Shown: in pieces, positions 1 to 64,000 of the stretch
Numbering within the stretch: position 1 is the first letter of the stretch
Layout of the letters: every line of letters begins with the position of its first letter
Source: Romanomermis culicivorax
Taxonomy: Eukaryota > Nematoda > Enoplea > Mermithida > Mermithidae
Assembly (NCBI GenBank): GCA_963922205.1
Contig: CAWUHX010000064.1
Location: 806,001 to 870,000 of the forward strand
Reading direction: 5' to 3'
Length of the DNA stretch: 64,000 nucleotides
Made by a program: the position numbers and the translations under genes
The notes under the pieces: model-generated
What the model saw: the letters and a program-made list of their open reading frames with translations, nothing else
The model's database searches: none
What the model was told of the DNA's origin: nothing

Positions 1-2337
1 GCAAATTTCGAACCATCATTTTACAGTCAATGACGAGACGTAGAATTTACGAATGAATCCATACCACACTATCACAAGGATTAGCTCCAAAAATCAACAA
101 ATTTGGGCATCAATCGACATATCTCGTTGGGGAAATACTCAAAAACATGATTTAAAGTACATATCCCTAGTTTTGAGCATGAATGTAACAGGTACCTCGG
201 AGGGCGTCTCTGATAGAAAAAATCGATTTTTTCATCAAACAGATCCGGAAAACTGTCCAAAAAATAGTAATTTTTGTCTAAAAAAACTGTAAAAATGTAT
301 TTATGGCGCAAATTGCTGAAAAAATTCACTTTTTTGACTATGTTTTGTCCAAAAATTTACATTTTTCATCATCAAATTTACATTTTTCATTATTTTTCAC
401 ACCAAAAGTATTGGTGTTCCTATAGCTACCATATGGCAGCCATAGGATTGGAAATTCAAATGCCGTCGATTTCTGGGGGTTCCTAGAGCACTTCCCTCCA
501 ATTACATGTATGGTATTGACGCTTTTCACTGACGTCCAGCATCGCACATAGTTGGACGTTTGGGATATGCTGACCTCGTCCAGAAAGTTTTTAACGACGT
601 CCGAATAAATGCCAAAATTTCAAGGCGAGTAATATTTCTTGTTCCAAAAATTGGGCATCAATCGACAAGTCTTGTTTAGATATGGTCAAAAAATTTCATT
701 AAAAATTATGTATCTATAATTTTGGTGGAGATAGGAGTAGAAGTTTCTGAAGAATTTGGGAGACCTTCTCGAAATTTTATTTGCTTTTGATATATGTCCG
801 ACAAACTTTTTTCGTCGAGGTTCAGTATTTGCCTTCAGAATTTGAAACTCTTCGACCACTGAACCAAAGTTCCATGATTTTGAGGAAATCTATTTTTACC
901 TTTAGAGTCAAGTTCTAAGAATTTTTCGGCCTTTAATGATAGTAGCCGTATGAATAACGAATTTTGTTTAGGATGTGAAATTCTATACTTTCAATGATTC
1001 TGCAAAAACTTGCAAGAGAAGTCAGACAAAACTGAGGGAGAAAGCCAAATCCGTTTTTTGATCATTCAATTTGGAGGTAGTCCCTTTCCTTGATGGGATT
1101 GTCTTTTTCCAACAAAAAACCACATTCATGGATGTAGGAGATCTTACATCCTTGATGACGATCTTGTGAATCCAAAAATCGATTCTATGGGAAAACCAAT
1201 GAGGAGCACAATATTTCAATTTCATCCATTTTTTGAACAATAGAGATCACATTATCAGTATGAAAATCAAACTTCGTGTTGTGGAAAAAATGTCTGATGA
1301 TGCGGCTATTTTACATGTTTTATGGAAACTTGTTTATTACTTGCTTATCGTTAACCCGATATGCAATTCATTTAGGGGGTGAGTTCTCAAAAATAACGGT
1401 TTTGCTCTCAAAAATTTCATAAATTTACTACCTCTGACGAAAATCACCGGAACATTTGACATTTTTCACTTTTTCAGTTCAATTCACCGTGTTTAGCTTC
1501 AAATCTGCATTTCCCGTAGGTTTTAGTCTGAGATATTAAGTTTGAACAGCTACCCTGAACCCGGTTTAATGTAGCTGGAGAAGTCCGTTCTCCGGAGAAG
1601 TTATGCTGTCAAAAAAAATCCCGTTTCGTCAACATCTCTGGTGAGGTTTAAAAATTGGGTTTTATGAAACTGTAGAAGTTCAAACTTCTCTGGAGAAGTT
1701 ATTTGTGAGTCGGAGTTCCATGAAAGCTGGAGAGCAATTTCTCTCGAGAAGTTGAGCTTTTCTGGAGAGGAGAAATAGCAAACTACTGTAAATCCACTTT
1801 TCGTGAATTTTTACAATGGAAATTTTTAGACTATTTCTGTTCTTTGGGGTCCATATTCCTGGCAGAATCTTGTCTGACCCCGTGCGGATCTTGACTGATA
1901 TCCCAAATTTCTACACTGTTTGCGTACAATTTCTACTGTCCATTAGCGATCTCTCAAAAACTACCCTCAGGCATTTATCAATTGTGAATCGACCATGTTT
2001 CTGCTGTATGTTCAGGGAAAGCTTGAAAAACTTATGTCTCTTGATAGAGGTTCAGAAAGCTATCTGCACTATGTAGTGGCCAGCTTCGGTGAACTTTCAT
2101 CGAGTCTTACAGTACGATGCTACAGTACGCGTTCAGTCTGTGTTCGTTTTTATTGCTTTTTCATCTCATCTTATCGACCGAACCAATAACGGCTAGGTCA
2201 AATGAACCCTACAGCATTAAAAAACCCATTACAATGGTTCATAAATGGTGTATTAAAGCTCAAGTTCGATGTCGGGGAAGTTTTTACGGATCAAATCATT
2301 TATTTTTTACTGTAATTTTTCGAACCATTTCTTTCAG
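1..2337. other. Non-coding stretch upstream of first recognised myosin exon
   Basis: This is AT-rich sequence with no reading frame that looks like protein. It is probably intron 1 or the 5' flank of the myosin gene. I searched for the expected N-terminal exon of a muscle myosin (a short exon with a D-P-G-W-like motif and an R-E-Q) and did not see it, so that exon is likely left of the window. Two weak internal similarities are visible: the block near 95-190 resembles the block near 645-735 (shared gggcatcaatcgaca), and 1565-1765 contains several copies of ggagaagtt in both orientations. Confidence 0.6.
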
Positions 2338-2466
2338 TTCATGTCCAGACCGTTCGACAGCAAGAAGAACGTCTGGATCCCCGACCAAGAGGAAGGTTTC
2401 ATAGCCGCCGACGTCAAAAGCACCAAAGGCGACATGGTCACCGTGGTTACGGCCAAAGGCACGGAG
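2338..2466 (+). CDS. Myosin exon 1 of those visible: SH3-like N-terminal domain
   Basis: Residues 1-43. The 3' splice site is ctttcag and the donor is gag|gtac. It encodes the [12 protein letters not shown] motif and the start of the SH3-like barrel. The frame enters at phase 0 with a Phe before the first Met, so translation probably begins on an upstream exon and not at the Met at 2341. Confidence 0.93.
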
Positions 2467-5400
2467 GTACAACAAAAATAACTGGATTTCACGAGAACGG
2501 GCAAAGAGCTCAGCTCATCGTTTCATTTCAGAAAAACGTCAAAAAAGACGACGTACAAGAAATGAATCCGCCTAAATTCGAAATGACCGAAGATATGGCT
2601 AACTTGACGTTTTTGAACGAAGCTAGCGTTTTGCACAATTTGAGGCAACGTTATTACAGCATGATGATCTACGTAAGTGGCTGTTTTATGGATGGAAAAT
2701 TCGAATCTTACTGTACGGAATGAGTCTAGAACGTTTAAGGATGCTGTAACATTCATGTTTCTAGGTCGCTACAGTAGAGCAGCTATACAATATATCTTAC
2801 AATATACGACTTTTCTTCTTCATTATCCTGAGAGATATTTGACACTTTTTGTTTCAGACTGTCAGAAAAGTCTATTTGCTTTGAAATGATACACGCAGAC
2901 ATAAATGAAAATATAGATCGGAAAAATGTATACGGTATTAAAACGCCAAATTTCCCCATCACGATGGAAAGCTGAAATCGTTCCAAACTCAGTCTGATTA
3001 TGCACTTTTAATTTGGAGAGAACTGAATCTGGCATGACACCTGTGCGTTACTCACAAAATGTTGACCATTCGACAAGGGTGTATGTGGAAATCTTCAGAC
3101 AGCTTTGACAAAAAATTATCTTCATTTACAGTAATAAGCTGTACGAGTTTTTCGTATCAAACTTATTTTCATGAAATCGCTGCATATATGAATAGCATAT
3201 TACCAAAATATTTTCTTGATGGAATATGAAGCATTCCTATAGGCAAAATGAAGACTGTTGGATGGATTTTTTTAACTTACATTCCATTAAAATCTTACAA
3301 ACTTTAACTATCTTCAGTCTAAAATTGAAAAGAATTTTCAATTACGATTTCCATTGAAAATCATCTTTGGGAAAAAGAAATATTTTTTGCGTTCGAAAAA
3401 TAATTGTTTGACCGAATTTCAAAAATAACTGTCTTGATTGAACACTGCTAGGTTAATTTTCAGAACATAATTGTCAAAAAAGACTTCAATTTGATCAATG
3501 TGACCTATAGTATGTTTTTTATAAAATGCTTCCAAATAGAAAAGTGACACAATTCACCACTGTCGCCAAAGTCGTTTATATAGCGCTCTTACAGTAAACT
3601 TTTTCACTAGAAAATTGTTGAAGGTTAAGTCAGTATGTTCACAAACTTCCAGTCCTATCTGGTTTATTGTTCATCAGCAAATCGCTAAAATCTGAAATAC
3701 TACTTTCTTTCCACTTTCATTATTTAGAAGCATTTCGAGAAAAACAAACTGTATATAGTGGGAACACCTGAAACATAACATGTTGTATCTGTGATAATAT
3801 GAATTAGATTCCAGCAATGAGATCTTGCCAGTGAAATCTTGAACAAAGCTAGGGACAATGCGAGTTTCTGGTATGTGTATTTACAAATATCATGACGGTA
3901 TTTCAAGAAATTTGGTCAAAATTTGATTATCTAGAAACGGATCAAACTTTTCATTTTTCAGACCTACTCCGGTCTTTTCTGCGTCGTCATCAATCCTTAC
4001 AAACGTTTGCCGATCTACACGGAATCGGTGATCAAAATGTATATGGGCAAACGTAGGAACGAAATGCCGCCCCACATTTTCGCCGCCACCGACGAAGCCT
4101 ACCGTAATATGTTGATCGGTGAGTGAATCACATTTTTTTCAAATCGAGCTATGCGTGCTATAGAAAATTTGGCCAGTTGGTCTTTTTGATGCAGTTTTTG
4201 ATAGCTTATGATGCAAAACAACATAACACAACAAACGAGTGGATATTTTTGAGAGGATCCTGAAAATATTAAATGCTATCCGATCAGTTGATGTTATAGG
4301 TTTTTGAACGATGAATATGCAAATCACGTGAAGGATCTTTCGGAACTCTTCTATGCAAAAGTATATCCTTCAAGACACCCTGTTTCACACGGATTTTCTC
4401 CAATATTCGAAAAAGCAAGTACCTGAAGTTTCGTGATATTACGATCACAAAGTTATTAAACAGATCTTGATATTGCATACTGTCAGAGGTCCCCAAGGTC
4501 AGATTTGTCAGGTAGGGGTAAAGTTGAAAATTTTGGGGGGTAGTGTAGCTAAATGTTCACTAAACACTTCATTTTGTCTCAAAATTATACAACCAGTGAT
4601 CAATTTTTAGGGCTTTAGGTCGCCCCTCATACCCCTCCCTATGGGGCCGTCTGCATACTGCATTTATCACGTGCTCTACAGTAAAAATGATTGCTAACAA
4701 CGATAAAGAATTTTTCTACAAAAGAAACTTGAAAAAACCTATAATAACCACTTTTCAAAAGTTTTCTGATCTTCACTGTTGAAATTTTTACACCTAGATC
4801 GCGAAAATCAATCGATTTTGATCACCGGCGAATCCGGAGCCGGCAAGACAGAAAATACGAAAAAGGTCATCGCCTATTTTGCCATTGTTGGCGCCACGCA
4901 AGCCGCCATGGCCTCGACCGGTAAACCATCCGACGTTAAAGAAAAGAAGCACGTAAGTCTGGAAATGAACATTTTAGAGTACGATTCGACGTCTGCAAGC
5001 AACTTAATTCTTAGTGAGCCGTGAGCTTGAAAAATTTTCGAGAAAATCCCTAAAATAAAAAAATCGCTAAAACTTTAAGATGCATCGCAAAAAATCAAGA
5101 TGTAAGAGTTTTTCGATGTTCGGCTTTCTTTTCAAGTGCATGACAATTTTTTCAAGTGCGTGACATTTTTTCAACATAATCTTGAAAAAAATCAAGATGA
5201 GCAGCACATCAAAAGATGAAAATTTCAGGAACTAGCCAATCAAAGGCGTTGCCCCGCCTCCTATGTCTATATATGCGGGAATCCTTCAAACTGAATTTCT
5301 GAGGTCACGGCTTGTTGGCAGAAAGCCCCATTGGTTTTTACGGGGAGTGGAAGAGGAGGAAGTTTATTTAGCATGGGGAATTGAATAGACATATTGGTTT

Positions 5401-8400
5401 TTCATAAAAAATTTTATTTTCCGAAATTTTTCAGAAAAACGACAGAATTGCTTGTTTTTACCCAAAATGCACTTTTGTCGGATTCCTAAACATGTAGGAA
5501 GGCCTCAGAACAGTCGGAATAGTTCAAAAGTTTGATTACTCTCCAGAATTTCTGCATTTTGGGTGAAAAACAAGCGTTTTTGATGTTTTTCTAAAAAATC
5601 TTGAAAAATAAAAATTTTTGTGAATGACCAATACGTCCATCGTATTTTCCGTCCAAAATAACCCTTCTCCGCCACCCCTGTAAAAATCAAAGACGCCCTC
5701 TGCCAGCATGCCGTGGCCTCAGAAATCCAGTTTGAAGGGTTCCCGTGGGGTGGAACAACGCTCCTGATTGGCTAGTTTCATAAATTGTCAGCGTCTGATG
5801 TGCCAACTGCCGCTCATCTTGATTTTCTTTCAAAATACTATTGATTTTTTCATGGTGACATCTTGATTTTTTAAAGATGAAATCTTGATCTTTTTCAAGA
5901 TTGTCTTGAAAAAAATACGATGCACTAGAAAAATTGCGATACACTTGAAAAGAAAGTCGAACGTCGAAAAACTCTCACATCTTGATTTTTTGCGTTGCAT
6001 CTTGATAGAATTTTGTGCATTATGTTCGAAGGTAACGATTTTTTTTTAGCAACCCTTCTCGTATTGCGTAATCTACAACAGGAATCAGGTCAAAGTTTAC
6101 TGAACTTTTACTGGCTGTTAAAACTCGTAATTAGTATATATATTTTTCATTTAACGACGAAAACTTATCAAAATTAGCGCCACGCGCAAAATCGATTACA
6201 AAAAAAGTTCTCTGCAAAAATCTTCAGCCCAAAAAATTTTGAGTGTCAGTTGAATAGGGTCACAAAGTTTCAGGCCTTTGCGACATGTGGTCAGGCAAGA
6301 AACGGCAAAGCTGGGAATTGCTAAGCATTTCAAGAAAAACAGACTATAGATCAGCAACACATTTTATAAAAGCAGAAAATAACAGAAATGTTTCACAAAG
6401 AACGTGAGGTAAAGAACTCTGAACACTACCGTAGAATCCAGTACGGGCTTTCAAAAATATCAAGAACTAGAATATGTGTAACTTACTGCATCAAAGTGCA
6501 CTGTGAGAAAAAAAACTAGTCGGACAAGCGGAATTGCATGTCATAGACGCCATAGTCATATATTTACGAGGCAAAATTCAGCCTTCTGACTGTTTGTTTT
6601 CCTGCCCCGTAGGATGTTCCAGGCGCGATAAAAAATATGGCATATTTCAAAAATTTTCATGATCCACCAGCACGATGCCAGTAAAAGTCACGTCCGTAAT
6701 AAAGACATTATGCAGAAAGTTGTGAAAATGATCTTCAGAGAGTACAGTATTTCAAATGTTGAAAAATTCACGGAAACGGAATTTACAAATCAAGCATATC
6801 AATTTCCAATATCCATATCTTTGTTTCCAAGCTACATTGCAAGCACTGTTGAATGTGGAGCTTTCAAACGCTTTGAACAAAAACGCTTTCGCTAAAATCA
6901 AAATTCAGGTCCTTTGCCTTGAAACTGTGCAATGTGCAAGGTGGACGAGTGATATGGTAGAATACAAAAGTAGCAAGGTATCCCAACTTCGGTTTGACAT
7001 TGAAGAATGTTTTACTAATAATTCTGCCTAGCTTGATTTCACAAATATGTGAAGACTTAGAATTTCCGCATGTGAAAAATCCATCTTTCCAATTGTTTTT
7101 GATCCAGGCAATTTTTTTTGTACCGCACAATGAAGATTGTGGTGTAAGCAATATTTGAACAATGATCAAGTTTTATTAGCATGAATTAGAATCAGAAGTG
7201 ATAGTTGAAGTTGACGTTATAAAAAACTGTAGAAACATCGTACTCCGTATTTCGTACTTTCGAATTCGAAAAAATATGCGAAAATGATTTTTATAAACTA
7301 CACTATACAGTGTACTACACATTAAAAATCTATGATTTCTCGAAAATGCTAACTTAACGATCGAACACTTTTGACGCTAAATTTCCTTTCCAGGCTACTT
7401 TGGAAGAACAAATCGTGCAAACCAACCCGGCTTTAGAAGCTTTCGGTAACGCTAAAACTGTCCGCAACAACAATTCGTCTCGTTTCGGCAAATTTATCCG
7501 CACCTATTTCAGCGCCGTTGGTAAATTGGCCGGCGGTGATATCGAACATTGTAAGTTTTTTCGGGATGACCGAAATTTGGGACATGATCCGAATTTTTGA
7601 TTTTTTTCTAATTTCTGAATTTTTCGTCATTGTTCAGATTTGTTGGAAAAATCTCGCGTCATCCGTCAAGCGCCGGGCGAACGTTGTTTCCACATTTTCT
7701 ATCAAATTATGTCCGGTCAAGATCCGAATTTGAGGAGTAAATACTCATTAGCTGGATTACTGTATAGGATATCAGCTGTGTGAGAACAGTGCTTTTGAAA
7801 ACTTTGGAAACCTGCACAATCTTTCGCATGTAAAAAATCGAATAATACACTGATTTAGATAAAAAATTTACCATTCTGATTAGTATGAAATCTCCTATAG
7901 AACCGTGTAGATATGGTTTTAGCAAATGGAGCCTGAAGCAGTATTATTAAAAAATTTCGCACTAGTTTACGTATAGAAATTTCATATACGTAATTCAATG
8001 GAAAAATTAGATTTTTTGTGATAACTGTTATTATGTACATCAGTAGCAGAAGTTTGTCACGTCACGTCTACTATCTTGTATTATTCAAATTTTTTAATTT
8101 GCATGCATTTTATGAAGAAAATACTAGAGATGGCATCAAGTAAACCAGAAAAATCAGCTAGAAATCAACAATTTTTCATAAATTGATATAAAACAACAGA
8201 AAACATATAGATTTCGAGAACTAGAATTCCAGAATCAAACAAATAACCAAAATTTTGACCCTTCAACCATCAAAAACTCTCGAAATTGCATAGTACTCCC
8301 CATGATGTGTCATATCAAGCCTTCAGGTTCAGAGACACTGTTATCAGGATTCTTCACTGACGTTTATATACTGTGGATGTGATGTCGGAAGAAGATGCGC

Positions 8401-11400
8401 ATTATACATAACATTCATTCCTGAGATCTGCATGGTAATTTTACATTAAAAGTCTGACGGATTACTGTATTAAAGAGCCAAAAATTGTTTTCCTGCCACG
8501 TCATCAGTTCTATGTGAATTTAGACCACCGAAACTAATTTTCTCATGCTCAATTTTTTCAGAACGTTTATTGCTCAACAACGAATTGAAATATTATCATT
8601 TTTGTTCACAAGCCGAATTGACAATCGAAGGAGTCGACGATAAGGAGGAATTCAAGATCACTGATGTGAGATTTGCGTGAAAAATTGATTCATGAAAAAA
8701 AACAAACAGATTTGACATATATAAAACCAAAATCACGACTCTGAGGATATTAATCTTAGAAATTCAAGAGGATTATTCTCATAAGTAAAGAATTGATCCA
8801 TGAACATGGAATAAATTTAACTATAGTTAATCACGACCAGATCAACGATTTGATTTGCTATGTAGAAAATTGAGTCATGAAAGTATCAGAAATATGACGT
8901 CAGCAAGAGCATTATCAAAATCATCAGAGAATCTAATCTTTCTAACGTCAAATATTCTTAGTCTCATGTTTACCATTCCATTTGTAGGACGCGTTCAGGA
9001 TCATGGCCTTTTCCGACGACGAACGAGAGAACTTGTACAAATTGGTAGCCGGTATCATGCACATGGGCGAAATGAAATTCAAACAACGACCCAGGGAAGA
9101 GCAGGCCGAAGTTGACAACACATTGGGTAAGAAACTTGCGAATCAGCGTATTAGTCACTACGGCTGCTTTAATATTGTGAATTACTGTAAGCTTACTGTA
9201 TAGTAAAACGTACTCGCTTATAAAATTCAGACGCCGAAAATGCTTGCAAGCTGTTCAACATTAATCACGAGGAATTCGTCAAAGCTTTGTTGAAACCGAG
9301 AGTACGCGTCGGCAACGAATGGGTCAACAAGGGTCAAAATTTGGAACAGGTAAGTTAAGCATTGTTGGTAAGGTTGTTGAATATAGTAAGAATGAGCCAT
9401 GACAATTTTCTTAGTGAGAACTCTAGCAGTATGTAGAATCAAAAGTAGTTGAAACATAACACATCAGTGAATAGTGGGCTGTTTGGCCCACAATGGTTAA
9501 GCATAGGGGCTCGGGACATGTGTGGGATGGTCGGACGGGAGTGGTCGTCATCTATTGGAATTGGAAGGAGAAGGTGAACTGGTAAACGGGTGTTGAACGG
9601 ATGTACGGGCACGTGGCAGCTGCACAAGTGCTAATGCACAGACCCAACTCGCAACGTTCGTCCGATTCTTACATCAGGAATATGCAGCTACAGTAAACCT
9701 TCACCTACCGTATGAGACCTATGCACTCTAGTATTAATAATTCACTTGAATTAACAGTATGCAAATGGTTCAAAACTAAAAAACTGCAGTTTCGACCATA
9801 CACATATCTTATCTTTCATATCTACTTAAGCATTTTATTGCATCACACACCTATGTTGATTATAATCAAGTTTTTTTATTTTTAATTCATTTTCACTCAT
9901 ACCACCAAGCCATATTTTCGCATATTTCAGATTATTTTTAGCCAAAATTGACTATTTCTGAACATAATTTATAAGCATTTCTGCATATTTTGTGCCGAAA
10001 ATTGCCAGTTTTATGGCAACTTTTTCGTTTTTTATCCATCTCGATCATATTTCCCACTACTTTACGGCGTTTTCCACCATAAATGAATAATTTTCCTCTC
10101 GGTTTTATCAATTTTTTGCAATTCTACTCATGCCCACTCCTTCCTTCGATCAACCCACAGTTAAAGATAACCCTTGACCGTCCAGCTCACACCTTTCCCG
10201 CGCCCTGCAATTATCCTTGATCAACCGCGGTTCAATATTTCGATGAAAAAATTCCTAATTAAGATAGATGAGTTATCACAGATTTTTTCTTTGATAGTAC
10301 CTCGGGTTATAACCCTAACAGAAAGTTTATGAATCATCAAGTTTGATGCTAGTATTCCTACGAATTAAAAATAAATAAAAGGTAGAACTTTTCATTCTAT
10401 GGTAGTCAATACCAAAGCACTCAATTTTAATCAGGTCTCGATTTTTGGCTAAAAAGGCCGGAATTGAGAACTAAGAACACGGTTACTGTAGGTTTCTGAA
10501 TCGGTTTGTGAAGAAAGGCAGCAGAATCCAAACTGGATTGTCGCACCTGATAATATAGTGTAGGAAGTTGTGACTGACAGCCGAAAGCAATATTTTGCGA
10601 TAAATATACATTACGTCTTAGTTGCTGCTCAACAGTACGAGTTTTCGGCGAGAAAAGCACCGAAACCACATAAACTACCAGCTAAGATAGCGCAAACTTT
10701 CGAATTGATATACTTTTTTTGAGACGCAAGTTCATTACGACGCATGGACATTAGGAGTTAGAACGAAAAAATTAGGACACATCACATAAGAACGCAAAGA
10801 TATTATGACGCAAGGACGTTAAGACGCAAGGGCATAATGATGCAAGGCATTAATACGTACGTAAGGATATTAGGATGTAGAAATTATGACGCTGGGGTTT
10901 AGGACGCAGGACATTAGGACGCAAGGAAATCTATAAGACAATTTTCCTTGTACGCCAGTGCTGATGGCACTTTTTAGAATTATATCCTTCTCATGGCATA
11001 GTGTGATTTTTGCTACTTTGAGCACAGGAGTAAGAGAGGTACGGGTGCGGGACCCAGGTCTTGGATATCTCTCCCACCCCGTTTTTTGGATCCCCACAAT
11101 AATTTTGAAAATCCCTGTCCCAGTTTTCTTTGAAATTTTAAGAATATAGTTGCAATTTTTAGATATTTTTTGCCTTATTCTAAGTGTTTAGCTCTTCGAA
11201 AAATATGATCAAAGTGCTTTAAAACTTTGTTTCAACTCTTCTCAGTAGGCCTTTTCATTTTTAACCGAAAAAAATTGAACTGTTTCTTAAATAATTTCAA
11301 GATTTTTATTCGAAATTTCCCCTAAAGCATCTAAATTCTGAAGATTTCTTGGCTTTTTCAACAATATTGTAACTTTCAATGCACAGTATTATACATTTTA

Positions 11401-14400
11401 CTAAATTTCTGGGCCACTTTATGGCCATTTTGTTATGTTGAGGAAATTTTTTTGGATAGTAAGAAATTTTTGCAAATAGTTGCAATCCTGAAGGGATCAG
11501 CCAACATTACGCTGGGGGGTCAGCCAGGGTGCTGCTCGGGGTCGGGACTACCAGCAAAACCTCTATCCAAGAACATATACCCAAGGCCTAAGCCTATGCC
11601 AGTGGTGTCTTTAGTTCTGCATCCTAATGATCCGCGTTCTAGTGACCCCTCAAGTGATACAACATGATATTTTTATTCAAGAAAAAATTGAACTGCTTCG
11701 ACACGAGTTTTCCGAACTAGTCGACTTTTTTTACCAAGAAAGATAATATTTGTTGAGATATTTCTGATAACTTGAGTCATGCGAAAAATGAACAACAAAG
11801 AAAGTTTGTTTCTGTAAGCAGTCATTAGAGCAATAAAGTAGAGTAAAAAAAAAACAAACAACTGTAGGTAGATTATTTGAGAAACAGGACCAGAATATTG
11901 TACCTCGATCGGTTGCTTCATTATACATTTTTTGAGCTGTCATTTTACGAATAGATTATGGGATTATTTCTCCAATTGAACTTTTTCCCTCCAGGTCCAT
12001 TGGGCCGTCGGCGCCCTGGCCAAAGCCATCTACGCCCGTATGTTCTTGTGGCTCATCCGGCGTTGCAACAAAACGTTGGACGTTTCGTCGACGGATCGGC
12101 GCTTTTTCATCGGCGTTTTGGACATTGCCGGTTTCGAAATTTTCGACTTCAACTCGTTCGAACAACAATGGATCAATTTCGTCAACGAACGTTTGCAACA
12201 ATTTTTCAACCACCACATGTTCGTTTTGGAGCAAGAAGAGTACAAACGGGAGGGTATTCAATGGGAATTTATCGATTTCGGTTTGGATTTGCAGGCTTGC
12301 ATTGAGCTGATCGAAAAAGTGAGAAGAATTTGAATAAAAATTGAAACGAGCTTCAGATGTTTCAAAATAGATTTATATAAAAATATGAAAAATATGCCTC
12401 GTTGCGTTGTACTCATTTGTTAACTGCATCATCGGATAGCACTAGTTATTTTGAGAGACGTGAGGCTTTGAAGCTTGAACGCACTACATGAAGCTACATT
12501 TTCCGAAAAAAATGATCAACTTTGAATTTAGTTTATTCAGTGAATACTCAACTGATTGCAATATGCTTCATACCATTTGGTAGCTTACTCATTTTACTGC
12601 AAATTGGTGCATATTTTTGAGCGTGGTTCACGAATCTTTGTCAAATAACACAGAACTCGTTCTCCCGAAAGTTTCGGAAAAATTTCTGCGTTTCAACCGT
12701 TAGGCTTAATTAACTTTTCATGCTGATTTCAATAAAGCGAAAATTATGATTATAGCTAAAAAATTAAACGATATACGCTCGATTTTCCAAAAGCTAAAAC
12801 TTCAACTTTTATGATTCTTATTCGCCGAACGCTTTTTATTTACAAAGTACAGAAAATATATAAATAGAAACAAAATATTAATAACTAACACAACTTGATT
12901 ATTCACATTAAATTTTATTCAAATATCAACACAAGCGTAAATATATTTTCACAAACAAATAAACAAGTTAAAAGACAAATACAAACACAAATACGAGCAA
13001 TCCTCTTTTGTTTTAGGAAATCGAGTGTATGTCGTTCAATTTTTTGGCTACGATAATAATTCTTGCACCAATGGAATTAGAATAAATAGCTAAATAAGTA
13101 ATTAGAGTAAATATCACAAATTCCACCTGAAAATTTTTATTAAAAACGTCATTAATAGTTGTAAATTGCTCATTAAAGGTTATAAACCGACCGTAGTTCT
13201 CTGTTATTAAATAAAGATCCATAAAACAAATTCGCCAAAAATATGCACCATTTTATAAGAAAATGATCGAGCTGTCAACTGGTGTCAAGTGTGTTGTAAC
13301 TTATCAAATATTCATTTCATGTGCTTAATTCAAAGTTGATCAATTTTTGCGGAAAATTGAACTTCAAGTGCGTCTAAGCTTCTGATCCGCAGTGTAGTTG
13401 AGAATTTTAATTGAGATTTATACTCTGTGGGAAATGACAGAAGGCCAATTTGAAAAATATACTTTTAAAGCCAAAAAATTGTATCGCAGATTTAATCGGC
13501 CATTGGCCTAATCAAAACTTGCTATGGCAAAAAGCCAATTACTCACCAATGACTAATAGAAGATCAAAGTCGAATTGATGTCAGCGAAGAGTCAAAAAAT
13601 GGAATCGAAAAAAATTATTTCCTGTAAAAAATAATCAATCATAATCAAAAATAATTAGGACAATATATGAATCGTAAGTGTGCTTGTGCATATGTGTCGT
13701 CAAGAGTGTGATATTAATTTAATTTATCAAAATTTCTTGCGACAATCATTCCACTTATTGTTAAAATTATAAAATAATTTCGCACACCAAGGTCTAGTGT
13801 TCTCGTGACCTGTCAGCCTAACACGTTGGACATAGTTTAAATTTGGATTGTGGTTCCAGTGGTTCAGAACAGATATAAGATAAAGCTGGTATAGTCGTTA
13901 GATGACTCTAATATAGATCCTTAATAACAACAGTTTTTTGTAAAATAACAACTATAGCTCAGTTTTTTCTCGTCTTTGTGCTTGATTCAGCCACAGGTTG
14001 AGCAACGGCATGAAACTCTCATAATGTTTTTAATGACCTAAGAAAAAGCACCAGTAACTCCATAAAGGCCTCGATGCAAACAAAATTTCCATCAGAGACG
14101 ACATTTTCCAGATGGGAGGGTCTAGAAACAAAAATTTAGAGGTAGGATAAGATTGAGGCACTAAGATCTGATTTTTCGAACATGTTTTGTCACCCTGACA
14201 TATTCAATACCAATGATATCCTGACGCAATTAATATTCAGATTAATGTATTCTGATAATCGTGTGAAAAATTTTCCATCCAGGACATGTTTTTCACGATT
14301 TTGAGGAAATCTACGGCTCCAACAGTTCAACATTGATCTTACCGGAGCTAGATAGTTACCTCTAAAATTCTTTGCACAGTGGCAACTAGAGTTTGAATCT

Positions 14401-17400
14401 GTGAAAATGGGTGACTGATAAATTTCGATCAGACTGCGTGAAATTAACTCGTGGCCAAAATTATCAATAATTACAAGCTTTTCTCGAATTTTTGAGCACA
14501 ATTCAACTGTAAGGCGAATCATTGAATGGAGCTCTCATGATATAAAATGGTATGACTCAGTCTTCATGGTATCAAGTAGGTTTGAATCCGTGAAAAATAT
14601 TGATTGAAAAATGTACATTGTAGATTTTGATCCTTCAATGCTCCCCGGTCAATTTCATGCTTATGAGTTTATTTTTTGTAAATAATTCAGTCAGAAGTGA
14701 ACACATCGAATAAGAATCTAATCATATAAAATAATATGATAGTCCGAATCGTTACGAAAATCGATTTTAAACCCAAATAGATACTAAAACCTATGGAAAC
14801 GGTTGATTGAGATACGCGAAAGTCAGATTTTGATTTTCTGGTGTTGCGTTGGCTTTTGCCACATTAAATGTTACTCATTTCACAGTTGTTTGAAATTTTT
14901 GGGCATTTTTAAGTTGAGATGCGAGTAAAAGTACCGTATCAAATTACCACGATTTGAAATTAATATCCTTAATTTCTACTATTCAGCCCTTGGGTATCAT
15001 CTCCATGTTGGACGAAGAATGTATCGTGCCCAAAGCCACCGATATGACCTACGTACAAAAATTAAACGATCAACATTTGGGCAAGCACCCCAACTACCAA
15101 AAACCTAAACCTCCGAAAGGCAAACAAGCTGAAGCCCACTTCGCCGTCGTCCACTACGCCGGAACGGTAAGTTGGCAGTGAGTGCCGGGACTTGGGGTCG
15201 AAGGCACCTGGGTTATTTCCATTGATGGTCTCGAGAAGACTTGCTAGATTCAAGCTTTGTTTTTGGGAGCAGGTTCCATTTAGTCTGAAATGCGTCCTTT
15301 AAATTCATCTTATGTAGTAAGGTGTCATTGGCCAATTTTAGGTACGCTATAACGTGACAAATTGGTTGGAAAAGAACAAAGATCCGTTGAACGATTCGGC
15401 AGTCGCCATTTTGAAGAGCACTCAAGAGAATCAATTGATCATGGATATTTGGAAAGATTACATGACGGCCGAAGATATTTTGGCTGCGCAACAGGCCGGC
15501 AGTAAGTGGAGCTTTTCCTGGAAAAAGCCTATGTCACACAGTAGATCGGTGCAGATCCGAATTAAGCCACTTGAGACATGAGTTGTAGCGTCTATTCGTT
15601 AGTTTTCAGTCATTTTTGATGTGAAATTGATACCTCAAATCAGTTTTTACAGTAAGAACACATTATCCTAGTCAAGCAAAATTTGACACGATAAAGTGGC
15701 AATTTGCTGTAAGGGAGTACAGCTCGTTATGTATTGTCGTTATTCACCAAAAAATTCAAGGTGATAAACCAGAGTAGGCAACGCTTTTAGGAGAACGCTC
15801 TAGCTTGATAGACTGAAGAGACTGAGGACCTTTAAGCTGGATCGTTTTTCTATATCACCCTGAAGAATTGGAAGCATGGGATTTGAAGTATCGCTAATTG
15901 AACATTTGTAAGGCTTATATGATACTTCAGTCTATGCATGATGCTTAGTATAGAATTTTCATTTCACCAGTGAAAAAGCTGGTGAATTAATAAAACTTCT
16001 CTGAGTTCAGATACTCTTATTTTCTTGACGAGGCTGATTAACAAAAAATACAGGCCTCAACAAACATGAAAAATCCCTATAATGTTTTCAATAAGAATGC
16101 TGTGCATCAAACACCTGGGAAATGCAAGATTTTCGTAAGTCACCCATGAAGATATAAACTTGGCGTTATTCAGTCCGGTGAAAAATATTTCTTTCACATG
16201 TACATGTAAATGACTTTCGAATTCACGAATTTTTCATTTGCCTCTGCTTCTCAGAACTTACTAAAAGTTTGTGAAACTACAAAGAAAGTTGCTCTTACCT
16301 CCATACCTAAGGAGCAAAAGTTTTACCCATGGTACTGAAAATTTCTACGAAGCATCGAGTCCAAGAATTTTTCATGCCGAGGATTTCTTGAGTTGCAAGT
16401 CATGAATATTACGGGGAACTGTGAGATAAAACTTCTACTGCATAATTCCCAGGTCAGCTTCAATCGTTCTTGTTAGAATGCCAAAAAACAACTGGAAAGT
16501 AAAGGCAATTTCTTGTTTTTGAAATTTTCTGCTAAACCACATGTCATACAGAGATGCAAATTTTCTAGCTAACTCAAGTACGGCCAACAATTTTTTTAGA
16601 AAAAAATCTACAATAAAAGCTTTGCGCAAACGATTTTGGACACTGCACTTTTTTGCCAATTTTGTCAAACACCTTGTAAAGAAGTGCTCTTCTTCCTTTT
16701 AGCCGAAGTTGGTAGGAAGAAAGGCAAATCAGCTTCGTTTATGACGGTTTCCATGATGAACAGGGTAAGTTGACAAAGTTGGAATGTTTCTATGCTTTTC
16801 CTGCTGTCCTAATGCCCTAGACTTTCGAAACATCAATATTTATGCGAAATTTTGGTTAAAACTTCCCTTAGACTGAAATTCGACTAGAGAACATTTTTTT
16901 TCATCAGAAGATTCTTGAAATATGACGTCAGCAACTGTAAGACATTCATGCTTAATTAAGGAAAGTTTGAACAATTTGATGAACATGTTGAATCAAACTC
17001 ACCCCCACTTTATCCGTTGCATCATCCCCAACGAATTGAAGAAGAGCGGCGTTTTGGACGCTGCGTTGTGCCTCAATCAGTTGACCTGCAACGGCGTTTT
17101 GGAAGGCATTCGTATTTGCCGCAAGGGTTTCCCCAATCGTTTGATGTATCCGGATTTCAAGCATCGGTGAGTGTCATTTTCGCTAGTTGAGCATTAAGTA
17201 CAATCCGGGTAACCAGTCCTACTGTATTTTTGTGCGCGTACTATAACTTTTCATTTACTCTTGCTGAAAAATATTTGAATTAATCATATAAGGTGCATTT
17301 GTCTGGCAAGAATGACTTGAATCTCTGTTCTCACTGTAACTCTGTCAGCTTTCAGAAGAGATCTACGAGTATAGTATAAAAAATATTATACCGTAAAACC

Positions 17401-20400
17401 TACAGAATCTCACAGAAGAGCTACAGTAATTTCGAATTTCAGTTACGGTATTTTGGCCGCCGACGCCGCCAAATCTTCCGAAGATCCGAAAAAAGCTACA
17501 GAAGCTATCGTCCAAGCTCTATTGAACGATCAACAATTGAAAGAAGAAGAATTTAGGATCGGTTTGACTAAGGTAATTTTTTTTGGAAAAAAATTTCAAC
17601 GATGAATGAATGAATGTAAAAATTTTCTATCCGCAGATTTTCTTCAAAGCCGGAATTTTGGCCAGAATGGAGGATATTCGCGACGCCAAATTATCGTACA
17701 TTATGACGGCGTTGCAATCGAGGATTAGGAATTATTTGGCGCAGGCGGAATCGAAACGACGATTGCAACAAAAGTAAGAATCGATTTTTAAATGTCACGT
17801 CGTCGAACATAGATTACTGTAGTTGAAGACTCCACAAAAAATGTAGTCATGATATTAAAACATGAATCTGCTCTTTTCACAGTTAACGTCTGAAATACAC
17901 ATAATAATCTTCTCAACAAAAGTTACAGCAAACCTATGCTCCTGTATCGTAAAAATTTTTTGTACTTCTCAAATTTCAATTTGCTGCATATTATTTTGTC
18001 ATTGATTTTTTGATGGTTGAATCACAGACTCTGCCTAAATTCTTCAAAAATTCCGATTCATCTCAAATAACGAATTTAGGGCACACAATGAGATCACACC
18101 TCTAGAATGTACGGTCGTTGTCAACCTTCTCATAATGAGTCATTATTTATTTCGTTCACCTGAATGTAGCATATGATGATCTTCAGTTAGTACATCATTT
18201 CAGTGCTGTAATTCGACGATAAGTTTTTGATTTCGGATGTCAAACATGTCAAAAAGAAGATAGTCAATGTCAATGGAATTGTTAAACTTTTTCGTTGACT
18301 AAGAAGTTTGGAAATTAACTTGTCACGAGTGAAAATTCTCCAAACTAAACCTCATTTTATTGCATACGAATATTAAACTTTCAAGTTCTATTTCGGTAGG
18401 AGTAGACATATCTCTAGAAATGCGAATCGTTTTGAGACTTCTGGACATCTTTTTAAACGTTTTTTTTAATTTTGGGGAATTTTGAGAAATTTTATAAGCA
18501 ACAGTATACTTCAAATTCTGCTTTATCCTGATAACTGATAAGACGACATTAATTTATTCTTTCTAGGGCCGGCCTAATGATTTTGCAACGCAACGTTCGT
18601 ATGTGGATCCAACTTCGAACATGGCAATGGTTCAAACTTTATGGCAAAGTGAGAAAGTTGTGTTTGAAGTAGACATGACTCAAAAAATGCCAATTGGTGT
18701 TTCAAAGCGCATTAATTCGAATAATCAGAGATGAATCTATGAAATACATCATTTGACGTCAGCAAGCGCGAAAGGTCTTTTCTTTCCTGACGTCAAAGAG
18801 CGCCATCGTAAATTTTCCGCATGTTTAATGAGCGAATTTTTCGCCAGGTCAAACCTTTGCTCAAATCGGCCAAAATCGAAGAAGAAATGCAAGCTTTGGA
18901 GGACAAAATTCAACTTTTGGAAACCAACTTGGGCAAAGAGGAAAATTTACGCAAAGATTTGGAAGGGCAATTGGCCAAATTGTTGAAAGAGAAGAACGAT
19001 CTGTTCATGCAATTGCAACAAGAGAAAAATAATTTGAATACGTCGGAAGAGAGGATACAAAAATTGAACGCTTTGAAAGCCGATTTGGAGCGTCAAGTTC
19101 AGGTATGTGAAAAAACTATGGTTCCTAAAAAAGGGGGTTCTATTTTTCATTTCAGGAGCTATTTAGTTTCAAATTCTAAAAATCATTTTATAGGGAGTCA
19201 CAGTCTCTTTATAACTATGCACCTTACATTACAATATGTGTCATAACAGTACATATGACTTATGAAGTAAAAATGATATTTACGACTTTGTGCAGCATCT
19301 GATCTGTATGAAAATATTTTTCATATTTAAAAGAAGGAGGTATCCCACTTTTCTGGACCAAGGACAGTATTTCATGCTCAAGTAACCTGCAGTGCCTGGT
19401 GTCAAAAAACACATGATTCATGATGCTGTAAGAATGTCAGAGTCAGAAATCCTCCAGTACTTGAAAGACAAGCCAGATATGTGAAAAATGGTTCTGTTAC
19501 TGTAAGAGGTTTTATAAGAATGTAATTGCAGATATCGTGAATTTATTTACTTTAAAATTCTGTCAGTCATCCGTAAAGGTGAGGATCCTCCATGATAAAA
19601 TTCCTGATCATTTCTGCTGATTTATGGCGTCAGCAAGGCATTGTGATCCGTGGCCGAAAATACTCAGTCATATGAATATTGTTAAACTTATCATATTACT
19701 TCAGTGTAATATCGTTTCACATTACTTGAGCGACAGGTTCATCAGGCATCCGAATATATTTTGATTACTGTAATAGAATGTAGAATTCAATTAGCAGACA
19801 TCAAAAATTAGTCAGTTTAAGCTTTTAGCGGTTTCAAAATCGAAATCCATGACTCTGTGTCTGAAATGTCTGAGATGAAGTAAAAATGTCAGATCGGATC
19901 CCACTGAACCAGATCACGTGACCTCAACTATATTGAACACCCGGGTGTGTAAAAAATTATTCGCTGTATTAGATGGTAGACCAAAAGTTGGTGCTTGTTT
20001 GTACTTCACGTCAGCAAAACATATCGATTACAGTAGTAAGACTTGTTAAATGTGTGAATACTGTAAAATTAGTCATGTAATTAACACTTTTTGTAGGATT
20101 TGAGCGACAAATTGAACAATCAAGAAGAACGAAACAGCGATTTAACTAAATCTAAAAAGAAAACCGAACAAGAATTGGAAAATTTGAAAAAGCAAATACA
20201 AGAATTGGAATTGTCTCTGCGCAAAGCCGAATCGGAAAAAACGTCCAAAGATAACCAAATACGCAGTTTGCAAGACGAAATGGCCAACCAAGATGAATTA
20301 GTAGCCAAATTGAACAAAGAGAAGAAACACCAAGAAGAAGTGAACCGCAAATTGACAGAAGATTTACAAGCCGAAGAGGATAAAGTCAATCATATGAACA

Positions 20401-23400
20401 AAATCAAATCGAAATTGGAATCGCAGTTGGATGAAGTAAGTTGTCATCTACAGTAATTCGATACATTGTACATTTTACAATTGGCAGTGCTTCTTACTGT
20501 AGCCCATCGGAGTTATTTCTGCCTTATTTATTATTGTAAGGCCTAAAATACAATACCTTTGGACATTAGTTGCGTCCATAGTATTTTTTCAAGGTTTACT
20601 GTAAATAGAATTATTCTGTGGAATTCACTACTCTTTATCTTTCCTGATCTCAACAGGTTGTATATCCAATTATAATGCATGGAATATTGCTGCTCACATC
20701 CTTGCTCATGATCCTATGTGGCCAACAGTGGCTGTATGAAACATTTTTCACTGCTTCTTAGACCATTGTGGGCCTCACAGTGCTTTCATTATTATAGTGC
20801 ACCGCGTGGATTTTGATGAACATAAATTACAGTACACTGTAGAATCTGTTGTATCCAGTATCAAGATATGGTATTTTGTCAAGAACACTGAAGCTGATAC
20901 CATTTTCTAAAATTCATTACTCATACTTATTCTCACATTTCTTTTCCTCACGAGGCTACTGTAGCAATACAAAATCACAATCAAAGCGTAGTTTTCTGGG
21001 TATTTAGCATGTATAACCGTGATTGAAAAAAACTTAGTCCAGATACAAGTAAGCAAAGCCTTTTTTTGACCATTGCTGGAGCACGTTCTCACAACCTCTG
21101 ACACTTGGTGATGATTATTGATTATTACTGTCAGTAAACACAAAACTGTTGTTCATTAAATTTTCGAATAGTAGTTTTGCTGTATTTGTATTCGGTAAAA
21201 CAAAATGGAACTTCTAGTGTGCATCAAAAATGCTGCATTTGGAGATACTGAAGAGAAATTATAATTACTACTGCTCATATATAATCTAATGCGAATGAGT
21301 CAGTCAATGTCATACTGTCGGTTACCATGGCTTCCAGTAATTCCTGGCACATACTGTAGCTCAGATAGTCATTCAATTTTTGATTGATCTTGCATCGTGA
21401 TTATCAACAATCTTTTTTCAAAGCTTATTGTAACCTACATTTGTAACCTGGTACAGTATTTTTCTGTTTCCAGTTGGAGGACGCTCTTGAACGCGAGAAA
21501 CGAGGCAAAACCGATACCGACAAAGGTCGACGAAAAGTGGAAGGTGACTTGAAAGTGGCTAATGAAACGATCGACGAGCTGAACAAACAAAAGCACGATT
21601 TAGAGACTGCGTCGAAGAGGTAGAGCATTGAAAATTAAAAAAATTAAGATTGCTTGAATTCAGTAAGCATCATTCTTGCTCACGAAAATATTTATGAGAA
21701 TTCACCGTATTTTTGTCATGGTGTGTTCCACATCTTACTGATGCCAAAAATTTTCACTTTGATCGGATTCGGAAGCTTTACTCAGGTTTACCACTCTGCA
21801 GTGCTAAGAAAGCTCAATATCATCAGAACTTATCCACGAAAAACTGACCCTAAAAATATAAACTTCGCTCCAACTCACGGAATTTTCTTCCTCTTCTGAT
21901 TCCTGATTTCACTTTTTTCTAGGAAAGAGCAAGAATTACACTCATTAGCCAGCAAATTAGAAGATGAACAATCTTTGGTCGCCAAATTGCAAAAACAAAT
22001 CAAAGAATTACAAGCTCGCATACAAGAGTTAGAGGAAGAATTAGAAGCCGAAAGGCAAGCTAGATCCAAGGTATGCTAATATACAGAAAAGTGGAATATT
22101 CGCCTCTTGATGCAATATGTCGCTTTACTCTTTCAGGCTGATAAAGCTCGATCCGATTTGCAACGTGAATTGGAGGAAGTAATAATTATTTTCATAGTTT
22201 CATTTTTCTGGGCATCATTTTTCACGGCGGTCAAATCTCTTTGTCGAAAGCATGCTCCCCTTTATACTGTTTGAGATAAAATCTCAAGGTTAACTACTTT
22301 TTTCGCTACTACTTTGAAAATTCGAAAAGTTTTTGAAGTGAATTTTTCATACATTATCTTTTCTGTAAAGTTGGGGAGAGTGAACACAGTATGATATGTA
22401 CATCAGCACTATTTTATGCAATTCCATCTCGAACTCTAACAGGATATGCAGATCCACATGTCCTTTTGAAATTCTACATCAATTTATGGGATATTGAAGT
22501 ACATCGGAATGATTATTAGTCACTAAGGTCACAATGGTCATCATAACTTAATTCTGAAGGTCTTGGTCGAGAAAAAGAAACCAAAGTGGTCAGTAGTTTC
22601 TCAAGTAATTCCTGATGCTCCCAGCATTTTGGGAAATTTTGTCATCAGATCATCAGAGTCAGAGTGACCCGTGGTCGCTTTGAAAATAACTGATGACCAT
22701 AGGAGTCTTCTTCACTACCATTCAACATTTCCGACCAAGAGACTGTCGAGTGATCGCTCGGATCGCTGTGCTAAAGTGTGATGAATTTTTGATTTGTACA
22801 TGAACATTTTTGAAAAGGTGAAAAGATTGATTGGAACCACTTAGCTAATACAAAAAATCACTTATGACCACAAAAATCTTTATCCATCAATTCTAAACTT
22901 TTCATTTACTAAATCGCTGGAGTGACCAACGGTCATTTAGGTGTTCTTTGATTACTACGAGATTGACATTCACACAATTTCACCATCAAAAGATCATCAG
23001 AATGGTTAGAATTCGCTTGAGTGATTCAGGACACTTTTGATGACGTTGAGAATTATCCTAACTAAATTATGAATATTTTTGATCGAAAATTCTTCACGGA
23101 TCAGCTGATTGAGTTGCGACGACTTTGAGGATGAATCCGTCTATATAACATATTTGACCCATCTTCCAAGTGACTAGTGGTCACTTTATATCCTGTGGTT
23201 ATCAATTGATCTGAGTGTTCTGACTGGTGAGTTGAAGATGAATTTCTTCAAGTGTGTTTGGGATTTTCTAATCGCGTGTATTCTCCGTTCTCAAGGACGC
23301 AACAGAATTTGGCTTGCAGACGTCAAAATACTGTCCTGGAATTATTGTTTTTCAGTTAGAGCATGTGAAAATATAATCCATAATATACTTAATTTTTCTC

Positions 23401-26400
23401 TTCGTTGAACAATTCGGTCAAAATACCGGGAAAGCTGGCTAATGTAACCGAAAATCTACGGTTTGAAATATTTACTGTATTCATTTTCTCAGCTCAGTGA
23501 ACGTTTGGATGAAGCAGGCGGCGCCACGCAAGCCCAAGCCGAAATAAACAAAAAACGCGAAGCCGAATTGGCCAAATTAAGACGCGACGTCGAAGAATTG
23601 GGCATGAACCATGAAGGCCAATTGTCCGCTTTGCGTAAGAAGCACAACGACGCTGTGGCCGAAATGGGCGACCAAATGGACCAATTACAAAAATCCAAAG
23701 CCAAGTGAGTTTTGACAAAAATACACAAATAAGCTGGTGCTGTTAAAAATGCATGTTTACCATAGAATGAATTCTCTAAATTTCGACTCCAAATGGGTAC
23801 AGTACTCTTTGAACCTTTGTATCATTATGAGATACAGTAACCTCTGAAAAATTTGTTTTTGCAATACTTACAGTATTACATAACCTGCTGCTCCTTGCAT
23901 GCTGTTATTAAATTTTGTATTTTTTCTCCAGGATGGACAAGGAAAAATCTCAAATGCAGCGCGAAATTGAAGAATTGCACGCCGCCTTGGATCACGAAAA
24001 CAAGACCAAACAAGACGCCGAAAGAATGTCCAAAAACTACGAACTTCAAGTATGAATAGTTTACTGGTTTACTGTATTTTATCCGCGGTCTTTCTCAACT
24101 CGCTCACTTGAATATGAACGAATAAATTCTATCCAACAGGTGCGAAATTTGAGTGTAACCGCAATGATGAACGAAATACTGTATTTTGCAAGTGGAAAAA
24201 AAATTTCTGGAACATTGTGAACTCGTGATAGCGTACTGTATCAGAAAAATTACTCAGAAACATTTTCCAGAGTAATTTACTGCCATTTTTATGTTATTTT
24301 TTTGTCACAAAAACCTTTCGCTGTTTCCTCAAAATTTTTCGTGTAGTCTGATTTTTACAGTTTTGCAGTTAGTAAGCACAGTTTGATGTAATCTTCTGCC
24401 CGAAAGATTAGAGTTTGAATTTCGTTTAACATATTTATCGTTACGAATTTCTCATTTACAAAGTATGCAAATGATTCTGTTCCTTTTCTCTAATTTAGTA
24501 AGAATTTTCAACATGTAGTAAAACCTGATGTGCTTTGACAGTTTGTTTTGTATCAAGCGACTTAAAAGTAAAAGTTGCAGTTGAACTGTCATTATCTGAT
24601 CACTTTGCATTCAGTAGATCAAATCGGGGTTAACAACAGATGTTTACACTCAGAAACATGTAGCAAAATGATGTAATGTGATTCTGAAAGTTTAACAGTA
24701 ATCTGATGTTCGTAATCTTTGTAATTTTAACTGTAACACATGACGACTCCCTAATATTCTTGTATATGTACATCATTCTATTTCGTTTAGTTAGCCGAAG
24801 TTCAAGCCAAATGCGACGAACAATCGCGCCAATTGGCCGATTATGGTAATTTGAAAAATCGTATGACCGGCGAAGCCGGCGATTTGACTCGCCAATTGGA
24901 GGACGCCGAATCTCAATTGAACGCTCTGCAACGTTTGAAATCTCAATTGCAAAGTCAACTCGAAGAAGCCAGGCACACGGCCGACGAAGAATCCCGAGTA
25001 AATTTACTTTAAAATCTCGCTTTCCCGACTCCCATATTTTAAAACTGTAATGAGTTTTGTGTGAAGTCAGCAAGAAATTAAAAAAGTTTTCTTAAACCAT
25101 CATTCAAAATTTATACTGTTAACTTCAAGCCTGATTTATATTCAAGATTTAATGTTTCTTCAATATCACCGATACGTTTTTCTTCTCCATTCAGGAAAGA
25201 CAGAATCTGGCAGCCCAGATGAAAAATTACCAACACGAAAATGAAAACTTGCGCGAACAAATGGACGAAGAATCGGAATCGAAGGCCGATTTGCAACGCC
25301 AAATTTCCAAATTGAACGCCGAAATTCAACAATGGAAAACGCGCTTCGAAAGTGAAGGTTTATTACGAGTCGACGAAATCGAAGAAGCCAAGTGAGCATT
25401 GATTGAGAAATTAATGACCTAAGGAAAATGCAAAATGAGCTTCAGAACATTCTTTGAATGCATTTTTTCAAGGAACTAAAAAAGTGAGTTTTAATTCACG
25501 AAAAGCATACTAAACTGGTTCATTCCATTAAAGATCACGCAGCTCGATGACAAAAAGACTGTTCAGACCGAACACTTTTGTCATATTTGTCGGGTCAAGC
25601 AGATTGATTCGGGGGTTTAGTTCTGTATTCTGTGACAAAATATGATGACCAGACTTCAGGCTTTTTTGGTTTGAAAATCATAGGCCAAAAGGCTCCTTGG
25701 CCTGAATTTTTGAGCCAAGAATTCTTGGAGGCAAAAATCTATAATTTAGTAATATCGAAAAATAGACTTGTAATACACTATTAAATGTAATTAAATGATT
25801 TGAATATTCAATCAGAGTGTTCTAAAAATGACTGTTCAAAACCTGATTTCGAACTAATTTAATTTTTGTACAAGTTTCGTAGTATCTCTACAAAGATGGA
25901 CCAAAATCTTTAAACCACGATTTTTCGTGCATTTTTGCACAAACCTTTTTCCGTTTTAGCACTTGAGTTCATGTCTTTCATATAGCACAAAAGTACTGGG
26001 CATTGGAAAATGCAGCTTCTGCTCTGATTCCTTCCGGTGTCTCCTACCTTTCCGACATACTGTTACATTCTGAGATTCTAAAATGCTGCAACATTAATTA
26101 ACTAATTCAATAAACACAAGGTTCAAATTTTCTGTTAAAAATTATGTCTTCATCATTCTACAATTAAAAAAGTATATTTATACTTTCATAAGTATGGAAA
26201 AGTGCAAGTTTAACCTGAAATTTGTGAAACACACTTTCTGGATGCCTTGGAATTTAAACCTGATTTCATGTTTAAAATTGCGATTGCAAAAAAGTTAGAA
26301 AAATGGAGATTTTGACTTTTAAAATGCTCCAAAATTTATCTTCCTAGCCCCCATATTTTCCATTTCTCAAGAAGGTATGATTTGTGGAAAATTTGACCAA

Positions 26401-29400
26401 TCTGGAAAATTATAAAATGAAATGTGAAATGTAAATGACAAATCATAATTTTTAGGAGCCAAAATGCCCCCTAAACCTGAAATTTTAGGAGCCATTCCCA
26501 GATTCGTAGGGGCCAGGCCCTTGAACTGACTAAAAAAGCCTGTCAGACTTTCATGAACGCTGATTGATAAATTCGTGTGAACACGGGGTCTTTAAATTTT
26601 TGGCAATAATTATCGAATTACGCAAACATGTCAAATTTGTCAAAATTTTTGACCTTAACATCGCAATGTTTCAAATTTCTGTGGCACAGTACATTCCCCT
26701 TGAAATGATCAAAAGCGTAAGATTGATTTGATCCTAAGCCTAAACTAATAAAATGGTCAACGTTTAGATCCATGATCAGCTTAAAGCTGTGGCGTAGGTT
26801 CAGACTTAAGCATAGTCATACGCTTGGAGCTCATGGTCCCATGTTTTTGCATATAAAAGTTAAGACTTGACATCCAGCACAGTGATATCCTAATTTTACG
26901 GTTCCTCCAAAATATGATTCTTCAGAGAATGATGGAAACACTGCTCAGATCAAAAACTTCTACAAAATGCGTCTTCTCGAGCTTCTAGTTGTTTCCTGAT
27001 TTTTAGCCTGCACTTTTTTCTAGTTAGTAATGGTTCATGTGACAAGTACGATGAACGGAGGCTGTTTATGGCGGGATCGTAGATAATAATTTTGTAGAAC
27101 TATTATTCAAAAAAATTTCTGAGTCATGTGTTATTTATAGGAAAAAAATTGCTCATTTTTTTCAGACGAAAACTCCATCAACGCGTCCAAGAATTGAGCG
27201 AACAAGCGGACGCCGCCAACGCCAAGATCGCTTCGTTAGAGAAAGTGCGCCATAAACTTATGGGCGACATCGACGACGCTCAAGTGGACGTTGAACGGGT
27301 AAAGACTACCACTTTTTGACTACTTTAGAATAATTATTTATGGGTCAATGCTCTTTCACTTTTTTCGTCTGAGTTTTTAATGTTGGGTTATTATCCTATA
27401 GACACTTGAATATAATGTTTTGGTCGATCAAAAATCCGACCCAGAATGCTGCAAAATTTTGCAATTGCATCTGATAGTATATTTATTCATTAAAAGTTCA
27501 CCAAAAAATTTGTATCATTTATGAATATGTATCATGCTTAGCATTCATTCAGCCTTAATTTTATACCTTTCAATGTGATCTATTGACTCCATTCCTTGAC
27601 CATTTCTTGAATTTTGTGATACCTGAATAATACAAAACATTGAGTGAAATTCGTTAACAATTTAAAAAAATGAAATTCCGAAAGAGTTAGAATTTGGGAA
27701 CCCCAGTCAACGTACACAGTGTGTTCCAAAAAGTAGCACTTCAGCCAGACAAGCTAGAATGTTCCTATCTTGTTCATTTTAACTTTGAAATTTCCAATAA
27801 ATATCTACAGTATGCCGTTCGGGTTCGCTAAAGGTCTTGACCTCGGGAAGAACCCTGGCTGACCCCCAGCAAGGTCCTGGACCTACCTAGAATTTGCATC
27901 TTTTGGCGGCAATGTGAGAGTAATTTTTTCTTTAAGTAAAAAATGCCAGCGAAAATATTAAGCATTGAATAAATGTGATTTTAAAATAGTTTATTGCTTT
28001 GTTAAGGCTTGATTTTATAAAGCCTTGGAAAAATAATGCAAAAATGTTAAAAATTATAAAAAAACTTCAACTTTCTCATTGGGACTAGTACAAGGAAAAC
28101 AACGATATTTTGAGTATTCTGATCAATTTTGACGGAATTTTGAGGACTTTTTCAAAAAATTCGGATCTCACAACAAATTTTCTACGCAGGACATGATGGC
28201 CGTGGTCTGTACTCATTCAGAGTAAACCACTGCTTTTTCATGTCAAGTTTTACTTGACCATTGCAATGTAAGCGTACTGTAAAAATGCTTTACCACCCAT
28301 GAAAAATGAATACTGAATGTTCGGTTTCTGGCTGAAAAAATGAATTTACTATTTTTTCAGTTGAGACCGTCAGAGGAATCTTAAAGCTGTTCAAAACTAT
28401 TGAAATCAAATCTTGATCTCTTTCAACATCTTCCTTTTGGAAATGAACTCTCCAGAGCTATTTTCATGCAAGTCCGTTGATTTTTTTGAACTCTGTCAAA
28501 AAAATTGTTAATTTAATAACTAGTTTCGAAAAACTATAATGTTGCACTACTATATGGTAATTTTTTACTACATTGTATATCGTTTGTGAAGTTCCAAAAT
28601 CAAAAACTTGTTTGTTTTTCTGGAACTGTTTGTGAAAATTAAGAGCTGAAAGCAAGTACAGTTTTGGAATTTTAATATTTATGATTAAACCATATGTCAC
28701 ATAGGATAGAAATTTGTGAGTCTATTCAACTGACCCTCACTTTTTTGAGCAAAAGATCCTACAGTAAAAGCTTTGGGTAAACAACTTCAAAGGCGGTACT
28801 TATTTTTTGTCATTTTTTCAAATTTACAAGCGTTATATAAAAAACGGATTATAACTAGAGGTTTTTCATGCGAAAATTGAAATTTGCTGATAAATTTTAA
28901 AGACGATTCCCTCAACTTTTTCAGGCCAACTCCTACGCCCAAACTTTGGAGAAAAAACAGAAAGGTTTCGACAAAGTTTTGGACGAGTGGAAAAAGAAAT
29001 GTAGCGATTTGCAAGCCGAATTGGACGGCGTCCAACGCGAAAGTCGCAATTTGAGTACCGAGTGCTTCAAATTGAAGAACAATTTGGACGAATCGTTAGA
29101 ACAACAAGAAGGTTTGCGACGGGAAAATAAATCCTTAGCTTTAGAAATTAAAGATTTGACGGATCAATTGGGCGAAGGCGGTCGATCGGTGCACGAATTG
29201 CAAAAAGTCATCAGGCGATTGGAAGTGGAGAAAGAAGAAATGCAGGTTGGAATGTTTGTAGTGAAAAGTTGAGATCCGGAATCGGGATCGAAGTTATCAA
29301 GCTAAATTTGAAGGCTGGTTGCAAAAAAAGGATAAATTCTAAACTTCAAATTTATCAATAACCTCTTGAAGCATTGTGATACTCAAAACTGAAGTAAAAC

Positions 29401-32400
29401 ATTTGCAAAATTTCCATGAAACTTCTTTGAACTGTTATTGTATTTTTTGCTAATGTCTGGTTCTAGCTTCATGTTAAGCTTTTGCTCAAAATTCCTGTTT
29501 CTAACACTTTCCGTGTCTAATAATTCTCATTTTTAGCTTGGCATCTACAAAAGCTATCTCGCAGTTTGAAGGCATCAATTCCCATTCTGGTTAATATTTA
29601 AAATTTCATCATTTCATTAAACTCTTACGATGAAACATTTTGAACAAACAAAAGTGGAATATTTACAGTATCTCGCAGTACGCATTCAACAGGTTACTGC
29701 GTGTTTTCAGTATCTTACAGTATTTTTAAAACATCCAACTCTATATTGATCTGAATTGTTCATGAATTTGGAAAATTATGATTAATACATGCACGTATGA
29801 AATTCTTTTTCTCTTGGTCAAGGCTGGCAGACGTTAGTCAAACCATTGGCCATTCAATCATGTATAATTTGCATACTTAGTGCTATGCAGATTTCGTCCT
29901 AGCAAGATGCCAGAATTGCATCACGTGGTTTTTGGAATGATAGATTTTTCGATTTTCAATTTGTTTCTTCAAATGTTCAGGTTTTTGTAGCAGAGTTGAC
30001 TCCAGCTTACTCTACCTGACTCTTTACGAGACAAACTTTTCCTTTACAGGCAGCTTTGGACGAAGCAGAAACGGCCTTAGAAGCCGAAGAAAGCAAAGTT
30101 CTACGAGCCCAAGTGGAGGTATCGCAAATACGGCAAGAAATCGAAAAACGTATACACGAAAAAGAGGAAGAATTTGAAAATACTCGCAAAAATCACCAAC
30201 GAGCTTTGGAATCTATGCAAGCCACGTTGGAATCCGAAACCAAAGGAAGGGCCGAAGCTTTGAGGTTGAAGAAAAAATTGGAATCGGATATCAACGAATT
30301 GGAAATCGCTTTAGATCACGCCAACAAAGCTAACGCCGATGCTCAGAAGAATATCAAGAGGTGATTTTGGGATTTTTATTAAATAAATTGATAAATTGAA
30401 CAGTGGGGAAATTTTGTATGAATCCTTAACTACGAAAATTTCACTAATATATGAGAACTCAGTCCTGAAATCTAAACTCCAATTTTGTGGCCATTAGGCA
30501 ATAGTGACGATTTAACATCACAAGTTTTTGCCAAAGCTTTTGATGCACACCATTCTGGACTGCTAAACTTTTCCGTATGGACAACAAAGAAATTCGATAT
30601 TTCAATATCTTTGATCCTTAACTGATACATTATTTGCATAATTTTGTGTAAGATTGAATGTCAATTTTGTTAAAATAAGTTTACGACTAAGGATTGATGT
30701 GAATTTACTGTTGTTCAGAAGTTGTGTAAATTATTTCTCGGCGTTCTCTTCAATAGATTTGACATCCTCTGAACAAATGGAAATTTTCAGACTTTAGAAC
30801 TTTTTTTACAATTAGAAATACAGTATGGGCGAATTCGAATCACAGAACTAATAGTAGACCGTTGTACCTCACGAATACATTCATTGGCCTATATGCGGCA
30901 CTATGTTTACTGTAACTTTTTTGCAAGCAACGCGCTTCCCAATTACAGTATACAGTCAGTATTTTGTATTGCAATATATGATCATTCTTTCATGAGAAAG
31001 AAGAGGTAGAATTTCCTGACCATTATTTTTATAACTTGTTTTTTTTGAGCTTCATTTATTGACATCTGGAAATGATGCAAAAAAACCAGCACTGTCAGGA
31101 AAGTATTGCGTCCCATATAAAATAATCAAAGTTGAGATGTTTCTATCTCAATTTTGTAGATATTTGGAACAAATCAAAGAATTGCAAGTGCAAATCGAAG
31201 ACGAGCAACGCCAAAGGGACGACATCAGAGAACAGTACAACAACAGCGAAAGACGTTGCGCAATCTTGCAAAGCGAGAAGGAAGAATTGATGGTTTCTAC
31301 GGAATCTGTAAGATTTTCTTAACGACATAGTCTTGAACGCTTGTTACAACATTTTTTCACTGAAGAACTATGAATCGAATTTTTGTGACTGCAATAACAA
31401 AAAATTGCTAGAAACAGGAATATCCTAAATCTCCACAATAGTATTTGTCAATCTTCGCATTGCTGAGTTTTACTCTCCCTAAAGACTACTGTAGTTTAAC
31501 GACCGAAAATTTCGTCATTTATTTATTCATATAGTTTCGGGCTCTCGTTGAAATTCACGATTAATTGAAAACACAGATTTCATATTCCTAAATTCCACGA
31601 AATTTCATGAGCTTCTTGCTGACGTCAAATGTATTCTTGAAATTTTTGGCTTCAGGCCATGTTATTTGTTTATTAAGTGTATTACTGTCTTACATTTTTC
31701 ATATCCAATTCAGGCTGAAAGATCGAGACGCCAAGCGGAATTGGAGGTGCACGACCTGAGGGAGCAAGTCAACGAATCCAACTCTCAAGTGAACGCTCTA
31801 GGAGGCGTGAAACGAAAATTGGAGAGCGAAATGCAAGCCTTACACGTGAGAAAAAAAATTAATATAGAATAAAATTAGAAATAAATAGAGAAAAAAATGT
31901 AGGACAAATTTATCACTTTCGCATGAAATTTTTGTGCTCTGTTTCGAATTTAATTCTCGGTTCTTTGCTGAAAACAATTTTCTACCGAAAATATGCATTT
32001 CTTTAGATTTTTCTAGCATTAAATGCTCTTTGAAGGTCCAGTGACAGTCCCTTTTTACATGTATGACAGGAAGCATTTTTTCCAAAGGCTTGAATTCAGA
32101 AAATTTGTTCATTTTTGGGCTAAAAATGATCAATTTAGATCAAAAAAGTGTAAAAATGTCAAATCTCTTTCACAAAAATAGTTCTATTTGGCAAACTTGA
32201 CATTTTGTCGATTATGAGGCCGAAACTTGCCTTTTCCGTCAATCCCGATCTTCTTCCTATAAATGAACCCTCAATAAAAAATTGTCCAATTTAATCGATT
32301 TGATTTTCTAGGCCGAACTTGACGAAAGTCTCAACGAACTGAAAGCGTCCGACGAACGAAGCAAAAAAGCCGTGCAAGACGCCGCTACGTTGGCCGACCA

Positions 32401-35400
32401 ACTCCGTCAAGAGCAAGAACACGCCGGTCATATAGACCGAGCGCGCAAAAATCTAGAACAACAAGTCAAAGATATGCAAATTCGTCTGGAGGAAGCCGAA
32501 CAAGCCGCGTTGAAAGGAGGCAAAAAGATGATACAAAAATTGGAGCAAAGGGTGAGAAGGTTATTTTTATAATGTTCACCTCAAAAAAAAGGCGTATCGA
32601 GTGCTAAACAATGATTCTGGAAGTATCCAAACCATACATCAGGCAGCGGCTTTTCAAGGCTAGCAGTACTATTTTGATCAAATGTATAAATCTCGACGAG
32701 ACATATCCAAAAAAATGGTTCAAAATTTTTATCTCCATTTTTGACGGTTAGGGATGAAGTCCGAAAGTCATATTTTCATCGAATCAAAACCCTGAAAATT
32801 TGAGCTGCTGTGAATTCAAGGGTATGCTTTTCTCTTTGAATCTCAGAGAAAACCTGTTGCCACAAAATTTAATTAACTAATTAAAAAGTGCAATTCCAAT
32901 GAAGAACTGCAAATATGATCTCTAAAGAACTTTCCTACCGCTGTCACTTGAGATAACTAATTCTGAAATTAATCAACTTTATAATTTTCCTAACCTACAG
33001 ATTCGCGAACTGGAAATCGAGTTGGACAACGAACAACGCCGTTATCAAGATTCGGAGAAAAATATCAGGAAGCAAGATAGACGAGTTAAAGAACTCGAAT
33101 TCCAGGTATATAAATAGTCGCCTATTTTTTGCCTTAGATTCTTTGCCTATTCTACTCGCGTCTCTAGATCGAAGAAGACAAGAAGAATAACGAACGTACT
33201 CAAGATTTGGTGGACAAATTGCAACAGAAATTGAAAGTTTACAAGAAACAGTTGGAAGAAGCGGTGAGTAGAAAAAACTGTATTAGTAAAGCATAGGTTA
33301 CAGACAGGATAGGATCGAGTGAATAATATACGTAGCCGCCAAAATCCCCTGAAGCCATGGGCTTTTGGAGCAAAATCTGGATCTGAGTTTAGACTTAGGA
33401 GTAGGAGTAGGAGTAGGAACTCAACAGACTCAGGCTTAGATTCAAGGTCAGGCTTAGGATCATGTCTGAGCTAAGTTTTAGACTTTTGCTCAGACTCAAG
33501 CTCAGACTCAGATTCAGGCTTAGGCTCAGGCTAGAGCTCTTGCTTAGGCTTAGGCTCGGGCTCAGGCTCTAGCTTGATCTAAAGCTCAGGCATAATCTCA
33601 CGCTTAGATTCGGATTCAGACTTAGGCTCATACTTGGATTCTGGCTTAGGCCCGTCAAACTCAGGTTTAGATTCAAGGTCAGGCTCAGGCTCATGCCTAA
33701 ACTAAGTTTTAAACTAATGCTCAGACTTATCTGGGCTTGGGCTCAGACCCAAGCACAGACTCAGATTCAGGCTTAAGCCCAACTTTAAACTCCGCCTCAG
33801 GCTCATCAAGCTCAGGCTTAGGCTCAAGGTAAGGCCCAAGGCTAAAGTTTAGGCTCCGGCTTAGACTCAAGCTGAGGCTGAAGCTCAGAACCAAGCTGAT
33901 TCAAATTCAGCCTTAAGCCTAGGTTCAAGTTCAAGCTTAGGTTCAAGCTCAAGCTTACTCTCAGGCTTTATATCAAGCTCAGGGACAATCTCAGGCTTAG
34001 GTTGAGACACGGGCTTAGGCTAAACCTTGGACTCTGGCTCAGGATCATCAAGATAAGGCTTAGTAGACTAAAAGTCAGGCTCAAGCCCATGTCTTGGCAA
34101 AAGTTCAGGTCCAGGCCCAGACCCAAGTACAGGCTGAAGCTCAGACCCAAGCCCTAGTTCAGTTTCAGCCCTAGTCTCATGCTTAGGCTCAGACTCATGC
34201 TTGAATTCAACCGTAGGCTTCGACACATGTTCTTAAGTCGAAGGCTACTCAAGATTGAGCTCCGGGTCATGCTTGACTCAGGCCTGGGCTACCTAGACTT
34301 GGATAAGGGTCATTTTTAGGCTTAGGCTTAGGTTTATATTTCGGGCTCTAGTTCCGTAAGAAATAAATTCGATGTCTCTCAATCCGTTATCAAGCTAAAA
34401 ATGTTCACATCAGTTTTATTAGGACATTTTTTGTTTTCTACTAAAAATGTTCAAATTTGTCAAATTTTTATTCTTTTTATATTCGACTTCTCGTTGCTTG
34501 CAGGAAGAAATAAGCGCCACGAATTTGGCCAAATATCGCCAATTGCAACAACAAATCGACGAAGCGGAAGAAAGGGCCGACGTGGCGGAAAATTCCTTGT
34601 CGAAATTACGAGCCAAAAATCGCAGTACAGTTTCGATGGGCCCAGCTTTGTCCACTTCGGTGAGTGGTATTTTTCGCCTTGTTCTCGAACTTTCTCCCAA
34701 ATCTTCGCGATTTTTATCAAAGGCGCTATTGTGAGAAATTTGACGTCTTCCGGATAAAAAACAGTTTCTATATTCAGTGAACAAATTCGGCTATTTACTT
34801 ACAATAAGATGAATTTTGTGACACAATTCTGTATCGAATCGTCTAAATTTTATTCGCTTGTTCCTAAATTTTTTCTGAATCTTCGCATTAAAGTCTCAGA
34901 TCTAGATTATATAAAACTTTTTTTCCCGAAAACCTGGTTTTCTTTATTATGTGTTATATTGCTGCGTCAAAGGTCCCTCATCATTTTCAGTCAGCCGTTA
35001 ATTTTCGAGACATCGAATCTTCTTTCGGCAAAAACAGTATGGTATCTTCTATTGTATTCATCTACAGTAATTGAATTTCAACAGTTGGCTCATTTTCCGG
35101 AATTTTATGTCTTCAGTTTTTACGATTTTTATTTTGGGGAAGTTTGAAGTAACAGACGTGACCTCAAAATAGGATTTACATCACAGTGTGTTTTTTCTGA
35201 AATGTTTCTGCGTATAGAAACCAAGTTCCGTTCCATATATTTTAAATTTTCGGCCGGTCCATAATACATGACACTGGACTTCAAATTTGCGAGCATTTTA
35301 AAATCACTTTTAGCAATTTTTTGGGTGGAAAAATCCTACAATAGCGATGTTGTGGATTCGACTTTTACGACAGTGCTGAATTTTTTAATTTTTCGAAAAC

Positions 35401-35781
35401 ATAAAAAACAAGCTATAGTCATCCGAAGCCAATTTTTTTAATCACAAAAAACTTTTCTATGAATAATTCGATTTTTTGAGAAAAATTTCTTGAATAATTC
35501 AAGCTCTATTAACGTAATCTATCATATTTGCGAGAAAATTCTAGATCGAATTAGGATTATTTATGGTTGAGGAATTCCGACAAAATGTTTTTGAACATCT
35601 AACATGGAAAAACAAGAGCAAAAAACCTGAGAACAAGTTTTTGAGCAAAGAATAGGATATCTAACCCACAAAAATATTATGTTGTACAGTACATCAATCT
35701 TTTTTCCAGACTTCAACCGTTCTACGTAGCCCAAGCCGTATCAGAGCCAGTAGCAGCGCCGTCAATTACGAAAATTATTGA
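2338..35781 (+). CDS. Muscle myosin heavy chain (class II), 36 exons, 5' partial
   Basis: This gene encodes the actin-activated motor and coiled-coil rod of thick filaments. The 36 exons listed separately sum to 5,859 nt: 1,952 residues plus a TGA stop at 35779-35781. All exon phases agree and no frame is broken, so the gene looks intact. In order come the SH3-like N-terminal subdomain (1-60), P-loop GESGAGKT (153-160), switch I NNNSSRF (219-225), switch II DIAGFE (443-448), the reactive-thiol helix with C685 and C695, two IQ-like light-chain sites (about 770-825), the head-rod proline near 830, about 1,095 residues of heptad-rich rod, and a short non-helical tail rich in S, R and P. The length fits the family (about 1,930-1,980) once about 30 missing N-terminal residues are allowed for. 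No tandem alternative exons like those of insect Mhc are visible. It resembles nematode UNC-54/MYO proteins, but the orthologue cannot be assigned by eye. Confidence 0.97.
2532..2672 (+). CDS. Myosin exon 2: N-terminal motor, NPPKF motif
   Basis: Residues 44-90, phase 0 at both ends, donor tac|gtaagt. It contains MNPPKF and the [17 protein letters not shown] segment typical of the muscle myosin motor entry. Confidence 0.96.
3962..4118 (+). CDS. Myosin exon 3: [13 protein letters not shown] segment
   Basis: Residues 91-142, ending in phase 1 (atc g|gtgag). It carries the purine-binding-side motif NPYKRLPIY and the MPPHIFA/DEAYRNM helices upstream of the P-loop. Confidence 0.97.
4798..4952 (+). 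CDS. Myosin exon 4: P-loop and start of loop 1
   Basis: Residues 143-194. The acceptor is cctag and the donor cac|gtaagt. It holds the Walker A P-loop GESGAGKT and TENTKKVI. The A/S/K-rich loop 1 crosses into the next exon. Confidence 0.98.
5077..6003. repeat. Foldback (long inverted repeat) element in myosin intron 4
   Basis: The left arm starts aagatgcatcgcaaaaaatc and the right arm ends in the complement, gattttttgcgttgcatctt. The pairing continues inward through many blocks: tttcttttcaagtg, caagatgagc, actagccaatca, ccttcaaact with tttctgagg, and cttgttttt with cccaaaatgc. The two arms of about 410 and 480 bp meet near 5500. There is no coding capacity. It looks like a MITE or foldback transposon inserted in the intron. 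No clear target-site duplication was found. Confidence 0.85.
7394..7550 (+). CDS. Myosin exon 5: switch I
   Basis: Residues 195-247, ending in phase 1. It contains [19 protein letters not shown] and switch [11 protein letters not shown], which bind nucleotide phosphate and Mg. Confidence 0.98.
7638..7736 (+). CDS. Myosin exon 6: LLEKSRV segment
   Basis: Residues 247-280, phase 1 to phase 1. It encodes [15 protein letters not shown] and FHIFYQI of the upper 50-kDa domain. The donor agg a|gtaaat is weaker than its neighbours, but the frame continues correctly into exon 7. Confidence 0.95.
8562..8665 (+). CDS. Myosin exon 7: upper 50-kDa domain
   Basis: Residues 280-314, ending at phase 0 (act gat|gtgaga). 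It encodes the YYHFCSQ segment and an acidic EGVDDKEEF turn. Confidence 0.95.
8988..9126 (+). CDS. Myosin exon 8: upper 50-kDa domain
   Basis: Residues 315-361, ending in phase 1. It includes [20 protein letters not shown] and the [12 protein letters not shown] loop found in muscle myosins. Confidence 0.96.
9231..9349 (+). CDS. Myosin exon 9: cardiomyopathy-loop region
   Basis: Residues 361-400. It encodes [24 protein letters not shown], the surface loop region contacting actin, and ends cag|gtaagt at phase 0. Confidence 0.96.
10719..10932. repeat. Minisatellite, GACGCAAGGACATTAG-like unit
   Basis: A degenerate tandem repeat of about 16-18 bp lies in myosin intron 9. Units such as gacgcaaggacgtta, gacgcaagggcata and gacgcaggacattag follow one another for about 210 bp. 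Confidence 0.75.
11995..12318 (+). CDS. Myosin exon 10: switch II and relay helix
   Basis: Residues 401-508, phase 0 at both ends. It contains switch [17 protein letters not shown] and the relay helix with [13 protein letters not shown]. At 324 nt it is the largest motor exon. Confidence 0.98.
12838..13222 (-). pseudogene. Possible antisense gene fragment in myosin intron 10 (unknown)
   Basis: On the minus strand a 69-codon frame (13222 to 13013) ends in a stop. It is followed by about 175 bases of AT-rich sequence with AATAAA near 12840. The frame contains a hydrophobic stretch, [20 protein letters not shown], that could span a membrane. I do not recognise the protein. It could be the last exon of a decayed membrane-protein gene or chance. 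Confidence 0.2.
14987..15166 (+). CDS. Myosin exon 11: lower 50-kDa domain
   Basis: Residues 509-568, phase 0 at both ends. It begins [12 protein letters not shown] and ends in [10 protein letters not shown]. Confidence 0.97.
15342..15501 (+). CDS. Myosin exon 12: converter-side lower 50 kDa
   Basis: Residues 569-622, ending in phase 1. It encodes [18 protein letters not shown] and leads into loop 2. Confidence 0.97.
16703..16764 (+). CDS. Myosin exon 13: loop 2
   Basis: Residues 622-642. This small exon carries the lysine-rich loop 2 ([10 protein letters not shown]) that contacts actin and ends aac agg|gtaagt. Confidence 0.95.
16961..17166 (+). CDS. Myosin exon 14: actin-binding and SH1/SH2 helix
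   Basis: Residues 643-711. It contains [12 protein letters not shown] and the reactive-thiol helix [18 protein letters not shown] with C685 and C695. The acceptor ttaattaag is non-pyrimidine-rich. The frame is unambiguous. Confidence 0.97.
17443..17572 (+). CDS. Myosin exon 15: converter
   Basis: Residues 711-754. It encodes YGILAADA and [10 protein letters not shown] of the converter domain. Confidence 0.96.
17637..17773 (+). CDS. Myosin exon 16: end of converter and first IQ site
   Basis: Residues 755-800. [15 protein letters not shown] is followed by an IQ-like helix ([12 protein letters not shown]) that would bind the essential light chain. It ends in phase 2. Confidence 0.96.
18567..18648 (+). 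CDS. Myosin exon 17: second IQ site
   Basis: Residues 800-827. The regulatory light-chain site [20 protein letters not shown] ends the lever arm just before the rod. Confidence 0.96.
18848..19102 (+). CDS. Myosin exon 18: head-rod junction and start of S2
   Basis: Residues 828-912. VKPLL supplies the invariant junction proline. From there the sequence is continuous heptad repeat (S2). Confidence 0.96.
20097..20435 (+). CDS. Myosin exon 19: S2 coiled coil
   Basis: Residues 913-1025. Highly charged heptad repeats, 113 codons, phase 0 at both ends. Confidence 0.96.
21474..21619 (+). CDS. Myosin exon 20: S2 coiled coil
   Basis: Residues 1026-1074. [27 protein letters not shown] is conserved among muscle myosins. 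It ends in phase 2. Confidence 0.96.
21923..22070 (+). CDS. Myosin exon 21: coiled coil
   Basis: Residues 1074-1123. The [20 protein letters not shown] block of the rod. It ends aag|gtatgc. Confidence 0.96.
22137..22178 (+). CDS. Myosin exon 22: 14-codon rod micro-exon
   Basis: Residues 1124-1137. It encodes [14 protein letters not shown]. Its flanking sites are ctctttcag and gaa|gtaata. It is needed to keep the heptad register between exons 21 and 23. Confidence 0.93.
23493..23704 (+). CDS. Myosin exon 23: rod
   Basis: Residues 1138-1208. It begins [20 protein letters not shown], a strongly conserved rod segment, and ends in phase 2. Confidence 0.96.
23932..24049 (+). CDS. Myosin exon 24: rod
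   Basis: Residues 1208-1247. Heptad-repeat rod, phase 2 to phase 0. Confidence 0.95.
24791..24997 (+). CDS. Myosin exon 25: rod
   Basis: Residues 1248-1316. It includes [17 protein letters not shown] and [15 protein letters not shown]. Confidence 0.96.
25195..25391 (+). CDS. Myosin exon 26: rod
   Basis: Residues 1317-1382. It includes [18 protein letters not shown] and [20 protein letters not shown]. Confidence 0.96.
25640..26550. mobile_element. DNA-transposon-like relic with short inverted ends in myosin intron 26
   Basis: The left end gacttcaggcttttttgg is matched in inverse orientation by taaaaaagcctgtcagac at the right end. Internally, ggccaaaaggctccttgg and ggagccaaaatgcccc are also roughly inverted. 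No transposase frame is visible. It is a non-autonomous or decayed element. Confidence 0.5.
27166..27298 (+). CDS. Myosin exon 27: rod
   Basis: Residues 1382-1426. [19 protein letters not shown] and [13 protein letters not shown]. It is preceded by a 1.8-kb intron that holds a transposon-like inverted repeat. Confidence 0.96.
28925..29245 (+). CDS. Myosin exon 28: light meromyosin
   Basis: Residues 1427-1533. It includes [18 protein letters not shown] and [19 protein letters not shown]. Confidence 0.96.
30050..30360 (+). CDS. Myosin exon 29: light meromyosin
   Basis: Residues 1534-1637. It includes [20 protein letters not shown] and [20 protein letters not shown]. Confidence 0.96.
31160..31307 (+). 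CDS. Myosin exon 30: light meromyosin
   Basis: Residues 1637-1686. It includes [20 protein letters not shown] and ends tct|gtaaga at phase 0. Confidence 0.95.
31714..31845 (+). CDS. Myosin exon 31: light meromyosin
   Basis: Residues 1687-1730, 44 codons, phase 0 at both ends. [20 protein letters not shown]. Confidence 0.95.
32312..32551 (+). CDS. Myosin exon 32: light meromyosin
   Basis: Residues 1731-1810. [20 protein letters not shown] through the assembly-competent [20 protein letters not shown] segment. Confidence 0.96.
33001..33105 (+). CDS. Myosin exon 33: light meromyosin
   Basis: Residues 1811-1845. [20 protein letters not shown], phase 0 at both ends. Confidence 0.95.
33168..33263 (+). 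CDS. Myosin exon 34: light meromyosin
   Basis: Residues 1846-1877, 32 codons. It is followed by the intron that contains the TTAGGC-like array. Confidence 0.95.
33380..34355 (+). repeat. Degenerate TTAGGC/TCAGGC hexamer array in myosin intron 34
   Basis: For about 970 bases the sequence keeps a 6-base rhythm of the form TTAGGC, TCAGGC, TCAAGC, TCAGAC. Perfect runs such as cttaggcttagg occur at several places. TTAGGC is the telomere unit of nematodes, so this resembles an old interstitial telomere-like tract or a hexanucleotide satellite seeded from it. It lies in the sense orientation of the gene. Confidence 0.85.
34504..34659 (+). CDS. Myosin exon 35: end of rod
   Basis: Residues 1878-1929. 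[20 protein letters not shown] ends the coiled coil. The last codons start the non-helical tailpiece. Confidence 0.95.
35710..35781 (+). CDS. Myosin exon 36: non-helical tailpiece and stop
   Basis: Residues 1930-1952 and the TGA stop. The tail contains [12 protein letters not shown], an S/R/P-rich motif like the phosphorylatable tailpieces of nematode body-wall myosins. It ends NYENY. Confidence 0.92.
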   Translation, partial: TSTVLRSPSRIRASSSAVNYENY

Positions 35782-36583
35782 GATACACCACAAAATCGTC
35801 TATTCAGTGAACCATAGTTCAAAATAATTTGCATAATTTCTAGTCGTCGTGCTTTTTCTTCTGTATTCGTAGAAGCTCATTTTCTGTGTAGACCCGCCTT
35901 ATCTTTTTTTGTCCCCTTTTAACCGCACACAAATTTTTCGGCTTATTTCCGACGAAAATTTCGAACCGAATTTGTTAATAGGTTCCCTTATATTTCGTTT
36001 TGTTATTGCGTGTTTTTGGAGGGAAATTCTAGAACAGTATAGTTTCGCACGCCCGCACTTTGTTGTTTCTATGCACTGTCGAAGAAATAAAATTCATCGA
36101 GTCTTGATTTTCCTCCTCAGAAAGAATATTTCTTCTTGGAAGAAGAATCTCATGAATGGAAATGAACTAAGAATAATTTCGAACATTAAGATTGCATGCT
36201 CACCAAGCTTTTTGGTGCAGAATGAGGTTTTTGAGCACAAGTTTCGATGATAGCAATTTTTCGTCGTGATTCTAAGACATGAAAAATTTTTCGATTTTCA
36301 AATATTTCTCAGGTGGTCCGCAATTTTTCAAAATACGTTTGAAAAAATCGAGGAGTCTTGAAAAAAATGTGGATGTCGAAAAATCAAATTGACCGAAGCT
36401 CTAATGGCAGCACTGATTTTTATGAGAAATGGGAAGCTACATCAATGCATCTTGAAAAAATTTTAGGCGTGGCATCATTTCTTATTAAACAGTTTATCAA
36501 CTTTAGTTTATTAGCTGGAAATTTGAGATTTGTACCTGCAATATATCATGAGCTGTACTTATTTATATCCAACCACCGCATTA
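35782..36583. other. 3' UTR of myosin and short intergenic gap
   Basis: AT-rich DNA holding the presumed 3' UTR to about 36105. After it I see no convincing gene. Open stretches at 35909-36250 and 36358-36645 have no recognisable features. Confidence 0.6.
36086..36091 (+). terminator. Poly(A) signal for the myosin gene
   Basis: AATAAA lies 305 bases after the myosin stop codon, with no earlier perfect copy in the 3' flank. It gives a 3' UTR of roughly 320 nt. Confidence 0.6.
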
Positions 36584-36769
36584 TATGGATGGGCCGGGTA
36601 TCCCGATCCGATCCGGATCTGCTGAACCAAATTTTTTGTATCTAAATCCGATCCGGATCTGCTGTAACAAATTTTTTGGATCCGGATCCAGATCCGCATC
36701 TGCGACTGTCAAAGATTGAGATACGCTCATAATTAGGTCTTTATTCCTTTCAGTTTGCATTGAGCTTCA

Positions 36770-36918
36770 TCAAAACTTCAAGCCAATGATAGCTAAGTTC
36801 AAAAACTTTAGGCCAATGGTAGCTAAATTGAACCTGACAATCATTAATTTTTCAATAGTATCACTCTTCAAACAATTTCTGGTAAGATCATAAATTTGAC
36901 CTGTGCCACTGAATAACC
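36770..36918 (-). pseudogene. hAT transposase C-terminal dimerisation domain, part 2
   Basis: On the minus strand this reads LFSGTGQIYDLTRNCLKSDT then IEKLMIVRFNL, the conserved end of the hAT dimerisation domain, with a TGA at 36772-36770. The last residues include a short tandem duplication (NLATIGLKF / NLAIIGLKF). Its upstream part continues at 53127 across the LTR-element insertion. Confidence 0.8.
36915..36918. other. Target-site duplication, left copy (AACC)
   Basis: AACC here equals AACC at 53127-53130 on the other side of the LTR element. Four bases is usual for gypsy-type integrases. Confidence 0.85.
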
Positions 36919-38378
36919 TGTCACGTGCCGCTCAATTCTCCAACGTCACGTGATCCTGATCATGCCGACATTTTGTTATTTTTCATGTTTCGTTTATTAC
37001 TCGAACATGCTTTTGTTTATTTCATTTTTACACATGCATTTTACGTCCGTTTTTATATTTTTATGCATTTCTATGTTTCGTTCTGTTGTATTTTTATTTC
37101 TTTACAAACGCGGGCTACAGTAGGCCCTTTAGCTAAAAACTTCCGCCAGTCGTGCTCCACGAGCACATGGCTATTTTTGGTGCGTTCACGCACCTCTTAT
37201 CATCAAAAATTAGCGTCATTTTTGTTACGCAAAAACGACTAGCTAAGAAGTTTTAGCTAAAGACGTTCATATGCTTAGCATAGGCACTGCAGTCGGCCTC
37301 AGTGCTAAACGCATGTGAACGAAAAAATGTCTATGTGCTCATAGGCATCTTCTGCATCGCGTCTAGCTGCAGAAGTTAGCTTGAGTGCCGAGAAACTCCG
37401 CCCAAGCTGCAGCTGTAGCCAAACATGTCCTTAAAAGGACATGTTTCTTTAGTTTTTCGCTCATTCTTGGGTTCACCAAGCTCCGATTCGGTTGTTGTAA
37501 CTTCGCGTCCGCCGCCCTTCCTAATTTGCATAATTTTATTATACACCTGTGCGTCCGCCGCCTTACTATCAATAAATTTGCATAAATTTACCCGTGTTCA
37601 CTGTGTCCGCCGCTTATCGTCTACAGTACCCCGCTGCCCATCAGTCCCAGGTGCCCGACCGCCCCGGTTCGTGAATTAAACGTTGGAGTGTCGCCTCCCG
37701 CTCGCTCCCGCTCCCTCCCGCTCGCCGCCGCTCGCCGCCACTCGCCGCCTAGGACGTTTGAGGATCGCATCCCCTGCTCCCAGTGCCAGAAGACCGAAAG
37801 CATCCAGGGACTTGCTGCCCGTTGCGTCGTAATCGCTTGAGAAACAGGACTAGGTGAGTCTTCTCAGGGGATTATTGTTATTTGTGGGTTATTTGTTGGG
37901 AAATCCTTCCTAAGTCGGTTTCCCAAGGTTTCCACAGATAAGTAGGGCCTCCACCTCTCAGGTTTGGGCTAAAAGGGGCTGTCTGGTTCATAATCGGGTC
38001 CCATAATTTAGGTCATTTCACGGGTGACCCTGTCCCCACTCTCACTGAGTAGGACTCGGGGATTGTCGCACCTAGCCTGGCAGCGTTGTCCGTTACCCTA
38101 CAGCAAGACCCCAAGGACAACTCCAGAGAACCAACTATAGACCTCTCTATAGCCACCATTTGCCAGGTTAGGCCCCCAACGCCAACTTGGGAAGCCTGGG
38201 GAAAATGCCAGTATCCATCAGGAGTCACAGCCTATTACTCACTGTAATAGGATCAATCTGATATGGTTCACCATCAATGTGACGTCTAAAACACGGTATT
38301 ACCTGATGAGATACCCAAACCTCTCCAGCTCTCCCAAGATCAACATGTCATACACGTGACATGGCGTAAAATGTGACA
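36919..38378 (+). repeat. 5' LTR of the gypsy-type element
   Basis: 1,460 bp, TG...CA, with 6-bp inverted ends TGTCAC/GTGACA. It contains a perfect 12-bp inverted repeat at 37421-37446, AATAAA near 37570 and a strong splice-donor-like tag|gtgagt at 37854. The small open frames inside (for example 36925-37242) lack protein features and are not annotated as genes. Confidence 0.95.
37421..37446. promoter_or_regulatory. Perfect hairpin in the LTR
   Basis: The arms aaacatgtcctt and aaggacatgttt pair perfectly around a 2-base centre (aa). The same hairpin is in the 3' LTR at 52169-52194. Its role is unknown: a protein-binding palindrome or an RNA structural signal are both possible. Confidence 0.8.
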
Positions 38379-38396
38379 TGGCGAGGCTGGAAAATC
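38379..38396 (+). promoter_or_regulatory. Primer-binding site
   Basis: The bases straight after the 5' LTR read TGGCGAGGCTGGAA, starting with the TGG that pairs with the CCA end of a tRNA. I could not name the tRNA from memory. Confidence 0.65.
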
Positions 38397-38399
38397 GAC

Positions 38400-38890
38400 C
38401 TTAAGTCTGGCACTCGTCCTTAAGTGTAAAACTTCACCCTTGGGTCGGAACTACCCCCAGGTCGGGTCAATTCCCATTTTAAGTCGGACAAGCCCCCTTA
38501 AAATTGGGCACTAGCCATCCAATAAGTCAGAGACCCCCCAAATTCGGGTTTACTGCCTAATGGGTCGGGAATGTCCCTTATTTCGGATTACCGCTACAGT
38601 AGGTCGGATACCTCCCCTCAAGTCGCGTATTATTACTGTAGTCGGAAATTCCTTTCCCGTGCCAACAAGAGTTATTACTGTAGGTCGGGAATTTATCCCT
38701 GAACATCAGATTTAATTACTGTAAGACGGGATTTGCCCTTACGAGTGATCTAAATGTGATCTATATGTGTAAATAATTATCTCATGCGTGTGTATAACCC
38801 CTATGAGTAATAAATCCCCTCTGAGTCGAGTTATTTATCCCCAGAGTCGTGTTATTTGTCCCAGAGTTGAGATATATATCGAGTATTCTG
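38400..38890 (+). repeat. About 20-bp phased degenerate array in the leader
   Basis: Units of the form aagtcgg-n(5)-cccc recur at 38402, 38420, 38441, 38461, 38481, 38501, 38523, 38541, 38561, 38582, 38601, 38620 and 38640, that is, every 18-22 bases. More diverged copies (gagtcgagttatttatccc) continue to about 38890. The spacing equals about two helical turns. Confidence 0.75.
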
Positions 38891-39160
38891 TATTTCTCCT
38901 CTGATCCATTCTGTACATTCCACAAACTTAGTCTGTGTTGTAAACTACCTTATCTGTTTCTTTTCCCTTATCCCCCCCCTTTCTCTAATCCTGGGTGGTA
39001 TACTGTAGCCCTCCGGGTGGGTGCCATTACAGTACGCCTGTGCCCATTCCCGTACTGTAACTACAGTATACCCATACGCGGGTACTGGTATCACAGCTGT
39101 AGGGGTTTACGGCCTCTCCTGACTGTTGGTGGTCCGTGACCCCATGATACCGTACACCCT

Positions 39161-39189
39161 CCACGTATGATTCTGGACGTCATACGTGG
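39161..39189. promoter_or_regulatory. Perfect 10-bp hairpin in the leader
   Basis: ccacgtatga and tcatacgtgg flank a 9-base loop. Confidence 0.7.
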
Positions 39190-39383
39190 CTGCGATTTGT
39201 TAATTGTGTACAGTATTTCTTGTCTGGCGGCGGAAACTGTCGGAATTGCTCACTTTTCCGGCCCCAAATTTTTACACTGACTGTTTACACATTTAACACG
39301 CGTATGTCCAACTCGCATATTCCCCGTCCTTGGTTATTTTTCTTTCCCTTCCCTTTTCCTTTCTCAGTCAGCTGAGCGGTGCC

Positions 39384-39408
39384 AAAAAAAAAAAAAAAAA
39401 AAAAAAAA
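39384..39408 (+). repeat. A25 homopolymer in the leader
   Basis: Twenty-five consecutive A residues sit between gcc and taattc. Its origin is unclear: replication slippage, or a retroposed poly(A) scar. Confidence 0.9.
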
Positions 39409-39553
39409 TAATTCTTTTTTCGGACGCCACCGCTACAGTATGACACCCTTACGTAAGTTTCTCCTTCTTCTTCATTTCTACTTACTGTAAGGTCTGATTC
39501 TTCCATTCTCCGGTTGTTGCATCTAGACCATAGACTTTACGGGTCATGCTCTT

Positions 39554-40255
39554 TGACGTCAGCAATGACAACGTTACGGGTTGTTGTTGTTGTGTGGTTC
39601 AACCCCACGGATGCAACCACTGACGTCTGCAACAGCCGCTTCACTTGCTGTTGCTTTAAGGGGTGGGTAGCCCTCCGGGTTCTACTCCTGACGTCAGCAA
39701 CCGACATTACGTGTTGTTGTTTAAGTTAACACTCCAGCAGTAATGACTTCTGACGTCTGCAACAGGTGAAGCCAATGTTGTTGTAACAGGTTCGGCTGGT
39801 TCTCTGCACCCCATCTGTGACGTCAGCAATGGTGACGCACCGTGCCACTATTCGAAGATGTGCAGGTCTTACGGGTGCCACATCTGACGTCTGCAACAAC
39901 TGCATCTCATGTCATTGACTTAAGGTATCAGACCCTCGGTTCCACCTTTTGACGTCAGCAACGGCACCATCACGTGTTGCTGTACACCGATAGCTGGCTT
40001 CAGGGCCCTATTGCTGACGTCAGCAATGACAATGTATCATGTTCTCGCAGCAGGAATTGAGGTTACATGATCCTATTTCTGACGTCCGCAACGGTAACAT
40101 TACGTGCTACTGCAGGGGTTCTGTCGGCCTTAGGCATGCACCCCTGGCGTCTGCAACTGCGACATGATACTTGAATGCTCTTATCCCAGGCACCTGCAGT
40201 CAGCACCAAGGTCATGTGTTGGTTCATACCCCTACCTTTTGACGTCCGCACCAGG
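39554..40255 (+). repeat. About 66-bp tandem array centred on TGACGTCAGCAA
   Basis: TGACGTC(A/T/C)GCAA recurs at 39554, 39621, 39689, 39751, 39818, 39885, 39950, 40015, 40080 and 40145 (tggcgtctgcaa), spaced 62-68 bases. Further copies lie at 40240 and 40580. The copies between 39554 and 40015 alternate mostly between the AGCAA and TGCAA forms. Between the motifs, acgtgttgttg-like blocks are partly kept. The core includes the CRE octamer TGACGTCA. At 40011-40026 the flank completes ttgctgacgtcagcaa, the palindrome bound by Maf-type bZIP factors. A role as a transcriptional enhancer is an inference. Confidence 0.82.
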
Positions 40256-40599
40256 TTACTGTCGGCCCTATGAGTATTCCACTTGAGTTGTAGGTGGTCG
40301 CTGGCGCATGGTCCTATCACCTACCTCTCTTGTCTAAGGGTTTGTGTGTGTCTGGGGGCTGATGCCTGGGAAACATCAGTCCACATACATACACCACCTG
40401 AGATGCTCACTAGCCTGCGTACTGATCAGGTTGTCCGCCCGGGTAGCGGCACTGTTGATCAGCACGTGGCTGTTTTCAAGCTTTAACTGCAGGTTTGAAC
40501 GAGTTACACTCGGCCTCAGCTGGGTTGGTTGTCTGACTCGAACAGATAGCAGGCATTTGCAGTCGGTACTGCCTGTGTCTGACGTCTGCAAGGGTTCGG

Positions 40600-42031
40600 C
40601 AATCTTCTTGTAAATTTCTTATCTAAATTCACTCATTCTCTTTCATCTCATCGAGCTGTCATACATAGATCTTCTTTAGTGTCCCCGCCGTAGTGGTTCC
40701 CAAGGGACCGCGGCACAGCCTCCGGTTGGGCCTAGAGTGTATAGGACCCCCTGTCATATTTCTTTCACTCGAACGCCTTCGTTAACTGGCTTAACGATGC
40801 CCGTGCTAGAGTCGCCACTGACCCAGAGTCCGCCTCCGCGGTCCACCCTTTATTAGTCATGTAAGTAATAGGCACCGTTGAGTCCGCCTCAGCGAAGGTA
40901 TTGAGTACGCCTCGATACATACTTTACACTCATATTCAATCAGGGACACCTTGTACCCGTGATCCCTTAGATGTTTTCGGGTGCGCCCTCAAAACATCCA
41001 GAGTATTTCATTTTAACTGACTGAGTGTGTCAGAATAGCACCCTTGGTACCCGTGCTTCTTCCCTCTTCTACTGTGTGACCTGCGAACCTCACTTCATCT
41101 CAGTGATCGGCAAACCCGGCCACCAGCTGTGTATAATACTCCTGGAGAGTGTCCGTTCTGTTCGGAATGCGGGCTCCCGTTTCGGACACGGCTGTAAGTT
41201 ACTTGCGAATGTCGTCCAGCACGGAACCTCCTGTATAGTCCGTCTCACTATGCAGAGATCGCAATCGCTCCTGGCGAGTGAGGCCCGTTGCGTAACTGCG
41301 CGACCCCTTTGCGTAACTGGGTTTGTAAATTAGTTTTGTCCCTATTTATTGCTCCCTCTTAAGTTCATTTTCAGTTGACCCTATCCTTTTCCACCTCATG
41401 CCACTTTATGCGCTACTCCTGGTGAGTAGGATCTTGCCGGCTACGAGTCCGCCTCGCCCCAAGGTTTGTAAACTAGTACAGCGGTCGAACCTCCAGGAAA
41501 AATCCCTCCTGAGCGGGTTCATCCGTCACCTCATTTTTTCGGCAGGAAAAACCGCCTCTTCTCCACCTTCACATCTGATCTTCCGTCCTCTTCATCTATT
41601 CTAATTGCCGGGTCCAGGCCCCGATCCTACATTTTGGCCGGGATCGATTCCCCCATATCTCAGGCCATGCCTCTGTCCATCACGGGCGACCAGATAAATT
41701 CCCTTCTGCGTCACCCTGATGTACTCTGATCTTACATCTTATAATCCTATTCCATTCTAGCTCCCTTTCCGTGGTCGCTAGTCTTAAGCTAAATCAATTT
41801 ACGTTTTAAACGCCGTCGCGCCCACGTTTTCCGAATTCACGCGCTCTTTCGCCGCGAATTCAAAAGTAGTACTCACCTTCATCTTACACAATAGAGACAC
41901 CCCGTCGTTCCTGCCGTCTCAGTACCCAGCCTGTACAGACCAGTGAGCCGCTCTCTATTCAATTTGACTTAATTGCTTCACGGGCAAGGACGTCTGTTCT
42001 AACCACCTTACGGGAAAACGAACCCTCGGAC
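40600..42031 (+). other. Rest of leader before gag
   Basis: GC-rich and without a convincing gene. The motif gagtccgcctc recurs near 40822, 40888 and 41447, with gagtacgcctc near 40908. A possible splice acceptor ttttcag ends at 41374 and could join the LTR donor at 37854, removing the arrays. This is unproven. Confidence 0.5.
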
Positions 42032-45000
42032 ATGAAGTCGGAAGCTGATCTCCCTTCACAGATCGAGAACAAAGTCCAGGCAGCATTTGAGAATGCTCTT
42101 GGACCCCTCAACCAAAAGTTAGAGGCCATGAATGGTCGGAGGCACCCTCCCGTGTCCAGCTTTATGGCCCCTCCCACCTTCTCCGGTGCTTTTGGTGAGT
42201 CTATCACCGATTTTATGTCGCATCTTACTCGTTTCTTTACACTCCAGGGTGTAAGCGAAACGGATCATGCGTATAAAATCGCTTGTCTGGAGTCATGCCT
42301 CACGGGTCCTGCTCTCGCCTCCTACCGGGACTTTAGCAGCAGCACTCCAATACCTACCCGCTACGAAGAGTTTACGGCTTTTCTACGGAGAGATTTTCCG
42401 GTAGGGCGTGACTCTGATCTGCATCAGCAGCTGATCCAAGATCGACTGCAGAAGCCGACAGAGTCGGCGATAGTCTACCTTGAGCACCTCAAAAGACTAT
42501 CCAGGGTAGCGTATCCAGATCTCGCGACGGATGTCCGAGATTCTATCATCAAACCTATCTTTCTGCGGGGACTGAAGCCGGTCCTCCGAGATAGTATCAA
42601 GTTTAGGGAGTTCACGACTCTTGAAGAGACACTCAAGGCAGCCTGTTACGCAGAATCCCAAATCTTTCGGGACGAGATCCGGTACACTGCTCCATCTAAC
42701 GCCGTTTTCTCTTCAGAACCTAAACACGCCGGATATAATCCCGATATGCCTAACAGAAGCGCAAACGGTCGTCAGAGCAACGCTCCAACGTCGTCATCCT
42801 CCGCCGATGAGGTTCGCCGCTTGAAACAGGAAATGGCCAGGCTCACGGCCCACGTAGCGAAGCTCACGGCCCAGCAACGTGCACCCACGCCAATCCAACA
42901 GACGCCGCCTCCACAGCCGTCGACACCAAATCAGTCCGCCGGGCGACGCTCGTCGGGAGCACACCTTCAAACGTGCTCCTTCCACGGACTGTGTACACAT
43001 AGCGACGCCGACTGCCGGGCCCAGCGTCCCACCGGTGCGGCTCCCGGTAACAACGCCGCTAACGGTGGTCGCTGTTATTTTTGCTGTACACGTGCCCACC
43101 CCACGGACCGATGTGATAGGCCATGCCCTCATTGTCGTCAAGTGCGAGTGCACCGATCAACTGCCTGTCCGCAGCGCAATCCGGCAAACACGGGTGAGAA
43201 TGTCTACCAAGATACTGGTTATTCTTCCCAGGGGACAAATGTGTATCATCAAAGAAATGGTTATCACCCTCCCAACGATACAGGAAACCATTATCGGCAG
43301 CCCATACGCCGCAACAACGCCGTTGGGGCTACCGATGGCCCTCCTCATCCAGACCCTCTTGACCTGGATGATGAGGCACTTGCTGAACACCTGACAGATT
43401 CTTCACAACAGTGTTATCCTGTCTGCGTAATCAGTATTGGATTTTCAGTGGTCCAAGCAGCCCAGGTACCCGTACCGATGAACGTATCGGACATACCGCT
43501 GCCACCACCACCACCAAAGTATGCGATGCCGGTCACTCTGGACCCCTCGACGACACCGCAGTTTGTTGGCCACGCTAACATCCTCGCATCGTATCGCATT
43601 CCTAAAATTAAGACTGCCGAGCCAGCTCCAGCCGCGAATACGACGTCTTCGGCGCCACCGGCCCGCATCGTCCCTCCAGGACCACCGCCTTCGATCCCCA
43701 CGGATTCGGCTACGGAAGTCCTCGACCAGGTCGAGCCCATGAATTTGTCAGGTATACTACCTTCTTCTTCAGGTGATCCTAGAGTAGGAACCAGAAATCT
43801 ATCTCAGTCCACGACTCTATCGATTTCTTGTTCACAGCGCCATCGCCCGTCCAAGACGCGATGTTGGCCATCTGGTCAGTCGACCTGGCCAAGAAATACC
43901 CACATTTGCCATGGACTCTCCTCAACGAGCCATCAAATGTCGAAGCACTCACGGCCGCCGACGTCGTGCTTGCAGCACCCGTCTCGATGCGCCTCTTACG
44001 ACCCGACGTCGCCCGCCGGGCACTCGAGTTCATTGCCAATGGGACTATCACCATCTCGCCCGTCGAGAAGTTCTTATTGGACGGAGAGCCATCCTCGCCT
44101 TCAGTCGATGCCATCCGCCGAGCAGTCGAACAGGCCAGTCGGATCCTCCTGCCTGCTGCCGCCGCTACATCACCGGCAGCAGCGCCAACTGTTGCCGCAA
44201 CATCGCCAACGAAAATGGACATTACTGCTTCCTCGCCCCCGGCCAAGGAACCCGCAAATGATCCTACACCGCCGGCAACAGCCCAGATCAAATCGCCGGC
44301 ACCAGCCCAAACGACATCTCCGACCGCCGCGACCAAGTCGCCCGTCGTCGAACCCATGGCCGTCGACGAGACCTTACGTCCAGTTAATGAGGATGTCAGC
44401 ATTGTTGAAACATCACGGTTCCCAACGGCAGTCAACCCACGGTCGCCGAAAGTCGGTACCCTTCGGGAAATCCTCCCCAGCGGTGAATTGGTCCTCGATT
44501 TCCCCGACCAGGAACCAATCTCGTCCGACAGCGACGAAGAAGAAATCTGACACTGCCCCTCAGGCCAGATTTGTGAAATTGAGTGAACACTTACAAATTA
44601 CGTTTGTACAGTTGTTTTTGACAATAAAATTGACCTTGGTAGCATCACTGTTTCTAGGGGTGAGTTTGTCAGCACCGGCGGCTCAGTATCAATTTTGCGG
44701 TCTCTCAAGAAGCGGACATCCACTTGAGTTACCCCAGCGTGTAGAGTGTAAACCACCGCAATCTTCATGGAGCCCGCGGCGCATGAATGTTACGGTGTAT
44801 GTCCCTAGCTCAGACCCGATTACAGCCACAGCGTGGAAATGCACATTGCGCTCCCGCAAAGTCTGCACCAACACTGGTTTCTTCGGCTCTAGGGGCATCA
44901 CTGCAGACGTCATCACCACTCAGCACCTAGCGCCTGCGGCATGCACGCTAGCACATCGCACTAAGATGTTTGGTTCACAAAAACTTGTCGGCATTCGCCC

Positions 45001-48000
45001 TGGCTTTTATAGCACAAACCAAACATTGGAAGTGATGTACGAATGGTGCTGCAGCGACGTCTGCAAGACAGTGACTAACCTTTTCATCGAGGAGGGACAA
45101 GTCGCTTCGTGGGACGGCACTACGGCCCTAAGCACCTTAGGCGATGTAGGTGGATGCAGTCCCACTGCAGGTCAGTGCACTACTCTAGACGGGGTCATTG
45201 TCTGGCCTGCACAAAACTTCACGGCGCGGTGTCATTATCACCCCAAGGGAAATTACACTGCGTCCATGTCAGGGAACCACGTCATCATCGATGATCTACA
45301 GGTTGCCCTCAGGATCCCGGGAAACTCCCGTGTCATCCAACTGTGCCCAGAACTACGTTCCACCACAGTCCGGACGGATCAGGGTCTTCTCCTTCGCATC
45401 CACGGGAGATACAATTTGACCCAAAACTTGTTCAGAGTGGCAACGGACAGCCGTCCCAATCCTGTCAATGCCAAACTGAACTATCTGGCTCAGCAGATCA
45501 AGGAGTCGGAAATTAACGGTTTCCGGTTCACGTGGCTTGAGCTTTGCTCTCACGCTCAACGCTATCTTGATCTGACTTGGCAGTTGCTTCGCTTCGACCC
45601 TACCCTGGGTGCCCGGGCATTCCTCCAGAGGAATGACCTGACGGCGGAATTCACAGGCGATGCGCTGACAATATGGCCGTGTCAGAAGGTCAACGCCACC
45701 TACGTTTACCACTCGTACCGGGTGGGGAACGTTTGCTACAAGTACTTACCTGTACAGGTTGGGGGCACCATCTACTTCGCCACCCCCGGTGGTCCGGATC
45801 TCATTAAATCTAGCCCAATTGTGCCGTGTCATCACCACTTTACAGGGATTTTCCGAAATCGCTCGGGCTGGTTTACTGAGTCTGGTGCGGTCCATGTGAG
45901 CCACATCCCACTGGAACTCTTCTGGAAGCAGCATTTCAACATCACTCACTTTGAGGCACCGGCGCTCTTCCATGACCAGTTGGCGATGACCCCTTCAAAC
46001 TTTGCCTTCTTTAAACAATACGTTTACAAGACTGAGCAAATTGAAGCGGTACTCAACCGGCTGGTAAACTTTACCGCTGGTCTATCCCTGCAACCAGACG
46101 CCATTTACCAGGCCTTTGCAGGGGTAGGAACCGACATCAAGGCCTCTCTGGAAGGTGTCGGTTTGGCAGCAAACCATGTTATTACGGGTCAACAACACAC
46201 CCTCGCCCAGGGCTTGCATGCTGTCCTGAGCGGGCCGGTCCAGTTGATCTTTAACATCCTAATTACCCTGACAGTGCTGATCGGTGCCGGATACCTTGCC
46301 TATCTTGGTGTATCTTATTATCTCAGCTACCGTCTGCGGAGCAAACAGGTCAGGTTTGTTAGCCGTTTCTCCCCGTTGGGTCTTTACTGCAAAGTCCAAC
46401 GCTGGATCGGTTTTCACTACGTGCAAAACGATGTGCCCTCCCAGCTTGACCGAATCACACCGTGCTTCGTCGTGCTGCTGGACACCAAGGAAACTCCTGC
46501 TTTCCTTGACACGGGTTGCCCACATACTATCATTAGCCAACGTCTTCATAAGGCCTTGGCTAAAGAAAGTCCGAAGGCGGTCATGGCGTTCCAGCAACAT
46601 CACGACTTTAACCCATTGATGAGCATCAATGGTAAAGCCGTTCATACCATCCTTTCGGGACCATATGAAATCATGTTGCCCGGAAACCGCCAGCCGAACA
46701 CACGGATCGATGTACATCTCCATGTGTGCAAGACTACGTCTCCCTTCTGGGCACCTGTTGACCTCATACTCGGACTGGACTTCTTAGAACAGTTCAAGAA
46801 CATTATGTTTGACTACCAACGTAATGTTTGTCGGCTGGACGCGGTAGAGTTACCCCTCCTGCTGACCACGCCGGAGATTGACCAGATCGACCCCTGGTGG
46901 GAGAACACCCGTGCTCTCTCGCGAAACTCACACAGGTCGGGATCACGATCGCGGTCCAGGGCTTCGTCCATCTCTCGGCCACACTCACGGGCCTCCTCAG
47001 TTGCCTCATCATGTGGGTCAACCAGGGGATCCCGGGCCTCTTCTAGACGGGCAAGTCGTCATCTGTCGACCTTGCATGGGTCAGGTTGCCCTCGACCTCC
47101 GCCTGGAACCTCTCCAGTTACGCTAGAGAAGGGCCGGTACCGTGAGCCAAGTGATTCAGATGCTCCGACATCACCCGTGCCAAACGCGCCTCCGCTATCG
47201 GACACCGAGGTTGAATCACTAGGAGCTACTCAGAGTCCGAAGGATCACTCAGACCACGTACTAACGGTGCAGGATGAGTCCACCCTTCTGAATGACCCGG
47301 AACCCTCCGTCGGATACGCTCTAGTAGGCCTCCTACGTCGTACGGGACTGCCGATTCCAAAGCGGTCCGGTAAAACGAAACATGCTAGTGGTGCCACCAC
47401 ACCTGATTCCGGTCATGTGGTCACGGCTTTTTACCCAAATGATATTCGGACACCCCATATCAAAGTTCTTCTCAACAACTGGGTAGAAGCGAAGGCACTG
47501 GTCGACACAGGAGCTGTTTTCTCACTCCTGGACCACAAGTTAGCGGCCCAGCTGCCCAACTTGTCACTATCACCAACCAGGGCACGCCCTATCGCAGCCA
47601 ACGGGTCCCCGATCCCACTGCTAGGAGCAGCCTACATCACAGTTACAGTGGCTGATGTCTCTGAACGGATTCAGGTCCAAATACAGGAGAACTGTTCAGC
47701 TGAGCTGGTCCTTGGAACCAACTTCCTCGGCCGGTTCAATTGTGTTAGTTTGAACTGGGAGAAATCTTTCCTCCAGTTCAAAGAGAGTAGAATCCCCTGT
47801 GACGGTCTCATCCACAGCCCACCTTCTGCCCGCGGCGCTTTGCCCCTGAAGGACTTGGTGATTCTTGAGCCTCGCTCCCTGACACGATTCACTGTACCTG
47901 TCCTACCAATCTATACGAACGTGCCTGAGGTGGCCTTCTTTCCGAAGCATCTCACCGGGTCTCAACGACACGTATATTTTGCTGGAAGCGTGAGTACCGT

Positions 48001-50308
48001 GACCAACGGTCACATACCACTTCAGGTAGTCAACCCGAGTACTCATTCCGTGGTTCTCTACCCGCACACGACCATCGGTCATGTGCAAATGCATAGTGAG
48101 CCCTCACGGGAATCACCGGTCGACTCAGACACCGTCCTCGATCGTCAGTGGGTCGAGGCCAATGCTGTAATCTCACCGGACATCTCCCCTCGGGACCGGG
48201 CAGCCTTACTCGATCTGCTGGTTGCATACACCGACCTTTATGCCCTTGATGAAAAGGACACAGGTTCCACTGATCTCGTCCAGCACGAAATCAGCACGGG
48301 CGATGCCCGCCCAGTCCGCCGTTTTCCTTACCGGTCCTCACCTAAGGAGAAGGATCTCATCATGCAAGAGGTCAAGGCACTCCAGGAGAAAGGTATTATT
48401 CGGCCCAGCACGTCTCCGTGGGCTACTAATACCGTCCTGGTGCGCAAGAAAAACGGTTCTCACCGTATGTGTGTTGACTTTCGTGGTCTTAACGAGGTCA
48501 CGAAAAAGGATGTCTACCCTCTCCCGCGGATAGATGACATCCTCGACACACTCAAGGGTATGAAGTATTTCACCACCCTTGACCAGGCTAACGCTTATTG
48601 GTCAATCCCGATTGCCGAGGCCGATAAGGAAAAGACGGCTTTTAATACGCCAATTGGACTTTACGAATTCAATTACTTGCCTTTCGGTTTATGCAACGCG
48701 CCAGGGACATTTCAACGCCTTATGGACCTCCTCCTTACTGGAATCCAATGGCGCACGGTTCTGACTTATCTCGACGACATTTTGGTGTTCGGGAACTCTC
48801 ACACCCAAATGCTTGAGCGCCTGGCAGATGTGTTCGCCCGTCTTCGCCGGGGTGGAATGAAGCTCAGACTGAGCAAGTGCAAATTCTCGCACTCAGAGGT
48901 AGAATACCTAGGCTATCGCATCTCACAGAGCGGCCTAGAACCTGACCAAGCCAAGCTGGCCGCCGTCCAAAACCTACCCATTCCACAAAACGCCAAAGAC
49001 ATCAAGTCCTTCCTAGGCCTCGTGTCTTACTACAGGCGTTTCATCCCTGGTTGTGCCCGGCTCAGCGAGCCCCTCACCAAGCTCTTACGGAAGGAAACTA
49101 CTTTCCAGTGGTCAAAACCTCAGCAGGAGGCGTTCGATGAACTCCGCCGCCTGCTGACCAACCCTCCTATCCTGCGCCATCCGGACTTTTCGAAATCCTT
49201 TATCCTTCAAACTGATGCGAGTATTTCGGGGATAGGAGCGGTTCTTAGCCAGTTAGACGAAAATGGATACGACCATCCTGTCGTGTACGCCAGCCGAGGG
49301 TTAACAGCGGCCGAGAAAAACTACTCCATTACAGAACTGGAGACTCTCGCTGTTGTCCATTTCGTCAAGCACTTTCGACCATACCTCTTCCAGCACGAGG
49401 TGGTCGTTCAGACTGACCATACCGCGGTCAAAGCAGTGTTGGAGAAGCCTAACCCCTCTGCTCGGATCGCTCGGTGGGGACTCGCGCTCGCCGAATTCAA
49501 ACTGACAATTCGGCCGCGAAAAGGTCAGTCTAATGGTAATGCTGACGCATTATCACGCCTGCCGGATCCTAACTCCCTCACCGGTCAGAGTATTGATGAT
49601 ACTCCCCTCTACAGACCTGAGGGGCACGTTATGATGATCACCGATGGTGCGCAGCACCTGGCGCGATCCAGGACCTTGACCGATGGTGTGCAGCACCTGG
49701 CGCGTTCAAGTAATTCAGCACCGATCACTGCTGGCGCGGAGCGCCCGGTACGATCAGAGTCTTATGCCGAGATATCCGTCGGTGCGCAGCACCCAGACCT
49801 TTTCGCTGCTCAGCTGGAGGATCCGGAGTTAGCCGACATCATTCGCTCTCTTAAGCCTCTGGGCGACCAGAATGATGTGAGAGGCTACCATCTGTTGGAT
49901 AACGTTCTTCAGAAATGGACAGGCGAGTCCAATAAGATCGTCATACCCAGATCCATGGTTACTACCATTATCCGGGCTCATCACGATGACATCTTAGCTG
50001 GACACTTCGGTGCTAAACGTACTGCGCGGCTCATTGCTCGCAGATACCACTGGCCCTCCCTCAGTCGGGATGTCAAGTCCTTCTGTCAGCGGTGTGATCT
50101 TTGCCAACGGAATAAGCCCGCTCGACAGAAAACCACTGCGACCCTGAAACCTATCACCATCACGGGACCGTTTCACCGGGTAGGTGTCGACTGCATGGGA
50201 CCAATGACCACTAGCGAAGCTGGCAACCGTTTCATCGTAGTCTTTATCGACTACTTTACGAAATGGGTCGAGGCTTTGCTACTCCGGACATCACTGCGCA
50301 CACCATAG
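42032..50308 (+). CDS. Gag-Env-Protease-RT-RNaseH polyprotein (integrase truncated by frameshift)
   Basis: This frame has 2,758 codons. The capsid-type gag domain lies at about 44-230. Cysteine-histidine knuckles follow: C-x2-H-x4-H-x4-C at 315, then C-x2-C-x4-H-x4-C at 348 and a C-x2-C-x5-H-x4-C. A signal-peptide-like stretch (854-884) ends before QYQFCG. It leads into an envelope-like ectodomain (885-1402) with many cysteines and nine N-glycosylation sequons, then a membrane span (1403-1430) followed by the basic RLRSK. Protease 1 has DTGCP at 1493 and ILGLDF near 1580. An RS-rich segment lies at 1630-1690. Protease 2 has DTGAV at 1825 and LVLGTNF near 1893. RT spans 2083-2262 with YLDD at 2246-2249. 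RNase H has its first catalytic Asp at 2395. The integrase HHCC zinc site starts at 2650. The frame leaves integrase after KWVEA and stops at 50308. Residues of about 585-850 are poorly protein-like and overlap a second frame. Confidence 0.93.
43783..44550 (+). CDS. Overlapping frame inside gag-env junction (240 codons from its first ATG)
   Basis: This frame is in -1 register to the polyprotein. It is open from 43783, has its first ATG at 43828, and stops at 44550. The protein looks more genuine than the polyprotein frame over the same bases. It has helical segments ([33 protein letters not shown]), an A/P/T/S-rich middle, and a very acidic end, SSDSDEEEI. Its codon third positions are C-rich like the rest of the element. 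It could be a Gag C-terminal extension reached by frameshifting or an accessory protein. It stops about 40 bases before the env signal peptide. Confidence 0.55.
44591..46345 (+). other. Envelope-like glycoprotein domain within the polyprotein
   Basis: It begins with a hydrophobic signal-like segment, has a predicted signal-peptidase site before QYQFCG, and has an ectodomain of about 518 residues. Motifs shared with the second element in this window include [18 protein letters not shown] / [18 protein letters not shown] and AEFTG(D/E)ALT(I/V)WPC. Paired cysteines (EWCC) and glycosylation sequons are also shared. A single membrane span follows near 46238-46320. The family is not certain. It does not look like the baculovirus-F-type env of insect gypsies or the phlebovirus-type env of nematode BEL elements. 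A relation to chuvirus-like (class III) glycoproteins is a guess from the cysteine and FFGS pattern. Confidence 0.75.
46500..46840 (+). other. Aspartic protease domain 1 (DTGCP)
   Basis: Residues of about 1485-1600 read [12 protein letters not shown] and later [12 protein letters not shown], the two signatures of a retropepsin. Cys at the position usually Ala or Ser in DTGA/S is unusual. It follows the env membrane span by about 60 residues. Confidence 0.75.
46915..47090 (+). other. RS-rich segment between the two proteases
   Basis: Residues of about 1630-1690 are dominated by alternating Ser and Arg ([11 protein letters not shown] and similar), like RS domains of RNA-processing proteins. 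It could bind RNA or be phosphorylated. No function is shown. Confidence 0.75.
47440..47760 (+). other. Aspartic protease domain 2 (DTGAV)
   Basis: [13 protein letters not shown] and [11 protein letters not shown] form a second full retropepsin signature (residues of about 1805-1905). This is the copy adjacent to RT and matches the single DTGAV seen in the second element. Confidence 0.85.
48281..48810 (+). other. Reverse transcriptase domain
   Basis: It carries the gypsy-type blocks [49 protein letters not shown] and catalytic YLDDILVFG (48767-48793). It is intact. Confidence 0.97.
49636..49800 (+). repeat. Tandem peptide repeat in the RNase H-integrase linker
   Basis: [33 protein letters not shown] and ISVGAQHPD follow each other. 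At DNA level two near-identical blocks (accgatggtg-gcagcacctggcgcg) are about 42 bases apart. It is a recent in-frame expansion. Confidence 0.8.
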
Positions 50309-51147
50309 CCCGGCTGTTTGTAACGCAAATTGTCTGCCGGCACGGGGCACCGCAGATTCTTCAGTCAGATCGTGGCACTGATTTCACATCAAAACTGATG
50401 ACTGAGATCACTGCGATCTGCGCAACGAAGAAAATCCACTCTACCGCCTATCACCCGATGACCAACGGCGAAGTGGAGAGAGCTAATCAGACGCTAGCCA
50501 CACGGCTACGTATGTATGTTCATCAAGGACATACTGATTGGGATGAACACCTACCATACGCTGTGTTTGCCGTCAATATCAGCATGAATGAGTCAACAGG
50601 GTACTCGCCCTTTGAACTCATGTACGGTCGCACACCCATGCTCCCTGTTGACGCCGCGCTCTCATTCAACCCTCCGGCCCATATCATTAATGTTTCCTCA
50701 TATGATATGGAGGTCAAACGTCATTTCACGAATGCGTTAACCTTAATCCAGAGTCGGATTGAGAAAGCACAGGAGGCCTATGCACGGTCGTACGACCGGA
50801 GGGCACATGATGTCTCGTACAAAGTAGGGGATCAGGTGCTCAAACTGCGCACCTCCAGCAAACGTGGACTCACTCCTAAATTGCTGCCCATCTACGATGG
50901 ACCCTACCTTGTGACCAGTGTGGCATATCCCAATGTCACACTTCGTCTCGAGATGGATCAGGAAGACACTGTACATGTCAACCAGCTTCGACTTTACGTG
51001 TCCCCTGAACAACCGAGTGAAGCAGAGGATACACCTCCCACTTCACAGGCAACAGATTCGGCACCCTTATTGTATCCCTCAATAAGCCGGGACTTTACAC
51101 CGAATCTGATTGACCCACATCTTGATGCAGAGGTCCCCGACCCGTAA
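50263..51147 (+). CDS. Integrase catalytic core and C-terminus (frameshifted from main frame)
   Basis: This frame continues integrase with LQSDRGTDFTS and NGEVERANQTL, giving the second and third residues of the catalytic DDE triad. The first Asp (GVDCMGP) is in the preceding frame. It ends with a GPY-like QVLKLRTSSKR and YDGPYLVT module. The frame change lies within about 50271-50280 and amounts to one base. No canonical slippery heptamer is present, so a mutation or assembly error is likelier than programmed shifting. Confidence 0.9.
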   Translation: MGRGFATPDITAHTIARLFVTQIVCRHGAPQILQSDRGTDFTSKLMTEITAICATKKIHSTAYHPMTNGEVERANQTLATRLRMYVHQGHTDWDEHLPYAVFAVNISMNESTGYSPFELMYGRTPMLPVDAALSFNPPAHIINVSSYDMEVKRHFTNALTLIQSRIEKAQEAYARSYDRRAHDVSYKVGDQVLKLRTSSKRGLTPKLLPIYDGPYLVTSVAYPNVTLRLEMDQEDTVHVNQLRLYVSPEQPSEAEDTPPTSQATDSAPLLYPSISRDFTPNLIDPHLDAEVPDP

Positions 51148-51666
51148 ATCAGGATGCAACTCTCTTCACTGTCCCTGCTTACGGACGAGGACGTCCTTTT
51201 TCGAAGGACCGCCGTGCCCCTCACGAAGTATCCACTCTTGTCCATGCTGGATCTTAGCGGATAGAAGAGAGCATTCAGCAACCTAAGCGTCACGCCTTAG
51301 GCGCATCCTCACGCGATAGCCTACATCTCTCAGGGTGCATCCTCTGCGATAGCCCGACAATCTGTACCTCACTGGGCGCATCCTCGGCGATAGCCTACAT
51401 CTTGCCCTGAAAATTTTTCTTTTCTGTGTTCTAGACTGTCGCACAGGACATTCAATGTCGGCAACTCCACACATCAACAACCTCCGGTCACCATACCGCC
51501 GAACGAATTACGATCAAAGAAGGCGCCACCCGCCGACAACCCAACGGACCTATTCGACCACTTCCGCCGTCACACCTTGGAATGACCAACGACCACGGAC
51601 ACGCCGTACAAAACCTCACTACTGACCACTGCAAGGACGAGGACGCCCTTTTTCGAAGGACCACCG
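51148..51666 (+). other. 3' tail between integrase and 3' LTR
   Basis: It is non-coding. The motif ggacgaggacg-ccctttttcgaaggacc-ccgtg occurs twice, at 51183-51215 and at 51636-51668 (against the LTR start). The unit gcgcatcctc-gcgatagcc is present three times at 51299-51395. There is no long pure polypurine tract. The purine-rich aaggacgagga near the LTR may serve. Confidence 0.65.
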
Positions 51667-53126
51667 TGTCACGTGCCGCTCAATTCTCCAACGTCACGTG
51701 ATCCTGATCATGCCGACAATTTTTTATTTTTCATGTTTCGTTTATTACTCGAACATGCTTTTGTTTATTTCATTTTTACACATGCATTTTACGTCCGTTT
51801 TTATATTTTTATGCATTTCTATGTTTCGTTCTGTTGTATTTTTATTTCTTTACAAACGCGGGCTACAGTAGGCCCTTTAGCTAAAAACTTCCGCCAGTCG
51901 TGCTCCACGAGCACATGGCTATTTTTGGTGCGTTCACTCACCTCTTATCATCAAAAATTAGCGTCGTTTTTGTTACGCAAAAACGACTAGCTAAGAAGTT
52001 TTAGCTAAAGACGTTCATATGCTTAGCATAGGCACTGCAGTCGGCCTCAGTGCTAAACGCATGTGAACGAAAAAATGTCTATGTGCTCATAGGCATCTTC
52101 TGCATCGCGTCTAGCTGCAGAAGTTAGCTTGAGTGCCGAGAAACTCCGCCCAAGCTGCAGCTGTAGCCAAACATGTCCTTAAAAGGACATGTTTCTTTAG
52201 TTTTTCGCTCATTCTTGGGTTCACCAAGCTCCGATTCGGTTGTTGTAACTTCGCGTCCGCCGCCCTTCCTAATTTGCATAATTTTATTATACACCTGTGC
52301 GTCCGCCGCCTTACTATCAATAAATTTGCATAAATTTACCCGTGTTCACTGCGTCCGCCGCTTATCGTCTACAGTACCCCGCTGCCCATCAGTGCCAGGT
52401 GCCCGACCGCCCCGGTTCGTGAATTAAACGTTGGAGTGTCGCCTCCCGCTCGCTCCCGCTCCCTCCCGCTCGCCGCCGCTCGCCGCCACTCGCCGCCTAG
52501 GACGTTTGAGGATCGCATCCCCTGCTCCCAGTGCCAGAAGACCGAAAGCATCCAGGGACTTGCCGCCCGTTGCGTCGTAATCGCTTGAGAAACAGGACTA
52601 GGTGAGTCTTCTCAGGGGATTATTGTTATTTGTGGGTTATTTGTTGGGAAATCCTTCCTAAGTCGGTTTCCCAAGGTTTCCACAGATAAGTAGGGCCTCC
52701 ACCTCTCAGGTTTGGGCTAAAAGGGGCTGTCTGGTTCATAATCGGGTCCCATAATTTAGGTCATTTCACGGGTGACCCTGTCCCCACTCTCACTGAGTAG
52801 GACTCGGGGATTGTCACACCTAGCCTGGCAGCGTTGTCCGTTACCCTACAGCAAGACCCCAAGGACAACTCCAGAGAACCAACTATAGACCTCTCTATAG
52901 CCACCATTTGCCAGGTTAGGCCCCCAACGCCAACTTGGGAAGCCTGGGGAAAATGCCAGTATCCATCAGGAGTCACAGCCTATTACTCACTGTAACAGGA
53001 TCAATCTGATATGGTTCACCATCAATGTGATGTCTAAAACACGGTATTACCTGATGAGATACCCAAACCTCTCCAGCTCTCCCAAGATCAACATGTCATA
53101 CACGTGACATGGCGTAAAATGTGACA
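51667..53126 (+). repeat. 3' LTR of the gypsy-type element
   Basis: Same length as the 5' LTR with about ten substitutions (for example at the positions of 36965, 37187, 37601 and 38268 of the left copy). Confidence 0.95.
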
Positions 53127-53197
53127 AACCATTCAGAAGTGATGATTGTTGTTGACGCAGATAAAATTATTTTGGATATCAATGACATGTTCGGCAG
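53127..53197 (-). pseudogene. hAT transposase dimerisation domain, part 1
   Basis: The minus strand encodes LISKIILSASTTIITSEW, the start of the same domain. When one copy of the 4-bp target duplication is discounted, it runs in frame directly into the fragment at 36914. A stop lies upstream at 53200-53198, so the gene is decayed. Confidence 0.78.
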
Positions 53198-53322
53198 TTA
53201 AATTTGATTTTGATAAGGTGAGATTCTTCTATAAGTAAAAATCTTTTCATCTTCCTGGCAATATTTTGATTTCCAGTCAATTCTACAAATAAGTATGTAT
53301 TAACAAGCAGACGATAGGGATG

Positions 53323-53870
53323 TGTTGTAGTGTGTTTCCGCCGATTTTGCTGTATTTTGTCGTTTTTGTCGTTTCGTGCATGAGGCCTGCAAGTACCATG
53401 TGGAGTGAGCGACGCGGACCATCGACAGCCGTCTTACTGTAGCGCATGTCGATACATGTGCGTTATCTCTCTCTCTCATTGTGTGTTAAATTTGTTTTTC
53501 ATATTCTTAACATTAGTTGTTTCTATTCCATACTCGCCGCCTCTATGCACGCCTACATTTTGTTGGTGTTTTCTGGCAGTGCGTGGGAGTGATTATTGTC
53601 TTCTCGCCCTGTTACGTTTTGTTAGTAAGTGTTATTTTGTACAAAGGTAGAATTTGGAGAAAAGTCTCCTTCTCCCGTTTATTTTAATTTGGGAGACAAA
53701 TTAAGGAAGCATCTTTCCTTAATTTGTGGGTAAATTAGCGTGGGGTTTAAGTACAATTAATTAAGTTAATCGGGTAAGCGTGGGCGTAGGAAACACGTAC
53801 ATTAAGGACGAACCCTGGGATCCCACTCCTGCCTAACTTATCAATTTCTGACGTATTCTAAAATACAACA
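53323..53870 (+). mobile_element. Solo LTR inside the inner hAT terminal repeat
   Basis: 548 bp beginning TGTTGTA and ending TACAACA (perfect 7-bp inverted ends), flanked by GATG at 53319-53322 and 53871-53874. Removing it and one GATG rejoins the hAT end as tagggatgcaaccgg. A 13-bp perfect hairpin (acaaattaaggaa) lies at 53696-53727. It is not similar to the other two LTRs by eye. The 81-codon frame at 53405 inside it is not supported as a gene. Confidence 0.85.
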
Positions 53871-54224
53871 GATGCAACCGGTAGTGAATTTCTATTTATC
53901 CAGGTTCGCGTAGTCCTATTTGATTTATTCGGGTTCGGGTATTGATCCTAAATTTACTCGAGTTCAGGTAATTGAATAAACATAGGTGATTTTTTTCTTG
54001 TATTGCTGCATTGCAGTATGCATACTTGTACATGGACATGGGTTATGTTCATTGTGTCAATGCTTCTCATATAATATTTAAATTTGTCCTTCAAGCAATG
54101 TGCTGTACTTGATGAATGAATTTCATTGATTCCTTTCTAGATTTTTTACTCAGAATAGTTGTCAAAAAATGTTGTTACCTAATCTGATGTTTGTCAAGTT
54201 TCTTAGCTGTCTAGAGACTGTGCT

Positions 54225-54352
54225 ACTTTGATTTGGGATTTTTTTGATCTAACTGATCAAAACAAAGCATGCATAGTGGAGTTATCACGTTCAAGCAGTC
54301 CTGGAACGTCAGTGCTTCGACATCACTTAGAAAACAAACATCATGAGCACTG
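54225..54352 (+). pseudogene. BED-type zinc finger remnant of hAT transposase
   Basis: The reading WDFFDLTDQNKAC followed by SPGTSVLRHHLENKHHEH matches the BED finger layout (W-x-(F/Y)-F ... C ... L-x-x-H-L-x-x-x-H). The second cysteine of the CxxC pair appears lost, and a stop follows. It is a decayed copy. Confidence 0.7.
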
Positions 54353-54389
54353 AGCAGTATCAAGAATTCCTAGGAAAAAATCAAGAAAA

Positions 54390-55200
54390 AAAAGAATTCA
54401 TCATTAGACATGTTGCAACGGCTACTCGACCACAAAGATTCATTAGGCCTTTATACGATGGAAGAATTATTACATTGGATGGTGCCGCAATGGTCGATAA
54501 TTGAAAAATTGATAACGTTTCTGCAGCCCATCAAAGACGCTACTGAAAAAATATTTCTACTGTGAAGAATTTAATCATAAAACTGAAATTTTGCTACCAG
54601 TAGTTGCAAAAAATGCTTGACAAATCAAACAGTCAAAATGAGTCATAAATCGGCACTTTTGTTGACACGATTCATGAACGATTTGGGAACATAGAACAGA
54701 GTGAGTAAAAAAAATTACAGTAAATTGAATAGTTGAGCGCAAGAATAATGTCATTTCAGAACGCACATTGTCGCAACATTCCTTGATCCATGTTACAAGA
54801 GTAAATTTTTTTCCCACAATTCAACCATAACACTGGCAACCAGTTTCATGGAAAAATACATTGAACAAAGTGCAGAAGATAAAGGACCTCAGCCAACGAA
54901 GAAACCAAAAAAACAAGACCATACAACTTCTGAGGGCTTGAATATGGAAGACTTGGCTCATGAATCGGATAGCAGGTCAAAAGAAAATGCTCAACAAGCC
55001 AACACTTATGCTAAAATGGTAATTTTTAACATTATTCCTCTATCATGTATATACTTCAATATAGCTTTTTCAGGAAATTGAAAATTACGAAAAGAAGAAA
55101 TCACTTGGGATTCATGAAGACTCTTTGGATTGGTGGCAATTAAACAAAAAAACCTTTTTGATTTTGGCGCGTGTTGTAAGTGCTCTCAGAAAGATTATTT
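54390..55200 (+). pseudogene. hAT transposase C-terminal fragments
   Basis: Three coding-like blocks remain. At about 54390-54545 there is SLDMLQRLLDHKDS then WMVPQWSIIEKLITFLQPIK. At about 54762-55018 there is IVATFLDPCYKSKFF, the family hallmark A-T-(F/L)-L-D-P-x-Y-K. At about 55073-55199 there is SLDWWQLNKKTFLILARVVS, the WW-N dimerisation entry. Gaps with gt...cag look like old introns. Frameshifts and stops separate the blocks. Confidence 0.75.
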
Positions 55201-56168
55201 AGCAATGCAGATCTAATTCATGAACCAAGTCAAAACAAAATGAAGAGTGAAACCGCTGAAAAACTATTGTTAGTTAAAATTAATTTGGTAAAACTCAATA
55301 CAAATATTGTTAAGTAAATAATGTTGTTGATGAACTGATTTTCAAGAATATAGGTGCTCTAAAGTCTCCTATAAACCCGAAAAAACTTGTCAAAACTATT
55401 TGGGTTCGGGTATCTGAGAAGCATTTTATTCGGGTTCGGTTTTTTATTTGGGTAGCCGAAAATTGCTCGGGTACCCGATATTCGGGTTCGGGTACCCATT
55501 GCATCCCTAGCACACGATGCCGAAAAAATAATGTTCCTTATATTCATATCTTCTCGTTCAATTTGATCTTCTTCGGGCTACAAAGTCGTTGAATGAATCA
55601 ATTTCGCGCTTATTTTCAGTTTTGTCTTTTAGCTGGCATTGAAATTATGATCTGGCTTTGATCATTCAGGTTACTAACTAAGGTTTTCAATGTTTCAACT
55701 ATATTTGATATTGTCCCAGGTTTTTCGAAAAATGTGTCTTCGTATCCAGGAGTAATAAAAGTAGCAATCATAAATTCCCTATTGAAATTGAAAACGTATT
55801 CTCAGATTATCATACGATATTGTTTCGATTTCTTAATTACTCTATTGTTTCGAGATTTCTAAATCTGAGATCAATGTTCACCTGTAAAGCTTCAACAAAT
55901 GAACAGATTTCTCTACTGTCGAAATGTTTGAGCAAGTTCTTAACCATCGATAATTTATTGACACCAAAAAAATCATACAACTTGATTTTAGAATAGTTAA
56001 ACATAACACAATCGGATCTTGTCAGATCTATCGTTCAGTCTCCGAATCCAGATCCGTTTAAGCAATTTTGGGATCCGGATCCATTGAACCATTTTTTCTG
56101 GATGCCGATCTGGATCCAGATCCATTATCGTCAAAAAAGTGGATCCGGCCTATCCCTACTACATTATA

Positions 56169-57117
56169 GATTAAAATTTTTTTTGAAAAATGAACTGCAG
56201 TGTTGATCTGTTTACTGTAAAAATACTTGGCAATCGACTAAAACTAGACACAATAAGTCGCAAACATCTGTTTCATGGGCTCAAAACGTCAATTTGGATA
56301 GCTTGAGTAGATTCACTGTTTAAAAGAAAAGTTTCTTATTTGCATAATTTTCCAAACATCTTTTTAAAACCGCACTACGTTTCGAAATGTGTTTCATTCA
56401 AGCACATTGGAATCAATTTTCCAACGATTATGACCCACTTTTTTCGAAACCGGGTTTTCAATGACATTAAATTAATGAAACACTACGAAAATGTGTTGTT
56501 TTGGATTTTGAGCAATCGGTTAGTCTGCGAACTCTCAAAATGCCTTGCATTCTGCCGTTATAGTGTTACGGTAATTTTTCTATTGAACGCAGAAGCTCAG
56601 ATCTGCTCTGGCATCCGGAAGATTGTGTTTGATGTTAAATCCATCAGGAATATAAATTTGGATCTAGCGATAATCTATGCCTCTGGAAACGGAATGCTGC
56701 ATAACTTCAATTAATACGTAACTAGAGGCAGATCGAGGAAATTTCGATGCGATCCTGATTTGACAAACAAATTCACGACAATCCAAACGGTTTCAGCTCC
56801 GGATTCCCACTAGACCCGACATTCATTCTTGAAAATTGAATGTAACCGGCAGATTCCGGCTCCAGATTATACATGTCGTAATCCGGAGCCCATAGAATTC
56901 GGCCTGCCTGTAGTCTGAACCCGATTCCAAATCTAGATATACAACTTCTTATCCACTCCTACCACTTACTGCTTTCATCTTCACTGTTCGGCGTTTCGCC
57001 TTTGAAGCAGAAATTTTTATTAGCATATCTATACGGAGAAAGTGCTCTAAATTTTGTATTCAATAGTACATTTTGAAACAGGAGATAGTTCCAACTTTCT
57101 GCTTTGTTAGCTTCGAT
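56169..57117. other. Intergenic stretch with no recognised gene
   Basis: AT-rich. Cgg- and ccgga-rich patches near 56790-56950 look like a degenerate repeat. A 124-codon open frame at 56340-56714 has no domain or signal peptide that I can see and is not annotated. Confidence 0.5.
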
Positions 57118-58669
57118 ATGTTGTTTTGCGAATTTGCTATTCTTTTGGCTCTAAATGTTGCACAAATGATTCCTATCAAAGCGGGTGAGTGCTTTTCATA
57201 ACATCGACGACCATAGGGTATAGTGAGACAAGGAAAAGCCGGCAGGAGTGAACCAAATTTGAATCAACCTCTAACTTTCTGCTTTGAACAGATTTCAATG
57301 AGACCTATCGATTGAACCAAATTTGCTGCGTTTTATTTCAAAATCTTACTCCCCATGAAAAGGCACAACTAAAATCTAAAAACCATAATAGTGAACTTAA
57401 ATTAGTTTTCCCCTGGGAAAGATTTTCAGAAAGTGGGAAGAGTTCGAGGCTTGCAGGTATTCAGTCACAAAAACTGAATTACAATTTCATCCGGAAAGTT
57501 GCTGCAAAAAATATTGGCTTAAACGTTGAGAAACTTGTCACAAAATTATTAGAAAGAAACCATCAAATCGTGTGATGTTGTTATTCTTGCATTGATCTCT
57601 GATGTTGTCTTTCTGGGGATATTTGTTTTCAAGTGAAATTCTTTGGTTTGTTTCAAATTTCTGAAAATCCATGAAACGAGATAAAAAGAATTATTTTGTT
57701 GGAATTCTGGAAGATTTACATGAGTCACACAACTCCTGAAAAGTTCGTAGGTTTGTCGCGATATCCAAAAGTTTGAAGAGTCAGGGAATAAAGGAGCCTA
57801 GAAAAGATGAGTACAAGGACGAACTACAATAATGTCTACAATAAGGAGGTAATTTCACAGTTTCAGATATCCTTTTCTGCAGTAGAAAATAATGGCTGTA
57901 TACTGTAATTGAGAACCACTTTCCTTGCGTAAAGGTCAGTAATTTTATACGGCGAAAAATTTCTACTATATAATTCTGTGAGACCCGAAAAATTAAAAAA
58001 AAAGAAATGCATTTAAAAAATAAAGTAAATAATAATTAAATAATACGACTAAAATATAAAAAATAATCAAATTAAAATAAATAATAAATACAAAAAAAAT
58101 TCTCAAATATTCGTCATAGGTTTTCAAATGAGTTATTTCGTGAAAAAATATCATAACCTCTGGATATTCAATTCTTTATCTAGATTGGAAAATGAAAAAA
58201 ATTATGCTGTCATCAAAATCTTTTATAAGAAGCTTATGCCAGAAAATTTTTTACTCTTTTAAAAATTCGTTTATTGGTCGATCGAAAATCGTAAAAATGT
58301 GAAATGTTACTTGCTTTCCAGTTTAACTATTCATAAATATTCCGAGAAAGACAGGATATTAGATACGGTCTTGGTCTAAAAACGTTGGAGATCGAAAGAT
58401 ACTATTTCAGAATGCAGATAAACTCAGTTTAATAAATTGCGCCTGAGAAATGCTTCACAGATTGCTAATCTATATTTTAAGGTCAAGCTGCTCCACAAAA
58501 TCCCAATCCCGTTCAGCCACCTGCTCCAACACAAAAGCCCCTCTGGTGCACTGGCGGCAGGTTGACTTGTGACGGACCTTCCGAATGCGGCTACGAATCC
58601 AATTGTATCGCCGGATGCTGCTACTACCCAGATTCGGTCTGGTTACCCTTCAGGAAACGTCTTAGATAA
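57118..58669 (+). CDS. Small secreted cysteine-rich protein, two exons
   Basis: Exon 1 (57118-57184) encodes a signal peptide, MLFCEFAILLALNVAQ..., and ends gcg g|gtgagt in phase 1. Exon 2 (58482-58669, acceptor ttttaag) gives a proline- and glutamine-rich spacer, then six cysteines spaced C-x6-C-x5-C-x5-C-x3-C-C, then a basic C-terminus (FRKRLR) and TAA. The mature protein is about 65 residues. The family is not recognised. The size and disulphide pattern suit a secreted peptide such as an antimicrobial, cuticle or effector-like protein. The exon 1 to exon 2 intron is 1,297 bp, and a second candidate exon lies inside it. Exon 1 is assigned by phase and signal peptide only. Confidence 0.6.
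57292..57575 (+). CDS. Alternative last exon or separate exon: 94-residue unknown secreted product
   Basis: After a good acceptor (tttgaacag) this exon joins exon 1 at 57184 in phase, with a short 107-bp intron, and runs 94 codons to TGA. The product would be the same signal peptide plus a charged, mostly helical chain with two adjacent Cys (QICCVLFQNL) and a basic amphipathic end (NIGLNVEKLVTKLLERN). I do not recognise it. It may be the main product of exon 1, with the cysteine-rich exon served by another start, or an alternative isoform. Confidence 0.5.
58482..58669 (+). CDS. Cysteine-rich last exon
   Basis: The exon encodes PPAPTQKPLWCTGGRLTC, then CGYESNCIAGCC, and ends in TAA at 58667-58669. 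The acceptor ttttaag is weaker than the ttttcag type, but codon quality and cysteine spacing support it. Confidence 0.7.
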
Positions 58670-58707
58670 TGTCTTACATACGTAGTGTTGTATGTACTCC
58701 GATTAGA

Positions 58708-58713
58708 AATAAA
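58708..58713 (+). terminator. Poly(A) signal of the small secreted gene
   Basis: AATAAA lies 39 bases after the cysteine-rich stop codon, at the usual distance for a compact 3' UTR. Confidence 0.7.
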
Positions 58714-59161
58714 TATTTGAACAGGAAAATTAATGCAGTATTTTCAGACGTTATGAAAATCTGGAGAAGCTTTGCCTCGTCCAAATGGAAAGATACACTC
58801 TTTCAAATCATACTTCCGGATATAGTTCAACTAGATCTATCGATTGATAACCGATTTGTTGTGTTTGGGAACTAAACTTTCGGTAGAAGTTCATCCAGAT
58901 CTGAGGTCGTATACGAGGTGCAAGTCCAGAATCGGGTTCTAACGACGCGGAAAAATTCAAGGTCAAATTTAAAACTCTATCCTCGCAGACCATAAGAACC
59001 TATATAGAAAATTTGGTATTTGAGAACAACTAGATTTCAGGTTTCTGAACGAATTAACGTGTAACGTACCTGCTAAAGCAGTACTGTAAACATGTAGCAT
59101 ACTGTATGTAATAGACATTTATTAGATATTATTTTATTTTCACATTTTATCGTCTCAAGGA
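58714..59161. other. Short intergenic gap
   Basis: I see no gene here. The sequence changes character at 59162, where the second LTR element begins. Confidence 0.5.
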
Positions 59162-59965
59162 TGTCTGGGATTCACACCCAAACATTCCTACAAAATTACG
59201 TGAAGTACTTTATTTTGATCCGTTCACACCCCGGTAGCCCAATTAAGACGCCCTAATTAATTTGCACAAACGGCAGCTGTTCCCCTAGAACCTACACGAA
59301 ACTACACATTCCACAGCTACCGTAATCCCCCGTAAAAATCGTAAACAACACCTGCACACAGTAAAATACGTAGAAGCCCCGCCGTACAGTAGTCTCAAGT
59401 GTAACAGTAGCGGCGGCCCCACAAAACATGTGTATACAGAGAAACCGATACAGGAAGCATGCACAGAAGCACAGAGGTGTGGCCAAGCCCACCGTAGAAA
59501 GCAAGCGAAGCACAGAAAGCATACAGTACCAGAAAAGCATTAGAGAGGCGTAACTAAGAAAGCATAAAAAGCGTAGCCGGAAACGACGATTGGCGGAAGA
59601 AGATGGACAGAAGCTCGACCTCCCGCAGCGTCCAGGGAGTGGCCAAAATCGCCGTATAAAAGAAGAAGCAAAGCGTGATTTTGATCATTATTCTGGTTCT
59701 TATTCTTGTGGTTGTTTCCGTTTTGACTTCCGCGCTCGCCCCGTCTTTTTATATACATTTGCAAGCGGCCGACTATTCGAAAGCACTTAAACCGAGGCCC
59801 CCGTCCGTATTTTAATTCGAAGCGCGTTATTTGTCGACGTTCAAGCGACCGTCGATCCCCGTTGTTTTATTGTAATCGTACGCCCGCGCCCCCATCCCGT
59901 TATTTACCCCGCCGTATCGACCAATTGGTCCAAGTAAAGTACCTCACAGAAATCTGGTCGTTACA
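59162..59965 (+). repeat. Probable 5' LTR of second element
   Basis: It begins TGTCTGGG and ends GTTACA, with the primer-binding site five bases on. A TATA box (tttttatatacat) is at 59746-59758. The right end is supported by the PBS. The left end is chosen from the TG dinucleotide and the change in base composition, so it may be off by some bases. Confidence 0.6.
59746..59758 (+). promoter_or_regulatory. TATA box of the second element
   Basis: tttttatatacat lies within the LTR about 220 bases before its end, a fitting place for the U3/R promoter. Confidence 0.5.
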
Positions 59966-59970
59966 TATTT

Positions 59971-59988
59971 TGGTGACCGTACCGTTAC
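59971..59988 (+). promoter_or_regulatory. Primer-binding site of second element
   Basis: TGGTGACCGTACCG follows the LTR by five bases (tattt) and begins with the TGG expected to pair with a tRNA CCA end. It differs from the PBS of the first element. Confidence 0.6.
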
Positions 59989-60208
59989 GTTAACCAGTGG
60001 AACTCCCTGCCCCCAATTAGGTGTACTCTTATCCAGGCATTTAGAAGCATTAGATAATACAGTAGTAATCATTTCCTACAGTAAGACAGTATTCGTAGAA
60101 AGCAAACTGGAAATCCCCTCCAACGAGACATTAAGCGATACATTTAAACGAATACAGCGTGAAGCGAAAATTGAAGCATTTAAGCAGAAATCCCACCGTA
60201 AGCCAAGA

Positions 60209-63200
60209 ATGACCCACCAAACGCAAGATCATTTAGGAGAAATCGTTAGAGAACAGATAAATGATTTGTTTTCAGAACATTTTCGTACCCTACGCACACA
60301 ATTGAATCAGAATACAGTAAACCCTACCCTAATAGACGATCTAAGAACAGCAAACATTCGTAATAACATGGCAAACAATTTCTACGCGAAACCTACAGTA
60401 TTCACAGGCGGCGTGACCCAACATTTTGGTGAATGGAACAAAAGATTAGAACAATTCATGGCACTCCAAGGCATGAAAGATACAGACGTACAGTTAAAGT
60501 TGGCATGTTTAGAAATTCATTTAGGAGGAGCCGTGTTAGCAAAATTCAAAAGTTTAGCAAATTCCGAAAACCCTCCCCACACATACGAGCAGTATAAAGT
60601 CGCATTACAGGCATTTTTCCCAAACAATAGAGATAATGAGCTACATCAACAATTTTTACGCGAAAGAAAACAAAAGCGTTCAGAAACAGTAACGGAATTC
60701 TTATTTGATCTAGAACATCTCGCAACCCTCGCCTACCCTAACTTTAACACAGACGCACGAGAAATGATCATAAAACCCCTCTTTGTAGAAGGCATGCAAA
60801 ACGAAATCAGGGAAGCAATTAAGTATAGAAGGTTCGCAACTCTAAAAGAAATGTCAGATGAAGCAGCTTACATTGAACAGCAAATTCTTAGAAATGAGTT
60901 AAAATCTAATGTCCTTCCCTTCATACCCCCAAAACCCGAACCCATCTTTTCCCTCACCAAAAACACAGACCAACAGGATCTTTTGCATCAGTTAGAACAA
61001 CAAGTAAAAGATTTACAGCTGCAGATCAAACAAAAACCTCAACCCCCACCACAGAGTAGCTACAACAATTTCAGTAACAATACTTTCAGCAGGAATAATG
61101 CTTACAGGAACAATACCACCCCTAGACAGCCCACATGCTTCCAGTGTGGACAAATCGGACACGTAGCTCGTAATTGTAAATCAGTAGGCACCCGAAAATC
61201 ATGTGAAATCTGTTTCCGTAATAATCACAGTACACGTGATTGTAAAAGCCCATGCATCCACTGCTCCCAAACAGGACATAGATCAGATAACTGCCCTTCA
61301 AAACCCTACTCCAATTTTCAATGTTTTATATGCAAGCAGAGGGGTCATACAAGCAGGTATTGCCCAAATCAGCAGAGTCGTAATATTCAAAATTGCATTG
61401 AGTACAGGCAACCCCAACCCCTCATGGACATTGACGACCCCGCATTTTACTCAAAATTACCCGCCATAACTAACGGCCCCCAGACTACTTTAGGAACTAT
61501 CATGCCCAACACCCACCGCCGTAGCGACGAATACGTCCTTGATCTGGACGTACCCGATTGGTGCGCCATGTCACCACCCCCCACGCCTGAAGCCGCAAAA
61601 ATCGAAAAATCGCCGCCCACCATCCCCGTAGGTTACAAGATCCCCCGGAAGCAAGACACTACGCCGCCCACCGCCCCCGAAACCCCATCGAAAACAGGTC
61701 GCAACTTATTATCCCTCTTACACAGCCTGACCCCTGAACCCTACCAATTTCGCCCCCGCCAAACATTGCTACCGACCCCCACAAGTAAGCAAGTCCAAAC
61801 CCCATCCCATAACTCAACTTCTAAAGTTTTACAGAATGTTCAGATTGCAAACCGGCCACCCCCCCAGCGCAAAACCGCAAAACGACAACACCAAAAGCCC
61901 CAACACCAAACCGGCCACAACGAAAAAACACAGTGCCCCGCTGCCTCCACTAAAACATTCTATTGGCCGATGTTTTGTATTTTTCTTTGTATAATAATCC
62001 CCACATCGTGTAGTGCCCAATTTCAGATGTGTGGAACTTCATTGAGCGGTCACTCAGTCAGCATACCAAAACTTGTATCATGCATGCCCCCTTCCACAGT
62101 AGACAAACCCGTACAAACATTCGGAAAAATCTATATCCCCTCCACTAAGCCCCACATTACAGATGCATATAAATGCAGCGTTCGCAAACGCAAAATTTGT
62201 ACTAATACAGGATTTTTTGGATCAAAAGGTATTGTCTTCGACCAAACCGAAATGCAAAATCTAACCCCACATGTTTGTAAGGCAATCGTTATAGACAAAG
62301 AACACAACGGTCAAAAATTATACGAAACCCAACCAGGATTTTGGTCAACAAATAACTCCCTAAGCGTAGAATACACATGGTGTTGTACAGACCATTGTAC
62401 CTCAGTCACTAACGTCATCATAGAAATAGGACAAATAGCATCTTGGAATGGAAAATCTATGACAGGTACATTAGGCGACCTAGGGTCATGCAAACCGACA
62501 TCAGGTCATTGTGTCACAGCCGATGGATCCATTATCTGGAATGAAACAGCATTTGAAAACTTATGCCCCTTCGAATACAAAAACACACATCCCATCAAAC
62601 TCACACAAACCCACATGATAATAGAAGAACTACAAGGTGCATTCTCAGTCAAAAATACACTCTTTTCAAACCCCAATTGCCCAGAAATCCAAGACAGCAT
62701 TCTAACCGAACAAGGCATTATCGTCCAATTAGACAAAAGCACACCACATCGTAACGCATTTTTAACCCCAAAAACCAACGAAACTCGTACTACACTATAC
62801 GATTTTGATGATTTTGAACCCATCAATGCAAAACTAAACTATCTAGCAGACAAAATACAGGAATTCGAAATTCAAAATTTCAAAAATGTATGGAATGAAC
62901 TATGCAGACAGGCACAGCGTCACCTTGATCTCGTATGGCAAATTTTACGTCTTGATGCAACCCTTGGAGCGCGTGCATTCCTACAGCGAACGGACATAAT
63001 AGCAGAATTCACAGGAGAAGCCCTCACAGTCTGGCCCTGTAAGCAAGTAAATGCATCTAAAATCTTTTACAACCACAAAATCAACCAAACATGTTACAAA
63101 CTTTTGCCCATTCTCGTAGGAACTGAACTCATGTTTTCAAATCCAGGAGGCAACGATTTGACCCCTTTTTCACAAACAGTTGACTGCCATCACATGCATG

Positions 63201-64000
63201 TAGCCCTTTACAAACAGAATAATACATGGGTCAGTGAAACAGGATCCCCGCATGTCACAAATTTACCTTTAGAAATCGTCTGGAACCAAAATTTCTCCCT
63301 TTTTCATTTTAATACACCCGCCATTTTTCATGATCAACTTGCAACCATTTCAACCAACTTACTCTTTTTGAAACAATACATTTACAAAACTCACACACTC
63401 GAAAACATTGTCAAAAAACTCGTCAATTACACCGCCCAAATGTCTCTCAATTCCGATACAGTTTACAACATGATCTCAGGCACTGGTCAAGCACTCGGAA
63501 ATACACTCTCTGGCGCCGGTCAAGGCATAGAACATGTAATAACCGGTACCACCCAAAGTCTCACAGATGGATTAAACAATTTACTCAAAGGACCCCTGCA
63601 AATCATTATCAATCTCGCCGTTATTACTGTAGTTATTGCAGGCGTCTTTTATTCGTTTCTCGTCCTTCGAAAATATTTCCCCTCTCCAAAGCATCATGCC
63701 ACAAACGAACATGCATACGAAATACCATCAAACAACAGACAATTACATGAGACCATACCCCCATCATTCGGCCATGCTCTCTTAGAATTAGCTAATCGTC
63801 GTGGGGCACAAACACAGCAGAAATACGTCCTTGTCGATATCAATACCCCCCGAACCCCTGCAATCGAACTCATTAATCAAATTCAGCAATCTCCATCAAA
63901 CAAGCCACCCCAGAATGTACCTGAGAAACATACCCCTCATATTCCAATCACACTTAACGGCAAATTAATGACAAAAGGCATGATTGACACTGGTGCAGTT
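60209..64000 (+). CDS. Gag-Env-Protease polyprotein, 3' partial
   Basis: 1,264 codons from ATG at 60209 to the window edge without a stop. The gag capsid domain (about 55-230) resembles that of the first element (LELH/LACLE, YPNF, IIKPLFVEG). Four perfect CCHC knuckles (C-x2-C-x4-H-x4-C) start at residue 310. A proline-rich linker leads to a hydrophobic signal-like segment (584-603), cleavage before QFQMCG, an ectodomain of about 528 residues with eight sequons, and a membrane span (about 1132-1157) with basic residues after it. Protease starts with DTGAV at 1260. Here gag, env and protease are fused in one intact frame. The frame is also open upstream of the ATG to 59876, so initiation may be earlier. 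Confidence 0.92.
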   Translation, partial: MTHQTQDHLGEIVREQINDLFSEHFRTLRTQLNQNTVNPTLIDDLRTANIRNNMANNFYAKPTVFTGGVTQHFGEWNKRLEQFMALQGMKDTDVQLKLACLEIHLGGAVLAKFKSLANSENPPHTYEQYKVALQAFFPNNRDNELHQQFLRERKQKRSETVTEFLFDLEHLATLAYPNFNTDAREMIIKPLFVEGMQNEIREAIKYRRFATLKEMSDEAAYIEQQILRNELKSNVLPFIPPKPEPIFSLTKNTDQQDLLHQLEQQVKDLQLQIKQKPQPPPQSSYNNFSNNTFSRNNAYRNNTTPRQPTCFQCGQIGHVARNCKSVGTRKSCEICFRNNHSTRDCKSPCIHCSQTGHRSDNCPSKPYSNFQCFICKQRGHTSRYCPNQQSRNIQNCIEYRQPQPLMDIDDPAFYSKLPAITNGPQTTLGTIMPNTHRRSDEYVLDLDVPDWCAMSPPPTPEAAKIEKSPPTIPVGYKIPRKQDTTPPTAPETPSKTGRNLLSLLHSLTPEPYQFRPRQTLLPTPTSKQVQTPSHNSTSKVLQNVQIANRPPPQRKTAKRQHQKPQHQTGHNEKTQCPAASTKTFYWPMFCIFLCIIIPTSCSAQFQMCGTSLSGHSVSIPKLVSCMPPSTVDKPVQTFGKIYIPSTKPHITDAYKCSVRKRKICTNTGFFGSKGIVFDQTEMQNLTPHVCKAIVIDKEHNGQKLYETQPGFWSTNNSLSVEYTWCCTDHCTSVTNVIIEIGQIASWNGKSMTGTLGDLGSCKPTSGHCVTADGSIIWNETAFENLCPFEYKNTHPIKLTQTHMIIEELQGAFSVKNTLFSNPNCPEIQDSILTEQGIIVQLDKSTPHRNAFLTPKTNETRTTLYDFDDFEPINAKLNYLADKIQEFEIQNFKNVWNELCRQAQRHLDLVWQILRLDATLGARAFLQRTDIIAEFTGEALTVWPCKQVNASKIFYNHKINQTCYKLLPILVGTELMFSNPGGNDLTPFSQTVDCHHMHVALYKQNNTWVSETGSPHVTNLPLEIVWNQNFSLFHFNTPAIFHDQLATISTNLLFLKQYIYKTHTLENIVKKLVNYTAQMSLNSDTVYNMISGTGQALGNTLSGAGQGIEHVITGTTQSLTDGLNNLLKGPLQIIINLAVITVVIAGVFYSFLVLRKYFPSPKHHATNEHAYEIPSNNRQLHETIPPSFGHALLELANRRGAQTQQKYVLVDINTPRTPAIELINQIQQSPSNKPPQNVPEKHTPHIPITLNGKLMTKGMIDTGAV
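61136..61365 (+). other. Four CCHC zinc knuckles of nucleocapsid
   Basis: CFQCGQIGHVARNC, CEICFRNNHSTRDC, CIHCSQTGHRSDNC and CFICKQRGHTSRYC are four consecutive canonical nucleic-acid-binding knuckles. Most LTR elements have one or two. Confidence 0.95.
61958..63680 (+). other. Envelope-like domain of second element
   Basis: It is the homologue of the env-like region of the first element: the same position between knuckles and protease, the same length (about 528 versus 518 residues), [11 protein letters not shown], a WCC cluster, [26 protein letters not shown] and AEFTGEALTVWPC. A membrane span precedes protease. Confidence 0.78.

What the first reader, a model, noticed from the sequence alone, without database searches (positions are those of the whole stretch)
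42032..50308. Envelope gene sits between gag and pol in a single polyprotein frame
In known env-carrying LTR elements and retroviruses env is 3' of pol and is expressed from a spliced RNA. Here a 2,758-codon frame runs gag, env-like, protease, RT, RNase H. The second element at 60209-64000 independently shows gag, env-like, protease in one unbroken frame at clear sequence divergence. Two separate copies with the same order argue against a chimeric assembly or one-off rearrangement and suggest an undescribed lineage of gypsy-like elements.
Basis: partly seen in the sequence, partly recalled or inferred. Interest (0 to 1): 0.92.

Follow-up and report, generated by a model that had tools for sequence, protein, structure and literature searches.

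The report
Retroelement with envelope between gag and pol
A virus-like jumping gene in an animal genome carries its membrane-fusion (envelope) gene in the middle, joined in one reading frame with its capsid and polymerase genes, instead of at the end as in retroviruses, and a few relatives from elsewhere show the same order.

Summary
Element 1 is a whole LTR element (36919-53126; 1,460-bp LTRs about 99.3% identical, TG..CA, 4-bp repeat AACC). Its 2,758-codon ORF reads gag, envelope, protease, RT, RNase H, integrase start; integrase continues in a second ORF in another frame, and only 519 bp, with no envelope, separate that from the 3' LTR. Element 2 (60209 to window end) repeats gag-env-protease motif in one frame, 42% identical in env. 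Three database polyproteins have env before protease-RT-integrase; gag is seen in two of them. An assembly chimera is therefore very unlikely. The env is a class III fusogen of mononega/jingchuvirus type (PF24664 in 5 of 5). A hydrophobic signal-like stretch before env, an anchor after it and 16 ectodomain cysteines (5 of 5) fit a membrane-threaded Gag-Env-Pol polyprotein. Corrections: in element 1 about 650 bp between gag and env code in another frame; its integrase is frame-broken; a nematode host is unproven. Expression is untested; the genome search did not complete in 25 tries. No precedent appeared in ten paper searches, but the key survey (Chary and Hayashi 2025) was not held.

The parts
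36919..38378 (+). Element 1, 5' LTR (1,460 bp, starts TGTCAC, ends GTGACA)
   Evidence: fixed-offset and blastn self-comparison, 99.25% over 1,464 columns
51667..53126 (+). Element 1, 3' LTR; flanking 4-bp target-site duplication AACC at 36915-36918 and 53127-53130
38379..42031 (+). Element 1 leader, 3.65 kb, no ORF of 105 aa or more before the gag frame; begins TGG directly after the LTR, as a tRNA primer site would (tRNA not assigned)
42032..50308 (+). Element 1 ORF1, 2,758 codons: gag - linker - env - protease(s) - RT - RNase H - integrase H2C2
42032..43171 (+). gag: Ty3-type capsid and two CCHC knuckles
   Evidence: Pfam Ty3_capsid E 1.2e-6; motifs; 39% to P0005, 36% to element 2 gag
43828..44550 (+). 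Off-frame ORF (240 aa) in the gag-env linker; codon usage favours this frame over the gag/env frame up to about 44480
   Evidence: no Pfam match at E 10
44597..44680 (+). Hydrophobic, signal-like stretch before env (residues 856-883)
   Evidence: same position in 5 of 5
44681..46315 (+). env: class III fusogen ectodomain (16 Cys) and membrane anchor (46214-46315)
   Evidence: PF24664 E 3.1e-14; model and fold matches
46424..46861 (+). PR1: DTGC motif, retropepsin-like only by weak similarity (to P0006 and P0007, not P0005)
   Evidence: no confident model
47402..47911 (+). PR2: retropepsin (DTGA)
   Evidence: PF13975 E 2e-8; 53% to P0005
48440..49498 (+). reverse transcriptase and RNase H
   Evidence: RT-RNase H 66.5% to P0005
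49943..50119 (+). integrase H2C2 zinc-binding domain
   Evidence: PF17921 E 4e-22
50263..51147 (+). Element 1 ORF2: rest of integrase, in another frame (frame-broken relative to P0005-P0007)
   Evidence: rve E 1.9e-4; rve inside the single protein in P0005-P0007
60209..61402 (+). Element 2 gag with four CCHC knuckles
61955..63679 (+). Element 2 signal-like stretch, env and membrane anchor, same frame as gag
   Evidence: PF24664 E 2.6e-18
63986..63997 (+). Element 2 protease motif DTGA at the window edge, same frame

Best explanation
These are LTR retroelements of gypsy type in which a class III viral fusion glycoprotein of the mononega/jingchuvirus type sits between gag and protease and is made as part of one Gag-Env-Pol polyprotein. 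Inferred working: the genomic RNA is translated from the gag start; Gag stays in the cytosol; the internal signal stretch takes the env ectodomain into the ER; the anchor after env stops transfer, so protease, RT, RNase H and integrase are again in the cytosol; signal peptidase frees Gag from Env and the retropepsin(s) free Pol. This would be the threading used by alphavirus and flavivirus polyproteins (recalled), not the spliced env message described for insect errantiviruses. Particles would bud with the fusogen and pass between cells. Shown: order, frame, domains, long purifying selection on env, signal/anchor positions. Inferred: the single translation product, its processing and infectivity. 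How enough free Gag is made is open.
Against: No RNA or protein data. Element 1 codes off-frame for about 650 bp between gag and env and its integrase is frame-broken, so this copy may not work. A plain 1:1:1 Gag-Env-Pol polyprotein would be unusual stoichiometry, and no slippery heptamer in the gag phase was seen near the switch. The env model is of middling confidence (pLDDT 57.8, pTM 0.39) and its whole-chain TM-scores are low. P0007 shows no gag match and may be a joined gene model. The absence of consensus donors does not exclude splicing.
Confidence: 0.62

Rival explanations
1. The gene order is real, but expression uses alternative RNA processing: one message has env removed so that gag and pol join, another makes env from its own message.
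For: Env of insect errantiviruses comes from spliced subgenomic RNA (passage in PMC12992720); Cer1 uses a spliced mRNA for its 3' ORF (passages in PMC10309623). It would solve the Gag:Env:Pol ratio. Element 1 has pyrimidine-AG sites, 11 in the ORF, e.g. 44471 before env.
Against: The frame is kept through gag, env and protease motif in element 2 and through to integrase in P0005 and P0006; an intron would not need to stay open. No consensus donor or acceptor shared near the env borders of the two elements.
Confidence: 0.25
2. A programmed frame change in the linker ends most chains before env: the -1 frame ORF 43828-44550 gives an extended Gag, and the zero frame gives Gag-Env-Pol.
For: Codon usage switches to that frame over 43830-44480; the off-frame ORF stops 130 bp before the mature env start.
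Against: No slippery heptamer in the gag phase at 43500-43870; element 2 shows no such switch. Unfiltered blastp matches the off-frame product to the in-frame linker of P0005 (25% over 124, E 1.8e-4; low-complexity, so weak), as if that stretch was once in frame; two compensating indels in a decaying copy explain it as well.
Confidence: 0.08
3. Assembly chimera, or independent insertion of an env fragment into two gag-pol elements.
For: None found; the whole-genome search could not be run.
Against: Five sequences with env in the same place, three from other contigs; the env is flanked in the same frame by homologous gag and protease; matched LTRs and target-site repeat enclose it in element 1.
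Confidence: 0.02

Closest known systems
Insect errantiviruses (gypsy, ZAM; Metaviridae)
   Same: LTRs, gag, PR-RT-RH-IN of gypsy type, a captured viral fusion protein
   Different: There env is baculovirus F-type, in a third ORF, expressed by splicing (passages of PMC12992720). P0096 from an aphid in my own hit list shows the usual order: gag-PR-RT-RH-IN-Baculo_F, followed by a second RT.
Anakin (BEL-Pao retroelement with chuvirus glycoprotein, mosquitoes)
   Same: Captured glycoprotein of chuvirus type
   Different: BEL-Pao pol (passages of PMC7642597). A later paper of that group reports abundant Gypsy fragments beside such glycoproteins, and two such glycoproteins in Nematoda, but no clear evidence of capture by Gypsy (passages of PMC10084718).
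Cer elements of nematodes (Cer1 gypsy/Ty3; Cer7 BEL-Pao)
   Same: Worm LTR elements with an extra ORF; Cer (BEL-Pao) is cited as having an env acquired from a herpesvirus (passage of PMC7642597)
   Different: In Cer7 the env-like gene is downstream of the polyprotein (same passages); [quoted passage not shown]
TelKA elements of bdelloid rotifers
   Same: LTR elements with env captured from negative-strand RNA viruses
   Different: Paramyxovirus F-type env in ORF3, after gag and pol (passages of PMC5408684).
Alphavirus and flavivirus polyproteins (recalled)
   Same: Capsid followed by an internal signal and envelope glycoprotein in one ORF
   Different: Positive-strand RNA viruses without reverse transcriptase; a comparison of working, not kinship.

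Membership tests
Ty3/gypsy LTR elements (Metaviridae) | Paired LTRs with TG..CA ends and short target-site duplication | tested here: met
   Element 1: 1,460-bp LTRs, TG..CA, AACC repeat; element 2 LTRs not seen
Ty3/gypsy LTR elements (Metaviridae) | pol order PR-RT-RH-IN with gypsy-type RT | tested here: met
   Pfam order; RT hits carry RVT_1, RT_RNaseH and Integrase_H2C2, and some are named K02A2.6-like or transposon 17.6; that this set marks gypsy is recalled
Ty3/gypsy LTR elements (Metaviridae) | Capsid of Ty3 type and CCHC knuckles | tested here: met
   Ty3_capsid E 1.2e-6, 28.6 bits against cut-off 29.1 (element 1); zf-CCHC 1.8e-10 (element 2)
Ty3/gypsy LTR elements (Metaviridae) | Placement inside a named gypsy clade by RT tree | tested here: inconclusive
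   37-row tree without named clade references; of the four env carriers only element 1 + P0005 firm
Errantivirus | F-type env in a separate ORF 3' of pol | tested here: not met
   class III env between gag and PR; only 519 bp between ORF2 and the 3' LTR
Errantivirus | Env from spliced subgenomic RNA | not testable with these tools
   no RNA data
Anakin / BEL-Pao | BEL-Pao pol | tested here: not met
   Pfam gives RVT_1 + RT_RNaseH + H2C2 as in gypsy; no BEL-Pao domain (such as Peptidase_A17, recalled) among hits at E 1 or 0.01
Class III fusion glycoprotein (Monjiviricetes type) | PF24664 match and gB/VSV-G-like fold | tested here: met
   PF24664 in 5 of 5: 3.1e-14 and 2.6e-18 here, 5e-12, 1.9e-14 and 1.8e-12 in P0005-P0007; gB fold matches from a pLDDT 57.8 model
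Class III fusion glycoprotein (Monjiviricetes type) | Fuses membranes | not tested
   needs an experiment

The most novel reading that the evidence does not exclude
An undescribed branch of retrovirus-like elements makes capsid, fusion protein and polymerase as one membrane-threaded Gag-Env-Pol polyprotein, with no spliced env at all, and with a cargo slot between gag and env that takes up RNA-handling domains (RRM in P0006, SF1 helicase in P0007) and tandem retropepsins to cut it.
Probability: 0.45. Interest if true: 0.88.

Novelty: new variant of a known kind. Interest (0 to 1): 0.76.

Why it matters
In the env-carrying LTR elements described in the passages I read, env is downstream of pol; where its expression is described (insect errantiviruses) it is spliced. 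A gag-env-pol order, kept by selection across very diverged copies, would be a second way to build an enveloped reverse-transcribing element and makes the question testable of how Gag, Env and Pol amounts are set without splicing. It also puts a class III fusogen of negative-strand RNA virus type inside a gypsy-type element, a capture for which Dezordi et al. 2023 (passages) found Gypsy fragments nearby but no clear evidence.

Tried and rejected
Whole-genome copies: the genome search was asked 25 times and never answered, so copy number, the rest of element 2, other copies of element 1 and the host name are unknown.

Viral contigs: 28 pattern matches, none a relative by tblastn; the tool warns that records of the window's own genome may be left out. 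Env-only protein search: 1 hit, P0008, 536 aa, PF24664, 36% identical over 78% of the query, with a hydrophobic start; I did not examine it for an anchor; 7,995 candidates were scored, a capped number. RT search: 3,424 hits among 7,964 scored candidates (also capped), 120 listed, PF24664 in 1 of the 120 (P0005); the ranking favours proteins with several pol copies, so it is no fair sample of near relatives.

RT tree: 112 of 122 database proteins had an RT match of 380 columns or more and went in with element 1; a 75% identity filter left 41 rows; four long-branch rows (P0019, P0029, P0067, P0090) were dropped for the 37-row tree. In one search element 1, P0005 and P0006 grouped with P0090 (89) and P0007 stood elsewhere. 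One clade of the four env carriers was not recovered and not rejected (p-AU 0.109).

PR1 as a retropepsin: no Pfam hit, no blastp match to P0005, and the 506-residue model has pLDDT 38.1 with only PR2 ordered: inconclusive. Tandem retropepsins rest on blastp and motifs (three PR2-like stretches in P0005, DCGA and DCGS in P0007, one in P0006).

Off-frame linker ORF P0004: no Pfam match, one weak PDB match to a designed protein. No PDB sequence relative of env: 2 matches, E 0.56 and 1.2. Programmed -1 frameshift: no gag-phase heptamer. No furin-type site in the env of either element or of P0005 by the R-x-[KR]-R pattern.

Papers: ten searches and passages, not whole texts, of ten papers. The phrases gag-env-pol, gag-env fusion, gag-env polyprotein and 'env and pol order' together gave 1 unrelated paper. 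Chary and Hayashi 2025 (eLife RP108449), a survey of env-carrying metazoan gypsy elements, is not held, so I cannot say that it lacks such elements.

Full report
Observation. ORF1 (42032-50308) is one open frame of 2,758 codons. Pfam on in-frame pieces gives Ty3_capsid (just under its cut-off), Monjiviricetes_fusion (PF24664), gag-asp_proteas, RVT_1, RNase H and Integrase_H2C2 in that order; the integrase core is in ORF2, 50263-51147, in another frame. The element is bounded by 1,460-bp LTRs at 36919-38378 and 51667-53126 (blastn 99.25% over 1,464 columns), ends TGTCAC..GTGACA, with a 4-bp AACC repeat outside. Between ORF2 and the 3' LTR lie 519 bp, too little for an env. A 3.65-kb leader without an ORF of 105 aa or more precedes the gag frame.

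Element 2 (60209 to the window end) has four CCHC knuckles, PF24664 (E 2.6e-18) and a DTGA motif at the edge in one frame. Its env is 42% identical to that of element 1 (226 of 535 columns). In the codon-usage scan of element 2 the gag-env frame has no stop and scores best in 39 of 40 windows; at 61739, in the low-complexity linker, phase +1 scores slightly higher (-0.03 against -0.13). The other two frames hold stops in nearly every window. The scores are trained on the element's own gag and env, so they test the linker, not gag and env. Element 2's pol and LTRs are outside the window.

Relatives. A search with the env region of P0001 gave 3 proteins among 4,806 candidates at E <= 0.001: P0005 (2,973 aa, JGI, 42% in env), P0006 (2,847 aa, JGI, 36%) and P0007 (3,263 aa, NCBI, 34%). 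All three have PF24664 before protease, RT, RNase H and integrase in one protein. Piecewise blastp finds the gag, env, PR2, pre-RT, RT-RH and integrase pieces of element 1 in the same order in P0005 and P0006, and all of these but gag in P0007. P0006 has an RRM, and P0007 an SF1-type helicase, before env. P0007 could be a joined gene model; I could not read its contig. As a control within my own hit list, P0096 from an aphid has gag-PR-RT-RH-IN-Baculo_F, the usual order, followed by a second RT.

The frame in element 1. Codon usage trained on its gag, env and pol supports the ORF1 frame in most of the ORF, but over 43830-44480 the scores are -57.5 bits for the ORF1 frame and +32.5 for the frame of ORF 43828-44550. 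So the stretch between gag and env is coding in another frame in this copy. Two compensating indels are my first reading, since the integrase is frame-broken too, the LTRs differ at about 0.7%, and unfiltered blastp matches the off-frame product to the in-frame linker of P0005 (25% over 124, E 1.8e-4; low-complexity sequence, so weak). An overlapping or frameshift-made product is the rival. No gag-phase slippery heptamer was seen. The Ser/Arg-rich stretch at 46.83-47.40 kb scores low in all frames, the ORF1 frame best.

Proteases. PR2 (DTGA) is a clear retropepsin. PR1 (DTGC), straight after the env anchor, is retropepsin-like only by weak blastp to P0006 and P0007 and by motif. P0005 shows three PR2-like stretches, P0007 two DCG motifs, P0006 one stretch. 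A model of this region ordered only PR2.

Phylogeny. In a 37-row RT tree element 1 and P0005 are sisters (100/99), P0006 joins them at 89/90, P0007 is unplaced; one clade of the four is not recovered and not rejected (p-AU 0.109). Whether env was placed between gag and pol once or more than once is open; the shared signal position, 16 Cys and flanking protease favour one event with later divergence (inference).

Mechanism. Most likely one polyprotein threaded through the ER membrane by the internal signal and the env anchor, with Gag and Pol on the cytosolic side, cut by signal peptidase and retropepsin. The order, the frame, the signal/anchor positions and the selection are shown; translation, cutting and infectivity are inferred. 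No strong splice donor consensus is shared by the two elements, which is weak evidence against splicing.

Host. Five of 18 flanking ORFs scanned match myosin heavy chain (E 0.0012 or better) at 2.3-31.9 kb on the + strand; one tail exon is nearest to the striated-muscle chains 3jbh, 8u95 and 7kog, which I recall as tarantula and insect proteins; the call shows no organism. The host is thus an animal, probably an invertebrate; nematode is possible but not shown.

Literature (passages only). Env of insect errantiviruses is a third ORF made by splicing (PMC12992720); that of rotifer TelKA is an ORF3 after pol (PMC5408684); Cer1 has a non-env ORF 3' of pol (PMC10309623); Anakin is a BEL-Pao element, and Roo, Tas and Cer7 carry env-like genes downstream of the polyprotein, the Cer one cited as herpesvirus-derived (PMC7642597). 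Dezordi 2023 reports abundant Gypsy fragments beside Jingchuvirales glycoproteins and two such glycoproteins in Nematoda, but no clear capture by Gypsy (PMC10084718). The phrase search for gag-env-pol and similar found 1 unrelated paper. The survey by Chary and Hayashi 2025 is not held. That it reports gB-type envelopes in gypsy elements is my recollection only, not checked.

Verdict. A real, repeated and unusual gene order: a new variant of env-carrying LTR elements. Interest 0.76, held back by the lack of RNA evidence, the imperfect copy and the unread survey.

Noticed in passing
window 2316-31872, + strand: Exons of a striated-muscle-type myosin heavy chain gene; element 1 lies 3' of the last exon seen.
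   Followed up: partly
window 43828-44550, + strand: 240-aa ORF in another frame inside the gag-env linker, with coding-like codon usage and no family match.
   Followed up: partly
P0006 residues 419-475; P0007 residues 582-1002: An RRM and an SF1-type helicase sit in the stretch before env of two relatives, as if it were a slot for added domains.
   Followed up: no
P0005 residues 1352-1919; P0007 around 1862 and 2002: Two to three retropepsin-like stretches in a row between env and RT.
   Followed up: partly
window 51190-51230 and 51635-51665: By eye, a near-repeat with an internal inverted repeat stands just before the 3' LTR where a polypurine tract would be expected; no clean purine run was seen.
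   Followed up: no
window 38379-42031: A long (3.65 kb) leader between the 5' LTR and gag.
   Followed up: no
P0008 (536 aa): A stand-alone relative of the env, 36% identical over 78% of the query, with its own hydrophobic start.
   Followed up: no
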